A stretch of 52,616 nucleotides of DNA from Roseivivax sediminis (GTDB lineage Bacteria; Pseudomonadota; Alphaproteobacteria; Rhodobacterales; Rhodobacteraceae). The stretch is taken from assembly GCF_900112685.1 (NCBI RefSeq), contig NZ_FOMS01000020.1, positions 1-52,616 of the forward strand, read 5' to 3'. The translations under genes and the position numbers were made by a program. Shown piece after piece: positions 1 through 52,616 of the stretch (positions are counted from its first letter, which is position 1; each line of letters begins with the position of its first letter). The notes under the pieces were generated by a model that worked only from the letters and a program-made list of their open reading frames with translations, ran no database searches and was not told the DNA's origin.

Positions 1-95
1 AGCCATTTGTGGCCTCCTTCGTGGTGAGGCGGCGGGGTCTAGGTGCCCTCGTTCCGCCGATGGGCTGCGCCTCGGCCACCTGATCCGACCGAAAA
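1..95. repeat. Contig-end overlap (copy 1), circular molecule
   Basis: These 95 bases are identical to 52522-52616. They begin with the first codons of ardC read in reverse and stop inside a hairpin (89-108). An exact repeat at the two extreme ends of a contig is the usual mark of a closed circle written with an assembly overlap, not a biological terminal repeat. Confidence 0.93.
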
Positions 96-108
96 CGCAT
101 GTTTTCGG
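89..108. repeat. 8-bp perfect inverted repeat
   Basis: CCGAAAAC (89-96) and GTTTTCGG (101-108) flank the loop GCAT. It lies about 110 bp upstream of the ardC start across the circle joint, and the contig end falls inside its left arm. Confidence 0.7.
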
Positions 109-144
109 CGGAACAGAGTGGGAGAGGGCGAAGCCCGACCCACG

Positions 145-273
145 GTCCTGGCCCGGAAAGTCAAAGGATCGGAGACGGGGGTTGGTGCGGCCCGCAGGCG
201 AAGCCGAGGACACGGCCCCCGGCGGAGACGACGCCGCAGGCGGCGCTTGTCTTTTGACTTTCCGGGGCAGGAC
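145..273. repeat. 23-bp inverted repeat, arms 145-167 and 251-273
   Basis: The arms match at 21 of 23 positions (core CCCGGAAAGTCAAA against TTTGACTTTCCGGG) and are 83 bp apart. The spacer is GC-rich and holds smaller complementary runs. In single-stranded form it would fold into one large stem, as expected for a single-strand promoter or priming site. Confidence 0.75.
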
Positions 274-303
274 TGTTGGGCGGACCAACTGATAAGAAGA
301 TGG

Positions 304-347
304 CAGGGCGGGGGTGAGCGGGCGTAGCCCGTCGATCCCCCGCCCTG
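304..347. repeat. Nested inverted repeat
   Basis: An outer 11-bp perfect stem (CAGGGCGGGGG at 304-314, CCCCCGCCCTG at 337-347) encloses an inner stem CGGGC-GTA-GCCCG (319-331). It has no T-run on either side, so a terminator is not the obvious reading. Confidence 0.7.
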
Positions 348-742
348 TCTCCTGATCTTATGCGAGCCGCGCGCCCCGCGCGGCTCTCTCCCGACTATTC
401 AGCCGCCAAAGTGGCGGCGTCGCACAAGCGACCGTCACCCGAATGGGCCGACACGGACCGGCCCGGGCGACCATCACGGCCGCGACAGCGGGCGGCTCGG
501 GACGAGACGCACGCCGGCGCACCTGGGCCGCAGGGAGAACGGGACGGGCAGGCTCGGGGAGGACCGAAGGGACGACTAGGGCGCGGTCCCGGCCGGGCGT
601 GTCCTCGAGCGAACGCACGAGGTCACGAACGGACGGGATGGGTCCCCTTACGGTTCGCGATTTCGGGACTCACGAAGTGCCGTGCCGATTCAACTCAAGG
701 TCGCAATGCAGTAGTGAGCTAGGCGAAAGCACGGAGGGACCG

Positions 743-1540
743 TTGACGTATGCAGGCAAGATAGTCGTCGCGACCGCAACGTTAGCTATGTTGACGGGGT
801 GCAAAGTGGATCTCAGCGAGATTACCGATGAGCAGCTTTTGCGCTTGCTCGGTGACAATACGACGCCGGCACAGATCACGACTAAGACGCGCGAGTGCGC
901 GCAACTCATGTCGGGCCGTGCACCCGACGGCGCGGACAACATGCCCCAAGAGCTGCGGGACCAGCTCATTGCCGAGTGCGAAGCGACTTTGACGCGGCGA
1001 CTGAGCGATGAATCGCGAAACGACACTGAGCTGACAATCGAAGACTTCGAGCGTGAGGCCCTGGCGGAGCGGATCATCGAGCTTGAGGCGGCTCAAGAGA
1101 GCGCGCTTGCAGCGCGGAAACGCGCGAGTGACGAGGAAAAACGGGAAGCGCTTCGGGCTGAGCTGGCGGAGGCGATTGATCGCGGAGACACCTTGAAGGT
1201 CGAGCTGCAAGAGCGCCGTCAGGCGCTCGCACCGCAATGCGCGAAGCTGAAAGACATGCGAAGCGAGTTAAAGGCGCGGGACCAGACAAACTCGCTCTTC
1301 CTGAAAGGTCTGCCTTTCATCTGTGGGGGATCGTCGTCGGGTCCGCTGGATGACAAATGGGAACAGCTCGAACGGTTTGAGCAAGAGGCGGCATCCTTCG
1401 AGCTACCGGACAGGGCTGGGCTCGGCTTCGTCCGGATACCGGAACCGCCGAGGGTCGATCTCGAAGAGATTGACGCGCAGGCGGGCGATGTTTCCGAGGC
1501 GGTCGAAGCGTATCAGAAAGCCTTGGATGCGCTCGAATGA
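743..1540 (+). CDS. Putative coiled-coil lipoprotein
   Basis: A 265-residue protein of unknown function. I chose the TTG at 743 because GGAGG (733-737) sits five bases before it and because it begins a lipoprotein signal: a short hydrophobic run ending in the lipobox LTGC, with Cys at residue 20. The frame stays open far upstream, but that part is GC-rich shadow. The rest is strongly charged and helical (Glu/Arg/Ala-rich, about residues 90-190), suggesting a coiled coil, with three further Cys. Its stop overlaps the start of the nuclease gene (ATGA), so the two are probably translated together. Likely an envelope lipoprotein of the plasmid backbone; no family recognised. Confidence 0.65.
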   Translation: MTYAGKIVVATATLAMLTGCKVDLSEITDEQLLRLLGDNTTPAQITTKTRECAQLMSGRAPDGADNMPQELRDQLIAECEATLTRRLSDESRNDTELTIEDFEREALAERIIELEAAQESALAARKRASDEEKREALRAELAEAIDRGDTLKVELQERRQALAPQCAKLKDMRSELKARDQTNSLFLKGLPFICGGSSSGPLDDKWEQLERFEQEAASFELPDRAGLGFVRIPEPPRVDLEEIDAQAGDVSEAVEAYQKALDALE

Positions 1541-2136
1541 GGCGGTGGAAGCGAAGATCGCGGTATCGCGGCAAGTACCGGGGAAAGTCGCGGGCAACGC
1601 TGCCTATGGTCATCGTGGTTGGCGTCGTGGTCGCGACAGCAGGGATCGAGCAGGATCGAGCCTGGGCGTGGCTCGATCCGGTCACTGATCGGATCGAGCA
1701 AGCTATACCAACCGGGACAAATCCGCAGAGTGAGGCAACCGCGCGACCTACAGTGATAGATGGCGACACGCTTGACGTTGGCGATAGGCGAATAAGGCTG
1801 TTCGGGATCGACGCGCCGGAATCCGACCAGACATGCCGACGCCCCGATGGGTCACTCTGGCGATGCGGACAAGCGGCGACGGCCGCTTTAGCAGGAAAGG
1901 TGCGCGGTCGGCAGATTGTGTGCGATGTGCGATCAACGGATCGCTACGGCCGAGCTGTCGCGATCTGCGAAGTCGGGCAAACGGAAGTAAACCGCTGGCT
2001 TGTGCGAGAAGGTTTGGCAGTCGCCTACCGGGAATACTCGCGACTGTATGTTCCGGAAGAAGAGGCTGCGCAGCAGCAGCGTCGTGGCATTTGGGCAACC
2101 GATTTCATGGCTCCGAGTGATTGGAGAACAAAGTGA
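1537..2136 (+). CDS. Staphylococcal-nuclease-like protein (thermonuclease family)
   Basis: A 199-residue protein with a basic N-terminus, one hydrophobic segment (about residues 21-36) and then an SNase domain. The motifs VIDGDTLDVG (73-82), RLFGIDAPE (87-95) and DRYGRAVA are present, giving the Asp/Arg/Glu set used for Ca2+-dependent phosphodiester cleavage. The N-terminal segment puts the nuclease in the periplasm or anchors it to the inner membrane. The start overlaps the upstream lipoprotein stop by four bases. SNase-like proteins are frequent on conjugative plasmids, where a role in DNA entry or surface DNA turnover is suspected but not shown. Family assignment is firm, role is inference. 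Confidence 0.87.
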   Translation: MRRWKRRSRYRGKYRGKSRATLPMVIVVGVVVATAGIEQDRAWAWLDPVTDRIEQAIPTGTNPQSEATARPTVIDGDTLDVGDRRIRLFGIDAPESDQTCRRPDGSLWRCGQAATAALAGKVRGRQIVCDVRSTDRYGRAVAICEVGQTEVNRWLVREGLAVAYREYSRLYVPEEEAAQQQRRGIWATDFMAPSDWRTK

Positions 2137-2144
2137 GACCGATT

Positions 2145-2176
2145 TTGCAAAAAAAGCCTACTTTTTAGGGTATACT
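2145..2176 (+). promoter_or_regulatory. Candidate promoter for the small membrane protein
   Basis: TTGCAA (2145-2150) and TATACT (2171-2176) resemble -35 and -10 boxes, though the 20-base spacer is long. The -10 box lies just before the structured leader at 2177-2331. An A-run/T-run pair in the spacer could also form a weak hairpin. Confidence 0.35.
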
Positions 2177-2331
2177 AGCAGCCCGATGCCGTGCCGCCTG
2201 CGCAAGCTACTTGCCCGGTCGGCGCTACATCGAGCTGGGTTGTCCGGACGTGACGAACGAGGTGTGAGCTACGGTCCGGCATTCCCATACGGCCGGGCGG
2301 AAAAGGACTAGGCAGACCCAAGGAGGGCGAC
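2177..2331 (+). promoter_or_regulatory. Possible structured 5' leader (switch-like)
   Basis: A 155-base leader precedes the gene at 2332. It can form an outer stem GCCCGGTC (2213-2220) with GGCCGGGC (2291-2298) around an inner stem CCGGAC (2244-2249) with GTCCGG (2274-2279). A competing pairing, ATGCCG (2186-2191) with CGGCAT (2277-2282), shares bases with the inner stem, so the two folds exclude each other. I do not recognise a known riboswitch class. Confidence 0.35.
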
Positions 2332-2787
2332 ATGGACATGCACCTATACGAAGTCGGTCGCGAGGATGGTCTGCGCGAAGCACACGCACGGTCCGACGAG
2401 GCCCCCGCTGATCTCATGTCGCTCGCGGTCGTCCTCGGGGTTGTCGGCGTGATCGCCTTCCCGTGGCTCTATCCCGTCTATTGGGTTGGCGACGTTCTAA
2501 GCTCGACCGGCTTTCACCTGGTGGGCGTGATTGCGATACTTGCCGTCGTTCTCGCGGCGAACGTATGGCTTCTCCTGGAAATATTCAGGCGCGTGCCAAG
2601 TCTCATTCTCGGTGCTGTAGGGGCTGTCCAAGGCGGCTACTTGGCATACCGGGAGCTGCATCTGATCGAGGATGCAACGTGGATGATCCTTGGTGTTATC
2701 CTAGGGGCGATTGCTGGCATGGCGCTCTTCGTCAACGTCGCATCTTGGGCCAAACAGAAGAGAGTGCGGCGAGCGGCTTCTGTTTGA
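2332..2787 (+). CDS. Small inner-membrane protein, unknown
   Basis: A 151-residue protein with a short acidic/His-containing cytoplasmic start (about 25 residues) and four hydrophobic segments (about residues 29-48, 58-82, 87-107 and 118-137), ending in a basic tail. AAGGAGG sits immediately upstream and fixes the start. No catalytic motif and no family recognised. It stands alone between a structured leader and a strong hairpin terminator, so it is an independent transcription unit convergent with the copper operon. Confidence 0.7.
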   Translation: MDMHLYEVGREDGLREAHARSDEAPADLMSLAVVLGVVGVIAFPWLYPVYWVGDVLSSTGFHLVGVIAILAVVLAANVWLLLEIFRRVPSLILGAVGAVQGGYLAYRELHLIEDATWMILGVILGAIAGMALFVNVASWAKQKRVRRAASV

Positions 2788-2854
2788 TCCAGCCGCGTGA
2801 GCGGCTTCTGCGCGAACAGCGCCAGTCCAGCCGATCCGGGTTCAGAAAAAAAGA

Positions 2855-2874
2855 AGCCCCGCCGAAGCGGGGCT
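2855..2874. terminator. Bidirectional intrinsic terminator
   Basis: A perfect 8-bp stem AGCCCCGC-CGAA-GCGGGGCT. The minus strand has a T-run directly after it, while the plus strand has a weaker T-rich stretch. It lies between convergent units: the membrane protein (plus) and the copper operon (minus). A close relative of this hairpin recurs at 51597-51619. Confidence 0.8.
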
Positions 2875-3286
2875 AGGATTTTCTTCACCACGAAGAAATT
2901 ACAGTTTCATGCCTAGCTGATCCCAAGCCGCTAGAAAAGGCTGAGCTGTAGATCTCAAACGAGAGGCTGTTCCCGTGGATGACACGACCTGCCAAGGGGA
3001 GGGGGATCGCCCGGCCACGCAGCTCGGTCCCCGGCCGAGACCGTGGTTGGGGGCGACCCCTTCGCCCCGTTAAGCGGACGGCCTTGCGTGGAGGAACCGG
3101 ATCAAAATTGCGGGACGGAACTGCCTTTCGCTGCAAATGCTCAGTCCCCTCTACTTATACTGCGCTGAGCGGGAGGTGGACTTCTTCGTCGAAGGAATGC
3201 CGTGCCACAGCCCGCCATCTCGACAACTTTCTTGCATTGGCAGCGCCGCCGTTCCTCTGCGGATGGACTGGATTGGGTGCGGCCTC
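2875..3286. other. Intergenic stretch, no gene recognised
   Basis: About 410 bases between the terminator and the end of ccdA. Codon periodicity is not evident, open frames on both strands lack ribosome sites and none resembles a family I know. It is probably the scarred edge of the metal-resistance region. Confidence 0.5.
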
Positions 3287-4027
3287 TCAACCAATGCGGC
3301 CAAGGGACGGAAAGGTCGCCAGCAGCCAATAGGCAAAGCGCGAAAGCTGACCGGTCATGATCGCAAGCCCCATCAGAACCATTACCCCGCCTGCGCCCCT
3401 GTAGAGCCACCGTCCTGCTTGTCCGATCCGTTTGACGCGCGCTGCTATGGCGTCCGTGAACAGGGCCGCCAGAAGGAAGGGCACGCCGAGCCCGATCGAA
3501 TAGATCGCCAGCAGCCAGACGCCGTTCGAGAGGCTGCCCGCACTCGCGCTTACTGTTAGGATCGCCCCGAGGATCGGACCGATGCAGGGCGTCCAGCCGA
3601 AGGCGAAAGCAAGACCAAGGACATAGGCTCCTATCGGGCGCCCGCCGGGCACATCGAGATGGAACCGGGTGTCGCGCGCGAGACCACCGATGCGGAGAAC
3701 CCCGAGCATGACCAGGCCGAACAGGACGATGATTGCCCCGCCGACAAAATTGAGTTCCGTCCTCCATGTCAGGAGCAGCGATCCAAGCGCACTGGCCCCG
3801 GCGCCCAGGGCCACAAAGACCGTCGAGAAGCCGAGGACGAAACAGGCGCTCAGGCCAAGGGCGCGGCTTCGGGCCAGCATACCGACATGTTGCGCGGTCC
3901 TGAGGCCGGGTTGACCGGCGATAAAGGAGACGTAGCCCGGCACCAGCGGCAGGACGCAGGGCGACAGGAACGAGATGGCGCCAGCAAGAAAGGCTGCGAA
4001 GACGCCGATCCCCGAAATTTCCAACAT
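3287..4027 (-). CDS. ccdA: CcdA/DsbD-type thiol-disulfide electron carrier (first copy)
   Basis: A 246-residue, six-helix membrane protein of the CcdA/DsbD-beta family, which carries electrons from cytoplasmic thioredoxin to periplasmic thioredoxin-like proteins. The paired membrane cysteines lie in FLSPCVLPLVPGY (Cys24) and FGWTPCIGPILG (about Cys148), each in the family's typical Pro-flanked setting. It ends the minus-strand copper operon, which also encodes the thioredoxin-fold partners (5238-5753, 5755-6330) and an SCO protein it could keep reduced. Length is normal. A paralogue lies at 12922-13656. Confidence 0.93.
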   Translation of the reverse strand: MLEISGIGVFAAFLAGAISFLSPCVLPLVPGYVSFIAGQPGLRTAQHVGMLARSRALGLSACFVLGFSTVFVALGAGASALGSLLLTWRTELNFVGGAIIVLFGLVMLGVLRIGGLARDTRFHLDVPGGRPIGAYVLGLAFAFGWTPCIGPILGAILTVSASAGSLSNGVWLLAIYSIGLGVPFLLAALFTDAIAARVKRIGQAGRWLYRGAGGVMVLMGLAIMTGQLSRFAYWLLATFPSLGRIG

Positions 4028-4507
4028 CTATGCCTCCTTGCGAAATGGCTTGGCGGCCCACCAGAAGCCGAGGAGCGGGATGATCAGCCATTGCAGTACA
4101 GGCGAAAGACCGGTGCCCACCAACGGCAGGGTCGGCATGCGCGCGGTGTAGTCCCAGGCCTCGCGCACCTCCACGTTCAGCCACTCGCTGAAGATCGTGT
4201 AGCCTATGCCCGCCAGCACGGTGACGATGGCGACCCATCGCGCCGCAAGACGATCCGCCGGCCATTCCCGTCCGAACAACAGAAGCGCTCCGACCAGGGT
4301 GCTGAGAGCGATCAGGATATCCCCCCCGGTGCAGTGCAGCCCCGCGAACAGGATCTCGCCCGCCGTTCCCTCATGCCAGATCGTGTAGAGCGGCATGTGA
4401 CCGAACTCCCATGCCAGATGGGCCGGGATCACGACCGCGAAATACCGCCGCAGTGCGTCGAGAGACAGCATCGGTCGCTCTGCGCCGGAGCTGCGTGTCT
4501 GGCTCAT
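4028..4507 (-). CDS. Integral membrane protein of the copper operon
   Basis: A 159-residue membrane protein with about four hydrophobic segments. The ATG at 4507 overlaps the stop of the SCO gene (ATGA) and begins the plausible protein; the open frame continues much further upstream but that part is the SCO gene in another frame. His and Trp residues early in the protein (HLAWEFGHMPLY, TIWHEG) and HCTGGD could contact metal or haem, but no family was recognised. It lies one base before ccdA, so all of this is one translationally coupled operon. Confidence 0.75.
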   Translation of the reverse strand: MSQTRSSGAERPMLSLDALRRYFAVVIPAHLAWEFGHMPLYTIWHEGTAGEILFAGLHCTGGDILIALSTLVGALLLFGREWPADRLAARWVAIVTVLAGIGYTIFSEWLNVEVREAWDYTARMPTLPLVGTGLSPVLQWLIIPLLGFWWAAKPFRKEA

Positions 4508-5202
4508 CGGAAGACGTTCGTCAGCGTATGCCACCAGCCTTCCTCCTCGTGCCTGTGCTGCGCGTTGTTGATCAGCCCGCTCACGTAGAGCACGAGATTG
4601 GCGTTCTGGAACTCCATGCCGTGGAACTTGGCCGCGAGGCGCCCGCCGCGGTCGATCACGAAGGTCACCGGCGCGTGCATCATCGCGTCGCTCTCGGCCG
4701 ACATGGTGAACTCGACGCCGTAATCGCTGGCCAGAGCCCGGGTCGTATCCTCGGGCTGGTCCGGACGTGTGGTCAGAAAGGTCCAGTTTGCCGTGTCGAG
4801 GTCGTGCCAGCCGGCGTAGTCGCGCAGAATGTTCGGGGTATCGTTCGCCGGGTCTGTGGTGATCGAGACGAACTCGACCATGTCTCCCATCGGCGAGGCG
4901 TTGATCGACTCCTGGATCGTCGCGATCTTGTCGGCATGGAGCGGGCAGACGTCCGGGCAACTCGCATAGATGAAATGCAGCACCACGACCTTGTCCTGGA
5001 GCTCGGACAGGCCGACCGGTCGTCCCTCGGCATCCTGAAGCTTGAAGCCGGGCGCCTGTTCGCCCTCGATCGGCTGGAAGTATTTCTCCATTTCCAGCAT
5101 GCGCTCGTCGAGATTTTCGCCGGGATGATTGGCGAGGGCGGGCCATGCAGCCATCGCCAGGGCACCGGCAAGGACAAGGCGGCGGCTCGTCTGTTTCAGC
5201 AT
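4504..5202 (-). CDS. SCO1/SenC-family copper chaperone
   Basis: A 232-residue periplasmic thioredoxin-fold protein. The copper site is visible: CPDVC (Cys82, Cys86) and a downstream His in DAMMHAPVTF (about 172). SCO proteins deliver Cu to cytochrome oxidase CuA or act as thiol reductants for it. I chose the ATG at 5202 because it begins a clean twin-Arg-like or Sec signal peptide; an ATG at 5241 overlapping the upstream stop adds 13 residues and is the alternative. It is one of three SCO proteins in the window (also 14667-15275 and 16857-17486). Confidence 0.9.
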   Translation of the reverse strand: MLKQTSRRLVLAGALAMAAWPALANHPGENLDERMLEMEKYFQPIEGEQAPGFKLQDAEGRPVGLSELQDKVVVLHFIYASCPDVCPLHADKIATIQESINASPMGDMVEFVSITTDPANDTPNILRDYAGWHDLDTANWTFLTTRPDQPEDTTRALASDYGVEFTMSAESDAMMHAPVTFVIDRGGRLAAKFHGMEFQNANLVLYVSGLINNAQHRHEEEGWWHTLTNVFR

Positions 5203-5237
5203 GGTTTCTTCCACTTCTTGTGGGCGCACAGGCACCG

Positions 5238-5753
5238 TCATTTGATGTGGTCCTCGATGAAGGCGATCATCTCGGGGGTGTCCCATTCCGCCGGGCCCAT
5301 CAGGCGCCCCACTTCCTTGCCATCGGCGTTGATGAGCAGGGTGGCAGGCAGCCCGAAGGTCTTGAGGGCTGTCGCGGTCAACCCGGTCGAGTCCACGTAG
5401 ATGTCGAGATTCTCGACGGCGATCTCGTCGAAGAACCGTCGCACTACGGGGATGCCCGCCCGGTCGATCGACACGGCGACGACCTCGAACTCCGGTCCGC
5501 CGAGCGCGCCTTCGAGCGCGTCGAGCGTCGGCATCTCCTCGACGCAGGGCGGGCACCAGGTGGCCCAGACATTGAGCAGGACCGTGCGGCCCCGGAAGTC
5601 TTCGAGATAGAGCCGGTTGCCCTCGTCCGTGACGAAGCGGAAGTTCGGCACCTCCTGCGGGGTCTCATGGAGGGTGAAGCCCTGCGGCCCGCCGGCCAGC
5701 GCCGCTGTTGCAGAGAAGAGGGCGGCGGCAGCCGCCAGAAGCAGATGTTTCAT
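5238..5753 (-). CDS. TlpA-like periplasmic thioredoxin
   Basis: A 171-residue protein with a Sec signal peptide (about residues 1-20) and a thioredoxin fold with WATWCPPC (Cys67, Cys70) and the cis-Pro region FGLPATLLI. TlpA-like proteins reduce disulfides in SCO proteins and in cytochrome oxidase subunit II, and here the SCO gene follows directly. The open frame runs upstream to 6014 but the signal peptide fixes the start at 5753. One base separates this start from the preceding DsbE-like stop. Confidence 0.9.
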   Translation of the reverse strand: MKHLLLAAAAALFSATAALAGGPQGFTLHETPQEVPNFRFVTDEGNRLYLEDFRGRTVLLNVWATWCPPCVEEMPTLDALEGALGGPEFEVVAVSIDRAGIPVVRRFFDEIAVENLDIYVDSTGLTATALKTFGLPATLLINADGKEVGRLMGPAEWDTPEMIAFIEDHIK

Positions 5754-5754
5754 T

Positions 5755-6330
5755 CTATTGATTCCTCTGCCGCTGTTGCAGTTCCCGGGCCAGCGGCAGC
5801 ATCGTGTTGTCGATGTCGGATTGCGTGAGGGGCCCCACGTGCCGGTAGGCGATGGTCCCGTTGGCCGCGATGACGTAAGTTTCGGGGATGCCGTAGACGC
5901 CCCATTCGATCCCGACGCGTCCATCAAGATCCGCCCCGATACGGGTATAGGGATCGCCGAGGTCGCCAAGCCAGGCGGCCGCTTGGTCAGGCGGGTCCTT
6001 GTAGTTGATGCCATAGATCGGCACCTCGCCCCTTTTGCTCATGGCCATGAAGATCGGGTGTTCCTGCCGGCAGGGCACGCACCAGGAGGCGAAGACATTG
6101 ACCAGAGAGACGTGACCCGCGAGGTCGGACGTCGAGAGCCCCGTCTCGCGCCCCTGGACCGGCGGCAGATCGAACTCCGGCACTGACTTGTTAAGGAGGG
6201 CCGAGGGCAGCTCCTCGGAGCTGTTGAAGAGGCCCCAGGCGAAGACCGCGAACAGCAGGGTCGCCAGGAGCGGCACGACCACCAGCAAGGAGAGACGCGG
6301 TTTCCGTGAGATTTTCGGAACATTGGTCAT
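5755..6330 (-). CDS. DsbE/CcmG-like membrane-anchored thioredoxin
   Basis: A 191-residue protein with a cytoplasmic start, one membrane anchor (about residues 13-34), and a thioredoxin domain with WCVPC (Cys84, Cys87), the GINYKD motif and GVYGIPETYV, all typical of CcmG/DsbE. CcmG normally reduces apocytochrome c. Next to a CcmD-like gene but without ccmABCEFH, it more likely serves copper-protein thiols here. Its ATG overlaps the stop of the CcmD-like gene. Confidence 0.9.
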   Translation of the reverse strand: MTNVPKISRKPRLSLLVVVPLLATLLFAVFAWGLFNSSEELPSALLNKSVPEFDLPPVQGRETGLSTSDLAGHVSLVNVFASWCVPCRQEHPIFMAMSKRGEVPIYGINYKDPPDQAAAWLGDLGDPYTRIGADLDGRVGIEWGVYGIPETYVIAANGTIAYRHVGPLTQSDIDNTMLPLARELQQRQRNQ

Positions 6331-6521
6331 CGGCGCATCTTCTCGCCGGCTTCGGCGCTCTGACGTCGTGCGGCTCCGCGTGTGCGGAGCCGCACGCAGC
6401 AGGTGGTCAGCAGAACGAGCAGCGCCAGGACCATTAAGAGACAGCCGGCCCAGAGCAGCCCAAGTCGCAGAAGCGAGTCCCACTGCCGGACACCGTCGGA
6501 CAGCTCGGTCAACATGGCCAA
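6327..6521 (-). CDS. CcmD-like small membrane protein
   Basis: A 64-residue protein with one membrane helix (about residues 20-42) and a basic, Arg-rich cytoplasmic tail, the layout of CcmD haem-exporter subunits. Its stop overlaps the start of the DsbE-like gene, as in many ccm operons, which favours a CcmD relic. Cysteines in and after the helix (GCLL, TTCC) are not usual for CcmD. Starts at 6521 or 6515 are equally possible. Confidence 0.6.
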   Translation of the reverse strand: MAMLTELSDGVRQWDSLLRLGLLWAGCLLMVLALLVLLTTCCVRLRTRGAARRQSAEAGEKMRR

Positions 6522-6528
6522 GATCTCA

Positions 6529-6660
6529 TCAGCTACGGAGATACTTGATCAGGGCCACGATCCCGAGCACCAGCACAGCCAGGACCAGGGCCCAGATCAC
6601 GCCCATTCCGAGCATCATGCCCGGGCCCATCATTCCGCCGTTCATCATCATGCAATTCAT
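6529..6660 (-). CDS. Met-rich single-helix micro-protein (43 aa)
   Basis: A 43-residue open frame too short for usual gene callers. It begins MNCMMMNGGMMGPGMMLGMG, in which nine of the first twenty residues are Met and one is Cys, then continues as one membrane helix (about 21-38) with a short basic end. It fits exactly between the DUF411 gene and the CcmD-like gene on the same strand. Clustered Met and Cys outside a membrane helix is a typical Cu(I)-binding layout, so a small copper-binding membrane protein is likely, by composition and context only. Confidence 0.6.
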   Translation of the reverse strand: MNCMMMNGGMMGPGMMLGMGVIWALVLAVLVLGIVALIKYLRS

Positions 6661-6723
6661 CCTTGTTCAAGTTTCCTTAAAGAGCCGGCAGCTCCAGCAT
6701 GACTGCCGGAGCTGCCCGCATGG

Positions 6724-7185
6724 TCATTTCACGGCGTAGACGGACGGCGCTTCGCCGTCCGCGATGCCGTAGATCGTGAACGGCTCCTGTTTCTGGCCGC
6801 CCATGCCGGGGGCGCCGAGCGGCATGCCCGGCAGGGTAACGCCTGTGAGTTCCGGCTTCTCTTCAAGGAGTCTGTCGACCACCTCGATCGGAACGTGGCC
6901 ACTGACGACATAGTCGCCGAGGAAGGCGGTGTGGCAGCCCATGAGGTCTTCCGGGATGCCGGCCTCGGTGCTGATCTTCGACAGCTCGTGGGTCGGCTTC
7001 ACCTCGACCTCGAAACCGTTGTCGCGGAGGTAGTCGGCGTAATTCTCGCAGCAGCCGCATTGCGGGTTCTTGTAGAGAACCACCTCTTCGCCAGCGGCGA
7101 CGGGGGTCGCGCCGAGGCTGAGGGCAAAGGTGGCGGCGGCGGCAAGGGCAGCGAGGCCGCCCAGTCCAACTAGGGCCTTTTTCAT
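6724..7185 (-). CDS. DUF411 family metal-binding protein (first copy)
   Basis: A 153-residue secreted protein: signal peptide to about residue 31, then the DUF411 core with PQCGCCENYADYL (Cys43, Cys45, Cys46), MGCHTAFLGDYVVSGHVP and a C-terminal PGMPLGAPGM segment rich in Pro and Met. DUF411 proteins occur in copper and silver resistance clusters and are thought to bind metal in the periplasm. It lies between the multicopper oxidase and the Met-rich micro-protein in the copper operon. A paralogue is at 18860-19315. Confidence 0.88.
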   Translation of the reverse strand: MKKALVGLGGLAALAAAATFALSLGATPVAAGEEVVLYKNPQCGCCENYADYLRDNGFEVEVKPTHELSKISTEAGIPEDLMGCHTAFLGDYVVSGHVPIEVVDRLLEEKPELTGVTLPGMPLGAPGMGGQKQEPFTIYGIADGEAPSVYAVK

Positions 7186-7215
7186 CTTCTTCGTCCTTTC
7201 CTGGACAGGAATGTT

Positions 7216-8661
7216 TCAGTGATATTCGCTGTGCCGGGCCGTGCTGTCGCCCACGCGGACGACAGCCATCATTCCGGCGGCCTGGTGTTCGAGGATGTGG
7301 CAATGGAACATCCAGTCGCCGGCGTTATCGGCCACGAACGCGATCTCGACCCTTTCTTCCGGCGCGACGAGCACAGTGTCCTGCCATTCCCGATACCGGG
7401 TCGGTACGCCGTTTCGGGCAATGACCCGGAAGGAATGCCCGTGCAGATGGATCGGGTGATGCCAGGCGGTTCGGTTGTCCATTACGAAGATGTGGCTCGT
7501 GCCGATCGGCATCGAGATGAGCGGGTCCATCACATGGCCATCGGCCGCCTTGCCGTTGATGAACCACATCGCCCCGTTGCGCATCTGCTGCATCATGGAG
7601 CCCGCCTCGTCGCCCATCATCATCTGCCCCATCATGCCGCCATTGAAGACCACTTCGTGGCGCGTGGCGGCGGCGAGGTCCGGCTCGCGGAGCGGGTTCG
7701 CCGGTAGCTCGAGCGACCAGTCCGGAACGGTCTTCCGGAGAGGTGTTCCGTCGTAGCGGATGTCGACGAGATCATACTCGAGGCCCTGGTAGGCGATGTC
7801 GCGCAACGTCGTGTGACTTCCGGTGCGGCCGGCCATGTCGACCACCAGATCGATGCGCATGGCCGGGCCAATGACGACGATGCCCTCCCCCGGGGCGTGC
7901 GGCGTGACCGGCTGTCCGTCGAGCGCGACGATGACCGGCTCCAGATCGCCGAAGTCCAGCGCGAAGATCCGCGCGTTGGCCGCGTTGATGAGCCGCAAGC
8001 GGACGCGCTCGCCGCGACGCACCTCGACAGGGTCCGGAAGGGTGCCATTGATCGTCACCGTGTTGCCGACGCGCCCGTTGTGCGCCGCATCATGGCGGTT
8101 TCCGAAATCGTCGGAGATTTCGCCCGCCTCGGTCATACGCCAGTCGTCGAGCATCCAGGTCAGGTCCCGATCGACCCGGATCGGATCGTGCTCTTCGATG
8201 ATGAGGGGCCCGTAGAGGCCGCGTCCTACCTGCTCGGAGGAACGCTGGTGGGGATGATACCAGAACGTGCCGGCGTCGACGGCGTCGAACTCGTAGAGGA
8301 ACTCGCCGCCAACCGGGATCGGCGCCTGGGTCAGATGCGGGACACCGTCCATGGCGTTCGGCGTGCGGATGCCGTGCCAATGCATGGTCGTTCCCTCAGC
8401 GAGGCCGTTTTCCGCCCGCACGCGGATGCGCTCGCCCTGGCGCACCCGGATCTCGGGGCCCGGCACGCCACCGTTGTAGGCCCAGACTGCACTTGAGTTT
8501 TTAGGCCCACCGGACAGATAAACTCGCGACGGAGCAGCTCGTAGACGCATGGGCTCCGAAGCCGGTTGGGAGATGCCGGGCATCGGCATCGTTGCGGCTG
8601 CAAACGCGGCGCCGCCGAGGCGCAGCAGGCCGCGCCGGGTAAGAAGGACAGAAGAGGACAT
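7216..8661 (-). CDS. Multicopper oxidase (CueO/CopA-like), Tat-exported
   Basis: A 481-residue oxidase that probably oxidises Cu(I) to Cu(II) in the periplasm. All four copper-ligand motifs are present: HWHG (94-97), WYHPH (134-138), HPIHLHGH (402-409) and HCHILEH (453-459) followed by the axial Met. A twin-Arg signal (LTRRGLLRLGG) starts the protein. I placed the start at 8661, directly before this signal; an ATG at 8715 would add 18 unlikely residues. Residues 341-360 hold eight Met, like the Met-rich copper-binding insert of CueO, though shorter. It is the main enzyme of the operon starting at 9087. Confidence 0.95.
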   Translation of the reverse strand: MSSSVLLTRRGLLRLGGAAFAAATMPMPGISQPASEPMRLRAAPSRVYLSGGPKNSSAVWAYNGGVPGPEIRVRQGERIRVRAENGLAEGTTMHWHGIRTPNAMDGVPHLTQAPIPVGGEFLYEFDAVDAGTFWYHPHQRSSEQVGRGLYGPLIIEEHDPIRVDRDLTWMLDDWRMTEAGEISDDFGNRHDAAHNGRVGNTVTINGTLPDPVEVRRGERVRLRLINAANARIFALDFGDLEPVIVALDGQPVTPHAPGEGIVVIGPAMRIDLVVDMAGRTGSHTTLRDIAYQGLEYDLVDIRYDGTPLRKTVPDWSLELPANPLREPDLAAATRHEVVFNGGMMGQMMMGDEAGSMMQQMRNGAMWFINGKAADGHVMDPLISMPIGTSHIFVMDNRTAWHHPIHLHGHSFRVIARNGVPTRYREWQDTVLVAPEERVEIAFVADNAGDWMFHCHILEHQAAGMMAVVRVGDSTARHSEYH

Positions 8662-8757
8662 GGAGTCTGCCTTTATCTGAAGAGGGAGCATCGCGCAGAA
8701 TACACGCGGACGCACTGCACCGATCAGCCAAGAACGGTCTGACCGATGACGGAAACT

Positions 8758-9087
8758 TCAGAGAGACAGTTTGGGGGGTGACGGCTCGGGGGGAGCGCTG
8801 CCGCCCGACAACAACGGCCGGTCGACTACGAAAAGCAGCCCGCGTGCCTGTTCACTTTCGACAAGAACCATTGGGCTAGTTGCCAAGGCCATCAGACCAC
8901 CCGCCGCGCAAGGCGCAAGACAGGTGAGCTGACACTCCGTAACCGGAGCGTCGACACAGTCGTCGCAGTCGGACATCGCCTGCATCGTCTCCGAGGGCAC
9001 TGCCGCAGCCGCGCCGCCTGGTCCAAGCGGCCCCAGAAGACTGACCGTCAGCGACAGCACAAGAAGGAGAATCAGTGAACGCATCAT
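8758..9087 (-). CDS. Small secreted Cys-rich protein, first gene of the copper operon
   Basis: A 109-residue protein with a signal peptide (about residues 1-28) and a cluster of six Cys within DCDDC, ECQLTC and APC (about 40-61), followed by a Pro-rich tail. No family recognised. Its position behind a CueR-type promoter and before the multicopper oxidase suggests periplasmic copper binding. The predicted transcript start falls at or next to the ATG at 9087, so the message may be leaderless; there is no ribosome site upstream. Confidence 0.6.
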   Translation of the reverse strand: MMRSLILLLVLSLTVSLLGPLGPGGAAAAVPSETMQAMSDCDDCVDAPVTECQLTCLAPCAAGGLMALATSPMVLVESEQARGLLFVVDRPLLSGGSAPPEPSPPKLSL

Positions 9088-9094
9088 TGAAGGC

Positions 9095-9125
9095 GAAAAT
9101 GGGGCTTCCGGTGCTGGAAGGTAAA
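9095..9125 (-). promoter_or_regulatory. CueR-type copper-responsive promoter/operator
   Basis: Read on the minus strand: TTTACC (9120-9125), a 19-base spacer holding the dyad CTTCC-AGCACC-GGAAG, then ATTTTC (9095-9100). The geometry and the CTTCC/GGAAG arms match CueR operators such as that of E. coli copA, where a 19-bp spacer is corrected by activator binding. The transcript would start near 9088. No CueR gene is visible nearby, so the activator may be chromosomal or the MerR-type protein at 14063-14491. Confidence 0.65.
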
Positions 9126-9191
9126 TCGACGACAGATCACTTCTCCGTGGGCCATCATGGCGCGGCGAGTAAGGATCATCGGTGTCTACTT

Positions 9192-11480
9192 TCAGGTCGT
9201 TGCGGATGCATGATCGGGGCGGGTCTTCCCGCTGTTCAGACTGAAACGCCCCGTAGGTTCAAGCGTGCCGGTGGGCCGGAAGAAGAGTAGCCGGAGCGCG
9301 TTCATCGTGACCAGCACCGTGGCGCCGGTATCCGCGAGGATCGCGATCCAGAGGCCGGTGATCCCGAGCACGGTGGTCACCAGGAATACCGCCTTGAGCC
9401 CGAGCGCTATCGCGATGTTCTGGCGGATGTTCGACATGGTGGCCCGGGCGAGGCGGACCTTTGCGGCCACATCGGTCACGCGGTTGCGCAGGATCGCCGC
9501 GTCGGCCGTCTCCAGTGCGACGTCGGTGCCCGAGCCCATGGCGACGCCGACATGGGCGGCGGCGAGCGCGGGCGCATCGTTTATCCCATCGCCGATCATC
9601 ATCACCCGGGCGTCCGTCGTCAGGTCGCGTATCGCCGTGACCTTGTCTTCCGGCATGAGTTCGGAGCGATGCTCGATTCCGAGACCGTCGGCGATGGCCT
9701 GCGCCGTGCGCGGGTTGTCCCCGGTCAGCATGATCGAAGAGATGCCGAGCGCACGGAGCTGCGCGACAGCGTCCGCCGCATCGGCACGCGGTTCGTCTCG
9801 CAGCGCGATGAGGCCTTGGGGCACATCATCGCGCAAGACGATAACCACCGTCTTGCCGTCGGCTTCCAGCGCCGACACGCGAGTCCGGAGGTCGTCCTTG
9901 AGCGCACCGCGCTCGTCCGCCAGCCGCGGCGAGCCCACGCAGACGGTCGCGCCCTCGATGGACGCCTCCGCACCTTTGCCGGGGAGCGCGCGGCCGCCGG
10001 TCGCCGCCGCCGCGTCGACGCCTCGCCGCTCGGCCTCGGCGCAGATCGCCTGGCCGAGCGGGTGGCTCGCGCCGCTCTCGACGCCGGCGGCGAGCGCCAA
10101 GAGGTCTTCTTCGCGTCCGCTCAGCACTGCGACATCCGTTACGCGAGGCTTGCCGTGCGTGAGCGTTCCGGTCTTGTCAAAGGCGACACGGGTGGTGCGG
10201 GCGGTCGCCTCGATCACCGCGCCGCCCTTCATCAGCAGGCCGTTGCGCGCACCGGTGGAAAGCGCCGAGGTGATGGATGCGGGCACCGAGATGACCAGCG
10301 CACAGGGACAGCCGATCAGCAGCAGCGCCAGCGCGCGGTAGACCCATTCGCCCCATGCGAGGCCGAAGGCCAGAGGCGGGACGACTGCCACCAGGAGCGC
10401 GGCCCCCACGACGGCGGGCATGTAGATGCGGCTGAACCGGTCGATGAACCGCTCGGTCGGTGCGCGGGCGCTCTCGGCCTCTTCCACGAGACGGACGATG
10501 CGGGCGATGGTGTTGTCCTCGGCCGTCTTCGTGACCCGCACGCGCAGGAGCGCTTCGGCATTGATCGACCCCGCGAAGACCTCTGCGCCCGGCTCCTTGA
10601 GGCTCGGGACACTCTCGCCGGTCACCGGGCTCTCGTCGACGCCCGACGTGCCACTCATCACCTCGCCGTCGCAGGGAACGCGGTCGCCGGGGCGGACCTG
10701 CACGACCTGGCCGACCTCGAGTTTCTCCGCCGGGACCTCACGTGTCTTGCCCCCCACTTCGAGCCGCGCCGTCTTGGGCACGAGCTTCGAGAGCGCCCGG
10801 ATGCTGTCACGCGCCTTGCCGGCCGACACGCCTTCCAGGAGTTCACCAACGGCGAAGAGGAAGACGACGAGCGCCGCCTCCTCCGGCTCGCCGATCACCA
10901 GCGCGCCGCCGGCGGCGATGGTCATCAGCATCTCGATGGTGAAGGGCATGCCCGCCCGCGTCATGGCAAAGGCACGCTGCGCCACGGGCACGATCCCAAC
11001 GAGCGTTGCCAGGACAAACGCCCATTGGGCGATCTCTGCCGGGAAGACGAGGTGGGACGCCCAGGCCGCGGCAAGCAGTGCGCCGGTGCCGAGCACCAGA
11101 CGGCCCTTGGAGGATTCCATCCAAGAACTCGGCGCGTCGTCGGCCGGCTCGTCCATGTCCCCCGTCTCGCTGTCTGTCTCCGAGCTCTCCGCAGCATCTG
11201 GAAACGCGCCATCCGGAAGGACGAAACCGCCCTTGGGCTTTTCCGGTCGCGCGCCTTTGGGCGCGATGCCGAAGCCGACGCCGCGCACGGCCTCCTCGAT
11301 CCTCTCGGGCGGTGTCTGCGTCTCATCGAGCGTTAGTCGCAGCCGCTCGGCCATGAGAGCCACATCGACATCCTCGACGCCAGGCAGGCGCTCGACCGCA
11401 CCGCGTACCTTGGCGGCGCATGATCCGCAATCCATGCCCGTCACGCGCCACTCGCGGTGGCCTGCGCTTACGTCTGCCAT
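9192..11480 (-). CDS. zntA: P1B-type heavy-metal ATPase (ZntA/CadA-like, Zn/Cd/Pb export)
   Basis: A 762-residue ATP-driven exporter. In order: a heavy-metal-associated domain with GMDCGSC (15-21), an acidic linker (about 90-118), eight membrane helices, the CPC motif (391-393), DKTGT (435-439), SHPLG (472-476), TGDNP (586-590) and GDGINDAP (630-637). The last helix holds LADTGATVLV with Asp717, which marks the Zn/Cd/Pb subgroup (P1B-2) and separates it from copper pumps. GGAGAG precedes the ATG. Its own MerR-type promoter lies at 11516-11546. The full length argues that this is the working copy; a tail of another P1B ATPase survives at 25075-25230. Confidence 0.95.
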   Translation of the reverse strand: MADVSAGHREWRVTGMDCGSCAAKVRGAVERLPGVEDVDVALMAERLRLTLDETQTPPERIEEAVRGVGFGIAPKGARPEKPKGGFVLPDGAFPDAAESSETDSETGDMDEPADDAPSSWMESSKGRLVLGTGALLAAAWASHLVFPAEIAQWAFVLATLVGIVPVAQRAFAMTRAGMPFTIEMLMTIAAGGALVIGEPEEAALVVFLFAVGELLEGVSAGKARDSIRALSKLVPKTARLEVGGKTREVPAEKLEVGQVVQVRPGDRVPCDGEVMSGTSGVDESPVTGESVPSLKEPGAEVFAGSINAEALLRVRVTKTAEDNTIARIVRLVEEAESARAPTERFIDRFSRIYMPAVVGAALLVAVVPPLAFGLAWGEWVYRALALLLIGCPCALVISVPASITSALSTGARNGLLMKGGAVIEATARTTRVAFDKTGTLTHGKPRVTDVAVLSGREEDLLALAAGVESGASHPLGQAICAEAERRGVDAAAATGGRALPGKGAEASIEGATVCVGSPRLADERGALKDDLRTRVSALEADGKTVVIVLRDDVPQGLIALRDEPRADAADAVAQLRALGISSIMLTGDNPRTAQAIADGLGIEHRSELMPEDKVTAIRDLTTDARVMMIGDGINDAPALAAAHVGVAMGSGTDVALETADAAILRNRVTDVAAKVRLARATMSNIRQNIAIALGLKAVFLVTTVLGITGLWIAILADTGATVLVTMNALRLLFFRPTGTLEPTGRFSLNSGKTRPDHASATT

Positions 11481-11515
11481 GATGGCTCTCCGTGGTGAGT
11501 CCTCGATCGGAACTC

Positions 11516-11546
11516 GATATACGACCTACAGCCGCTGTAGGTTCAA
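11516..11546 (-). promoter_or_regulatory. MerR-family promoter/operator of the P1B ATPase
   Basis: On the minus strand: TTGAAC (11541-11546), 19-base spacer, TATATC (11516-11521). The spacer and flanks contain the perfect 19-bp palindrome ACCTACAGC-C-GCTGTAGGT (11524-11542). An overlong spacer filled by a dyad is the signature of MerR-type activation (ZntR, CadR, PbrR). It places the transcript start about 29 bases before the ATG. The likely regulator is the MerR protein at 14063-14491. Confidence 0.85.
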
Positions 11547-11602
11547 GGGCAAATAGCAATTTCACTAAACTCGAACGATTTCCGAGCTTTATCTGGAGCG
11601 GC

Positions 11603-11925
11603 GGTCTTATCTATCCCATCGCTGCACTCGCCAAGATTGCCGGTTGCTTCGCCATCTGGGCGTGGTGCCTCAAACCTCTGGCTATTACCGGGACTTGCAA
11701 GCCTTGCTGCGTTCGGCTGGCTGCTCGCGCAGGTCGACACCGAGCTTGCCGGTCGGGCCTATACTGCCTATGACAGCGTCTATCTCGCCGCCTACGACCC
11801 ATACCGTCGGCCCAAAGGTCTGCGGCGGCCAGACGCGACGGTCGGGTCTTGCAATGGACCATGTGACGGCAATCAACGTCAGTGCGAATGCCCGACATGT
11901 TCGTTGGCCGTGCCGTGCCCATAGA
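11603..11925 (+). pseudogene. Broken ynfA-family gene
   Basis: Plus-strand frames here encode pieces that line up with the intact YnfA at 13733-14059. One frame reads [18 protein letters not shown] (from about 11612) and a second reads [20 protein letters not shown] (from about 11721). The rest is shifted again and unrecognisable. At least one frameshift and loss of the start make it non-functional. Its end runs into the 3' end of the CDF gene on the other strand, so the copy was already decayed or was cut when the region was assembled. Confidence 0.75.
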
Positions 11926-12823
11926 GATCGGCATCCTCATGGGCACAATCCTCGTGCTCGAACTCGAGACTCGAATGAGCAATGCCGAAGCGGTCCTGTA
12001 GCGTGTCCTTGATGCGCTTCTTGGTTGACTCGATGTTCGCCCAGCCTTTCCCCGTCAGGACGACACGGCAATCGAGTGCGACTTGGTGCTCTTGCATCTG
12101 CCACAGATGGACGTGGTGGACGTCGGCCACCCCCTCTGTGCCGCGCATTGTGTCTATGACACTCTCGCAATCGAGGTCAGGCGGGCTGCCCAGCATCAGC
12201 GTTCGGATCGGGCCGCCTATCTCGGTGAAGGCTAGATATAGAATGTAGAGAGCGATTCCGATCGTAATCGCCGGGTCGACCCAACGCAGGTCATAGAGAA
12301 TGATGAGCGATCCGCCGACGATCACAGCGACCGACGCGAGCGCATCGGAGAGGTTGTGCAGGAACAAGGCGCGAATGTTCACGCTGCCCTTTTGCATGGA
12401 ATAGGTCAGCAGCGCGGTAAGGGTGTCCACGACCAGTGCGACACCGCCCAGGATCACGACCGTCCAGCCTTGAACCTCTGGTGGGTCGATCATCCGCATG
12501 CCGCCCTCGTAGATCAGGTAGAAACCTATCAGAATAAGCGTGGTGTAGTTGATCAGCGCGGCGACGATCTCGATCCGGCCGTAGCCAAAGGTCATGCGCT
12601 CATCCGCCGGTCGCCGGGCGATTTTGCGCGCGGCGAAGGCGATCACAAGCGACGCCATGTCCGAGAAATTGTGTAGCGCGTCAGCGATCAGCGCCAGGCT
12701 GCCCGAAAGGATCCCGCCGACGATCTGCGCGACGGTCAGAAGTCCGTTAGCCCAGATCGCGACAGACACGCGGCGGTCGCCGGATTTTGGGTCGATATGA
12801 GCATGGCTATGATCGTGCGGCAC
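11879..12823 (-). CDS. Cation diffusion facilitator (CDF) metal exporter
   Basis: A 314-residue Zn/Co/Cd-type proton antiporter of the inner membrane: His-rich start (PHDHSHAH), six helices, the metal-site motifs ALHNFSD in helix 2 and HNLSDA in helix 5, and a cytoplasmic C-terminal domain with VHHVHLWQM and a His-rich tail ([14 protein letters not shown]). I chose GTG 12823 because GAGGAG lies six bases upstream and the operator-promoter at 12852-12882 gives a 22-base leader; the longer open frame to 13045 would cross the promoter. It probably works with the P1B ATPase in zinc/cadmium efflux. Confidence 0.92.
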
Positions 12824-12851
12824 GGAAAGCTCCTCGAATCGGTCGAGGAGC

Positions 12852-12882
12852 AATTTAGTTGCTATAGTGGCTGTAGCTTCAA
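12852..12882 (-). promoter_or_regulatory. MerR-family promoter/operator of the CDF gene
   Basis: On the minus strand: TTGAAG (12877-12882), 19-base spacer with the near-perfect dyad GCTACAG-CCA-CTATAGC, TAAATT (12852-12857). Same layout and the same half-site as at 11516-11546, so one MerR regulator probably controls both. Confidence 0.8.
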
Positions 12883-12921
12883 TGCCTTTAACTACTTCCG
12901 ACCGAGACATTGGGCCTTCGG

Positions 12922-13656
12922 CTATCCGATGCTGCCAAGGACCGGGAAGGTTTCGAGCAACCAAAAGGCAAGACGGTTGATCTGGCCGGTCATCACGCCG
13001 AGCCCCATCAGCACCATCAGCCCGCCCGCAATGCGATAGAGCCACCGGCCTGTCGCTCCGATCCGTTTGAGTTTGCCCGCGATTTCATTGGTAAAGAGCG
13101 CGATCAGCAGGAACGGCACGCCCAGACCCACGGAATAGATGGCCAGAAGCGCCACGCCATCCGCGCCCGATGTCGTGCTCACCGCGAGTATCGAGCCGAG
13201 CACTGGCCCGATGCAGGGCGTCCAACCAAAGGCAAAGGCGAGACCCAGAAGATAAGCCCCCACCGCGTTGCCGCCTTTCGTTGCGACATCGGGCCTTGTG
13301 TCGCGCATCATCGCGGGGACCCGGATCGCCCCCATCATCACCATCCCGAAAAGTACGATTAGAGCGCCCCCCGCAAGACCCAGTTCGTATTTCCAGCGCA
13401 GCAGCATTCCGCCCAAAAGGTTTGCCCCGGCCCCGAGCGCCACGAAGACCGTGGAAAACCCGAGCACGAACCAGAGGCTCAGGATCACACTGCGCACCCG
13501 GTCGCCGATGGCTGTCGCCGTTCCCGATGCCAGAGCAGGTTGCCCCGCGATATAGGAGACATATCCTGGAGCCAGTGGCAGAACGCAGGGTGACAGAAAC
13601 GAGACCGTCCCGCCCAAAAAGGCTGCGATGATTCCCACACCGGAGATTTCGAACAT
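12922..13656 (-). CDS. ccdA: CcdA-type thiol-disulfide electron carrier (second copy)
   Basis: A 244-residue six-helix protein clearly paralogous to the product of 3287-4027: same start pattern (MFEISGVG), FLSPCVLPLAPGY with Cys24, and FGWTPCIGPVLG. AAAGGCGG precedes the ATG. It has its own metal-type promoter (13693-13723) and sits between the CDF exporter and the YnfA/MerR pair, so it is probably induced by metal. It may feed electrons to the periplasmic thiol proteins of the second copper operon, which lacks a ccdA of its own. Confidence 0.92.
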   Translation of the reverse strand: MFEISGVGIIAAFLGGTVSFLSPCVLPLAPGYVSYIAGQPALASGTATAIGDRVRSVILSLWFVLGFSTVFVALGAGANLLGGMLLRWKYELGLAGGALIVLFGMVMMGAIRVPAMMRDTRPDVATKGGNAVGAYLLGLAFAFGWTPCIGPVLGSILAVSTTSGADGVALLAIYSVGLGVPFLLIALFTNEIAGKLKRIGATGRWLYRIAGGLMVLMGLGVMTGQINRLAFWLLETFPVLGSIG

Positions 13657-13692
13657 TCAGTTGCCGCCTTTCCTGCACCTCAGTCGAACGGG

Positions 13693-13723
13693 CTTTTAAG
13701 GGCTACGACGGGTTTAGCTTCAA
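13693..13723 (-). promoter_or_regulatory. MerR-type promoter of the second ccdA
   Basis: On the minus strand: TTGAAG (13718-13723), 19-base spacer beginning with the same CTA half-site and ending near TAGC, then TAAAAG (13693-13698). The dyad (GCTA...TAGC) is weaker than in the ATPase and CDF promoters, but the spacing, the -35 box and a 30-base leader agree with them. Confidence 0.6.
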
Positions 13724-13732
13724 GAGAATTTC

Positions 13733-14059
13733 CTAGACTTGGCGCGGCGCCGCCAAGATGATCGCTGCCCCGACAAGGCAGATCGCGGTGCCAATCACAT
13801 CCCACCTGTCTGGCCGCTGTCCCTCGACCAGCCACATCCAGAGAACCGAGGCCGCGATATAGACGCCCCCGTAGGCCGCAAAAGCGCGCCCCGCCGCGGT
13901 GGCCTCGACTTGGGCGAGTAACCACCCGAAGAGCGCAAGCGCAAGAAGACCCGGGGCCAACCAGAGCGGCGAGGTCCCGAGGCGCCACCATGCCCAGATC
14001 GCGAAGCAACCGGCGATCTCGGCCAACGCGGCCAGAGGATAGGCGATCGCCGCGCCCAT
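13733..14059 (-). CDS. YnfA/UPF0060 family membrane protein
   Basis: A 108-residue protein with four membrane helices and the family hallmarks [20 protein letters not shown] near the start and YGGVYI. It follows the MerR gene by three bases, so the two are one operon. YnfA proteins resemble small-multidrug-resistance transporters in size and fold; their role near metal-resistance genes is unknown. A second, broken copy is at 11603-11925. Confidence 0.88.
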
Positions 14060-14062
14060 GCC

Positions 14063-14491
14063 TCACGCCCCGATCCCGTCGTGGTCGGTCAAGCATGCGG
14101 CGTGATCGCGCAGAACCTCGAGCACGCGGCAATCGGCCGTCCGCCCGCCGCTGCATTCATGCACCATCCGATTCAGCTCCGTGCGCAGCGCCTCGAGCCG
14201 AGCGATCCGCCGCTCCACCTGCTTCAATTGCCGCCGCGCGATCGCATCGGCCTCATGGCAGGGCCGGTTGGGATGGTCGCCGAGGTCCAGGAGTTCTCGA
14301 ATGGCATCGAGCGAAAAGCCAAGCTGGCGCGAATGGCGGATGAAGGACAGCCGGTCGATCTCGGCATCGCCATAGCGCCGCTGCCCGCCTTCGGTCCGGC
14401 CCGGCTCGGGCATAAGTTCGATCTGCTCGTAGTAGCGGATGGTCTGCACCTTGGTGCCGGTCTTCTTCGCCAAGTTGCCGATCGTGAGCAT
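14063..14491 (-). CDS. MerR-family metal-responsive regulator (ZntR/CadR/PbrR-like)
   Basis: A 142-residue transcription activator. The N-terminal winged helix (MLTIGNLAKKTGTKVQTIRY) is followed by the dimerisation helix and metal loop. Cys78 (PCHEA), Cys113 (HECSGG), Cys121 (DCRVL) and Cys133 (AAC) sit close to the metal ligands of ZntR and PbrR (Cys79, 114, 124 in ZntR), so Zn, Cd or Pb is more likely than Cu. GGAGG precedes the ATG. It is the only MerR-type regulator in the window and is the natural activator of the promoters at 11516, 12852 and 13693. Confidence 0.92.
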   Translation of the reverse strand: MLTIGNLAKKTGTKVQTIRYYEQIELMPEPGRTEGGQRRYGDAEIDRLSFIRHSRQLGFSLDAIRELLDLGDHPNRPCHEADAIARRQLKQVERRIARLEALRTELNRMVHECSGGRTADCRVLEVLRDHAACLTDHDGIGA

Positions 14492-14498
14492 CTACGCC

Positions 14499-14529
14499 TC
14501 CATCAAACGTACAGTCGTGGTAGATTCGA
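14499..14529 (-). promoter_or_regulatory. Weak MerR-type promoter of merR-ynfA (possible autoregulation)
   Basis: On the minus strand: TCGAAT (14524-14529), 19-base spacer with CTAC...TGTACG partly matching the CTACAG...CTGTAG operator, then GATGGA (14499-14504), a poor -10 box overlapping the ribosome site of merR. Suggestive only. Confidence 0.35.
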
Positions 14530-14559
14530 TCGGCCGCTTTGGCAACGACGCCATGGCTT

Positions 14560-14573
14560 TCACATGCATGTGA
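14560..14573. promoter_or_regulatory. 14-bp palindrome TCACATGCATGTGA
   Basis: A perfect palindrome between merR and the second copper operon, about 30 bp upstream of its -35 box. A near-identical element, TCACATGGGTGTGA, lies at 20513-20526 upstream of the ZIP operon. Probably a shared operator for an unidentified regulator. Confidence 0.5.
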
Positions 14574-14601
14574 CAAAGTGCGGCAGCCGCGGTGAAAGGA
14601 G

Positions 14602-14632
14602 TTGAACCTCTAGTGGCTAGAGGATGTATCCG
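14602..14632 (+). promoter_or_regulatory. MerR-family promoter/operator of the second copper operon
   Basis: TTGAAC (14602-14607), 19-base spacer, TATCCG (14627-14632). The spacer region holds the perfect dyad CCTCTAG-TGG-CTAGAGG. The half-site (CTCTAG) differs from the CTACAG of the Zn/Cd promoters, so another MerR-family protein, or another metal, may be involved. The transcript would begin near 14639. Confidence 0.75.
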
Positions 14633-14666
14633 CGCCGTTATCAAAAACGGCAGGCAGGCGGTTTAC

Positions 14667-15275
14667 GTGACGCTGACATTCCTTCGAAAAGTACTTTGGG
14701 CCTCGGTGGGCGTTGCAGCGCTGGCATTGGTCTGGCTTCTTCTCTGGGCGGATTATCGTGCCGATCGTGCACGCACCGAGACGGAACCCGTTTTCCGAGC
14801 GAATTTCGAGCTGACCGATCACAGCGGGATGGTCCGCACCCAGGAGGATTTTGCGGGCCAGTGGATGCTGATCTTCTTCGGCTTCGCCAATTGCCCGGAC
14901 ATCTGCCCGACCACCCTTTCCGAGGTTGCCGCGGTCATGGACGGTCTGGGGGAGAACGCGGAGCAGGTTCAGCCGCTCTTCATCTCGATCGACCCGGAGC
15001 GCGACACGCCGGAGAACCTTGCCGACTATGTGCCGGTTTTTAATGCTGGCATCCTCGGCCTGACCGGAACGCCCGACCAGATCGAACGAACGGCCGAGAA
15101 CTTCCCCATCTTCTACGAGAAAATCGAGGAGGCCTCCGCGCCGGACGGTTACACGATGAGCCACACGTCACACCTGTTCCTGTTCGGCCCAGATGCGGGC
15201 CTTGTCACGACCTGGAGCTATGGGACGCCAGCCGAGGAGATCCTCGCCGATCTGCGTAAACGGATCACCAGATGA
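14667..15275 (+). CDS. SCO1/SenC-family protein (second copy)
   Basis: A 202-residue protein with an N-terminal membrane anchor (about residues 7-28) and the SCO core: CPDIC (Cys76, Cys80), IDPERDTPE and SHTSHLFLF with the copper-ligand His. The GTG at 14667 is chosen because the promoter at 14602-14632 places transcription start near 14639, which excludes the ATG at 14592. Its stop overlaps the DsbB start. It opens an eight-gene operon for periplasmic copper and thiol chemistry. Confidence 0.88.
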   Translation: MTLTFLRKVLWASVGVAALALVWLLLWADYRADRARTETEPVFRANFELTDHSGMVRTQEDFAGQWMLIFFGFANCPDICPTTLSEVAAVMDGLGENAEQVQPLFISIDPERDTPENLADYVPVFNAGILGLTGTPDQIERTAENFPIFYEKIEEASAPDGYTMSHTSHLFLFGPDAGLVTTWSYGTPAEEILADLRKRITR

Positions 15276-15697
15276 AGCCGAGAGTTTCCGCCGATACAGC
15301 ACTCGCCGCTGCATGGATCGTGGCGCTGGCTGCATCGCTCGCCGTCCTGTTCATCGGCGAGGTGCTGGGTCAGATGCCGTGCCTTCTGTGTTGGTACCAG
15401 CGCGCGTTCATGTTCCCGCTGGCCGTCGTTCTGGGTCTCGGGCTGTGGTGGCAGGACCGCCGGATCGGGCGTTACGGCATGGCTCTCGGCCTTGGCGGAG
15501 CAGCGATCGCGCTCTGGCACTCGGGTCTCTACGTCGGTCTCGTTCCCGAACCGATCCAGCCATGCACAGCGACCGGTCCTTCCTGTACCGACGACAACCA
15601 GTTGGTTCTCGGCATCCCGATCCCGTTTCTGTCGCTCATCGCCTTCGTGCTGGTCGCCGGGCTGTCGGCATTTTCCTTGAAGGAACCACATTCATGA
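15272..15697 (+). CDS. DsbB-family disulfide oxidoreductase
   Basis: A 141-residue membrane protein with four helices, the quinone-side motif PCLLCWYQR (a CxxC) and a second periplasmic Cys pair (QPCTATGPSC). This matches the short DsbB/BdbC branch. It reoxidises a DsbA partner and passes electrons to quinone; the DsbA-like protein is encoded next with an ATGA overlap. Confidence 0.9.
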   Translation: MKPRVSADTALAAAWIVALAASLAVLFIGEVLGQMPCLLCWYQRAFMFPLAVVLGLGLWWQDRRIGRYGMALGLGGAAIALWHSGLYVGLVPEPIQPCTATGPSCTDDNQLVLGIPIPFLSLIAFVLVAGLSAFSLKEPHS

Positions 15698-16353
15698 ACC
15701 GAAAATCACTCGTCCTGTCAGTCCTGGTGCTTGCCCTCGCCGGCTTCGCGCTCGCTGCCTGGTTCGCCACCCGTCCCGCGCCAGTAGCGCAGACCGCGTC
15801 GGTTCCGGCGGAACAGGCGGAGGCCCTACTGCGCCCCTATTCGCCGGTTCTGGGACCGGAAGAGGCGCCGGTCACCATCGTCGAGTTCTTCGATCCGGCC
15901 TGCGAGGCCTGCCGTGCCTTCTATCCCGTGGTGAAGGACATCATGGCTGAGCATGGCGATGCCGTCCGTCTCGCGATCCGCTACACCCCGTTCCATGGGG
16001 AAGCCTCGGAAGAGGCCATTCGCGTCCTGGAAGCCGCCCGGATGCAGGGTGTCTATGAGCCCGTTTTGGAGGCCATCCTGCGCGAGCAACCACGCTGGGC
16101 GTCGCATGGCGCGCCGGAACCGGGGCTGATCCTCGAGGTCGCCGCCACGGCGGGTCTAGATGCTGAAGCCGCAGAGACGCAGATGATGGCTCCTGACGTC
16201 ATCGGCATACTCAACCAGGACCGAGCAGACGTCGAGACCGTCGGCGTGAGCGGGACGCCGACCTTCTTCGTCAACGGCAAGCCGCTCGATCCATTCGGAG
16301 AGGCGCAACTCCGGGCGCTGGTCGCGTCGGAAGTGGAGGCCGCCGGGATCTGA
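15694..16353 (+). CDS. DsbA-like thiol-disulfide oxidoreductase
   Basis: A 219-residue protein with an N-terminal signal or anchor (about residues 5-26) and a DsbA-type thioredoxin fold with inserted helical domain. The active site is CEAC (Cys70-Cys73) in FFDPACEACRAFYP, and the cis-Pro loop is GVSGTPTFFVNG. It pairs with the DsbB just upstream, giving a plasmid-borne oxidising pathway that contrasts with the reducing CcdA/TlpA/DsbE pathway of the first operon. Confidence 0.92.
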   Translation: MNRKSLVLSVLVLALAGFALAAWFATRPAPVAQTASVPAEQAEALLRPYSPVLGPEEAPVTIVEFFDPACEACRAFYPVVKDIMAEHGDAVRLAIRYTPFHGEASEEAIRVLEAARMQGVYEPVLEAILREQPRWASHGAPEPGLILEVAATAGLDAEAAETQMMAPDVIGILNQDRADVETVGVSGTPTFFVNGKPLDPFGEAQLRALVASEVEAAGI

Positions 16354-16392
16354 TCCGACGGGCGCGCAATCGAGAATCGAGAAGGAGCTGCA

Positions 16393-16857
16393 ATGAAATA
16401 CACCATCCACGCCACGTGCTCAGTCCTGATGCTGCCGTTCATGCTTGCGACGTCGGCAATGGCCGGCTCCGCCGATGTCGTCGTCGAAAACGCCTGGGCG
16501 CGGGCCTCGATCGGCACCTCCCGCCCCGGCGCAGCTTATATGGAAGTCCACAATGCGGGCGACGAGCCGGTCACGTTGACCGGGCTCCGAACAGATCTCG
16601 CCATGATGCCCGAAGTTCACCGGACCGCGACGGACGAGCAGGGTGTGAGCTCAATGTCTCCGGCGGGCCAGATTGTCATTGCACCTGGCGAGACCGTCGC
16701 GTTCGAGCCCGGCGGCCTGCATGCCATGCTGATGCAGCTTCAGCGCCCGATGGAAGAGGGCGAGACCTTTCCGTTGACGCTGACATTCTCCGATGGCGGA
16801 GAGACAACGGTCGAGGTGCCGATCCTCGGGATCGCAGCGCGCGGGCCGGAGGATTGA
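16393..16857 (+). CDS. PCu(A)C-type periplasmic copper chaperone
   Basis: A 154-residue secreted protein: signal peptide to about residue 24, then the PCu(A)C beta fold. The Cu(I) ligands are visible: His76, Met88, and the HxM pair His110/Met112, with 21 residues between Met88 and His110 as in the family. PCu(A)C hands copper to SCO or directly to cytochrome oxidase CuA; the next gene is an SCO, with overlapping stop and start (TGATG). AAGGAG precedes the ATG. Confidence 0.93.
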   Translation: MKYTIHATCSVLMLPFMLATSAMAGSADVVVENAWARASIGTSRPGAAYMEVHNAGDEPVTLTGLRTDLAMMPEVHRTATDEQGVSSMSPAGQIVIAPGETVAFEPGGLHAMLMQLQRPMEEGETFPLTLTFSDGGETTVEVPILGIAARGPED

Positions 16858-17486
16858 TGCAGAGCAGATCAGTTCTCGGCTACGGTGCCGCGGCGCTGGG
16901 TGTGCTCGGGCTCGCTCTATTCGTCGGCTGGTGGCAGGTCGACGGCCCCGGAGCGCCTGTACCGGACGACGGACGGCCGTTGCCGCTCACCGCGATGGAG
17001 TTCGACCTCACCGATCACGAAGGACGTCCGGTTGGACCGGATACGCTGGTCGGGGCGCCCTCAATGGTCTTCTTCGGCTTTACTTACTGTCCGGATGTGT
17101 GCCCGACGACGCTTGCAGACATTTCCGGCTGGCTGGACGCCTTGGGAGGGGATGCTGAACAACTGAACGTTGTCTTCATCACCGTCGATCCGGAGCGGGA
17201 CAATGTCGATGCGATGGCGGAGTACGTCGGCTATTTCCATCAGGCGATCCGTGGCTGGACCGGCCCGGAGCAGCAGATTGCTCTGGCGGTCGAGGGCTTC
17301 CGCGCGACCTACGAAAAGGTCCCGACTGACAGCGGCGACTACACCATGAACCACACGGCGAGCGTCTTCCTGTTCGACGCCGAGGGACGCTTCGTGACCA
17401 CTATCGACTACCACGAACCGAGAGAATTCGCGGTTCCGAAACTCCGTCGTGCAATGAATGAAAAAGACGCAGAGGGGGCAACATGA
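16857..17486 (+). CDS. SCO1/SenC-family protein (third copy)
   Basis: A 209-residue protein with an N-terminal anchor (about residues 8-26) and the SCO motifs CPDVC (Cys78, Cys82), VDPERD and TMNHTASVFLFD with the ligand His. It directly follows PCu(A)C, the classic pair for CuA-site assembly. Its sequence is closer in layout to the copy at 14667 than to the first one at 4504. Confidence 0.93.
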   Translation: MQSRSVLGYGAAALGVLGLALFVGWWQVDGPGAPVPDDGRPLPLTAMEFDLTDHEGRPVGPDTLVGAPSMVFFGFTYCPDVCPTTLADISGWLDALGGDAEQLNVVFITVDPERDNVDAMAEYVGYFHQAIRGWTGPEQQIALAVEGFRATYEKVPTDSGDYTMNHTASVFLFDAEGRFVTTIDYHEPREFAVPKLRRAMNEKDAEGAT

Positions 17487-18856
17487 GGTTGGGATACTGG
17501 GCGGCCGCATTGGCGATGGCGGGCGGCGTCTCGGTAACGGCAATTGCCTTGTCCAGTGTGGCGGCGAACGAGCCGGTACCATCGGGTTTGACCGAGGCTG
17601 GCCGCTGGCGCCCCGAGCCTTTCACATCGCCTGTGGAGGCGAACCTGGTGGTGCCCCACGCTGTGTCCGCGGTTTCAGCTTCGCCTACCAGTGCTTCAGC
17701 TCCGGCTCTCCCGACCGCAGCGGCGGCGAATGCTCCCTTGCCTGTGATCAAGCCGCCCCTCGCCGTATGGTCTCGTGAAATCGCCTCTGGGGATACGCTC
17801 GACGGTCTACTCGCCGAAGCCGGCCTCACCGGGCCGGACCGCGCGGAGACGTCGCTGGCGCTCGGCGCAGAATACGATCTGCGTCGCCTGCGTCCTGGGC
17901 ACGTTCTGACAGTCGAGATGTCTGCCAATGGCAGTCCACGCCGCGTGGCGCTCGATGTGGACGAGGGCGTGCGGGTCGAAGCGACGTTCGGCGATACGCT
18001 CTCGACCCGCGTCGTGTCCCCCGAGCCCAAGATCGTGGTGTTGGCCGGCACGACCAAGATAGAGAGTTCGATCTTCGCCGCGCTAGAAGACACCGGGATA
18101 CCGCCGCGTTTCGCGGTCGATCTGGCGCAGATGTTGGGGGGTACGGTGGATTTCCGCCGTGACCTCGGCGGGGGCGAGACCCTTCGCCTTCTGTGGCGCG
18201 AGGCGCGTGTCGAAGGCGATACCATAGGACAACCCAAGATCGCCTTCGCTTCGCTCGATTTGGGGGACGCACTCTACGAGGTTGTCTGGCCCGAGGACGG
18301 CACGGGTCGCGCCACGATGTACCTCAACGGCGAAGTGGTTCGCGTCTTCGCCGAGCCCGTGAAGGGGGCTCGGCTTAGCTCCGTCTTTGGTCGGCGAAAG
18401 CACCCCATCTACGGCAATGTGCGCATGCATACCGGCGTCGATTTCGCGGCACCGCGCGGAACGTCGGTGCGCGCAACGGCGCCGGGGCGCATCGCCTTTA
18501 TCGGGCGTCGGGGCGGCTACGGGCGCGTTGTTGAAATCACTCACGGCACGGAGACCATGACCCGCTATGCACATCTGAGCGCTGTGCCCGACGGCCTCGC
18601 AGAAGGTCAGCGCGTCTTAGCCGGCGACACTATTGGACGGGTGGGGGCAACCGGCACGGCGACGGGGCCGAATTTGCACTACGAGGTGCGCGTGGACGGC
18701 CGCCCGACCGATCCACTTTCTGACGAGCGCCTATCGGAAGCCGTTGAGGGCGAAGCGCAAGGCGACGCAGGCCTGGACCGGCTGACTGAGGCGCGTGAGC
18801 GCTTGGAGGACGCGCTCGCCAGCGATCTTGCATCCAACACCACCGAAAGGCTCTGA
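17483..18856 (+). CDS. M23-family peptidoglycan endopeptidase
   Basis: A 457-residue secreted or anchored protein with an Ala/Pro-rich linker, an OapA/LysM-like middle region and a C-terminal LytM (M23) domain. The Zn ligands are visible in MHTGVDFAAP and in GPNLHYEVR, with TRYAHLS between them. It should cut peptide cross-links in the cell wall. A peptidase inside a copper operon is unusual; it may make room for envelope complexes or repair the wall during copper stress. Start overlaps the preceding stop (ATGA). Confidence 0.9.
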   Translation: MRLGYWAAALAMAGGVSVTAIALSSVAANEPVPSGLTEAGRWRPEPFTSPVEANLVVPHAVSAVSASPTSASAPALPTAAAANAPLPVIKPPLAVWSREIASGDTLDGLLAEAGLTGPDRAETSLALGAEYDLRRLRPGHVLTVEMSANGSPRRVALDVDEGVRVEATFGDTLSTRVVSPEPKIVVLAGTTKIESSIFAALEDTGIPPRFAVDLAQMLGGTVDFRRDLGGGETLRLLWREARVEGDTIGQPKIAFASLDLGDALYEVVWPEDGTGRATMYLNGEVVRVFAEPVKGARLSSVFGRRKHPIYGNVRMHTGVDFAAPRGTSVRATAPGRIAFIGRRGGYGRVVEITHGTETMTRYAHLSAVPDGLAEGQRVLAGDTIGRVGATGTATGPNLHYEVRVDGRPTDPLSDERLSEAVEGEAQGDAGLDRLTEARERLEDALASDLASNTTERL

Positions 18857-18859
18857 CCG

Positions 18860-19315
18860 ATGGGAAAGCTGAGCACCGCGGTGACGACTGCCATCGCCCT
18901 TTTTCCTGCCGCCGAGGTTTTGGCAGAAGCGACCTCGATTGACGTGCGCAAGACCAACGGCTGTGGATGCTGCCTCGCATGGATGGAGCATCTGAAAGAG
19001 AACGGCTTCGCGCCGACCGGACAGGACATGTTCGGTGGCGGGCTCATTCGCTTCAAGTTCGACAATGCCGTGTCGCAGCGGATGGTATCCTGCCACACGG
19101 CGCTCGTGGATAGCTACGTGATCGAGGGACACGTGCCGGCGAGCGACATTCGCCGCCTTCCGGAGGAACGTCCGGAAGCCGTCGGCCTGGCCGTACCGAA
19201 GATGCCTCTCGGTTCCCCCGGCATGGATTTCGGCCAGCGACGGGAAGCCTACGATATCTTTCTTATAAGCGATGCCGGCTCGACTGAGGTCTTCGCAAGC
19301 TACAAAGGAAACTGA
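18860..19315 (+). CDS. DUF411 family metal-binding protein (second copy)
   Basis: A 151-residue secreted protein with a signal peptide to about residue 22, the triple-Cys site NGCGCC (Cys35, 37, 38), SCHTALVDSYVIEGHVP and KMPLGSPGMDF. Same family as 6724-7185 but clearly diverged, so the two operons were acquired or evolved separately. Lies three bases after the M23 gene. Confidence 0.88.
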   Translation: MGKLSTAVTTAIALFPAAEVLAEATSIDVRKTNGCGCCLAWMEHLKENGFAPTGQDMFGGGLIRFKFDNAVSQRMVSCHTALVDSYVIEGHVPASDIRRLPEERPEAVGLAVPKMPLGSPGMDFGQRREAYDIFLISDAGSTEVFASYKGN

Positions 19316-19318
19316 TTA

Positions 19319-19621
19319 ATGCCGCAAGCGCACACCACCGGCAAGGCAACCCTTCTGTTCGCGGGCCTGCTTACGCTCGGAGCCTGCACCATTCCTGTTG
19401 GCCAGACTCCTCAACCGGAGCCGGGGATCTCGGATGAGATGATGGCTCATTTGAGCGCCATGGCCGCCCCATATCAAAATGTGCAAACCGTAGAACTGCG
19501 GCCACAAGACGGCTGTTACTGGTACCGCCATGTCGGGCCGGTTGAGACAACAATGCTGCCACTCCGCACTCCGGAAGGGCGCCCGATCTGCACAGAGCGT
19601 GGGGCGCAGGCTGCGAGCTGA
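19319..19621 (+). CDS. Small lipoprotein, unknown
   Basis: A 100-residue protein with a lipoprotein signal ending in LGAC (Cys about 22). No family was recognised. It has two further Cys and a CYWYRHVG segment. It is the last gene of the second copper operon, three bases after the DUF411 gene. The nearby LspA and Lnt genes could process it. Confidence 0.7.
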   Translation: MPQAHTTGKATLLFAGLLTLGACTIPVGQTPQPEPGISDEMMAHLSAMAAPYQNVQTVELRPQDGCYWYRHVGPVETTMLPLRTPEGRPICTERGAQAAS

Positions 19622-19745
19622 CAGGATGTGTTTAGTACCCTCACGGCGGGCGATCCTGAATGACCGGCGGTGCCTTCAGCCCCCGTGGGCCGGGAGGGAC
19701 GTGGGAGACTATCCCAACCGCCGTTCGCGTGGGCTCGCAAGGCGA

Positions 19746-20417
19746 TCAACTATGCGCCGTCACGGGACCGTCGTTTTCAGCCGGATAGAGGACGGCTGTC
19801 ACGCCGGTTTCGACCTGCTCATAGAGGTCGTTGATATGGGGCATGACCATGCGCACGCATCCCGAGCTCGAGCGGGAGCCGATAGAGCGTGGGTAGGGTG
19901 TGCCGTGGATCCGAAGGTAGGTGTCGCGATCACCGATATAGAGATAGAGCGCCCGCGAACCGAGCGCATTCTTCGGGCCGGGCTCCATCCCGTCCTCGTA
20001 CTGCGCATAGGCTTCCGGCTCCCGACGGATCATGTTTTGCGTCGGCGTCCAGTGCGGCCATCTCACCTTTCTGCGGATCGTGTAGGTGCCCGGCTCGTAG
20101 AGCCCGCCCTCACCGATGGCCACACCGTACCGCATCGCCGTGCCGCCCGGCTCGATATGGTAGAGATAGCGTGCCGTGGCATCGACATGAATGTCGCCAG
20201 GCACGAGACCGGGCCGCGCCTCGACTCGCTGCGGCAGCAGTCGCGGGTGCAGACCCCAAGGGTTCGTCGTGGCCGGGTCGTAGTTCGCCGGCGTCACTTG
20301 CGCGTCCCAGGCGGCCTTCTGCTCCTCCGTCGGCCAAGTGTTTGCAAGAAGGGGGCCGGCGATCGGTGCGGAGAACATCGCGGCGGTCGTGGTGATAAAA
20401 TGGCGTCTTGTGAGCAT
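19746..20417 (-). CDS. L,D-transpeptidase (YkuD family), Tat-exported
   Basis: A 223-residue periplasmic enzyme with a twin-Arg signal (LTRRHFITTT) and a YkuD domain. The catalytic motif is complete: HGTPYPRSIG (His171) and SSSGCVRM (Cys187). YkuD enzymes form 3-3 cross-links or attach proteins to the wall and are inhibited by copper through the catalytic Cys, which gives a possible reason for a spare copy in a copper island. Convergent with the lipoprotein gene and divergent from the ZIP operon. Confidence 0.92.
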   Translation of the reverse strand: MLTRRHFITTTAAMFSAPIAGPLLANTWPTEEQKAAWDAQVTPANYDPATTNPWGLHPRLLPQRVEARPGLVPGDIHVDATARYLYHIEPGGTAMRYGVAIGEGGLYEPGTYTIRRKVRWPHWTPTQNMIRREPEAYAQYEDGMEPGPKNALGSRALYLYIGDRDTYLRIHGTPYPRSIGSRSSSGCVRMVMPHINDLYEQVETGVTAVLYPAENDGPVTAHS

Positions 20418-20485
20418 TGCGAAAGGTCACTCCCGGAAGTCTTTGGTTTTTCAGAGCTTCCTGGGAAGCCGTTGGCAAGAATAGA

Positions 20486-20507
20486 CAAGACATCACCGAA
20501 TGTCTTG
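20486..20507. promoter_or_regulatory. Palindrome CAAGACAT-N6-ATGTCTTG
   Basis: A perfect 8-bp dyad with a 6-bp spacer in the divergent region between the L,D-transpeptidase and ZIP genes. It is most likely an operator for one or both; the regulator is unknown. Confidence 0.45.
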
Positions 20508-20512
20508 CTCGG

Positions 20513-20526
20513 TCACATGGGTGTGA
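20513..20526. promoter_or_regulatory. Palindrome TCACATGGGTGTGA
   Basis: It shares 12 of 14 bases with the perfect palindrome at 14560-14573, and both are followed by CA. Two copies upstream of two different metal operons suggest a common operator. Confidence 0.5.
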
Positions 20527-20647
20527 CATCGCAACAGGTCACAGCCGAACATTGCTTCGCGAGCTGGTCCGTCGTGCAGGGATTTCGGGGCCGCGGGATG
20601 CGCGCCTCGCCACCTCATTCGATTTCAGTGTTTTATCAGGAGCGCCC

Positions 20648-21430
20648 ATGATCGAGTTGTCTCCGATCGCGCTCGGCTTCCTTGGCAGCCTCGCCGCCGG
20701 TCTGATGACCGCGGTCGGGGCGGTCCCTGTGCTCTTTGGCCGGGTCCCGTCGCGTGCCACGCGGGACATGGCGCTCGGCTTCGCAGCTGGTGTGATGCTG
20801 GCGGCGTCATTCTTCTCACTGATCATTCCTGCGCTCGATGCGGCCGAGCCGATGTTCGAGAATGGTGCCATGCCGGCGCTAATCGTCTGCATCTCGATCC
20901 TGCTCGGCATGGGGGCGGTTGCGCTGATGAACGAGCGCTTGCCGCACGAGCACTTCAGGACGGGGAGAGAGGGACCAGAAGCCGCGTCGCTCAGGCGCGT
21001 CTGGCTCTTCATCATCGCGATCACGATCCACAATTTCCCTGAAGGCCTTGCCGTCGGCGTGGGTTTCGGTGCGGACGGGCTTTCCGGCGGCCTGCCGCTC
21101 GCTATCGGTATCGGGCTGCAGAATGCACCCGAGGGGCTGGCGGTTGCCGTGTCGCTCCTCGGCGAGGGCTACCCGAAGTTCCGTGCATGGGGCATCGCCG
21201 CCCTGACTGGTCTCGTCGAGCCGATCGGCGGGCTTCTCGGCGCCGGAATCATCACGTTGTCACAACCGCTCCTGCCTTGGGGTCTCGCCTTCGCCGCGGG
21301 CGCGATGCTCTACGTCATCAGCCACGAGATCATTCCCGAAACGCATCGCAGCGGGCATCAGAACCGTGCGACGCTTGGCTTGGCCGTTGGTCTGGTCCTG
21401 ATGCTGTTCCTCGACGTCTGGCTGGGATGA
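20648..21430 (+). CDS. ZIP-family metal transporter
   Basis: A 260-residue inner-membrane protein with eight helices. The transport-site motifs are HNFPEG in helix 4 and QNAPEG in helix 5, typical of the bacterial ZupT/GufA branch. AGGAG precedes the ATG at 20648; the longer open frame upstream contains the operator region. ZIP proteins usually import Zn or Fe, which is curious beside exporters, but some GufA-like members are thought to work in efflux. The stop overlaps the lspA start. Confidence 0.9.
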   Translation: MIELSPIALGFLGSLAAGLMTAVGAVPVLFGRVPSRATRDMALGFAAGVMLAASFFSLIIPALDAAEPMFENGAMPALIVCISILLGMGAVALMNERLPHEHFRTGREGPEAASLRRVWLFIIAITIHNFPEGLAVGVGFGADGLSGGLPLAIGIGLQNAPEGLAVAVSLLGEGYPKFRAWGIAALTGLVEPIGGLLGAGIITLSQPLLPWGLAFAAGAMLYVISHEIIPETHRSGHQNRATLGLAVGLVLMLFLDVWLG

Positions 21431-21921
21431 GAGCAATGAAGCGTCCCACCTTTGCCTCAGCTGTTGCAGGCTGCATCGCTGTTGCAGCATTCGTAACCGA
21501 TCAGGCAACGAAGGCGCTGGTCAGCGCCAATGCCGAAGCCCTTGCCGGCGGTCTCGGCGTCTTACCCGGCTTCAACCTCGTCCTTCATCGCAACTCCGGT
21601 GTCAGCTTCGGCATGCTCAGCGACGTGTCCCCCTTCATACTGGTGGCGCTCGCCTTGGTCATCGCCGCGTGGCTTGCGGTCCTCGCATTCCGGACTGAAC
21701 GGTCAAGTGATGCCGTGGGATACGGGCTCATCCTCGGCGGCGCGATTGGCAACGTGGCAGACAGGGTGCGGTTCGGCGGCGCGACAGACTTTCTCGACTT
21801 CTACATCGGTGAGTCGCACTGGCCCGCCTTCAACCTCGCCGATACCGCGATCGTCTTCGGCGTGGTGGTGCTTCTGTTCTGGCCCCGTCTCCACCTCCGG
21901 GGACAGAACGAGGCCACTTGA
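21427..21921 (+). CDS. lspA: Signal peptidase II (prolipoprotein)
   Basis: A 164-residue, four-helix aspartic protease that cuts lipoprotein signal peptides. The family motifs are visible: HRNSGVSFGML, GAIGNVADRV (catalytic Asp) and FNLADTAI (second catalytic Asp). lspA is a recurrent companion of Zn/Cd resistance genes on mobile elements. Start and stop overlap the neighbours (ATGA with ZIP; the lnt TTG start lies inside its last codons). Confidence 0.95.
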   Translation: MRAMKRPTFASAVAGCIAVAAFVTDQATKALVSANAEALAGGLGVLPGFNLVLHRNSGVSFGMLSDVSPFILVALALVIAAWLAVLAFRTERSSDAVGYGLILGGAIGNVADRVRFGGATDFLDFYIGESHWPAFNLADTAIVFGVVVLLFWPRLHLRGQNEAT

Positions 21922-23507
21922 TCAAACGTCTCATGCGGATTGGTTCACAACACATCATCCGTCATTCGGTTCTGCTACATGGCGTCGGGGCTTTCATAGC
22001 GGGTGCTGCAGCGGTTTTGACGCTACCTCCCTTTTCGATCCTCGCACTCGGTCCCGCCGCCTACGGCGCATTGTTTTTGCTAGTGCGGGACCGCATCCCG
22101 TTGGTAGCCGGTGCGATTGGATGGCTTTTCGGCCTGGGCTATTTCGGCTTCGGGCTGTCGTGGATCGCCGAAAGCTTCCAGATAGAAGCCGAGCGTTTCG
22201 GCGCGCTCGCGATCCCCGCCGTTGCCGGGCTCAGCGCGCTCCTTGCGCTCTTTCCAGCCCTAGCTATGACCCTCTTCGTGCTTCTACGTCGACGTCGGCT
22301 TGTTGGCGGTGTGGTCGCGGCATTCCTGTTTGCGGCGTGCTGGGCCGGTGCGGAATGGCTACGCGGGCACGTCTTGACGGGCTTTCCGTGGAACCTTGCA
22401 GCCTATGCGCTGGCGGATTTCGATGCGCTCCGCCAACCCGCCGCGTGGCTTGGCAGCTATGGTCTGAGCTTCCTCGTTATCCTCGCCAGCGTGCTTCCGG
22501 CACACGCGATCCTCGCGAGAGGTGCATCCCGCTGGCTGACGCTCCTGTTCTTCGCGCTCGTCGTCGGTGGCCTCTGGGTCTCGGGTCAGGCTCGCATTTC
22601 TCGGCCGATGCCGGAATCCACCGGCATCTCGCTGCGCATCGTGCAGGGCAACGTGCCGCAGAGAGCCAAGTGGGTGCCGGGGAGCGCCCCTGCCACGCTT
22701 ACGCGATACCTCCGGCTTTCCGCGCAAGGCGACCCCGTCGACGTCCTGCTATGGCCGGAGACGGCCTATCCGGGTTTTCTGGACGAGAACGAGGATGCGA
22801 AACGCCGCATAGCAGAAGCTCTTCGAGGCGGAAGGGTTCTGCTCACCGGCGCCCCCGACCGGACCGCACGGGGGGCGGAGCCGCGCTACTTCAACACGAT
22901 CCAGGCTTACGACGGGTCTGCCACAATCCTCACAGGCTACGCCAAACATCACCTCGTGCCCTTTGGCGAATATGTTCCGTTCGGGGACTGGTTGTCGATG
23001 GACCGCCTGACCGCGGGGCTTGGTGACTTCACGCCCGGACCCGGGCCGCGAACACTCGCGGTCCCGGGTTTGCCGGTCTTGGCTGCTGCAATCTGCTACG
23101 AAATCATCTTTCCCGGCCATGTCGTCGATGATGAGATCCGGCCGGACTGGATCTTCAACGCCACCAACGATGCCTGGTTCGGGACGTCCATCGGCCCCGA
23201 GCAGCACCTCGCGTCGGCTCGGATGCGCGCCGTCGAGGAAGGGCTGCCGGTGATCCGCGCGGCGAATACAGGCATCTCGGCGGTGATCGACGCGAACGGG
23301 AGCATCATCCGGGCGCTCGGGCTGGAAAAGACGGAGATCATCGATGCCAGCTTGCCTGCGGCTTTGCCTGCGACGCTCTACGCCCGCGCGGGTGACTGGG
23401 TGCTTCCGCCTCTCGGCATCGCCGTGTGGCTGCTTGCGCTCGGACTGGATCGGCGTGCGTCACGCCGAAACGATTTTCGCCGTCTCATCTCAAGGAGGTC
23501 AGAATGA
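21918..23507 (+). CDS. lnt: Apolipoprotein N-acyltransferase
   Basis: A 529-residue enzyme that adds the third acyl chain to lipoproteins in the outer face of the inner membrane. Six to seven helices come first (about residues 15-215), then a nitrilase-like domain with the catalytic triad: Glu in LLWPETAYPG, Lys in AKHHLVPFGEY and Cys in AICYEIIFPG. The start is TTG 21918 (overlapping lspA) or ATG 21933. A plasmid copy beside lspA gives a complete two-step lipoprotein maturation set. Confidence 0.93.
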   Translation: MIKRLMRIGSQHIIRHSVLLHGVGAFIAGAAAVLTLPPFSILALGPAAYGALFLLVRDRIPLVAGAIGWLFGLGYFGFGLSWIAESFQIEAERFGALAIPAVAGLSALLALFPALAMTLFVLLRRRRLVGGVVAAFLFAACWAGAEWLRGHVLTGFPWNLAAYALADFDALRQPAAWLGSYGLSFLVILASVLPAHAILARGASRWLTLLFFALVVGGLWVSGQARISRPMPESTGISLRIVQGNVPQRAKWVPGSAPATLTRYLRLSAQGDPVDVLLWPETAYPGFLDENEDAKRRIAEALRGGRVLLTGAPDRTARGAEPRYFNTIQAYDGSATILTGYAKHHLVPFGEYVPFGDWLSMDRLTAGLGDFTPGPGPRTLAVPGLPVLAAAICYEIIFPGHVVDDEIRPDWIFNATNDAWFGTSIGPEQHLASARMRAVEEGLPVIRAANTGISAVIDANGSIIRALGLEKTEIIDASLPAALPATLYARAGDWVLPPLGIAVWLLALGLDRRASRRNDFRRLISRRSE

Positions 23508-23671
23508 TCATGATCGCAGCATTCGTCGGTGGTGCCGGATTGGGCGCCCGACTGGCAAAGAAACGTGGTGGAAACCGGCTGGACATCGCACACTACGCCA
23601 CGGGTTTCGCCGTGGCCTTCGGGCTGCTGTCGCTCTTCGTAATTATCTTTCTCGAGCGTATCGCGGCATGA
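23504..23671 (+). CDS. Micro-membrane protein (55 aa)
   Basis: A 55-residue protein with a Gly/Ala-rich hydrophobic start, a basic middle (AKKRGG) and a C-terminal membrane helix. AAGGAGG lies six bases before the ATG, which overlaps the lnt stop. No family recognised. Conserved position between lnt and ctaG would support function. Confidence 0.6.
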   Translation: MIMIAAFVGGAGLGARLAKKRGGNRLDIAHYATGFAVAFGLLSLFVIIFLERIAA

Positions 23672-23999
23672 GCGCGCGACGCCTGACCGATGCCGCCATC
23701 ATTTGTCGCGGACGGCTTGCCTTGCAAGGCGTGGCCCGTCGTGGTGCCACACCATCGACTAAAAAGGGCGACTTTCGACAATGCCTGAGACCGAGCCCGA
23801 TAACATGCCAATGCCGCGCGCAGCGGTCCGCCCGTCAGCTATGGCGCGTCGATGGTCACTGTTCCAAGCTCGACCGCCTGCCACCAATCGGCAAGGCTAA
23901 ATCCAGGCCTATGTCCGAGGCGCTCCGTCGCAGTGACTCGAGCCGTGCCGGTGCGCCGATGGTGTCGCGCAGGAACGACAAGGCTCCGGTGATGCGTAG
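23672..23999. other. Gap between the micro-protein and ctaG; no firm gene
   Basis: A plus-strand frame (23668-24003) is open and starts with an ATGA overlap, but its product is Arg/Ser/Pro-rich with no recognisable fold or family. It is more likely decayed DNA than a gene. Nothing recognisable on the other strand. Confidence 0.45.
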
Positions 24000-24983
24000 A
24001 TGACGAACATGCTCTCCTTCGATCCCCTCGGGGCGCAGCTTTCTCCGGCATCGCTTCTCGTGATCGCCGCGCTGGCTGGGCTCTACATGCGAGGTCTCGC
24101 GCGGCCGAGGCGCCTTCGCCCGCAAACTGCTCCCTGGCAAGCCGGGCTCTTCTTCGCCGGTCTCGGGTGCCTGCTGCTGGCCTTCAATGCGCCGCTTTCG
24201 CCACTCGGTCACTCGCTCTTTTCCGTCCATCAGATCAATCACCTTCTTGTGCGCCTTCTCGGGCCTCTGCTGATCGTTGTCGCGCAGCCATGGGGCGTCT
24301 GGACTGCGGGAGTGCCGCGGAATTTGCGACAGCAGATCGACGCTCTGTCGCGCCAACCGCTCGTGCGCGCCTTGCGAAGCCCATGGAGCGCAGCCGCTCT
24401 GCTCGTCGCTACCCTCTACGTCTGGCAAGTGCCGGTTGTATTCGGTCTTGCGCAGCGGGTCCCGTCCGTCGAGTTGACGGCGCATCTCGGCATGGCCGCG
24501 GCGGGGCTCTGGTTCTTCACGTTGCTGCTCGATCCGCGCGATCCCCCCGAGGGGATGCGACGTGGCGCGCGACTGCTCTGCGGGATCGTCGTCATCGTCT
24601 CGAATATCCTGCTGGGGTCGCTGATGACACTGAAAGAAGTCGTGCTCTACGGCGCGACAGACCCGGGCGCCGGCTTCACACCGCTGACAGATGAGACCAT
24701 CGGGGGCTACACAATCTGGGTGCCGTCCTCGATGATCATGATCGCCGCCATCGTTCTGGTGTTCAACGGCTGGAACCGGGCCGAGGAACGCCGCTGGAAC
24801 GCGCGTCATACGTTGATGCAGCAGTCGAACTCGGCCGCTCTCGAATTTCCCGAAACTGCCCAAGAACTTCGGCTCAAGGTCACGCGGCCCAACCGTGACC
24901 TAGGCCGTACGCTGGCCGTGGCGGCGCTTTCGATGTTCGTCGTCGTCATGGTGACGGCTATCACCGTGGTGTCACTTGGGTGA
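24000..24983 (+). CDS. CtaG-like cytochrome c oxidase assembly factor (caa3_CtaG type)
   Basis: A 327-residue membrane protein with about seven to eight helices and the pattern of the caa3_CtaG family: SVHQINHLLVRLLGPLL, LYVWQVP, AHLGMAAAGLWFF and the conserved DP..GF segment. These proteins assist copper delivery to oxidase centres and are also found in copper-resistance operons. It ends the ZIP-lspA-lnt series. The C-terminal part (about 260-327) adds a basic region and one more helix. Confidence 0.87.
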   Translation: MTNMLSFDPLGAQLSPASLLVIAALAGLYMRGLARPRRLRPQTAPWQAGLFFAGLGCLLLAFNAPLSPLGHSLFSVHQINHLLVRLLGPLLIVVAQPWGVWTAGVPRNLRQQIDALSRQPLVRALRSPWSAAALLVATLYVWQVPVVFGLAQRVPSVELTAHLGMAAAGLWFFTLLLDPRDPPEGMRRGARLLCGIVVIVSNILLGSLMTLKEVVLYGATDPGAGFTPLTDETIGGYTIWVPSSMIMIAAIVLVFNGWNRAEERRWNARHTLMQQSNSAALEFPETAQELRLKVTRPNRDLGRTLAVAALSMFVVVMVTAITVVSLG

Positions 24984-25074
24984 AGGCATGAAGGCTTGCC
25001 GCGCCTCGCGAGCCAACCGTCACTTGCCCCCCGGATGATGGAATGCCGGCGCGTCCGCTACACATTCGCCGACG

Positions 25075-25230
25075 TCAGTGGCCATGCGCCAGCACGCCCT
25101 CGGCCATTCGATCGCCCACTCTTTTGCCATCTTTCGGTGTCGGGGCCTCCGACGTCGCGCGTAGCAGCCGCAAGGCATTGGCGACGACCAGCAGCGAAAC
25201 GCCCACATCGGCCGCGATCGCGCCACACAT
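25075..25230 (-). pseudogene. 3' remnant of a P1B-type ATPase
   Basis: The minus strand encodes AIAADVGVSLLVVANALRLL, the last helix of a heavy-metal ATPase, then a short tail ending AHGH and a TGA at 25075-25077. Upstream of about 25230 the resemblance stops abruptly, so only the final 50 or so residues survive. The helix lacks the exact ADTGATVLV form of the intact pump at 9192-11480, so this derives from a different ATPase. Confidence 0.75.
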
Positions 25231-25423
25231 CAAGGCGATCCGAAGACTTCACTGCGCTAATCACGAACGACCGCATTTGTGAGTGTGGCGCGGCGTGGAA
25301 AGATGCCGCAGCACAGCATGCATGCTTCCGCCAACGCACACAGCGAGAACTTGGCACTTCCGCAACGGGCTCGCTACCGACCTTCGCTGCGCCAAGCCTG
25401 AACGGCAGCTCTTTGTGATCCGC

Positions 25424-25472
25424 AAGGGCATCGAGCGTTCCGATATTTAGTGTCTCCACGCTCGATGCCCTT
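25424..25472. repeat. 15-bp perfect inverted repeat, 19-base loop
   Basis: AAGGGCATCGAGCGT (25424-25438) and its exact complement (25458-25472). There is no T-run beside it, so it is not an obvious terminator. It lies downstream of repC. A recombination site, transposon end pair or replication-related element are possible. Confidence 0.6.
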
Positions 25473-25717
25473 GCTAACGTCCGGCTAGGACGTTGACCAA
25501 CACCACACGGTAGATATTTCTCGAAGGTGAGAAGCGATCCTGTTCCTCTCCGGGCTACCGGTGCGCCTTGAAAAAAAGCTGGCGACGACATTGCGACCGA
25601 TTATTCGAGTGCGCTAGGCTCCGTAGAGCAGCACAGGCAGGGATGCCGATGGCTGCGAAGGTGAGGCCGGGGCCCGTAAGGGTTCCGGCCGATCTGCTTC
25701 TGAGCCTCGGGCGATTG

Positions 25718-26950
25718 CTAGTGACACGCGCTTCGCTCGGACAGGCCGATCAAGCTACCGACGATGTTCAGGTGTCCTTCGCGGTACTTCTTCGTCATCC
25801 CGCGCAGATACCCGCCGGGTGAGCTGACTTCGGGTGCTGGGCCGGTTGATTTCGCGTCAGTGATGAGGACGCACCAAGTGGCAGTCTCTTCGCCCATTGT
25901 TGCTACGGCGTCGGTCCATGCGGACGAACTAATACCAAGCTCAGGAAGTCGATGCTGTGCCGCAACAGTGAAGTCGTGCAGGTGCAACGTCGATCGACCC
26001 TGACGGCGTATGTCCAGGTGCATCCTCATATCTTCTGAGGCGAGAGGTAGAAAATGCTGTAGGGGTATCTTGGAGAGGATTTCGGAGTTGTGCGCTCGCT
26101 CGACGCCTTCATCATCTTTTTCTTTGCAGGACGAGACGCCGTTAGGCGGATCGTCACTTGATGTAGAGTGTGCGGACTTGTCCGCACTCGTCTTATCGCT
26201 CGCGTTACAGACTACGTTAATAGAATCTTGGGTTGTATCTTGTATATAGGACCGCTCGTTTTCATGCGGTTCGGCGCTCGATTCTGGGCCTGATTGAAGA
26301 AGATCCAAGGCCGCAGCGCATAGAGCATCGGCGTCAGCTTCATGGTCCGCCAGATCTTCGAGCGGCATCCGGTGCAGTCGGTCGTGAGAGGGCCAGTCTT
26401 CGAAAGACTGCATAATCGCTGTGACCTCGGCGCACTGCCCGTACCTCTCGATCAGCTCGGCCAAGCAGCTCTTGATATGACGTAGGTGGGAGCTGCGCAG
26501 ACCACGAAGCCGACCATGTTCTCGGCGGCGAGCCTCGATCTCGTGACGCATGGCGATGAACTCTTCGACGCGGGCAATTGCTACGGAAAAGAAAACACCG
26601 CAATTAGCGTATCCGGAGCGGGCGCCGTTCGCCATGGTACGAAGCTCGATCAGCCCGGCGCGTTGAAGCTCACGCTCATGCTCGCGGATGCGGGCAGCAG
26701 TTTTGTGAAGCTCCTTGGCGATTTCAGTCTGGCTTTTGTAGCAGCAGGGCTCGTCCTGGGCGCTCTTGAATGCCGAGGGGCGTGTTGTGCTGACCATTGC
26801 CCGGAACGTCGCGAGGGCGGCATTCCCAACCCCTAAGACTGGGGCTACGGCGTCGATGAGGGCGATGAAGCCGTCACGCTCCATGCCTTTGGGGAGGGTA
26901 GGTTTGAGCCCGCGTTGCCGGGTGTCCGGCAGGGCGTCGGTAACGTGCAT
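25718..26950 (-). CDS. repC: RepC-type replication initiator
   Basis: A 410-residue protein with the RepC layout: N-terminal winged-helix region (about residues 35-120, with KSQTEIAKELHK and LQRAGLIELRTMANG), a variable acidic linker (about 225-285), and the C-terminal SPGGYLRGMTKKYREG segment typical of RepC. RepC initiates replication of alphaproteobacterial repABC plasmids, but there is no repA or repB beside this one, so it is a solitary RepC. A long leader with a probable antisense RNA precedes it. Copy control and oriV are expected within and just upstream of the gene. Confidence 0.85.
   Translation of the reverse strand: MHVTDALPDTRQRGLKPTLPKGMERDGFIALIDAVAPVLGVGNAALATFRAMVSTTRPSAFKSAQDEPCCYKSQTEIAKELHKTAARIREHERELQRAGLIELRTMANGARSGYANCGVFFSVAIARVEEFIAMRHEIEARRREHGRLRGLRSSHLRHIKSCLAELIERYGQCAEVTAIMQSFEDWPSHDRLHRMPLEDLADHEADADALCAAALDLLQSGPESSAEPHENERSYIQDTTQDSINVVCNASDKTSADKSAHSTSSDDPPNGVSSCKEKDDEGVERAHNSEILSKIPLQHFLPLASEDMRMHLDIRRQGRSTLHLHDFTVAAQHRLPELGISSSAWTDAVATMGEETATWCVLITDAKSTGPAPEVSSPGGYLRGMTKKYREGHLNIVGSLIGLSERSACH
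26205..26255. other. A+T-rich segment inside repC, candidate oriV
   Basis: A markedly A+T-rich run lies in the part of repC encoding its variable linker, in contrast to the GC-rich surroundings. In repABC plasmids the replication origin lies inside repC in an A+T-rich stretch. Position and composition fit; no iterons were seen. Confidence 0.4.
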
Positions 26951-27072
26951 TGGTTCTTCCTCGCATGGTGAAGGCGAGGCGGCCGCAGGCGTATTTCACC
27001 CGTTCGCACGAGTGCGTTTTTTGCTTGCCTGCTCTGTTGGGAAGCTGATAGAACCAACTGTAACAGCACAGT

Positions 27073-27150
27073 CCTTCGGGTTTGCCGACCCTAGGTTCTT
27101 AAAAGCTCCCCGTTGAAGGTTGCCGCCTTCGCGGGGTTTCGCTTTTCTGG
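27073..27150 (+). ncRNA. Candidate antisense counter-transcribed RNA (incA-type) for repC
   Basis: A plus-strand RNA opposite the repC leader. Possible promoter TTGGGA (27037-27042), 18-base spacer, TAACAG (27061-27066). It would end at a strong hairpin in which CCCCG/GAAGG (27108-27119) pairs with CCTTC/CGGGG (27126-27136), followed by T-rich sequence. RepC-type replicons are controlled by small antisense RNAs placed just like this. Boundaries are estimates. Confidence 0.5.
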
Positions 27151-27208
27151 GGGTGTGCCTGCTCCTCTCGTTCTGCTCGCGACTCTGTGGTCGCATTGTT
27201 ATGTTTGA

Positions 27209-27237
27209 GACATACAGGGTTTCGATGCACCTCGCAA
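27209..27237 (-). promoter_or_regulatory. Candidate repC promoter
   Basis: On the minus strand TTGCGA (27232-27237) and TATGTC (27209-27214) are 17 bases apart. The resulting 250-base leader would overlap the antisense RNA, as in RepC replicons. Confidence 0.45.
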
Positions 27238-27270
27238 TTCTGGTGGCACGCCACGCGCGCGGTACAACGA

Positions 27271-28029
27271 TTAGTAATTCACCTGCTCATAGCCGAAGTT
27301 GCCCTGGTAGTCGGACCATTCCACGAAGACAGCACGGTTGTTGACGGTCGGGCAGTGATCGCCCCAGCGTTCGTCACCGACGTAAGCGTCGGGCAGGTCC
27401 GAAGGCTCGCCACTCTGCCAGTAGAAATCGCCCTGCAAGCCGTAGCGTCCGATACGAACGTCTTCGTAGCGAAGGCAATATTCGTCGTCATCCCCACCGG
27501 CTTCGCGCTGGTGGAGGCGTTCGACACTGTAGACCGTGATGGAGCGCACAAAGTCGAAGGCCGGGTCGCTGATGTCGATGTCAGCTATGCCGTTGTCGGA
27601 GGTGTAGTCATCCGCGATCCGGTGCAGGAGCGCGTCGCCGTCGAAGTCCCCTTCGGTAGCACGGGTCAGGATGGCCGGAAGTGGCTCATGGCTGGGTGCC
27701 CGCATTGGACGTGATTGAAGGGGGGCAGCATCCGCGTCAAAGGCGATCTCATAGAGCCGTTGTGATGGTGCCTTCGTATCGTCAGGACGGAAGGCAACGC
27801 CCATCGGACAGCGCCAGATTTGGAGCGGGGGTTCAATGGGCCAAGGCGTGATGCGCCGGATGAACTCTGCCCGAGCGGCCGTGCAAGGTGCTGATGTGGG
27901 CCAGCCGCCAGACAGGCAAAGAAGGATCGCGCAGTCGATCTGATATGCGCGGGCCGGCGGCGCTGTCAGTGCGAGGCCTGCTGTGACGCTCGCTGCAACG
28001 GTTGCGGCAGTGCTGAAACGATGTTGCAT
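27271..28029 (-). CDS. Secreted protein, unknown
   Basis: A 252-residue protein with a signal peptide to about residue 28 (cut after PPARA), then a short Cys-containing stretch (DCAILLCLSGGWP, APC) that resembles a conserved region I have seen in proteins from alphaproteobacterial conjugative plasmids. The rest is acidic. GGAGC lies six bases before the ATG. Function unknown; the first Cys-rich part suggests a disulfide-bonded periplasmic protein. Confidence 0.7.
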   Translation of the reverse strand: MQHRFSTAATVAASVTAGLALTAPPARAYQIDCAILLCLSGGWPTSAPCTAARAEFIRRITPWPIEPPLQIWRCPMGVAFRPDDTKAPSQRLYEIAFDADAAPLQSRPMRAPSHEPLPAILTRATEGDFDGDALLHRIADDYTSDNGIADIDISDPAFDFVRSITVYSVERLHQREAGGDDDEYCLRYEDVRIGRYGLQGDFYWQSGEPSDLPDAYVGDERWGDHCPTVNNRAVFVEWSDYQGNFGYEQVNY

Positions 28030-28124
28030 TGGTCAAGCTCCCGCTGACGTTCGGGGTCAACTAATCACATCATTAGCGGAAACGTCCAGTCACTATCATG
28101 CTCAAAACATAACTTTTGAACGAC

Positions 28125-28409
28125 CTAGTTATTCCCAGAGCGTAGGCGCTCGTAGTCTTCCAGCGCGCTGTCGATCTCATCGCGCACGGTTTCTTCGGCG
28201 GCTTGCAAACATTGGAGGTAGCGTTGTGCGTCGGTGAAATAGTCCGAGAACTCCATACCCAGCTCGTCTCGATATTCCTCGATCACGTCATCAGGAAGGT
28301 TGGGGTCTGATGCCGGAGGGGGCACGCAGTCGAGAGCCGTCGTTTGGGGGAGACCTGGGCTGGCTGAAACCACGGCGCTGACGGCAGACGCTAAGAAGAT
28401 GCGGGCGAT
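28125..28409 (-). CDS. Small periplasmic protein with unusual or lost start
   Basis: The frame encodes a clean signal peptide (ARIFLASAVSAVVSA) and an acidic helical mature part of about 75 residues with two Cys. No ATG, GTG or TTG stands where it should: AGGAGG (28418-28423) is followed after eight bases by ATC (28409). A GTG at 28373 would cut off most of the signal. The 5' end overlaps the resolvase 3' end. Either ATC is used, or the true start was removed when the resolvase gene joined here. Confidence 0.5.
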   Translation of the reverse strand: MARIFLASAVSAVVSASPGLPQTTALDCVPPPASDPNLPDDVIEEYRDELGMEFSDYFTDAQRYLQCLQAAEETVRDEIDSALEDYERLRSGNN

Positions 28410-28966
28410 TTGTTGAGCCTCCTGTAGAGAGTGGACCGGGACACTCCGACAAGGCGCGCAGCGGCTGTCGTAGAGTATCCATTTGCAATAGCTGTCTCGG
28501 CTTGGGCGAGCTTCGCCGGCGTCAGGACGGTCGGCCGTCCTCCAATACGGCCTTGAGCGCGTGCTGCGGCTAGGCCGGAGGCGGTGCGGTCTCGGATAAG
28601 ATCGCGCTCGAACTCGGCCAAGGTGGCGAACAGATTCAGAGCAAAGCGGCCTTCGGCGGTGCTGGTGTCGATGGCTTCGCGCAGGGAGCGAAAACCAACC
28701 CCGCGCTCTCGGTAGCCTGCCACCCGTAGAACAAGGTCTGGGACAGAGCGGCCGAGCCGGTCGATCCTTACAACAACGATAGTGTCGCCTTGCCCGGCCA
28801 GGGCGTCCAAGCGCGCGAGCTGAGGCCGCTCGTCCTTCGCACCGGAAATCACGTCCTCGAAGATGAGATCGCATCCGGCTTGCGTGAGGGCGTCGCGCTG
28901 GCCTTGCAGGTTCTGGTCCCGCGTCGAGACGCGGGCATAGCCGTAGGTAGTCACAGGGAGTCTCAC
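28391..28966 (-). CDS. Serine recombinase (resolvase/invertase family)
   Basis: A 191-residue small serine recombinase with the catalytic Ser14 in YGYARVSTRDQ, the RIDRLGRS and EFERDLIRDRT motifs, and a C-terminal helix-turn-helix (TTAAARLVGVSRSTLYRRL). Length is normal. There are no transposase genes near, so its likely jobs are multimer resolution of the plasmid or residue of a transposon. It may stand in for partition functions in a plasmid without repAB. Its recombination site should lie in 28967-29244. Confidence 0.93.
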   Translation of the reverse strand: MRLPVTTYGYARVSTRDQNLQGQRDALTQAGCDLIFEDVISGAKDERPQLARLDALAGQGDTIVVVRIDRLGRSVPDLVLRVAGYRERGVGFRSLREAIDTSTAEGRFALNLFATLAEFERDLIRDRTASGLAAARAQGRIGGRPTVLTPAKLAQAETAIANGYSTTAAARLVGVSRSTLYRRLNKSPASS

Positions 28967-29244
28967 TTCTTACGGGTTTTGAGATTCGTCCCAAAAGGGC
29001 TGGTAGCGACGGGTTTTGCAACAATTTTCGGCGCGTCCCTCAAACGGAGGTTTTTGCTTAAGCGGCCTTGAACTGCACGTAACATATGTATCATACACGG
29101 GCCATACGCTCTAGGAGCGCGAAATATCTTACGTGTTTGAAAGTTATGTATTGAACCGAGGCATATTTCTCGCTACCCCGAAGTTGTGTAAGCCTGCCCC
29201 CCGTCGTTTCGACAAATCGAAGGCTCTAGGGGCGAGGCAAGCAA
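28967..29244. other. Divergent control region, resolvase / transfer operon
   Basis: Divergent promoters and probably the resolvase res site lie here. A plausible plus-strand promoter is at 29068-29096, with a small dyad around ACATATGT in its spacer. I could not assign res subsites. Confidence 0.5.
29068..29096 (+). promoter_or_regulatory. Candidate promoter of the transfer operon
   Basis: TTGAAC (29068-29073) and TCATAC (29091-29096) are 17 bases apart. The first gene of the operon begins 150 bases later. The spacer holds the palindrome ACATATGT, a possible operator. Confidence 0.4.
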
Positions 29245-29574
29245 ATGAGAGAAGTTTCACCAGTGATAACGCTTGCGGGATTGCGGGAAGCCCTAGAAGC
29301 CGGAGGAACGATTGAAGTCGAATGTATAGAAAAGCCTGAGAGGCTGAGTAATCAGTATCGCGGTAGCTGGAAATTCTATGTTCTGGCTGACGTTAAGGGC
29401 ACTCAACATCGACTTCTTCTGGTGCATGGCAGGGATATAAAACCGAAGATCGTCCGAACGCTTACTGGCCTGTATTCGTTCGCTGCTGATCTAGGAATCT
29501 CCCCGATTTCCGTTCCGCGTCACGCTGATGAGCGCGCGGTATGGAAAGTCTATGAGGACACTGAAAAAGACTAG
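29245..29574 (+). CDS. Hypothetical protein at the head of the transfer operon
   Basis: A 109-residue soluble protein with no signal peptide or known motif. It has mixed charge and a segment RLLLVHGRDIKPKIVRTLTGLYSFAADLGI that looks globular. It overlaps the start of the transglycosylase gene, so it is co-transcribed with virB1-virB11. A regulatory or accessory role is a guess. Base composition is lower in GC than the following genes. Confidence 0.6.
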   Translation: MREVSPVITLAGLREALEAGGTIEVECIEKPERLSNQYRGSWKFYVLADVKGTQHRLLLVHGRDIKPKIVRTLTGLYSFAADLGISPISVPRHADERAVWKVYEDTEKD

Positions 29575-30217
29575 TACGCTCTTCTCAATTGCTGCCCTCG
29601 TCTTTCATGCGAGCGCGAGCAATGCAGAAGTAATTGACCTTGGCGGGTCGAATAACTCGGGACGGGTTACGTCCTCGGTTCTTGATTTCGGAAAACCTCG
29701 GGAAACGCCTCAAGAGGCGGAACCAGCGGCGGTCGCACCGGCCTCGGTTGCGCCGTCGCGGTCGGGGCTAGGTGGTCGGCACGGGACGCCTCAAGTCGAG
29801 CGTCTGATCTCGACCGTCGCCCAAGAGTATGCGCGGCATCCCGGTCTTCGGCGGGCAGGCATTTCCCCTGTCGAGTGGGTTGCCCTGTTCCGCGCCAATA
29901 TCGCCATCGAGAGCAATTTTCGGCAGTCCGCCAGATCGCATGTCGGTGCGATTGGGTTGGGGCAGCTCATGCCTGGGACTGCGAAAGTTCTCGGTGTCGA
30001 TCCGCATGACCCTCGGGAAAACCTAGAAGGGTCCGCGCGGTATCTCCTTACACAGCTTCAAAAATTTGGATCGGTCAAGTTGGCGCTGGCCGCCTATAAC
30101 GCCGGTCCAGATGCCGTCTCCCGGTATCGGGGCATCCCACCGTACCGGGAGACTCAAGGGCACGTTCGCAAAGTGCTCGAAGTCTACTTCGCAACCACCG
30201 GTAAGGAAAGCACATGA
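29552..30217 (+). CDS. virB1: VirB1-like lytic transglycosylase
   Basis: A 221-residue protein with a signal peptide (about residues 1-26) and a C-terminal SLT domain: IAIESNFRQSARSHVGAIG with the catalytic Glu, GLGQLMPGTA, and [12 protein letters not shown]. It opens the peptidoglycan for assembly of the type IV secretion channel. I chose ATG 29552 rather than the 29528 start because it begins the signal peptide. A second protein with the same catalytic domain is encoded at 33434-34591. Confidence 0.92.
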   Translation: MRTLKKTSTLFSIAALVFHASASNAEVIDLGGSNNSGRVTSSVLDFGKPRETPQEAEPAAVAPASVAPSRSGLGGRHGTPQVERLISTVAQEYARHPGLRRAGISPVEWVALFRANIAIESNFRQSARSHVGAIGLGQLMPGTAKVLGVDPHDPRENLEGSARYLLTQLQKFGSVKLALAAYNAGPDAVSRYRGIPPYRETQGHVRKVLEVYFATTGKEST

Positions 30218-30537
30218 AATACCTCCAAGCAGAGCTGTCGAAACGGCTGGGGAGCATCAACTGGAAAGGTCTGGTCTATCTGCTCCCGGTCTTCGCGGTG
30301 ATGGCTGAGCCGGCGCTGGCTCAAGACCTCGATCCACTCGAAAACATGCTGCAAACGGTCGTGGACGCACTCACAGGTCCGATCGGTCGATTGATCGCGA
30401 TCCTCGCTGTCGTCGCGGCTGGCTACATGATGTTCACCGGGCGGCTGAATTGGCCGCTATTCCTCGCGATATTCTTCGGCGTGGTTCTGGTGTTCTCGGC
30501 GGCGACGATCATCGACGGCTTCGCAACTGCAACCTGA
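30214..30537 (+). CDS. virB2: VirB2-like pilin
   Basis: A 107-residue pilin precursor with a long signal region ending AEPALAQ (about residue 37), then two hydrophobic helices separated by a short polar loop (FTGRLNWP), the classic VirB2/TrbC layout. It starts inside the virB1 stop (ATGA). A strong hairpin directly follows the gene. Confidence 0.92.
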   Translation: MKYLQAELSKRLGSINWKGLVYLLPVFAVMAEPALAQDLDPLENMLQTVVDALTGPIGRLIAILAVVAAGYMMFTGRLNWPLFLAIFFGVVLVFSAATIIDGFATAT

Positions 30538-30542
30538 TCCAG

Positions 30543-30575
30543 AAAGGCCCCTCGGTCCGAGGACCGGGGGGCTTT
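30543..30575 (+). terminator. Hairpin between virB2 and virB3 (attenuator)
   Basis: A 14-bp stem with one bulged G (arms 30543-30557 and 30562-30575, loop CGAG) followed by TTTGTCTTT. It looks like an intrinsic terminator inside the operon, which would let pilin mRNA exceed the mRNA of the downstream genes. Confidence 0.75.
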
Positions 30576-30594
30576 GTCTTTAAGGGACATGCCA

Positions 30595-30870
30595 ATGCAA
30601 GAGACACCGCTTTTCCTCGGTCTTACTCGGCCTCCCAAGTTTTTCGGTCTGCCCGTGGGCTATTTCATTGGACTAGCCCTTGGGACGGTAATTCCGTTTG
30701 TCGGCCTTGATGATCCGCGGTTTCTCGCAATCGGGATCATCGCCTACCCGCCATTGTGGCTCGTAGCTGACCGCAACCCGCATCTGTTCGAGGTGGTCGC
30801 AGGTGTTTTCTCGACCACTCCGCGCACGAAAAACTTCAAGATAAATGGGGGCAATCGCTATGTCGCGTAA
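30595..30870 (+). CDS. virB3: VirB3-like inner-membrane protein
   Basis: A 91-residue protein with the VirB3 opening (TPLFLGLTRPPKFFGLPVGY) and two adjacent helices. ATG 30595 is chosen because AAGG lies eight bases upstream; ATG 30589 is too close to it. It overlaps the virB4 start. Confidence 0.9.
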   Translation: MQETPLFLGLTRPPKFFGLPVGYFIGLALGTVIPFVGLDDPRFLAIGIIAYPPLWLVADRNPHLFEVVAGVFSTTPRTKNFKINGGNRYVA

Positions 30871-33232
30871 TCGCGTTGCCGCTCTGTTTCAGGACAATCC
30901 CATCCTACGGTCCGTGGTGCCTGACAGCCTGTTCGGTGAAGAAGCAGTGGCGCGGCATCTGCCCTACCTCTCCGCGCGCGAAGACGATCTGATCCTGACC
31001 CGGCAGGGCGATCTGCTTGCCTCAGCGGTGATCGGTGGCATCGACAGCTTCACGGCTGAAACCTCGGAGATCGAGGCGCTGACGAACGGCTTTGCTCGCC
31101 TCGTCGGGCAACTCGGTGAGCGGTTCGGCTTCTACGTGAACAAGGTCACTATCCCTGCCTCTATCGAACTTGCGAAGTTTGATGATGACGGTTTCGCGGC
31201 CAATGTGGATCGGCGCTGGCGCGAGGCCATCGAAGAAAAGGACTTGAAGCGGCGGGTGCTGATCCTGACCGTCGCTATTCGTCCGAGCGCGACGCAAAAG
31301 CTAGGACTTGGGAAGGCAGTCAGGTCGGCGTTCGAGCAAGACCTGGCGGAGCGTAAAGAGCGCATCGGTGAAGCGATGGGCCTTTTGCAAGCCATGTACC
31401 ACAGCGTCGGCTTCCGGCGGCTCCGCGTGTCGGACGGTGATTGGCTGGGGTATTTCGGGACCATCCAGGGGCAGGAATACCAGCCCATGCACGCGATGCC
31501 GGGGCAATTCCTGTCAGCATCCATGACCAACACGCAATACCTGTTTCGGCGGAAGAGCTTCGTCATCGACAACGGGATGAAGCGCCGGTTCGGCGCCATG
31601 TTCGGGGTGAAAGCCTATCCGAGCAAGACGATGGCGAACGTCCTCGACGCACTCGAACTTCCCTACGATATCGTCATCACGAACAGCTTCACGCCGGTTC
31701 GGAACAACGAGGCAGAAGAAAAGATAGGTCGAGTCGCCCGGCAGATGGGGGCGACCGAAGACGCAGCTCAGTCACTGCGCGAGGGTCTTTACGAGCTTCG
31801 CGATGATGTGGCGTCCGGCAGGAGCGTTCTGGGTAAGCACCAGCTTACCATCATGGTGACGGCGGACTCTGAAAAAGAGCTGGAAGAGGCTGCTTCCGAG
31901 GTTTGGCGTGCGGGGCAGGACTCCGGTGCAACGCTGACGCGCGAGAGCTTTGCCTGCCGACCGATGTTCTACAGTCAGGCACCGGGAAACTGGAACTACC
32001 GCATTCGGGCGTCGCTCATCACGTCGCAGAACTTCTCTGAGTTTGCCGCCTTTCATGCGGCCAGCGCGGGGCGTGATAAGACAAGAAGTCCATGGGGCGA
32101 GAATATCACGGTGCTGCCTACCGTCTCGTCGTGCCAGTACCGGTTCAACTTCCATGAGCCCGGATCGCGCACTGCGGAACCCACATCCGGGCACACCCTT
32201 TTTGTGGGACGGCCAGGCTCGGGCAAAACGCTTGGGACAGCGTTTCTTGTGACCCAAGCGCGCCGCGTGGGCGCGCGCGTCGTGGTGTTCGACAAAGATT
32301 TGGGCCTCGAAATGGCCGTGCGGGCAATGGGGGGGACATATAGCTCCGTTCGGATCGGTCAGCCGACAGGGTTCAACCCGTTTCTGACCGAGACGGACAA
32401 TCGCGGCGCGGCGTGGCTCACCGATTGGGTGGCCGACATACTATCGAGGAACAATCGCCCATTAGAGACCTATCAGACCGTCGCACTGAATGACGCGATC
32501 CGCCGCGTGGTGTCGGCCGAGCCGGAGCTGCGTAGCTTCTCCGCTTTGGCGTCGGCAGTGAACCAGACCGATGACGACGGGGATCTCGTCTCGAGAGTGC
32601 GCGAGTGGACTTCGGGCGGACGGTTTGGGTGGCTCTTCGATGAAGAGGCCGAGCACGGCATCGAGGTTGGCGAGGATGTTGTCGGGATCGACATGAGCGA
32701 AATCCTCGACCTTGGAACCGAACGAACAGCCCTTCTGGCATACCTCTTCCGGCGGATCGAGCGTGTGATCGAGGATCGCAGGCCGACGATCCTGGTCATT
32801 GATGAAGCGTGGAAGATGCTGAACGACGAGATGTTCGTGAAGCGGCTCCACGAATGGCTCGTCACCATGCGGAAAAAGAACTGCGTGGTGATGATGCTGA
32901 CCCAGACGCCGGGCCACCTCGCGGAGTCCAGCGTTGGGTCGATCATTTCGGAAATGGTCTCGACACAAATCCTGTTCCCAAATCCGTCCGCCCATCCGGA
33001 GGATTACCGCATCCTGCGGCTCAACCAGCAGGAGGCGGAGTTTGTGTCGCAAAGCACGGGAGGCATGCGCCTCGCCCTCGTGCGGTCCGCTGGCGACAGC
33101 CTTTTTGCAAACTTCGACCTGTCGGGCCTTGGACGGGAGCTGGTGACGGTTCTCGGCGGTGGCGCGAAGGGCGAGGACGCCGCGCCGTTCGATTGGCGGC
33201 ACAACCCCAACTTCTGGAAGGAAATCGCATGA
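30860..33232 (+). CDS. virB4: VirB4-like ATPase
   Basis: A 790-residue hexameric motor of the secretion channel. An N-terminal CagE/TrbE/VirB domain (about residues 180-390) is followed by the ATPase core with Walker A GRPGSGKT (450-457) and Walker B TILVIDEAW (about 635-645). The start at 30860 or 30845 overlaps virB3. Length is normal for the family. Confidence 0.95.
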   Translation: MSRNRVAALFQDNPILRSVVPDSLFGEEAVARHLPYLSAREDDLILTRQGDLLASAVIGGIDSFTAETSEIEALTNGFARLVGQLGERFGFYVNKVTIPASIELAKFDDDGFAANVDRRWREAIEEKDLKRRVLILTVAIRPSATQKLGLGKAVRSAFEQDLAERKERIGEAMGLLQAMYHSVGFRRLRVSDGDWLGYFGTIQGQEYQPMHAMPGQFLSASMTNTQYLFRRKSFVIDNGMKRRFGAMFGVKAYPSKTMANVLDALELPYDIVITNSFTPVRNNEAEEKIGRVARQMGATEDAAQSLREGLYELRDDVASGRSVLGKHQLTIMVTADSEKELEEAASEVWRAGQDSGATLTRESFACRPMFYSQAPGNWNYRIRASLITSQNFSEFAAFHAASAGRDKTRSPWGENITVLPTVSSCQYRFNFHEPGSRTAEPTSGHTLFVGRPGSGKTLGTAFLVTQARRVGARVVVFDKDLGLEMAVRAMGGTYSSVRIGQPTGFNPFLTETDNRGAAWLTDWVADILSRNNRPLETYQTVALNDAIRRVVSAEPELRSFSALASAVNQTDDDGDLVSRVREWTSGGRFGWLFDEEAEHGIEVGEDVVGIDMSEILDLGTERTALLAYLFRRIERVIEDRRPTILVIDEAWKMLNDEMFVKRLHEWLVTMRKKNCVVMMLTQTPGHLAESSVGSIISEMVSTQILFPNPSAHPEDYRILRLNQQEAEFVSQSTGGMRLALVRSAGDSLFANFDLSGLGRELVTVLGGGAKGEDAAPFDWRHNPNFWKEIA

Positions 33233-33462
33233 AAAAGATCGTCTGCATGATCGTGCTGACCGCGACCGTCGCTGGCTGCGCCGGTGGGGTTTCGACAGGT
33301 CGTAAATCGCCTTGCGCTGGCAAGTCGAGTGCCGACGGAAGCTACGCCGTCGCCTCCCAGACCACCGCAAGCGGCGGGGTTGTCAGCCGAAACAGCTCCT
33401 CGCCCAACCGGATGAGCTTCGCAGCGGGAGCCAGTGATGATTGCCAATTCACCTCTTTCTAA
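33229..33462 (+). CDS. Small lipoprotein in the VirB7 position
   Basis: A 77-residue protein with a lipoprotein signal ending VAGC (Cys about 17) and a Ser-rich tail with two more Cys. Short outer-membrane lipoproteins of this kind (VirB7/TrwH) lock VirB9 into the core complex. Sequence alone does not prove the match. ATG overlaps the virB4 stop. Confidence 0.65.
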
Positions 33463-34591
33463 GGGTCGCGTGGTTCGGCATCCGATGGCCTCGCGGCTCG
33501 TCGGGGCGATAGGCGTCGCGGCCGTGATGACCTGTTCGGTGCAAGCGCAGGGCGTCCCGATAATCGACGGGTCGAACCTCGCAAACGCGATCTCGCGCAT
33601 CGCAGAGGGTGAGCGGGATTACGAAAACCAGCAGGAAAAGCTCGAACAGCGGGAAGAGCAGCGCGACCTTCACCAAGAGCAGCTTGAAGCCTTCGAGCGG
33701 TTCCTGGATCAGACCACAGGCTCGACTGACATTTCCGGCTTCGAGAGCGGCGCAACAGGGCTTCCCTCGGCTGACGAGACGTATCCTGTCACCGAGGATG
33801 ACAGCGCGGAGGCCCAAAGGCTCTTCGGAGAAGATGCCGGCGTCGAGCGTATGATTATCGAGACGGCAGCGAAGTATGAGGGCCACGCAGGCGTCTCAGC
33901 CGCAGGACTCACGCCGCTTACATGGCGCATCCTATTTCAGTCGCTTATTAAGCAGGAAAGCCGGTTCAACAACGCGGCAGTCTCGCATGTCGGGGCTATG
34001 GGGTTTTGCCAGCTCATGCCGGGGACCGCCTCGGACCTGGGCGTAAATCCTCGCGATCCTTGGGAAAACCTTGACGGCGGCGCACGGTATATCCTGACGC
34101 AGCTCAACAAGTACGGGCGCATCGACCATGCACTTGCGGCCTACAATGCGGGCCCCGGCAACGTGGACGACTACGGGGGCGTGCCGCCGTTCGAGGAAAC
34201 TCAGAACTACGTGCGGCGGATCAGGGGATACTTCGATGAGTATCTGAGCATCATCACCGGGAAAGATCAGACCGGAACGTTGGCAGGCGTTGATGGTGCC
34301 TCGGCCCAATGGGGCGAATGGGCCGACGCTTCGATGGATTACAGCGGCCGGGTCAACGGTCAGATCGATCAAGCGATGGAGCGGGTCTACGGCCTTCTGC
34401 AACAGGCCGAGCCGGCCACTCAAAAAGAAGCCGTCGATCACAACACGTACATGATGGCGGAGCGCGCTCGCCTCATGGCTCTGACCGTTCGCCTGCGAGC
34501 GGCGCACGTGAAGGTGGAAGCCGCTCGCGGTCTGAACGACGCAGCTCAAGACCTCCAAAACACTGACTTCTGGGATTACAGCGATGATTAA
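33434..34591 (+). CDS. VirB5 paralogue with an embedded lytic transglycosylase domain
   Basis: A 385-residue chimera. Residues 1-90 (signal peptide, [16 protein letters not shown], then a coiled helix) match the start of the VirB5 protein encoded next. Residues about 135-270 are an SLT domain with catalytic Glu175 in [18 protein letters not shown] and [12 protein letters not shown]. Residues about 310-385 again match the VirB5 end (KEAVDHNT against KASVDLNT; both end FxDYS). So the middle of a VirB5 duplicate has been replaced by a VirB1-type domain. Such a protein could place cell-wall cutting at the pilus base or tip. GGGAG supports the 33434 start, which overlaps the lipoprotein gene; ATG 33485 is an alternative. 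Confidence 0.85.
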
Positions 34592-35405
34592 ATGGACCTC
34601 CGGAGCTATGCTCCGCCGCCTTGGTATGATGGCGACCGTCGCCGTGGTGTCGCTCAACGCCACAGGGGCAACCGCTCAAGGTGTCCCTGTTATCGACGGG
34701 TCAAACCTCGCGAAGAACGTCGAACAGCTTCAACAGGCGTTGCAAGATGCTGAAAATCAGATCGAGCAGATCAACAGGTTGCGGGAGCAGATCGAGCTCC
34801 AGATGGAGCAGATCACCAACTTGGAGTTCATCGGAGACTCACTCTCCGGGCTGAACGACATTGCGACGCTCTACAATGATGCCGAGGATCTTCGCGACCG
34901 TGCTGCAAAGATCACGGACCTTTCCGGGTTCTCCGACGCCTTGGCGATGGGTGACTTCGATGCGTTGCTAGACAGCCTGCTCGATAGTGAAGTCACGATG
35001 GGCGACAAGCACGCCGCAGAACAGATGCAGGACACGTTGGAAACAGCGGGTTTCACGTCCGAGCGCCTGTCCGAGCTGTCTTCTTCGGAAAACCCCCAAG
35101 AGAAGACGATTGCACAAACGGCCGGGTCCAGCGCCACGGCGGTAGCTGCCGCACAACTCTCCTACGAGGAGGCCGCGTCCAGCCTCGAACGTGTCAACGG
35201 GCTGGTCGACGAGATCGCCAATCAGGAAACGCTCAAGGCAAGCGTCGATCTCAACACCCGTATGGCGGCTGAGACGAATTTCATGCTCGGCCAGATGTGG
35301 CGGATGAATGCAGCGGCCGGTCTCGCGCAGGGCCAGTCGGGCGTAAATTGGGCCGCCGAGCAGGCCAAGGAACGCAGCTTCTTCGACTACTCGGGCGTCG
35401 AGTGA
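34584..35405 (+). CDS. virB5: VirB5-like minor pilin
   Basis: A 273-residue secreted protein with a signal peptide (to about residue 32, cut before [10 protein letters not shown]), long helical regions rich in Gln/Glu and a C-terminal helical bundle ending FFDYSGVE. This is the VirB5/TrbJ pattern of pilus-tip proteins. The start overlaps the end of the chimeric paralogue upstream. Confidence 0.87.
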
Positions 35406-35445
35406 GCGGCGCGTGTCGCCGCTGAGTCAGAACACGGAGGATCAC

Positions 35446-35946
35446 ATGCTCTCTAGGGTGATAATGGTACTGGCGATCGTCGCGGCGGCCAGCGGCGCAC
35501 ATGCGAACGAATATGGTAGCGCGACAGCCGCAGAGTTGACCGAAAGAGCCAAATCCGCCGTCGAGGCCGGACAAGGCGGCGAGCTGCTGGCGATCATGAA
35601 GGAAATGCAGCGCCGCCGCATGTTCTTCTTCGAGGGCGATGAAGTTCTGTGCCGAAGAGAGCCGCCGAAGGTCGGCGTCCTGGCGAAACCCGGTTTCAAC
35701 TACGGGACCGCGCGCACGGCGTATCAGACCTTCAACAAGGCACAGCGGGTGGAAGATCAGGATTGCACCTGTCCGCAGGCCGCGCGGTCCTTTCAGGAGT
35801 TCTCGGTGCAGTTTCTCGGGGTCACGCCGGAGCGCATGACCGAAGCGCACATGGCGAAGCTGCGGGAATACAACCAAGATCGGAAAAACACGGTGGCAGA
35901 CGCCTATCGGACCTTCCGCAACACCAGTTGCCGGGAAGAATACTGA
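35446..35946 (+). CDS. Transfer-operon periplasmic protein, unknown
   Basis: A 166-residue secreted protein with a signal peptide to about residue 21 (ASGAHA) and four Cys (LCRRE, DCTC, TSC). GGAGG five bases upstream fixes the start at 35446. The gene lies between virB5 and virB6, where many systems carry an entry-exclusion or VirB7-like protein, but it has neither a lipobox nor a known motif. Exclusion or channel accessory is a guess. Confidence 0.65.
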   Translation: MLSRVIMVLAIVAAASGAHANEYGSATAAELTERAKSAVEAGQGGELLAIMKEMQRRRMFFFEGDEVLCRREPPKVGVLAKPGFNYGTARTAYQTFNKAQRVEDQDCTCPQAARSFQEFSVQFLGVTPERMTEAHMAKLREYNQDRKNTVADAYRTFRNTSCREEY

Positions 35947-36965
35947 TGGCAATCATCGCGGATGTGCTGACGGCAGTGGATGCCACGGCGTCGTCGGTCG
36001 GCTCAACGGCCTACAACGATGTTGCGGCAGCCGTCATTCCCGTGTTCCGGGTCGGAGCCGTCCTGCTGGTCGCGATGACTGGTATCAATCTCGCCATTCA
36101 GGCGGTGCCGATGACGCTCCGCAATGGCTTGAGCCTGATAACCCGGATCGCGCTCGTCTGGATCTTCCTGTCCTCCTACGCGAATTTCGACGCGATTTAT
36201 GGTGTACTCGCGGAGACGCCGAGCCAGCTCGGGGGAACGGTCCTTGAAGCCGCCACCGGGGCTACAGTCACCGATCTCTACGGCGGCCTAGATGAGCTTT
36301 ACGGTCAAGCTCTCGATCTCGGCCAGGCGGTTTCCGAGAACGGCGGCTACATCAGCGGAGCTATGGCTAGCCTCGTGATGTTTGTGATCGCGGCACTAAT
36401 GGCGACGGTCTCGATCATCGTCATCTGCGCGGCGAAACTGATGATCGCAGTCCTCATAGTCCTGGGGCCGCTGGCGATTGCCTGCACGATGTTCAAGCAA
36501 TCGGCATCCGTCTTCGAGGCATGGGTGAAGATGGCGATGGGCTTTGCCTTTGTGCCTCTCCTGACGGCGGCAATGGCGGGGTTCACCATCGCGACGAGCG
36601 AAATGCTCGCCCCCGATCCGGACGCGGCGGAGACCATCGGGGACATTATTGGCTTCGTGGTCGTGATGATGCTCGGGACCGGGTTGATGTTCATGGTTCC
36701 GACACTGGCACAGTCGCTCGCGGCCACGTCCATCGGTCTCGGGGCGGCGGCGGCAGGTACATACCAGCAAGCGAAAAGTGGAGCCTACGGCGCGGCTGCG
36801 GGCGGTCGTGGCGCGCTCGAAGGGGCGGCCGGAAAAGCCGCGCCGAACCGGATCACCAGCTCGACAAGTCGGCGGGCCGGACACGCTGTTGGGGCGGGCT
36901 CTCTTTCGGCCGCGAAGATGGCCGTGTCGCTGGCTCAGAAATCCGTCGGCAAAGGCGGCAAGTGA
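35946..36965 (+). CDS. virB6: VirB6/TrbL-like channel protein
   Basis: A 339-residue inner-membrane protein with about seven helices: N-terminal AVIPVFRVGAVLLVAMTGI, a periplasmic loop (about 85-140), then a block of helices including MIAVLIVLGPLAIACTMF, the most conserved VirB6 part. An Ala/Gly-rich cytoplasmic tail follows. Start overlaps the upstream stop by one base (TGATG). Confidence 0.92.
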   Translation: MAIIADVLTAVDATASSVGSTAYNDVAAAVIPVFRVGAVLLVAMTGINLAIQAVPMTLRNGLSLITRIALVWIFLSSYANFDAIYGVLAETPSQLGGTVLEAATGATVTDLYGGLDELYGQALDLGQAVSENGGYISGAMASLVMFVIAALMATVSIIVICAAKLMIAVLIVLGPLAIACTMFKQSASVFEAWVKMAMGFAFVPLLTAAMAGFTIATSEMLAPDPDAAETIGDIIGFVVVMMLGTGLMFMVPTLAQSLAATSIGLGAAAAGTYQQAKSGAYGAAAGGRGALEGAAGKAAPNRITSSTSRRAGHAVGAGSLSAAKMAVSLAQKSVGKGGK

Positions 36966-36987
36966 GTAGCAAAGGAAGGAGCGTTCA

Positions 36988-37641
36988 TTGAGAGAAGATC
37001 ACTTCGATACGGATGTCATCATGGCACCGCGTCGTAGCGAAAAGAGGGCGTGGATTGTGGCGAGCGTCGCCGCGGGGCTCTCAGTCGTGATGGCGCTATC
37101 CATCGCCATGATGATGCCGCTCAAGACCACGGAAGTGTTCACGGTTCTTGTAGATCGGGACACCGGCGAGGCTGAGCGGGTCATGCAGGTCGAACCGACC
37201 GGCATTGATGACGAGCAGGCGGTCAAGGAAAGCCTTCTGGTTTCCTACCTGTCCGACCGGGAGTCGTTCATCAGGGCCGGTATTCAGGAACGGCTGGAAA
37301 GCGTTCAACGCCGGTCCGCCGGCGCTGCGCGCCGCTCTTTAATGAGAGTCTGGAACGACGACAGCGATAACGAGCGGTATCCTCCGCGCGTCTACGGTCA
37401 AGGCGCCGAAGTGACGGTCAGAGTTAAGACGATCACGTTCCTTGAGCCGAACGTCGCGCAGGTGCGCTACGAGAAGACCCTTCGACTACCACGCCAGGAT
37501 ACCGTCACCCGCCCGTTCGTCGCCGTCATCGGCTTCGAGTTCGAGCCCCGTGAAGAACGGTCGCTCGAACGTGTCTGGGAAAACCCGCTCGGCTTCACCG
37601 TGACCTCGTTCAACGTGTCCGCCGAGACGCTGGGAGACTGA
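36988..37641 (+). CDS. virB8: VirB8-like assembly factor
   Basis: A 217-residue protein with a short cytoplasmic start, one helix (about 24-44) and a periplasmic NTF2-like domain with LVSYLSDRESF and VRYEKTL. It starts at TTG 36988; GGAAGGAG is seven bases upstream. Normal length. Confidence 0.93.
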   Translation: MREDHFDTDVIMAPRRSEKRAWIVASVAAGLSVVMALSIAMMMPLKTTEVFTVLVDRDTGEAERVMQVEPTGIDDEQAVKESLLVSYLSDRESFIRAGIQERLESVQRRSAGAARRSLMRVWNDDSDNERYPPRVYGQGAEVTVRVKTITFLEPNVAQVRYEKTLRLPRQDTVTRPFVAVIGFEFEPREERSLERVWENPLGFTVTSFNVSAETLGD

Positions 37642-37642
37642 C

Positions 37643-38377
37643 ATGAAAACCACCTTCGCAATCATCCTATCCGCCTCCTTCCTCGCACTGCCTGCTGTTG
37701 CAGAGCGCGCGCCTCAGACGATGGGTCAAGACGCCCGTGTTCGCTCGGTTTGGTATAATCCATCTGACGTGATCCGAGTGGATACGAACCTTCGGACCAA
37801 TACTGCGGTCGAGTTGGGTCGTGGAGAACGCATCGAGCAAGTGTTGCTCGGTGACTCCGAGGCATTCGATGTTGAGGTCCTGTCGAACCGTCACACGGTT
37901 TCGGTGAAACCGGTGATCGACGGCGCACACAGCAACATGACGATCTACACCTCGCGCCGGGTCATCGCCTTTCTGCTCACGGAAGGGCGTAGCCAGACGC
38001 CGACATATCGTGTGGCGGTGCAGTATCCCGATGACAGCAAACCCACGAAGACCGTGCAGAGAGATTCCGGCGTGCGCGATACCGGCTACGAGTATTCGGG
38101 CGCCGGTCAAGCGCGGCCCTTGGCGGTCTGGAACGACGGCACCGCCACATACTTCGAGTTCCGGCAAGGGGTCCGGCCGAGCATCTTCGCAATCGACAGC
38201 AACGGCTACGAAATGACGGTCAATTCGCAGACCCGTAACAACGTGGTCCGCGTCTCGGGGGTGGCTGACGAGTTCACCGTCCGGATTGGAGACGAAGTGA
38301 TTTGCATCCGTCGAACCCAGGGCGGGCGCACCTCTCAACAAACCATCGTCCGCAGCCTCGCTCAGAAGGAGTTTTGA
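37643..38377 (+). CDS. virB9: VirB9-like core-complex protein
   Basis: A 244-residue secreted protein with a signal peptide (to about residue 20), the N-terminal beta domain with VRSVWYNPSDVIRVDT and LGRGERIEQVLLGDSEAF, and the C-terminal domain TGYEYSGAGQARPLAVWNDG that contacts VirB7 and VirB10. One base separates it from virB8. Confidence 0.95.
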   Translation: MKTTFAIILSASFLALPAVAERAPQTMGQDARVRSVWYNPSDVIRVDTNLRTNTAVELGRGERIEQVLLGDSEAFDVEVLSNRHTVSVKPVIDGAHSNMTIYTSRRVIAFLLTEGRSQTPTYRVAVQYPDDSKPTKTVQRDSGVRDTGYEYSGAGQARPLAVWNDGTATYFEFRQGVRPSIFAIDSNGYEMTVNSQTRNNVVRVSGVADEFTVRIGDEVICIRRTQGGRTSQQTIVRSLAQKEF

Positions 38378-38378
38378 C

Positions 38379-39911
38379 ATGGCCGACAAGCATCAAGCTG
38401 ATGGGAACCAAGCCGATGAAAGCGGGCTCGAGAACGGTTCGGAGGAAAAAGAGTATGTTGTCGAAGGACACTCTCGGCGGTTCGTGAGTGGCAATAGCTC
38501 CACGGGCATCAAGGTCGTCTTCGGGATCGTGGTCGTCGGCATCCTTGCGATGATGGGGTATGCCATGGTCGCCCAAGACGAGACCGGCGGCTCGGTAGAA
38601 ACGTCGGACGCGCGAGAGTTCCAGAGTGGGACGAACGGCGGTGGTTTTGGCGATATAGGTATGCCTCGGTCCTCGGAGCCGGAGGAAGACGAAGGGTTCG
38701 ACTTCGGCCCCATTCAGGATCAGCTAGAGGACCAGCGCACGGCGCTCGAAGAGCGCAACGAGAACCTGCAACAGCAGGTTCGACAGCTCCAAGGCAACCT
38801 GGCCGATCTGACCGACCGCGCGGGGAGCGAAGACAACGATCTCGTCACAGAGCTATCGCAAGCTCTCGAAGAGACGCAGGAGCAGAATGCCGAATTGGTG
38901 GCGCAGATGCGCGACGAGTTCAGCAATCAGCTCCAATCGCTGCAAGCGGAGAACGAAAACCGGATGAACCAGCAGGAGCAACGCTTGGAAGCGTTGCGTC
39001 GCGAAAACGAAGCTCTCCAGACGGAGATCACGACTGCCACCGAAGACGCTGCCCAAGAAGCTCGCGATGCTGAGGCTGAGCGTCGGCGACAGCAGCAGCG
39101 CGAAGCCGAGCTGGCTGAGCGTCGGCGGCAGCGACAGGAAGAGCTTGAGGCCCGCGTCAACTCCGAGGCGGTGATCTTCGACAACGGCTCCGGCGGTGGC
39201 GCAAGCAACTCGGGCAGTAGCGACGGCGCTGCCAGCGGTGCTAGCGAGGCCGTGGCGCAGTTGAATCCGCGTGGGCAATCTCGTGACGGGATTTTGCGCG
39301 ACTTTGTGAGCAACGGCGGTGGCGGCGGGCCCGTCAGCACCGAGCAAGCGCAACAGATTGCCAATCCGGAAAACACGGTCCTCCAAGGCACCATGATACA
39401 AGCCACACTGGAAAATGCCGTGGACTCAAGCCTGCCAGGCAACGTGTCGGCGGTGGTCAACTACCCGGTATGGTCCTTCGATCATTCTCAGGTTCTGATC
39501 CCGTCCGGCTCGCGCCTCTTCGGGTCCTACAGCTCGGATGTTCAGATCGGCCAGGGCCGCATCCTCGTGGGGTGGAACCGGCTGGTCACGCCCGACGGTC
39601 AGTCGGTCGAGCTGTCGGCGTTCGGTGGCGACCAAATGGGGAGGTCAGGCATCACGGGAAACGTTGATACGAGGTTCGGGACGCGGTTTGGAAATGCGGC
39701 GCTCATCTCTCTGATCGGCGCAGGTCCGAGCATTGCCGCCGCTCAGGTTGATGATGAAGCGTCGGCTCAAGTCGCGAACGATATTGGCAACGACCTTTCG
39801 GATGCCACGACTTCAGCCGCCGCTCAGTATGCCACCCTACCCCCGACAATCTCGGTGGAACAGGGCAGCTCGATCACGGTCATGGTGGACCGAGACTTGG
39901 AGTTCTTCTGA
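38379..39911 (+). CDS. virB10: VirB10-like energy-transducing scaffold
   Basis: A 510-residue protein with a cytoplasmic start, one helix (about 46-62), a long Gln/Glu/Arg coiled coil (about 105-270), a Gly/Ser linker and the C-terminal TrbI domain (about 320-510) with TVLQGTMIQATLENAVDS, SRLFGSYSSDVQIGQGRILVGWNRL and FGNAALISLI. The periplasmic coiled coil replaces the Pro-rich span of classical VirB10. Ends in ATG overlap with virB11. Confidence 0.95.
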   Translation: MADKHQADGNQADESGLENGSEEKEYVVEGHSRRFVSGNSSTGIKVVFGIVVVGILAMMGYAMVAQDETGGSVETSDAREFQSGTNGGGFGDIGMPRSSEPEEDEGFDFGPIQDQLEDQRTALEERNENLQQQVRQLQGNLADLTDRAGSEDNDLVTELSQALEETQEQNAELVAQMRDEFSNQLQSLQAENENRMNQQEQRLEALRRENEALQTEITTATEDAAQEARDAEAERRRQQQREAELAERRRQRQEELEARVNSEAVIFDNGSGGGASNSGSSDGAASGASEAVAQLNPRGQSRDGILRDFVSNGGGGGPVSTEQAQQIANPENTVLQGTMIQATLENAVDSSLPGNVSAVVNYPVWSFDHSQVLIPSGSRLFGSYSSDVQIGQGRILVGWNRLVTPDGQSVELSAFGGDQMGRSGITGNVDTRFGTRFGNAALISLIGAGPSIAAAQVDDEASAQVANDIGNDLSDATTSAAAQYATLPPTISVEQGSSITVMVDRDLEFF

Positions 39912-40906
39912 TGAACCGCCCTACTCCCAAAGCCTCGTTTCTGGCGAGCTACCTTGCGCCGTTGCAGGAGTACCTTGCCGACCCGAACATGGTCGAAGTC
40001 GCGATCAATCCGGATGGCCGAGTCTGGGTTGAGAGGCAAGGCGACAGTCACATGGAAGAGGTCGAACCGCCGCGGTTTCGGCCGAACCACGCGGCTGACC
40101 TTGCCAAGTCCATCGCGAGCGATGTGGACGTTCCACTGAGCGCGAAAAAGCCCATCGTCTCCGGCAAGATCGAGTTGGCTGGCGATCCTCTGCGCGCCCA
40201 GGTTGTTGCTCATCCGGTGATCGAGGGGGAGCCCTCGATCACCTTCCGCCGCTACTCTCAATCGAAGCTGGCGATTGAAAACATCGGCCTTCTTCATGAC
40301 GGACTGGTGGATCTCGACCAGAGGCGGCGCGAACGGGCCAAAGCCGTTCGTGAGCTGACCGGAGAAGGTAAGGTGTCCGAGGCGATGCAGCTCTGCATCG
40401 AGGACAGGCTGAACGTGGTCGTCTCGGGCGGCACATCGACCGGGAAGACTACCTTCGCGCGCGCCCTGCTGGATATGGTCGATCCGCGCGAGCGAATCGT
40501 GACCATCGAGGATGCGTTCGAGCTGTTCCCCAGCCATGCCAACACCGTCTCGATGAAGTCGGAGCGGATACCGGGTTCGGAAAAATCACCGGCGAAGCTC
40601 TTGGAGTCGAGCCTGCGGATGCGACCGGATCGGATCATCGTGGGCGAGCTGCGAGGCGGTGAGGCCACGACTTTCTTAGAGGCAATCAACACCGGACACG
40701 GCGGGAGCTTTACGACGATCCACGCGGACACGGCTCTGAAGGCGATTGACCGCTTGGCGATGATGGTTCTTGGGACCGGCCTGAACATGGATTTCGAGGA
40801 AGTCCGTCGCTACTGCGCAAACAGCATCGACGCTGTGATCCAGCTGGGTCGCGCGGATGGGAAACGCGGAATCGCAGAGATTTTTCTGCCGGGCGCATCC
40901 GAGTGA
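39911..40906 (+). CDS. virB11: VirB11-like traffic ATPase
   Basis: A 331-residue hexameric ATPase of the inner face. Motifs: Walker A SGGTSTGKTT (about 172-181), Asp box TIEDAFEL, Walker B RMRPDRIIVGELRGGE and the His box NTGHGGSFTTIHADTA. Normal length. Confidence 0.96.
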   Translation: MNRPTPKASFLASYLAPLQEYLADPNMVEVAINPDGRVWVERQGDSHMEEVEPPRFRPNHAADLAKSIASDVDVPLSAKKPIVSGKIELAGDPLRAQVVAHPVIEGEPSITFRRYSQSKLAIENIGLLHDGLVDLDQRRRERAKAVRELTGEGKVSEAMQLCIEDRLNVVVSGGTSTGKTTFARALLDMVDPRERIVTIEDAFELFPSHANTVSMKSERIPGSEKSPAKLLESSLRMRPDRIIVGELRGGEATTFLEAINTGHGGSFTTIHADTALKAIDRLAMMVLGTGLNMDFEEVRRYCANSIDAVIQLGRADGKRGIAEIFLPGASE

Positions 40907-40920
40907 GGGAGGGCTAGTCC

Positions 40921-43014
40921 ATGATACAGAACCTAGATACTGTATGGCGCTACCCTTTGGCAGTGATCGCCGGCCTCATGGCCGGCGGTTACATTGGGGC
41001 CATGCTTGCAACGATTTATGGCGCGATCGTTTTCCAAGAGAGTTTGAACAGCATTGGACCGCTTGAGCCGTGGTTCCTTCGGTGGTCGTGGTCGCTTCTT
41101 GCCCGCAATCCCGATGCGCTGAACGTGATCTACCTCATCAACGGAAGCGTCGCCTTCGCGCTGGTCGCGGTTGGTGTGGCAGGTGTCTATCGCGGCAGAC
41201 TAACGAGCTATGACGACGCCCATTTCCAGACCCGGCGCGAGCTGCGGAAGAACCGCATGGTCGCCCCGATCTCGGAGAACGGCTTCGTCTTCGGCAAGAC
41301 CACTCGCCCAGGACGGAAAGGGTTGTATGTTTCGGCAACACCCGACCGCTTTCCGCATGCGATGATGATCGCTCCGACCGGCCGGGGTAAAGGCGTCGGC
41401 TTCGTGATACCGAACCTGCTGCATCACAACGGCAGCGCGATCATTCTCGACGTGAAGGGCGAGAACTTCGAGCAGACCGCCGTTCACCGGCAAAAGGGGC
41501 TCGGCAACGCGATCTGGTACTTCTCGCCGTTCGACTACATCGAGACGTCGGACGGACCAACAACCCGAACGCACCGTTTCAATCCGCTTGCTCGCATTGC
41601 CGCCATGTCATCGCATGAGCAGCAATACACGGCATTGAACACGCTTGCCGACCAGTTTCTCGTTGTGGAAGGCAACGAGGCCAAAGGCTTCTACCAAGCC
41701 GGGAAGCGGCTGTTCGTCGCTTCGGCGCTGTATGCCATTGAGCAAGGTCATCCCAACCTGGGCTTTGCGAAAGAAGTGTTCGGGGGAAGCGGAAATGCCG
41801 AAGAGAACTATCGGCAGTATGCCGAGACGACGGACATTCCTACCGTCGCCTCGGCCTTCACCGAGATGGCTGGGTATAGCCAGAAAATCGTTGACAGCTA
41901 CCGCTCTGTCATCAACGGCGCGGGGTTCGAGCTGTGGGATGATCCATCCGTTGTACGTGCGACGACCGCTAGCGACTTCGATCTCACGTCGTTCCGCCGC
42001 TCGGCTCAATCGCTTTATGTCACGATGCAAGCGGAGCACCTAAAGACCCTGGCACCGCTGGTCCGGCTCTTGTTCGCGGAGGCCATCGCATCGCTTCAAC
42101 GTGCCGAACCTGGATCGGACGAACCCTACACGGTCATGTTCCTGATGGACGAATTTGACCAGCTCGGCCGTCAGCCGTTGGTCGAGAACAGCATCAAAAC
42201 GATCCGCTCCTTCGGCGGACGGTTCTTCATCATCACTCAGTCGATTGCCGGGCTTGATGCGCCGTCGCTCTACGGCGAAGCTGGCCGCCGCGCGCTCATG
42301 GCCGGGGCTGGGGTGAAGGTCTTCATGACGCCTCAAGAGGACCGCACTGCGACCGTTCTCTCGGACATGCTCGGGAAGCACACGGTCGTTTCCAAGACGG
42401 AGAGCCAGAGCCGCATCCGGGAGCTGGACGACAGTGCGAATATCAGCCGCCGTAGCGAAGAACGGCCGTTGATTTCGCCAAGTAAACTGCTTCGCTACCC
42501 CCTCGACCGGGTGCTGATCCTCCCGGAAGGACAGCACCCCATCCAAGCGCATCACATACGCTATTACGAAGATCACCATTTCCGCAAAATCGACGCAGCC
42601 AAAACCGGGCACGATCTGCCCTACCCTCCTTTGCCGGAAGACGAAGGGCCTAAGATCGCGACGCTGGCGCAGGTCACGGAGGCGCAGAAGAAGACGCAGC
42701 AGTACGAACGCTTCGGCGCGCGTTATGCGGACCTGGCCGAACGTGCCAAGAACGCCGGCTCCTCGGGAGACGGAGCTGCCGCCAAAAAATCTCGCAGTCG
42801 CCCTGCCCGCTCCGCTCAAACTGATCTTTCCCGATTCCACGAGGAGGATGAGGCGTCGAACGCCATTGCGGAAAAGTCGACTGAGGCTGGACAGGCATCA
42901 CGCAGCAAGGGCTCGGACCGACGGCCTCCGAGAACCGCGCCTACAAAAGTTGCGGTGGATGCAGCGCCGATGCAGAAGAGCAGTCGTCGCGGGCCTCGCC
43001 GTCGATCTTCGTGA
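40921..43014 (+). CDS. virD4: VirD4/TraG-like coupling protein
   Basis: A 697-residue T4CP that brings the relaxase-DNA complex to the channel. Two N-terminal helices (about 10-33 and 70-90), Walker A APTGRGKGVGFVIPN (about 149-155), DVKGENFE, and Walker B FLMDEFDQLGR are present. A charged, Lys/Arg-rich C-terminal tail follows (about 590-697), a likely docking region for relaxosome proteins. Last gene of the operon. Confidence 0.95.
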   Translation: MIQNLDTVWRYPLAVIAGLMAGGYIGAMLATIYGAIVFQESLNSIGPLEPWFLRWSWSLLARNPDALNVIYLINGSVAFALVAVGVAGVYRGRLTSYDDAHFQTRRELRKNRMVAPISENGFVFGKTTRPGRKGLYVSATPDRFPHAMMIAPTGRGKGVGFVIPNLLHHNGSAIILDVKGENFEQTAVHRQKGLGNAIWYFSPFDYIETSDGPTTRTHRFNPLARIAAMSSHEQQYTALNTLADQFLVVEGNEAKGFYQAGKRLFVASALYAIEQGHPNLGFAKEVFGGSGNAEENYRQYAETTDIPTVASAFTEMAGYSQKIVDSYRSVINGAGFELWDDPSVVRATTASDFDLTSFRRSAQSLYVTMQAEHLKTLAPLVRLLFAEAIASLQRAEPGSDEPYTVMFLMDEFDQLGRQPLVENSIKTIRSFGGRFFIITQSIAGLDAPSLYGEAGRRALMAGAGVKVFMTPQEDRTATVLSDMLGKHTVVSKTESQSRIRELDDSANISRRSEERPLISPSKLLRYPLDRVLILPEGQHPIQAHHIRYYEDHHFRKIDAAKTGHDLPYPPLPEDEGPKIATLAQVTEAQKKTQQYERFGARYADLAERAKNAGSSGDGAAAKKSRSRPARSAQTDLSRFHEEDEASNAIAEKSTEAGQASRSKGSDRRPPRTAPTKVAVDAAPMQKSSRRGPRRRSS

Positions 43015-43020
43015 GGTACA

Positions 43021-43066
43021 CAACGAAAAAGGCCCCGGCGCTCTGACGCCGGGGCCTTTTTCGTTG
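43021..43066. terminator. Bidirectional 20-bp hairpin terminator
   Basis: A perfect 20-bp stem (43021-43040 with 43047-43066, loop CTCTGA) with A-run on the left and T-run on the right, so it works on both strands. It separates virD4 (plus) from the convergent relaxase gene (minus). Confidence 0.93.
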
Positions 43067-43082
43067 GGCGGCTTTCATCGCG

Positions 43083-44957
43083 TTACAGCTCGTGGCCGTC
43101 CTCAAGGTCGGCTGTGCGCTCGACGGCATGGTCATGGGACACTTCGGCCTGATGCTCCCGCGCCATATCTTTGTATGCCTCGACGGTTTCCCGCTCGGCC
43201 GATGCCTCTGGCGATAGATCCGCTTCGTTGCGCATTTCCGAAGCAACGGCAGCACGAACAGCGGGGTCGCTGATTTCATCCTGTAGCGGCGTACTGTCGC
43301 CGTCGATGACCTTCTGCACCTCGTCGTCGGACAGCTCTTCCTCCATGCGGTCTACAAGACTTTCGATGGCCGGAACGTCGGATAGCTGGTGGTGTTTATC
43401 AGCGGTCATGATCTGATCGAGCGCCATTTGCTCTTCGAGATCACGCGGAACCCATGTGTCATCAACGATCCGGTGGCCCTCGTCCATCAGCGCACTCAGA
43501 CGCTCGGAACCGGCCTCATCCAGAGCCTCGGCTCGATCCTGCCACGCTTCGGCCTGAGCGACCGAATGCTCACCTTGGACGGCATACTCGGCCATTTCCT
43601 CCGGCGTCGTGTTCATCTGAACCATGAGGTCCGGGTCTTTGGCAAACTCGGCCGTCAGGGCGTCGCGGACATCGCCCAGGTAACTGTCGATCTGGCTTGC
43701 GCGTGGGTCTTCGGGGTCCAGGTCGGAGCGCACATGCTGCGCGGATGCGAGTGCGAGGCTCGAGAACATATCGTTCGAAGCGTCGGCCGTCGCGGCGTGG
43801 TCCTGAAAGAATGGTTCGGCTTGCGTGGCCTCAAGAAGCTCGGTGCTGGTTCGGGAGAACTCAGCTTCCATCTGTGCCCGCTCGGGGCCGGCGTCCATCG
43901 CTTGAATGTTGTCCCATGCCTGCCGCGCGTCAGAGACCATCTGGTCGTGGGCTTCCGTCATTGCGACGGCTGGGTCGAAGTTATCCGGTGGGGCAAGTGT
44001 ATCCGGTTCAGCCATGAGGCTTCCTCCTTTCTCTAGGGTGTCTGACGATCTGAAAAACGCCTCGGACAGCTTCTCCATGAAGGAGTTGCCGTAACTGGAC
44101 ATTGCCGCGAGTTGACCAAGGCTGGCGTATTGGCGGGCAAAGCCCTGAACGATGCTTTCGCGCCGCTCGCGTTCGCTGTCGGACATTGGGGGAATCGAGG
44201 CGTCATCCCCCCTGCCCTTTTCGGCATGGACCGCGCGGTATTCGGTCTCTCTTGGCGCGTGTTCGACGATGCCTCGCGAAAGCCGGTTGGACGCCACCAT
44301 GTCGATGCCGTGGGATCGAGCGATCTCAGCGTGACGCTCCCGCATCACGTCATAGTTCAGCTCGGACTTCATGCTGATGCTGAGGAAATCACCCCAATCG
44401 CATCCAACCTTATCGACCACGAAGTGTGCATGAATGTGGTCGGGGTCTTTATGAACCGCCGCCACATAGCGCCACTGGTCGCCATAATCGCCACTCGCGA
44501 ACATGGCCTGCCCCCACTCGCGCGCGACCGCCTCGGCCTGCTCGATGTTCGTGCCCTTTGGGAAGCTCAGGATGATGTGGTCGGTATGGCCGCGCTTTGG
44601 GGCACCACGCCACGCGGAGGACCAGTCTTCGGCGGCGCGCTCGATGGTGTTTCCTCGTAGGTCTCGATCTACGCCTGCGAAGTTCGTCCAGGTGGCGTGA
44701 GCGGCATCCTCGCGAGTGATATACTGAAGCTGGCGCGTCAGCTCCTTCTTGTTGTTGCAGCCGCCAGCCTTGATCCGCTTCACGACCGACTGAGGCGAGC
44801 GGCGAGCGTTTCCAGAGAAAGCGCGGATCGCGCGGGACTGAATGCTCTTATCCTGTCGAATACGCGTGCCGTCATCGCCGCTGCGGCTGCGGCGACCAAG
44901 CTCATCGAGCGGGTAGCCGATCAGTGCGTCTTGGACGGAAAGCGGCCGATCGCTCAC
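43083..44957 (-). CDS. VirD2-like relaxase
   Basis: A 624-residue protein with an N-terminal relaxase domain: the likely catalytic Tyr79 in LQYITRED, DHIILSFPKGTN (126-137), RYVAAVHKDPDHIHAHFVVD with the metal site HKDPDHIHAH (169-178). The wording of these motifs is close to VirD2 of T-DNA transfer. The rest (about 300-624) is acidic and helical without a primase or helicase motif. It nicks oriT and pilots the strand. It follows the MobC-like gene with a four-base overlap. Confidence 0.9.
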   Translation of the reverse strand: MSDRPLSVQDALIGYPLDELGRRSRSGDDGTRIRQDKSIQSRAIRAFSGNARRSPQSVVKRIKAGGCNNKKELTRQLQYITREDAAHATWTNFAGVDRDLRGNTIERAAEDWSSAWRGAPKRGHTDHIILSFPKGTNIEQAEAVAREWGQAMFASGDYGDQWRYVAAVHKDPDHIHAHFVVDKVGCDWGDFLSISMKSELNYDVMRERHAEIARSHGIDMVASNRLSRGIVEHAPRETEYRAVHAEKGRGDDASIPPMSDSERERRESIVQGFARQYASLGQLAAMSSYGNSFMEKLSEAFFRSSDTLEKGGSLMAEPDTLAPPDNFDPAVAMTEAHDQMVSDARQAWDNIQAMDAGPERAQMEAEFSRTSTELLEATQAEPFFQDHAATADASNDMFSSLALASAQHVRSDLDPEDPRASQIDSYLGDVRDALTAEFAKDPDLMVQMNTTPEEMAEYAVQGEHSVAQAEAWQDRAEALDEAGSERLSALMDEGHRIVDDTWVPRDLEEQMALDQIMTADKHHQLSDVPAIESLVDRMEEELSDDEVQKVIDGDSTPLQDEISDPAVRAAVASEMRNEADLSPEASAERETVEAYKDMAREHQAEVSHDHAVERTADLEDGHEL

Positions 44958-45490
44958 GTGTCATCCCCCGGAAAAGCCGCATTCGCCAGCGTCCGGCGGC
45001 GAGCCACGTTGATAAAGGTGGTCAGCGCCTCGACCGTATCGCTCACGCGCTCATCAAGCCTGTGCACGGTCTTTGCATCCCGAGCGTTCCATTTGAGCCG
45101 CCCGGAATTGGCGAGTTGAGTGAGCTGGTTCAGATTGCGACCGGCGGCGACAAGCTCTCGGCGGGTCTGAGCAAGAGCATCAATCTCTTCGGAGCGAAGA
45201 TCGAGGGCTCCCACAGCGTGCCTCATCAGCCGCCGAACGCCATCGGACGGGGTTAAACCTTCGGCGTCTACGAGCGCGCGGAACGCTTCGTGTTCCTCCT
45301 TCGTGACCCGAACGTGGATGACTTCGCCATCTGTCGTGGTGTGCCTTGGCACGGCCTGGTGCCGAATGCGCGACACCGCTTGGCGGGATCGGCCAAGCCG
45401 TTTGGCGATCTCGCCATCTTTCCAACCCTCGGAAACGAGGCGTTGGATCTCGGCAATTTCCTTAGCGGTGAGGCGTGGCTTTTTGGGCAT
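44954..45490 (-). CDS. MobC-like relaxosome accessory protein with helix-turn-helix
   Basis: A 178-residue protein. Residues about 1-45 form a resolvase-like helix-turn-helix (ISLVSEGWKDGEIAKRLG type: GWKDGEIAKRLGRSRQAVSR); residues about 55-178 hold a MobC-like region (VRVTKEEHEAFRALVDAEGLT, then ELVAAGRNLNQLTQLAN). MobC proteins bind oriT and help the relaxase open the strands. ATG 45490 is preferred, as the frame upstream lies in the oriT hairpins. Fusion of a helix-turn-helix to MobC suggests it also represses its own promoter. Confidence 0.82.
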   Translation of the reverse strand: MPKKPRLTAKEIAEIQRLVSEGWKDGEIAKRLGRSRQAVSRIRHQAVPRHTTTDGEVIHVRVTKEEHEAFRALVDAEGLTPSDGVRRLMRHAVGALDLRSEEIDALAQTRRELVAAGRNLNQLTQLANSGRLKWNARDAKTVHRLDERVSDTVEALTTFINVARRRTLANAAFPGDDT

Positions 45491-45561
45491 GTCGAAGCGT
45501 TTAAGGAATGTGCTATAAACTTGTATTACACAATACCGTTCCAGCCAACCGACCATAAAGG

Positions 45562-45604
45562 CCGGTTTTCGCCCCTTCGGGGGGATTTCGCTTGCGAAAA
45601 CCGG
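45562..45604. repeat. 11-bp perfect inverted repeat, oriT candidate
   Basis: CCGGTTTTCGC (45562-45572) and GCGAAAACCGG (45594-45604) with a 21-base spacer containing a small CCCC/GGGG stem. It lies 72 bp upstream of the mobC-relaxase operon, where relaxosome proteins usually bind. The arms resemble those of mobilisable-plasmid oriTs; the nick position cannot be read. Confidence 0.65.
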
Positions 45605-45626
45605 ATAGCCTTCATGGTCTCCGTTT

Positions 45627-45666
45627 CGCGCCCGGTGCCCTCTTGAGGGCACTTAGACAGGGCGCG
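45627..45666. repeat. Nested hairpin in oriT region
   Basis: An inner perfect stem GTGCCCTC-TT-GAGGGCAC (45635-45652) lies inside CGCGCCC (45627-45633) and GGGCGCG (45660-45666). Confidence 0.65.
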
Positions 45667-45735
45667 GTGGTCCGCAGGCCAGGAGGTCGCAATCTCGCAC
45701 CGCGAGAGCTGCGACCGGGGCCGTCAGCGGACCAC
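45667..45735. repeat. Three-tier fold-back structure
   Basis: Outer arms GTGGTCCGC (45667-45675) and GCGGACCAC (45727-45735), middle arms GGTCGCA (45685-45691) and TGCGACC (45710-45716), inner TCTCGC-ACC-GCGAGA (45693-45707). All arms are perfect. Such a structure suits a single-strand initiation or relaxosome site. Confidence 0.65.
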
Positions 45736-45869
45736 ACTGCCCCTATATGGCGGATTGGGGCGCGAGAGCGCCGCAGAGACGCCATGAGGGTCATTACGGC
45801 TGCTCCGCGCCACAAGGGCGCGCAGCGTCATTTTAGTCGCCACACGGGCAATTCTGAGAGGTAAAACGG

Positions 45870-46229
45870 CGGAACAACAGAACTGCGGACTAGCGGAAGC
45901 GCGGAACCACGGCCACGCGGACAACCCGACCGACAACTTCACGGAACAGCGGATACGCGGAACAACGGAACAACGGAATATCGGAATGCACGATACGCGG
46001 AGACGCGGATAAGCGGACGAGCGCAGTAACGGACATGCGGAAGCACGGACTAGCGGAACGGCGGAAACACGGATACACGGATACACGGATACACGGATAC
46101 ACGGAACCGCGTAAAAGCTGACTTACTGACTAGCGGACACGCCGAATAACTGATACTCGTATTAGCGGAAGGGCGGACCCGCACGGAACCGGAACGACGG
46201 ACGCCCAGAACAGCCGAACAGCGGAAAGC
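45870..46229. repeat. Phased array of 45 octamers (CGGA + 4 variable bases)
   Basis: From 45870 the sequence divides into 45 consecutive 8-bp units without one insertion or deletion. By hand count, 30 units begin CGGA exactly and 12 more differ by one base; four successive units (46070-46101) are identical CGGATACA. The last four positions prefer A, C and T at 5-7. It ends 32 bp before the ParA-like gene. Unspaced short repeats of this kind are binding arrays for ribbon-helix-helix proteins (centromeres) or transfer enhancers. Confidence 0.95.
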
Positions 46230-46260
46230 AGGCATCGGAAACCGCTAAGAGGGATCGAGC

Positions 46261-47040
46261 ATGAAAAGTATCTCAACCATGATGATGAAGGGCGGATCGG
46301 GAAAGACCACACTGATCCGTGTTCTGGCGTCTGCGGCGTTGGCGAAGAACATGAAGGTGCACTTGATCGACATGGACACCGACCCGCAGGCGTCGGACTG
46401 GCCCGAGCGGTTCCGTACCGCCCCCTGGGGCAACTTGGAGAAACCAGAATGGCCGTCTGACAAGTTGACCGTGGCAGGTCCGCCGACGACCATCGAAGAA
46501 CTGTATGAAATCATCGCACAGAAAGAAGGGGAGGGATGCGATCTCTTCCTCATCGACACCAGACCCGGCGCGCATCAGGATACGGAAGACCTGATCCTGG
46601 CAACCGATCTGGTTCTTATCCCGACCCGGCCAGAGCAGGCCGATTTCAAGAAGGCGGAACAGACGGTCGAATGGTTCGCGGCGATTGTGGACACGCTTGA
46701 GAACGCGGCGGATGCCCCACAAATGCGAACGGTGCTGACGGCCGTACAGTCGAAGATGATGGCCGTGCTAACCGGCGATCTCGATATTTCCGCCCTCAAC
46801 CCCCGAGACAGAGAGGTCTTGGACGCCATTGCGTCGCTTCCTCATGCGTCCACCATCATTCCTTACTCGAAGTATTGGATCGAGATTGCCGCTTGGGGCC
46901 CGCTAAGTATCGCGGCCGATGCAGCAGCAGCTCAGTCGAGCGGAAAACTGACCGCTCGAAACATGCGAGATCAAATCGCCGCTGCCGAAGCTCTTCTGGA
47001 CGAGCTTCTTGCGACGGTTCCGGAGCCGGAGGAAGCATAA
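46261..47040 (+). CDS. ParA/MinD-type ATPase, VirC1-like
   Basis: A 259-residue deviant-Walker ATPase: KGGSGKTT (10-17), the switch region LIDMDTDPQASDWPERF (35-51) and LIDTRPG (97-103) followed by ATDLVLIPTRPEQAD. Partition ParAs usually read DLDPQGN and DxP; the Trp after the second Asp, and DTRPG with LVLIPT, are closer to VirC1, the ParA relative that stimulates T-strand formation at overdrive. It lacks the long N-terminal DNA-binding domain of type Ia ParA. It faces away from the relaxase operon with the octamer array directly upstream, and its stop overlaps the next start (TAATG). Confidence 0.88.
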   Translation: MKSISTMMMKGGSGKTTLIRVLASAALAKNMKVHLIDMDTDPQASDWPERFRTAPWGNLEKPEWPSDKLTVAGPPTTIEELYEIIAQKEGEGCDLFLIDTRPGAHQDTEDLILATDLVLIPTRPEQADFKKAEQTVEWFAAIVDTLENAADAPQMRTVLTAVQSKMMAVLTGDLDISALNPRDREVLDAIASLPHASTIIPYSKYWIEIAAWGPLSIAADAAAAQSSGKLTARNMRDQIAAAEALLDELLATVPEPEEA

Positions 47041-47744
47041 TGGCTAAGACCAAGCCCGTTCGGCGTGTCAGCTATGCAGCAAAGAACCAATCGGAACTCT
47101 CCGCGGTGAAGAGTCGGCAAGAGAGTGCACGCGCTTATATATCGTCGGAGGCCGGAAGGGATGAGAAAGCAGCGGCACAGAACGCCGAGCCAACGAAAAC
47201 GTCGGAGGCCGCCGAGAGCCAAGCGCCGGCGGTGAACCGAAAGCCCAAACGACAAGGATCGACAGAGGTAGCGCAGACACCCGAGGCAGAGACAAAACCC
47301 GAGGCCGTCGAGAATCCTGGGCCTTCGCGGCGCGGCGCACAGCGGGCTACGGAGCTTGGGCCCAAGAAGAAGCGCAACGGGTTGGTGCAATGGTTGCCAG
47401 CCGAGCGGGCGCAGCTTCAAGCCGTTGCGGATCGGCTCGAAGTACCGTGGCAGGACGTCGAGAAAGCTCTGTTGAAGAATGCAAGAGACCGCTTCAACGG
47501 GATGACCGTGCAGCAAGCCGAGACGCTGGGGTCAGAAAGCAAGCATCAACTGGATGCAACAAAAGGGGAGGGCGCTTCTGGTATCAGAGCGAACGCCTTC
47601 GCATCGGAGGCCGTTTTCGCTGCCATCCGAACCGGGATGAACGACCGGCTAAATCTGATCTCGGACTACCGTATTGTGTCGGCCGTGTTCCGGCACTTGG
47701 CGCTTGAAGCGTTGAAAGAATGGGAGAAAGAGGCGGCGTCGTAG
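47040..47744 (+). CDS. Partner of the ParA/VirC1-like ATPase, disordered N-terminus
   Basis: A 234-residue protein of unknown family. Residues 1-115 are low-complexity, Lys/Glu/Ala/Pro-rich and probably disordered; residues about 118-234 look folded and helical (LVQWLPAERAQLQAVADRLEVPWQDVEKALL, then TGMNDRLNLISDYRIVSAVFRHLAL). It overlaps the ATPase gene by one base, so it should be its partner: a CBP/ParB substitute or a VirC2 analogue, either of which would bind the octamer array. VirC2 also has a disordered start and a compact DNA-binding end, but no sequence match is claimed. Confidence 0.75.
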   Translation: MAKTKPVRRVSYAAKNQSELSAVKSRQESARAYISSEAGRDEKAAAQNAEPTKTSEAAESQAPAVNRKPKRQGSTEVAQTPEAETKPEAVENPGPSRRGAQRATELGPKKKRNGLVQWLPAERAQLQAVADRLEVPWQDVEKALLKNARDRFNGMTVQQAETLGSESKHQLDATKGEGASGIRANAFASEAVFAAIRTGMNDRLNLISDYRIVSAVFRHLALEALKEWEKEAAS

Positions 47745-47756
47745 CGCCGCCTCTTT
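47727..47756. terminator. Intrinsic terminator overlapping the partner gene's stop
   Basis: A perfect 12-bp stem AAAGAGGCGGCG / CGCCGCCTCTTT with a 6-base loop, containing the TAG stop. It has A-rich and T-rich outer ends, so it can serve both the ParA-like operon and the convergent gene. Confidence 0.8.
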
Positions 47757-47772
47757 AGCAGCGCACTGGTCC

Positions 47773-48252
47773 TTACTCGCATGGACCGCTGATCGGTGCT
47801 TCAACCTGCCAAGTCACGGCGTCGTCCGAGCTGACAACCGCGAACTCGGTGTTCTCTTGGAGGATGGCAACCAGCGCGGACCACTGATCCGGGTTGGTAT
47901 CCATTTGCGCAGCCCGGTTCTCAGTCAGTTGAAGGGCAGCTTGCTCTCCGTTCTGAGCCAGAACGACGATCTGTGTCGGCTGAGCCCCAGAGGGCAGGGC
48001 GACCGCGAATGATCCATTGGACTTCGGCCCGAAAACTCTATCCGGATCACAGACGAGCTGCACAGCAGCTCCGGAAGCTTCAAGATCATGAACGGAAAGA
48101 CCCCGTTCAACACTATCGGACCACGCGGCGTCTTCTATGACGAACGGGCCGCTGGATGTCGATTTGTCCCCGCTGTCTGACCCGTTCTGCTGGGCGGTGG
48201 CGACCAGCGGCAGAGAACAAAGAGCGAGGGACAAGAATGATGCTTTACACAT
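47773..48252 (-). CDS. Secreted protein, unknown
   Basis: A 159-residue protein with a signal peptide (to about residue 20, VATAQ) and a mature part with beta-strand-like segments and two Cys that may pair (LVCDPDR and the C-terminal GPCE). It resembles small invasion-associated-locus-B-like secreted proteins in size only. AGGGAC seven bases upstream favours ATG 48252 over 48279. Sits between the ParA-like pair and rcgR. Confidence 0.65.
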   Translation of the reverse strand: MCKASFLSLALCSLPLVATAQQNGSDSGDKSTSSGPFVIEDAAWSDSVERGLSVHDLEASGAAVQLVCDPDRVFGPKSNGSFAVALPSGAQPTQIVVLAQNGEQAALQLTENRAAQMDTNPDQWSALVAILQENTEFAVVSSDDAVTWQVEAPISGPCE

Positions 48253-48413
48253 TGGGCGTCCCTTTATGACACGAAACATATGTTTCCGACATTAGGGCAT
48301 CACGGCTAGAAAAGAAATAGAGCAGGGCAGGGGCGAGAGAGACCTGGCTGCCAGCCGCGACCACTATAGGGTCTGTGCTCGCAAAACCGTGCCACCTTTA
48401 GTCCCGCTGCTCC

Positions 48414-48453
48414 TATACACCAGCGTCGTCTAATATACACCAGCGTCGTCTAA
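48414..48453. repeat. Perfect 20-bp tandem duplication
   Basis: The same 20 bases (beginning TATACACCAG, ending GTCTAA) occur twice in a row just downstream of rcgR. A recent slippage event or a protein-binding pair. Confidence 0.9.
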
Positions 48454-48497
48454 GCACGGTCGTGCGCCGTCCATCGTCTCGGCGGCATAGACGAGCA

Positions 48498-49448
48498 CTA
48501 TCGATGCTCCGCAAAAAGGCCGCAGGCTTGACGTACTACTTCCTGTCGCACTTCCCGCGTTTCTAACAGTATTTCATGCCTACAGTTGGCCAACGGTACT
48601 AGTTTACCGTTCGGCCAACGTGCCATGCGGTCATGAATCGCTTGCACACTAACAAACGCCTCCTCGTCACCATAGAACGCAATGGAAGGAACAGATGGTG
48701 ACGCGATCTTTGACAACTTGCGTGTCTCGCCGAGTGCGGCATATAGCCATCCGAAACTCGGGCCTCCGGTATGCAGCTCAGATGCTAACTCGCCTTGAGC
48801 GGCCCATCTGTTATAATTGTCTAAGGACGTCGTCAGCTTGTTGCCCTCAAAGGGATTTCTCTGAACATAGCTTTGTCTAGAAACGCCGGGGGCATAAGCC
48901 TCTCCCTTACCAAGCTGCTTTGCAAACCAACTAGCGGGCTTGGCAACAAGCCTCTCATACCAAGGAAGATTAATTCCCCACATTGGAGCAGTAAAAACGC
49001 TTGCCGCTACAGGCATGCCGCTACTAAGTGATCGGAGCGCAATAGCTGCACCCATTGAATGACCGATCAAGTACCACGGCTCGGGGAGGCCTAGCTCCTT
49101 TGCCGATGACACAACCGCAGAAACGTCAGTTTGATAATCTAAGAAGCAGCTAACATGTCCAACATATGGATCCTCAGCGACACGTTGGGACAACCCATGC
49201 CCACGCCAATCGACAACTGCAACTGCATAGCCCTCCTCGACAAAATCGGAGACCGCAGCTCCGAACATCTCGATATAGTCTGACCGACCGGGGAATATAA
49301 AAACGGTGCCGAGGGTACTGGAAATGTTACTCCACGTGGCGAACCTTAAGTGCACGCCATCGCCAGATTGCAACCAGGAAGCACGACCGTCATTCGGGGC
49401 CTCCGATAGCTCACTATGTAGCGGAGCTTCTTTAGTCACCATACGCAT
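48498..49448 (-). CDS. rcgR: Alpha/beta hydrolase, RcgR-like
   Basis: A 316-residue cytoplasmic hydrolase of the monoacylglycerol-lipase/lysophospholipase type: GRSDYIEMF near the oxyanion hole, VDWRGHGLS, the nucleophile elbow GHSMGAA, a C-terminal acid in FYGDEEAFVS and His in NCRHEI. From memory this matches the RcgR family (suggested lactone hydrolase) that accompanies RcgA on solitary-RepC plasmids; the substrate is unproven. It overlaps rcgA by 17 bases. The pair has lower GC and different codon use from the transfer genes. Confidence 0.8.
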   Translation of the reverse strand: MRMVTKEAPLHSELSEAPNDGRASWLQSGDGVHLRFATWSNISSTLGTVFIFPGRSDYIEMFGAAVSDFVEEGYAVAVVDWRGHGLSQRVAEDPYVGHVSCFLDYQTDVSAVVSSAKELGLPEPWYLIGHSMGAAIALRSLSSGMPVAASVFTAPMWGINLPWYERLVAKPASWFAKQLGKGEAYAPGVSRQSYVQRNPFEGNKLTTSLDNYNRWAAQGELASELHTGGPSFGWLYAALGETRKLSKIASPSVPSIAFYGDEEAFVSVQAIHDRMARWPNGKLVPLANCRHEILLETREVRQEVVRQACGLFAEHR

Positions 49449-51030
49449 CCTCTGCCGATATTCGAGGTTTCCATGACAAGCTCCACAAACCTGTTACTAC
49501 ACTTATACAGACGACTATGGAGAACCCATAGAACCTGCCAGCGCTGCCGAAGCCAAGCGCTAATACTCCAAGAACGCAAGCCATCTTGATTAGCGTCGAA
49601 CTAAGCTGTCGTCGCATTAAAGCATTATAAGCACCTGTAATATCCGCTGCCACGAATGATTTTAGCAGCCGTTTCGCACATATCATAAAAACACTACAGG
49701 TTAGAACTAAAAGTAGAAAGCTTGTAAAAAATGGCGAAGCATCGTCGTGAATGAAACGCCAAGGCTCTTCATGCCATCCGAGTGCGTATTGTGCGTCATG
49801 GACAAACCACTTCGTGATTGTCGCAGCATCAGTTAGTAGATATGCTGCATTAACCTTGATTGTTAGTGCAATTAACGATCCCAAGGCCGCACACCGAAAT
49901 AGGCTTAATAGTATGTGCTCGCCAATTTCATAATCCGATACAGTCGCCAGTTCGCGATAACTTCTTAGAGCAACGATATCGGAAAAGTCGCTCACAACAA
50001 CATACAAGAGCAGGAGCGAAGAAAAGTATAGCCAATATAGTAAGCCAGAGTACAAGAAGGCTAGAAAGGATACCATGATCGCTGCAGGTGTTGATATCAC
50101 ATCCGGACGCTTTATTGCGACCAGCAACCAGTCTATCATTGACGAGTCAGTCTCGCCATCGAGCAAGGGGAGCAGGTAAACACCCGCCCACTGCAAGAAG
50201 AAAATACCGACGGTGCAGACCACGAGAATTAGCTTGAAGGCTAGAGAGTGTTCTACAAGTCGACGTCCCCAGGACTGTGGCGAACTGTTTATAGCGCTCA
50301 GCAAACTATTTCGCGATGGTCCTGTCCAACTCTTTAGCGTATCACTGACGCTCATCAAGACCATCGGAAGGAGGATCATTTCTCCAATGATCCAAGAAGG
50401 CGACCAAAAGAAACCAACTTGCTTAGGGAAACTATCAGATACTCTATATGTAATATCATGAGTGCCCACGGCATATGCTACGAACCATAGTGTTCCACAG
50501 CACACCCAAACGATGATAGGTAATGTTAGTGAAGGTCCTTTAAAAAGCTCGTCCGTTATTAAAGCGAGGTTTTTTGCTTCGCCACGGGGCGTTTCCACAT
50601 CATTGATCGCATCTGGTGTCTGTCTGTTCTCACGATCAACAACGGTTTCCGGGGTCGGGCTGGCAGCGCGTTTCTCCCGGCGCTTGGACGTCGTTCTCGA
50701 TTGAGCGGCGGAAAGAGCAACCTGCCATTCGCTGGTCGCATGAGTGTCGCCGCAACCGAAAATTCTAGCGAGCCATCGGATGTTTTGGGCGCTTATACCT
50801 TTTTGGTTGTCTTGAAACCAAAGCTGTACTGTTCGCAGCTCAATGCCTGAGCGGTTCTTTCCAATCTGGGATATGGCGCCCGCAAGTTGCTCTGGTGTCC
50901 ACGGTCCTGGTGGCAAACCTTCGGCATCAACGTCGCGCCCCGCTCCCGCGGCGGCCAAACGCCTCAAAAGCTCCTTGATGTCCGGGTCATCGGTAGGCGG
51001 AGCTACATAATATTTACCGTTTACTATCAA
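49432..51030 (-). CDS. rcgA: RcgA-like membrane protein with N-terminal helix-turn-helix
   Basis: A 532-residue protein. Residues about 40-110 look like a DNA-binding helix-turn-helix (WTPEQLAGAIS, LRTVQLWF, NIRWLARIFG). A linker of about 50 residues leads to a membrane part with about nine helices (about 170-520) and no known transporter motif. From memory the family is called RcgA, putative transporter. The layout would also suit a membrane-bound regulator that senses a signal made or destroyed by RcgR. The start is TTG 51030. GC content is clearly lower than in the backbone genes. Confidence 0.78.
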   Translation of the reverse strand: MIVNGKYYVAPPTDDPDIKELLRRLAAAGAGRDVDAEGLPPGPWTPEQLAGAISQIGKNRSGIELRTVQLWFQDNQKGISAQNIRWLARIFGCGDTHATSEWQVALSAAQSRTTSKRREKRAASPTPETVVDRENRQTPDAINDVETPRGEAKNLALITDELFKGPSLTLPIIVWVCCGTLWFVAYAVGTHDITYRVSDSFPKQVGFFWSPSWIIGEMILLPMVLMSVSDTLKSWTGPSRNSLLSAINSSPQSWGRRLVEHSLAFKLILVVCTVGIFFLQWAGVYLLPLLDGETDSSMIDWLLVAIKRPDVISTPAAIMVSFLAFLYSGLLYWLYFSSLLLLYVVVSDFSDIVALRSYRELATVSDYEIGEHILLSLFRCAALGSLIALTIKVNAAYLLTDAATITKWFVHDAQYALGWHEEPWRFIHDDASPFFTSFLLLVLTCSVFMICAKRLLKSFVAADITGAYNALMRRQLSSTLIKMACVLGVLALGFGSAGRFYGFSIVVCISVVTGLWSLSWKPRISAEDAYGD

Positions 51031-51524
51031 GGCTTTGCACGACGGTATTTCGTTCTAATTCGCAACCCTTCGTTGTGTTACGTGATCTAGCAACGTGTCA
51101 CAAGGCATCCATCGCGCAGGAAAGGTAGTGGCGGTGGTCCGCTTAGTACGGCCGGCGGCCGCGAAAGGTTGCATGGCAACCAAGTGCCCGCGCGCGGTCA
51201 GCGTAGGAAGTCCGGGCTTTAGGCTCGGCCGATGGTCCTCAGACCGCACCCCCTACCGATCCTAGTGCCTGAGCGGCCCCGGCGCACCGTCAGGAGCGCC
51301 GGAGCCGCCGGGCGCTGAGGCTTCGACTAAGGGACGTCAATGATGCTGCCACCAAAGATGTACGCCTTTCCGGTCTCGAAAGTGTTCGAGCTGCATCGGA
51401 CGGGCGAAAGGACATTCCTGGGAACTAGGTTCCAATGGAACACCGGACAGTCCGAAGTGGCGTGGGAACGGCCGGATTCATTCAAGGCGGGGACGATCGC
51501 GGAAGAGCCGATCCCAGCCGCCCC

Positions 51525-51544
51525 GGCCGGGCATGAGCCCGGCC
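51525..51544. repeat. 8-bp perfect hairpin
   Basis: GGCCGGGC-ATGA-GCCCGGCC, first of three successive stem-loops downstream of ardC. Confidence 0.7.
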
Positions 51545-51546
51545 CT

Positions 51547-51589
51547 CGCGGGTTGGGGTCGGCGGCGTAGACGCTGACCCCAACCCGCG
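51547..51589. repeat. 14-bp perfect inverted repeat
   Basis: CGCGGGTTGGGGTC (51547-51560) and GACCCCAACCCGCG (51576-51589) with a 15-base loop, followed on the plus strand by an A-run. Second of three successive stem-loops. Confidence 0.8.
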
Positions 51590-51596
51590 AAAAAAT

Positions 51597-51619
51597 GAGC
51601 CCCGCCGAAAGCGGGGCTC
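51597..51619 (-). terminator. Intrinsic terminator of ardC
   Basis: A 9-bp perfect stem GAGCCCCGC / GCGGGGCTC with T-run on the minus strand, 27 bases after the ardC stop. Nearly the same hairpin as at 2855-2874. Confidence 0.85.
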
Positions 51620-51645
51620 CTGTAGGGACAGGGAGAGGGGGCCGC

Positions 51646-52527
51646 TTACGCGGCCTCCTTGGTTTCAACCTCGCCTTTGGACATGATGAAATCCACGGCC
51701 TTCTGAGCCTCGGACGCGGCTCGGAAGATCGCGCGCTTATCGTCCTTCATGGCTTGCAGCCAGCCTTCGACATACGCGGCGGACTGGTCGAACTCGGGTT
51801 CAACACCGATCTGCACGCCCAACATGCAAGCGCCGATCTCTGCGACCAATTCCTCGAAGGCGTAGGCTTTCCGGTCATTGAACCGCTTGAAGCGTTCCAG
51901 CCGCTTGTCGGCGCCGGTCCAGTGGGTCAGCTCATGGGCTAGCGTCCCGTAGTAGCCTTGCGCGGCGTGGAAGGTTGCAATTGGCGGCATGTGGATCACG
52001 TCGCGGCGGAGGTCGTAGAAGGCGCGCGGCTGGTCGCTCGTCTCGATGGCCGCACCGGAGCGGGCAAAGAAAGCCTCAAGCTCGGGGTCGGCCTCGGTGC
52101 CAAGGTCGCGCGGCGGCTCGGGCCGGATATAGAACTCATCGGCCAAGCCTTCGATCTGGTCGGCGTTGAAAACGCGGTAAGCGCGGCAATAGGGGATGCG
52201 CTGCTCGTCGCCGTCCTCGTTCTCCTTCTCAATGGTCCCATATTTGACCACCGTTGCGGATTTCTCGCCCTTGCGGACCTGCCCGCCAAGCTCCTGCGCC
52301 TGCCGGTAGGTCATCCAGCGCGCGGACGTGTAGCCCTTCGCGGAAGCGGTCGCCCACAACATCAGGACATTGATGCCGCGATATTCCTCGGCGTTGAACC
52401 GCAAGGGCATATGCGCGCCACCACCGCCGCCGGTCCACGGCTTGCGCCACGGCGGCGTGCCTGCCTCGATCTGCGCAATGATTTCGTTGGTAACGTGCTG
52501 GTAAACATCGAATTTTGATTTAGCCAT
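51646..52527 (-). CDS. ardC: ArdC-like antirestriction protein
   Basis: A 293-residue protein with an N-terminal ssDNA-binding DUF1738 domain (about residues 5-130, GTPPWRKPW, RGINVLMLW, WMTYRQAQELGGQVRKGEK) and a C-terminal zincin-like metallopeptidase domain with YYGTLAHELTHWTG (HELTH at 198-202) and ELVAEIGACML. ArdC-type proteins are made early in the recipient and protect incoming single-stranded DNA from restriction. GGAGG seven bases upstream fixes the start. The leader crosses the contig joint and is full of hairpins. Confidence 0.93.
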   Translation of the reverse strand: MAKSKFDVYQHVTNEIIAQIEAGTPPWRKPWTGGGGGAHMPLRFNAEEYRGINVLMLWATASAKGYTSARWMTYRQAQELGGQVRKGEKSATVVKYGTIEKENEDGDEQRIPYCRAYRVFNADQIEGLADEFYIRPEPPRDLGTEADPELEAFFARSGAAIETSDQPRAFYDLRRDVIHMPPIATFHAAQGYYGTLAHELTHWTGADKRLERFKRFNDRKAYAFEELVAEIGACMLGVQIGVEPEFDQSAAYVEGWLQAMKDDKRAIFRAASEAQKAVDFIMSKGEVETKEAA

Positions 52528-52616
52528 TTGTGGCCTCCTTCGTGGTGAGGCGGCGGGGTCTAGGTGCCCTCGTTCCGCCGATGGGCTGCGCCTCGGCCAC
52601 CTGATCCGACCGAAAA
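52522..52616. repeat. Contig-end overlap (copy 2)
   Basis: Identical to positions 1-95; see that entry. It contains the first two ardC codons and its ribosome site. Counting it once gives a circle of 52,521 bp. Confidence 0.93.

Follow-up and report, generated by a model that had tools for sequence, protein, structure and literature searches.

The window (the whole stretch of DNA analysed here, 52,616 nucleotides in length) has 95 identical bases at its ends (positions 1-95 and 52522-52616), and because of this overlap the contig probably represents an entire circular plasmid, with a length of 52,521 bp. The feature with which we are concerned is an array of short repeats, which sits between an operon for VirD2- and VirD1-like proteins and a divergent operon for a VirC1-like ParA family ATPase and its partner protein (Table 1). 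Genes for VirB11- and VirB4-type proteins lie farther to the left on the plus strand, which is also the strand of the VirD4-type gene. The latter gene is convergent to the relaxase gene in the window (40921-44957); in three related loci (L001, L002 and L004) the two genes are on one strand. Elsewhere on the plasmid, genes for a multicopper oxidase, a heavy-metal P-type ATPase, a cation efflux protein, SCO1, Lnt and CtaG-like proteins are carried as cargo at 7219-13045, 16416-17483 and 21918-24980, and a 20-bp unit is perfectly duplicated in tandem (two copies) at 48414-48453. Beyond the partner gene (48501-52527) there are genes for a lysophospholipase-like hydrolase, an RcgA-family protein and an ArdC-like antirestriction protein, and when 45 locus records were searched, 10 of them had a match to the last of these.

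Table 1. Features of the window that bear on the interpretation of the octamer array
Feature	Coordinates	Strand	Remarks
RepC replication protein	25721..26950	-	context for the partition question
VirD4-type coupling protein	40921..43014	+	Pfam T4SS-DNA_transf E 1.4e-77
VirD2-like relaxase (Pfam MobA/VirD2-like family)	43083..44957	-	Pfam Relaxase E 2.3e-15; NCBIfam VirD2 E 1.9e-26, below cut-off
NikA/VirD1-like relaxosome accessory protein	44957..45490	-	Pfam NikA-like E 4e-8; NCBIfam VirD1 E 1.6e-4, below cut-off
Candidate oriT block	45491..45760		conserved, between mob operon and array
Octamer array	45870..46229	+	45 units in register, CGGA core and four variable bases, single orientation
ParA-family ATPase, VirC1-like	46261..47040	+	Pfam VirC1 62.8 bits; PDB ParF E 1.5e-5
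Partner, proposed array-binding protein	47040..47744	+	234 aa; predicted tandem RHH-like C-terminal domain

The block next to the array contains nested inverted repeats (45551-45562/45608-45619 and 45562-45572/45594-45604) and shows 84% identity over 259 columns to Salipiger plasmid DNA, and based on its position and conservation it would be the oriT of this plasmid. An oriT had been placed beside the array in the first-pass annotation; the position and the conserved inverted-repeat block agree with this, whereas a nic site, which was sought by eye using the known MOBP pattern, was not found.

When the array is cut into octamers from position 45870, CGGA is found at the start of 30 of the 45 octamers, a further 12 units are one base away from it, and 39 of the 45 octamers are distinct. 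The numbers given earlier for this array (45 octamers over 360 bp, 30 with CGGA and 12 one-off) are reproduced exactly, and the sharp autocorrelation peaks at 8 and its multiples by which the register was to be checked are also observed, the identity being 0.54-0.57 at lags 8, 16 and so on up to 48 versus 0.20-0.29 at the remaining lags up to 49. When the array was shuffled 2000 times with its dinucleotides preserved, the lag-8 identity had a mean of 0.287 and a maximum of 0.398, with no more than 6 in-phase occurrences of CGGA, and when the whole window was scanned with 360-bp windows, lag 8 never exceeded 0.34 outside the array among the 30 best windows listed. Conservation is unevenly distributed within the unit: the commonest base is present in 44, 34, 40 and 42 of the 45 units at positions 1-4 and in 20, 17, 18 and 22 units at positions 5-8 (heterogeneity chi-square 92, p = 5e-17), and the variable bases are not notably AT-rich. 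The variable halves of adjacent units have a likeness of 0.34, as compared with 0.318 +/- 0.035 when the units are in random order, and because neighbours are no more alike than this, most of the array does not appear to derive from recent duplication. The exception consists of four identical CGGATACA units at 46070-46101. A long-range block repeat was also considered, based on the variable-half likeness of 0.44 and 0.42 for units that are 20 and 30 apart, and it was rejected, as the maximum in shuffled orders has a mean of 0.42 and a 95% point of 0.47. The core matches at fewer than three of its four positions in only three units (45934, 45990 and 46182); in the last of these CGGA lies two bases off register, and the register is back at 46190. 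In all, 123 of the 360 positions differ from the consensus without any lasting shift of the register. Since positions 1-4 are conserved, positions 5-8 are not, and neighbouring units are not alike, the register is held while half of the unit drifts.

The presence of an array beside the ParA operon recurs in Rhodobacterales plasmids, and in most of the loci it stays together with the relaxase and VirD1-like genes. When the step was scored by in-phase composition for periods 6-16, a phased array was found in 37 of the 38 ParA-like loci scored (the window included, many rows being near-copies), with a step of 8 bp in 25 arrays, 7 bp in 10, 9 bp in one and 13 bp in one. The first 32 loci, L003 among them, included 22 with an 8-bp array, 8 with a 7-bp array and one with a 13-bp array (L019), as well as Jannaschia M317 (L017), in which the ParA/partner pair is present and no array rises above the shuffles; of the added loci, L115 and L116 have a step of 7 bp, L118, L119, L120 and L122 of 8 bp, and L121 of 9 bp. 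The 9-bp array of Haematobacter (L121) and the 13-bp array of Paracoccus (L019) occupy the same slot. Loss of the register in related plasmids, which according to the first-pass annotation would have spoken against its reading, is therefore not what the comparison revealed, and strict register is kept. However, the 8-bp step described there holds for the window clade and for some VirC1-type relatives, and it is replaced by 7, 9 or 13 bp elsewhere.

Similarity or taxonomy, and not random sampling, guided the choice of the relatives. The plasmid relatives were picked by similarity to ParA, to the relaxase or to the VirC1 of L118, and a part of the listed matches was used. The genome loci represent 80 of 200 listed matches, of which 15 (L022-L033, L036, L041 and L093) were set apart as likely family before the period scoring on the basis of score or a Rhodobacterales name, the rest serving as controls; in further genomes, 9 of 394 matched at E <= 1e-40, and 6 candidates per genome were scored. 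L003, which lacks a ParA gene, is outside the 38-locus count. Left out were L005 (intergenic sequence identical to that of L004), L102 and L007 (the window itself), L028 (ParA frame broken; no array in 394 bp upstream), L110 and L111 (fragments of the contig of L028), and L103, L104 and L106, which were taken as repeats of L011, L012 and L018. Some incomplete loci, viz. L027 and L108 (ParA cut or partly matched) and L023 (partner shortened), were counted, and so were near-copies (L011-L013 with L023-L025 and L105; L014, L016, L018, L026 and L107; L001 and L002; L030 and L032; L120 and L122). Due to these near-copies, the independent cases are fewer than the rows.

If the step were distributed over these loci irrespective of ancestry, then it would change on the ParA tree about as often as in shuffled data. 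The observed distribution requires 6 changes, whereas 16.0 were required on average after shuffling and none of the 200 shuffles came down to 6, and on another ParA tree it requires 4 changes versus a shuffled mean of 14.6. Three sets are separate in the ParA tree, viz. the 8-bp loci of the window type, to which L017 is joined, the loci with a 7-bp step, and the VirC1 group (8 and 9 bp), and the 7-bp rows make up one side of a branch which has modest support (74/67) in this tree and 92/82 in the other. Gaps between related arrays were also compared: L001 and L002 differ by an in-array gap of 24, and L014 differs from L016, L018 and L107 by a gap of 8. Many of the remaining aligned gaps are split or are not multiples of 8, and a third group is too divergent; as the gaps are often not multiples of 8, no claim is built on this test.

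The word that is repeated differs between clades while the step is maintained. The word is CGGA in the window, of GGA type in Salipiger and Alloyangia, GGNGC in Phaeobacter pP73_d, of CGCA type in Aliiroseovarius (L022) and NCCGGTAA in Phaeobacter pP13_g, and the words in the 7-bp clade include ATGACGG, GACANGC, CGAACAC and others. One example of such turnover is provided by L004 and L022. The oriT blocks of these loci are 98% identical (157 columns), parA DNA is 74% and ParA 79% identical, and the partner is 54% identical; the step is 8 bp in both, and the arrays are unalignable, the 58.5% obtained with a gap-permissive aligner comparing with an average of 63-64% for shuffled arrays of two other pairs. 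From this pair of loci, the reader (partner) and the word appear to change together. A partner with lower conservation than its ParA was observed in 8 of 8 comparisons between loci. Two words can be observed in the same strain: in Phaeobacter inhibens P78, pP78_f (L116) has 49 heptads GACANGC and pP78_e (L122) has 40 octamers NCCGGCAA.

In 64 regions upstream of less related ParA genes, which served as controls, the scores for 7 or 8 bp did not exceed 18; the best-scoring period was 8 in eight of these regions (scores up to 18), and there was one case with a 13-bp score of 35. A 13-bp periodicity is present before an unrelated Erythrobacter ParA (L085, upstream of position 5001). Several of the arrays are weak, and those of L105 (18.7) and L012 (21.8) are barely above the best control 8-bp score of 18. 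Scores in 24 shuffles were at most 5, and when nine loci were shuffled 40 times each, no score for any period from 6 to 16 was above 14.8. In the genome to which the window belongs, no 7- or 8-bp array was found before three other ParA genes, whose start codons were guessed by a script. A ParA of this genome outside the window that matches Pfam VirC1 (5.3e-19; L123, contig C21) has no array upstream, and its contig has no Pfam Relaxase match. In five loci with a related relaxase, tblastn with 12 protein queries (ParA, VirC1 and partner) found nothing within the stretch searched. A 7-, 8- or 13-bp array is absent from four of them (L112, L113, L114 and L117); these do show 9-bp scores of up to 34, which lie away from the tested gap, 9 being a multiple of the codon length. 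The fifth (L003, 5330-5510), on Alloyangia plas4, has a relaxase, an oriT block and an 8-bp array, the word of which is of the same kind as that in plas2 (L002) of the same strain, and plas4 may be a satellite using the proteins of another plasmid. Near-perfect octamer runs were also encountered in other settings. One of these, in a Burkholderia stagnalis plasmid (match H9; L006, 1996-2270), is a near-perfect 8-bp minisatellite of CGGAGACA-like units in a 4.1-kb stretch with no annotated gene, and it was rejected as unrelated. Another, in a Maritalea plasmid (L015, 3050-3280), is a near-perfect run of AACAGCAA octamers; the surrounding region has a gene for a MobF relaxase and, together with a partitioning determinant, a second ParA gene.

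The ATPase encoded next to the array passes the Pfam VirC1 model (62.8 bits versus a cut-off of 24), but fails the cut-off of the NCBIfam VirC1 equivalog (58.3 bits versus 313), and the ParA/partner gene pair adjoins VirD1/VirD2-type genes, as is expected for a VirC1/VirC2 module. In the matching slot of Roseobacter litoralis pROLI81, the two proteins match Pfam VirC1 (6.7e-95) and VirC2 (2.9e-7; 30.5 bits, cut-off 25), and this plasmid has an 8-bp array with a score of 41 versus no more than 4.7 in 40 shuffles. Arrays of 8 bp are also present in Roseobacter denitrificans pTB1, where VirC1 is annotated, and in Phaeobacter pP13_g, and a 9-bp array is present in Haematobacter pOT1-9, the partner of which is annotated as VirC2 family. 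The partners of L021 and L118 match the Pfam VirC2 model. In the rhizobial VirC1 loci L020 and L021 an upstream array was not found, 160 bp being available in L021.

For the window partner itself, no family match above cut-off was obtained with Pfam or NCBIfam. A direct match to VirC2 was considered and rejected, as there is no Pfam or NCBIfam VirC2 match, and a profile of the window-type partners gave no match to VirC2 directly (0.5%, below 1%); PDB sequence searches with the partner and the partner profiles gave nothing useful. Window-type and 7-bp-type partners match each other as profiles (94.9%, E 4.6e-8, 114 columns), and the 7-bp-type partners in turn match VirC2 weakly (55%, E 1.2e-4, 31 columns, with a common DPL motif). 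Because the 7-bp-type partners are the only route, the link between the window partner and VirC2 is indirect. An AlphaFold2 model of the window partner, made with an alignment of 11 sequences, predicts a helix at residues 12-46, a low-confidence linker and then a C-terminal domain, in which two beta-alpha-alpha (RHH-like) units are present in one chain with an extra helix between them (pLDDT 88-96 over residues 111-234, except 72 at 171-180). The order of the two units is predicted to be identical in the partner from the 7-bp clade. In Foldseek searches against the PDB, for which all E-values with the window partner are weak (best 0.24), F-relaxosome chains, which we infer to be TraY, occupy ranks 1-3 and VirC2 (2rh3) rank 4 (probability 0.41, E 0.61). 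For the partner of the 7-bp clade, VirC2 2rh3 is the top PDB match (probability 0.96, E 0.018, rmsd 7.2; TM 0.44 by target).

Taken together, these observations make it probable that the array is a VirC-type, overdrive-like relaxosome and partition site, on which the partner would form a coat with a constant step. The earlier interpretation of the array is supported in part, by the register kept in relatives and by the predicted RHH nature of the 47040-47744 protein, for which both units are predicted in one chain, unlike ParG with one per chain. Two corrections concern the core and the step: CGGA is not conserved across the relatives, each clade having its own word, and the step is not 8 bp throughout. 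In the mechanism that we propose, the partner, with both RHH units in one chain, would bind each octamer via its 4-bp core in one orientation; the single orientation of the array fits such a one-chain reader, because a reader of this kind need not be symmetrical. Neighbouring partner molecules would pack side by side and bind cooperatively, with the step fixed by the geometry of the protein, and they would form a continuous coat that turns by about 274 degrees around the DNA per 8-bp step. At 10.5 bp per turn, 274 degrees is the rotation over 8 bp, so that one left-handed turn would contain about four sites; over 7 bp the rotation is 240 degrees, with three sites per turn. The coat would present many flexible N-terminal tails, which may recruit or stimulate the VirC1-like ParA ATPase, and the latter would position the relaxosome at VirD4 and so influence transfer in an overdrive-like role. 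Where this ParA is the sole one on the plasmid, as here, it may segregate the plasmid too and thereby contribute to stability; as no ParA other than the oriT-linked one was detected on the plasmid, this ParA may serve segregation as well as transfer. Transcription may also be affected, since 31 bp separate the array from the start codon of ParA and binding of the partner would probably repress the ParA operon.

Several of these components resemble those in known systems. The Agrobacterium Ti plasmid has, like the window, a ParA-like ATPase followed by an RHH-like partner (VirC1/VirC2) beside VirD1/VirD2-like genes, and its overdrive is enhancer DNA near the nick, a role that is proposed here for the array. 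VirC1 is described as binding overdrive, working with VirC2 and delivering the relaxosome both to the cell pole and to the coupling protein (PMC4949242, PMC4285021). However, the window ParA is below the equivalog cut-off and the partner lacks a VirC2 model match, and overdrive, which is compared here by its description, lies beside a T-DNA border and is given as 83 bp in native or 24 bp in minimal form (preprint PMC13277942), whereas the window array extends over 360 bp between two operons. Omega of the omega/delta system of pSM19035, which forms a left-handed protein helix on its iterons (PMC5016525), is similar in that a predicted RHH protein is found with contiguous short repeats, and the heptad step is shared with the sister clade. 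It differs from the present case in that the window step is 8 bp, and no search linked the window partner to omega. In R388 also, direct repeats by oriT are next to a ParA-like gene: StbA binds 9-bp repeats beside oriT (two sets of five, 2-bp spaced), in the presence of StbA conjugation depends on the ParA-like StbB, which is not needed for stability, and stbABC couples stability and transfer (PMC3098194). Unlike the window partner, StbA is not described as a tandem RHH protein in the parts of PMC3098194 drawn upon here. In another system, the Par proteins of NAH7 are reported to enhance transfer (PMC12421886). F TraY is a one-chain RHH relaxosome protein, as is predicted for both RHH units of the window partner, and it binds DNA as a train of three (PMC12117103); unlike the window array there are three sites, and a ParA partner is not described in the portions of PMC12117103 consulted.

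If the array is bound by another protein, viz. the ATPase itself or the NikA/VirD1-like protein, then the role of the partner would be different from that proposed. The binding of overdrive attributed to VirC1 (PMC4285021, PMC4949242) is in accordance with this, and we regard it as unlikely but deserving of consideration. It is opposed by the turnover of the word together with the partner, which is less conserved than ParA in every pair compared, and by the four loci noted above, which have a relaxase and an HTH/VirD1 gene and no ParA/partner match and lack a 7-, 8- or 13-bp array.

It is also quite improbable, in our assessment, that the array is only the centromere of a type Ib (ParF-ParG-parH-like) partition system, with its closeness to oriT being incidental. 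As in this system, there is a ParA, a predicted RHH partner with a flexible N-terminus, and a site of tetramers and spacers 5' of the operon, and parH of TP228, with its degenerate tetramer boxes and AT-rich spacers that are coated by the RHH protein ParG (PMC7308502, PMC5016525), is very like CGGANNNN. Further, on the window plasmid, Phaeobacter pP73_d and Jannaschia unnamed2, each of which has RepC, AAA_31 gives no match other than the oriT-linked ParA, and the window plasmid has no second ParA and no ParB_N match. A single ParB_N match is present in pP73_d (675 aa frame) and in Jannaschia unnamed2 (755 aa, below cut-off), and because of these matches a further partition system on these two plasmids is possible. 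However, of the 13 relative plasmids, 7 (W05-W08, W10, W12 and W13) have an additional RepA-sized ParA frame of 393-406 aa, and W01, W02 and W09 also have other ParA matches; due to these RepA-like or other ParAs, the module is not the sole partition candidate in many hosts, although it may be in some. In most loci the array is accompanied by genes for a relaxase and a VirD1-like protein, and in a relative the same slot is occupied by Pfam-grade VirC1/VirC2; both are likewise against a centromere function alone. The window array also differs from parH in being relaxase-linked, in having 45 units and in its spacers, which are not notably AT-rich, and each chain of the 234-aa partner is predicted to contain two RHH units in place of the one in ParG (PMC7308502).

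If the array served solely as an operator, the partner repressing its own promoter by coating it, then the array should lie close to the ParA start codon. This is the case in the window (31 bp) and in L001, L002, L004, L014, L022, L026 and L093 (-12 to -34), and partner proteins of type Ib are also described as repressors (PMC5016525). However, in L011-L013, L023-L025, L027, L105 and L108 a distance of 276-446 bp lies between the end of the scored array and the ParA gene downstream of it, Alloyangia plas4 has kept an orphan array in the absence of the operon, and 45 sites over 360 bp are many for this purpose, so that this explanation is very improbable. It is scarcely credible that the array is a neutral, decaying minisatellite made by slippage, as the short run of identical units and the B. 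stagnalis minisatellite of similar letters are outweighed by a decay that is uneven across the octamer, by the many departures from the consensus without lasting register shift, and by the recurrence at one locus of arrays with a clade-constant step and different words.

While the parts of the VirC-type, overdrive-like site proposed here resemble known things, the combination of a VirC-type module, a long phased array, a clade-fixed step and a changing word looks new. In the open-licence literature, such arrays were not described in the titles and abstracts among the matches listed, which does not imply their absence from print, and no paper was found there for VirC1, oriT and tandem repeats together. 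Two papers on roseobacter conjugation, in the parts searched for oriT, repeats and VirC, contained nothing on such arrays (PMC4886583, PMC5513947).

A broader proposal, which we put forward tentatively as a possibility that is more doubtful than the reading above, is that one coat acts as both centromere and transfer enhancer, that the clade-constant step results from the geometry of the reader, and that the word co-evolves with the reader as an identity tag. The specificity of ParR is known to set incompatibility in Clostridium conjugative plasmids (PMC9426499). If the word is an identity tag, then co-resident conjugative plasmids would use different words or steps, as is the case for pP78_e (8 bp) and pP78_f (7 bp), and a satellite plasmid could borrow the system by means of a matching word, as may be so for Alloyangia plas4. 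The natural arrays provide matched pairs of reader and word at a fixed step for studying VirC2-type reading and overdrive-like sites, and the steps of 7, 8, 9 and 13 bp form a natural series on how the geometry of a protein sets the step. It would thus become directly testable what VirC2-type proteins read, on an overdrive-like site in ordinary conjugative plasmids, and in these plasmids the array may unite segregation and conjugation at a single site.
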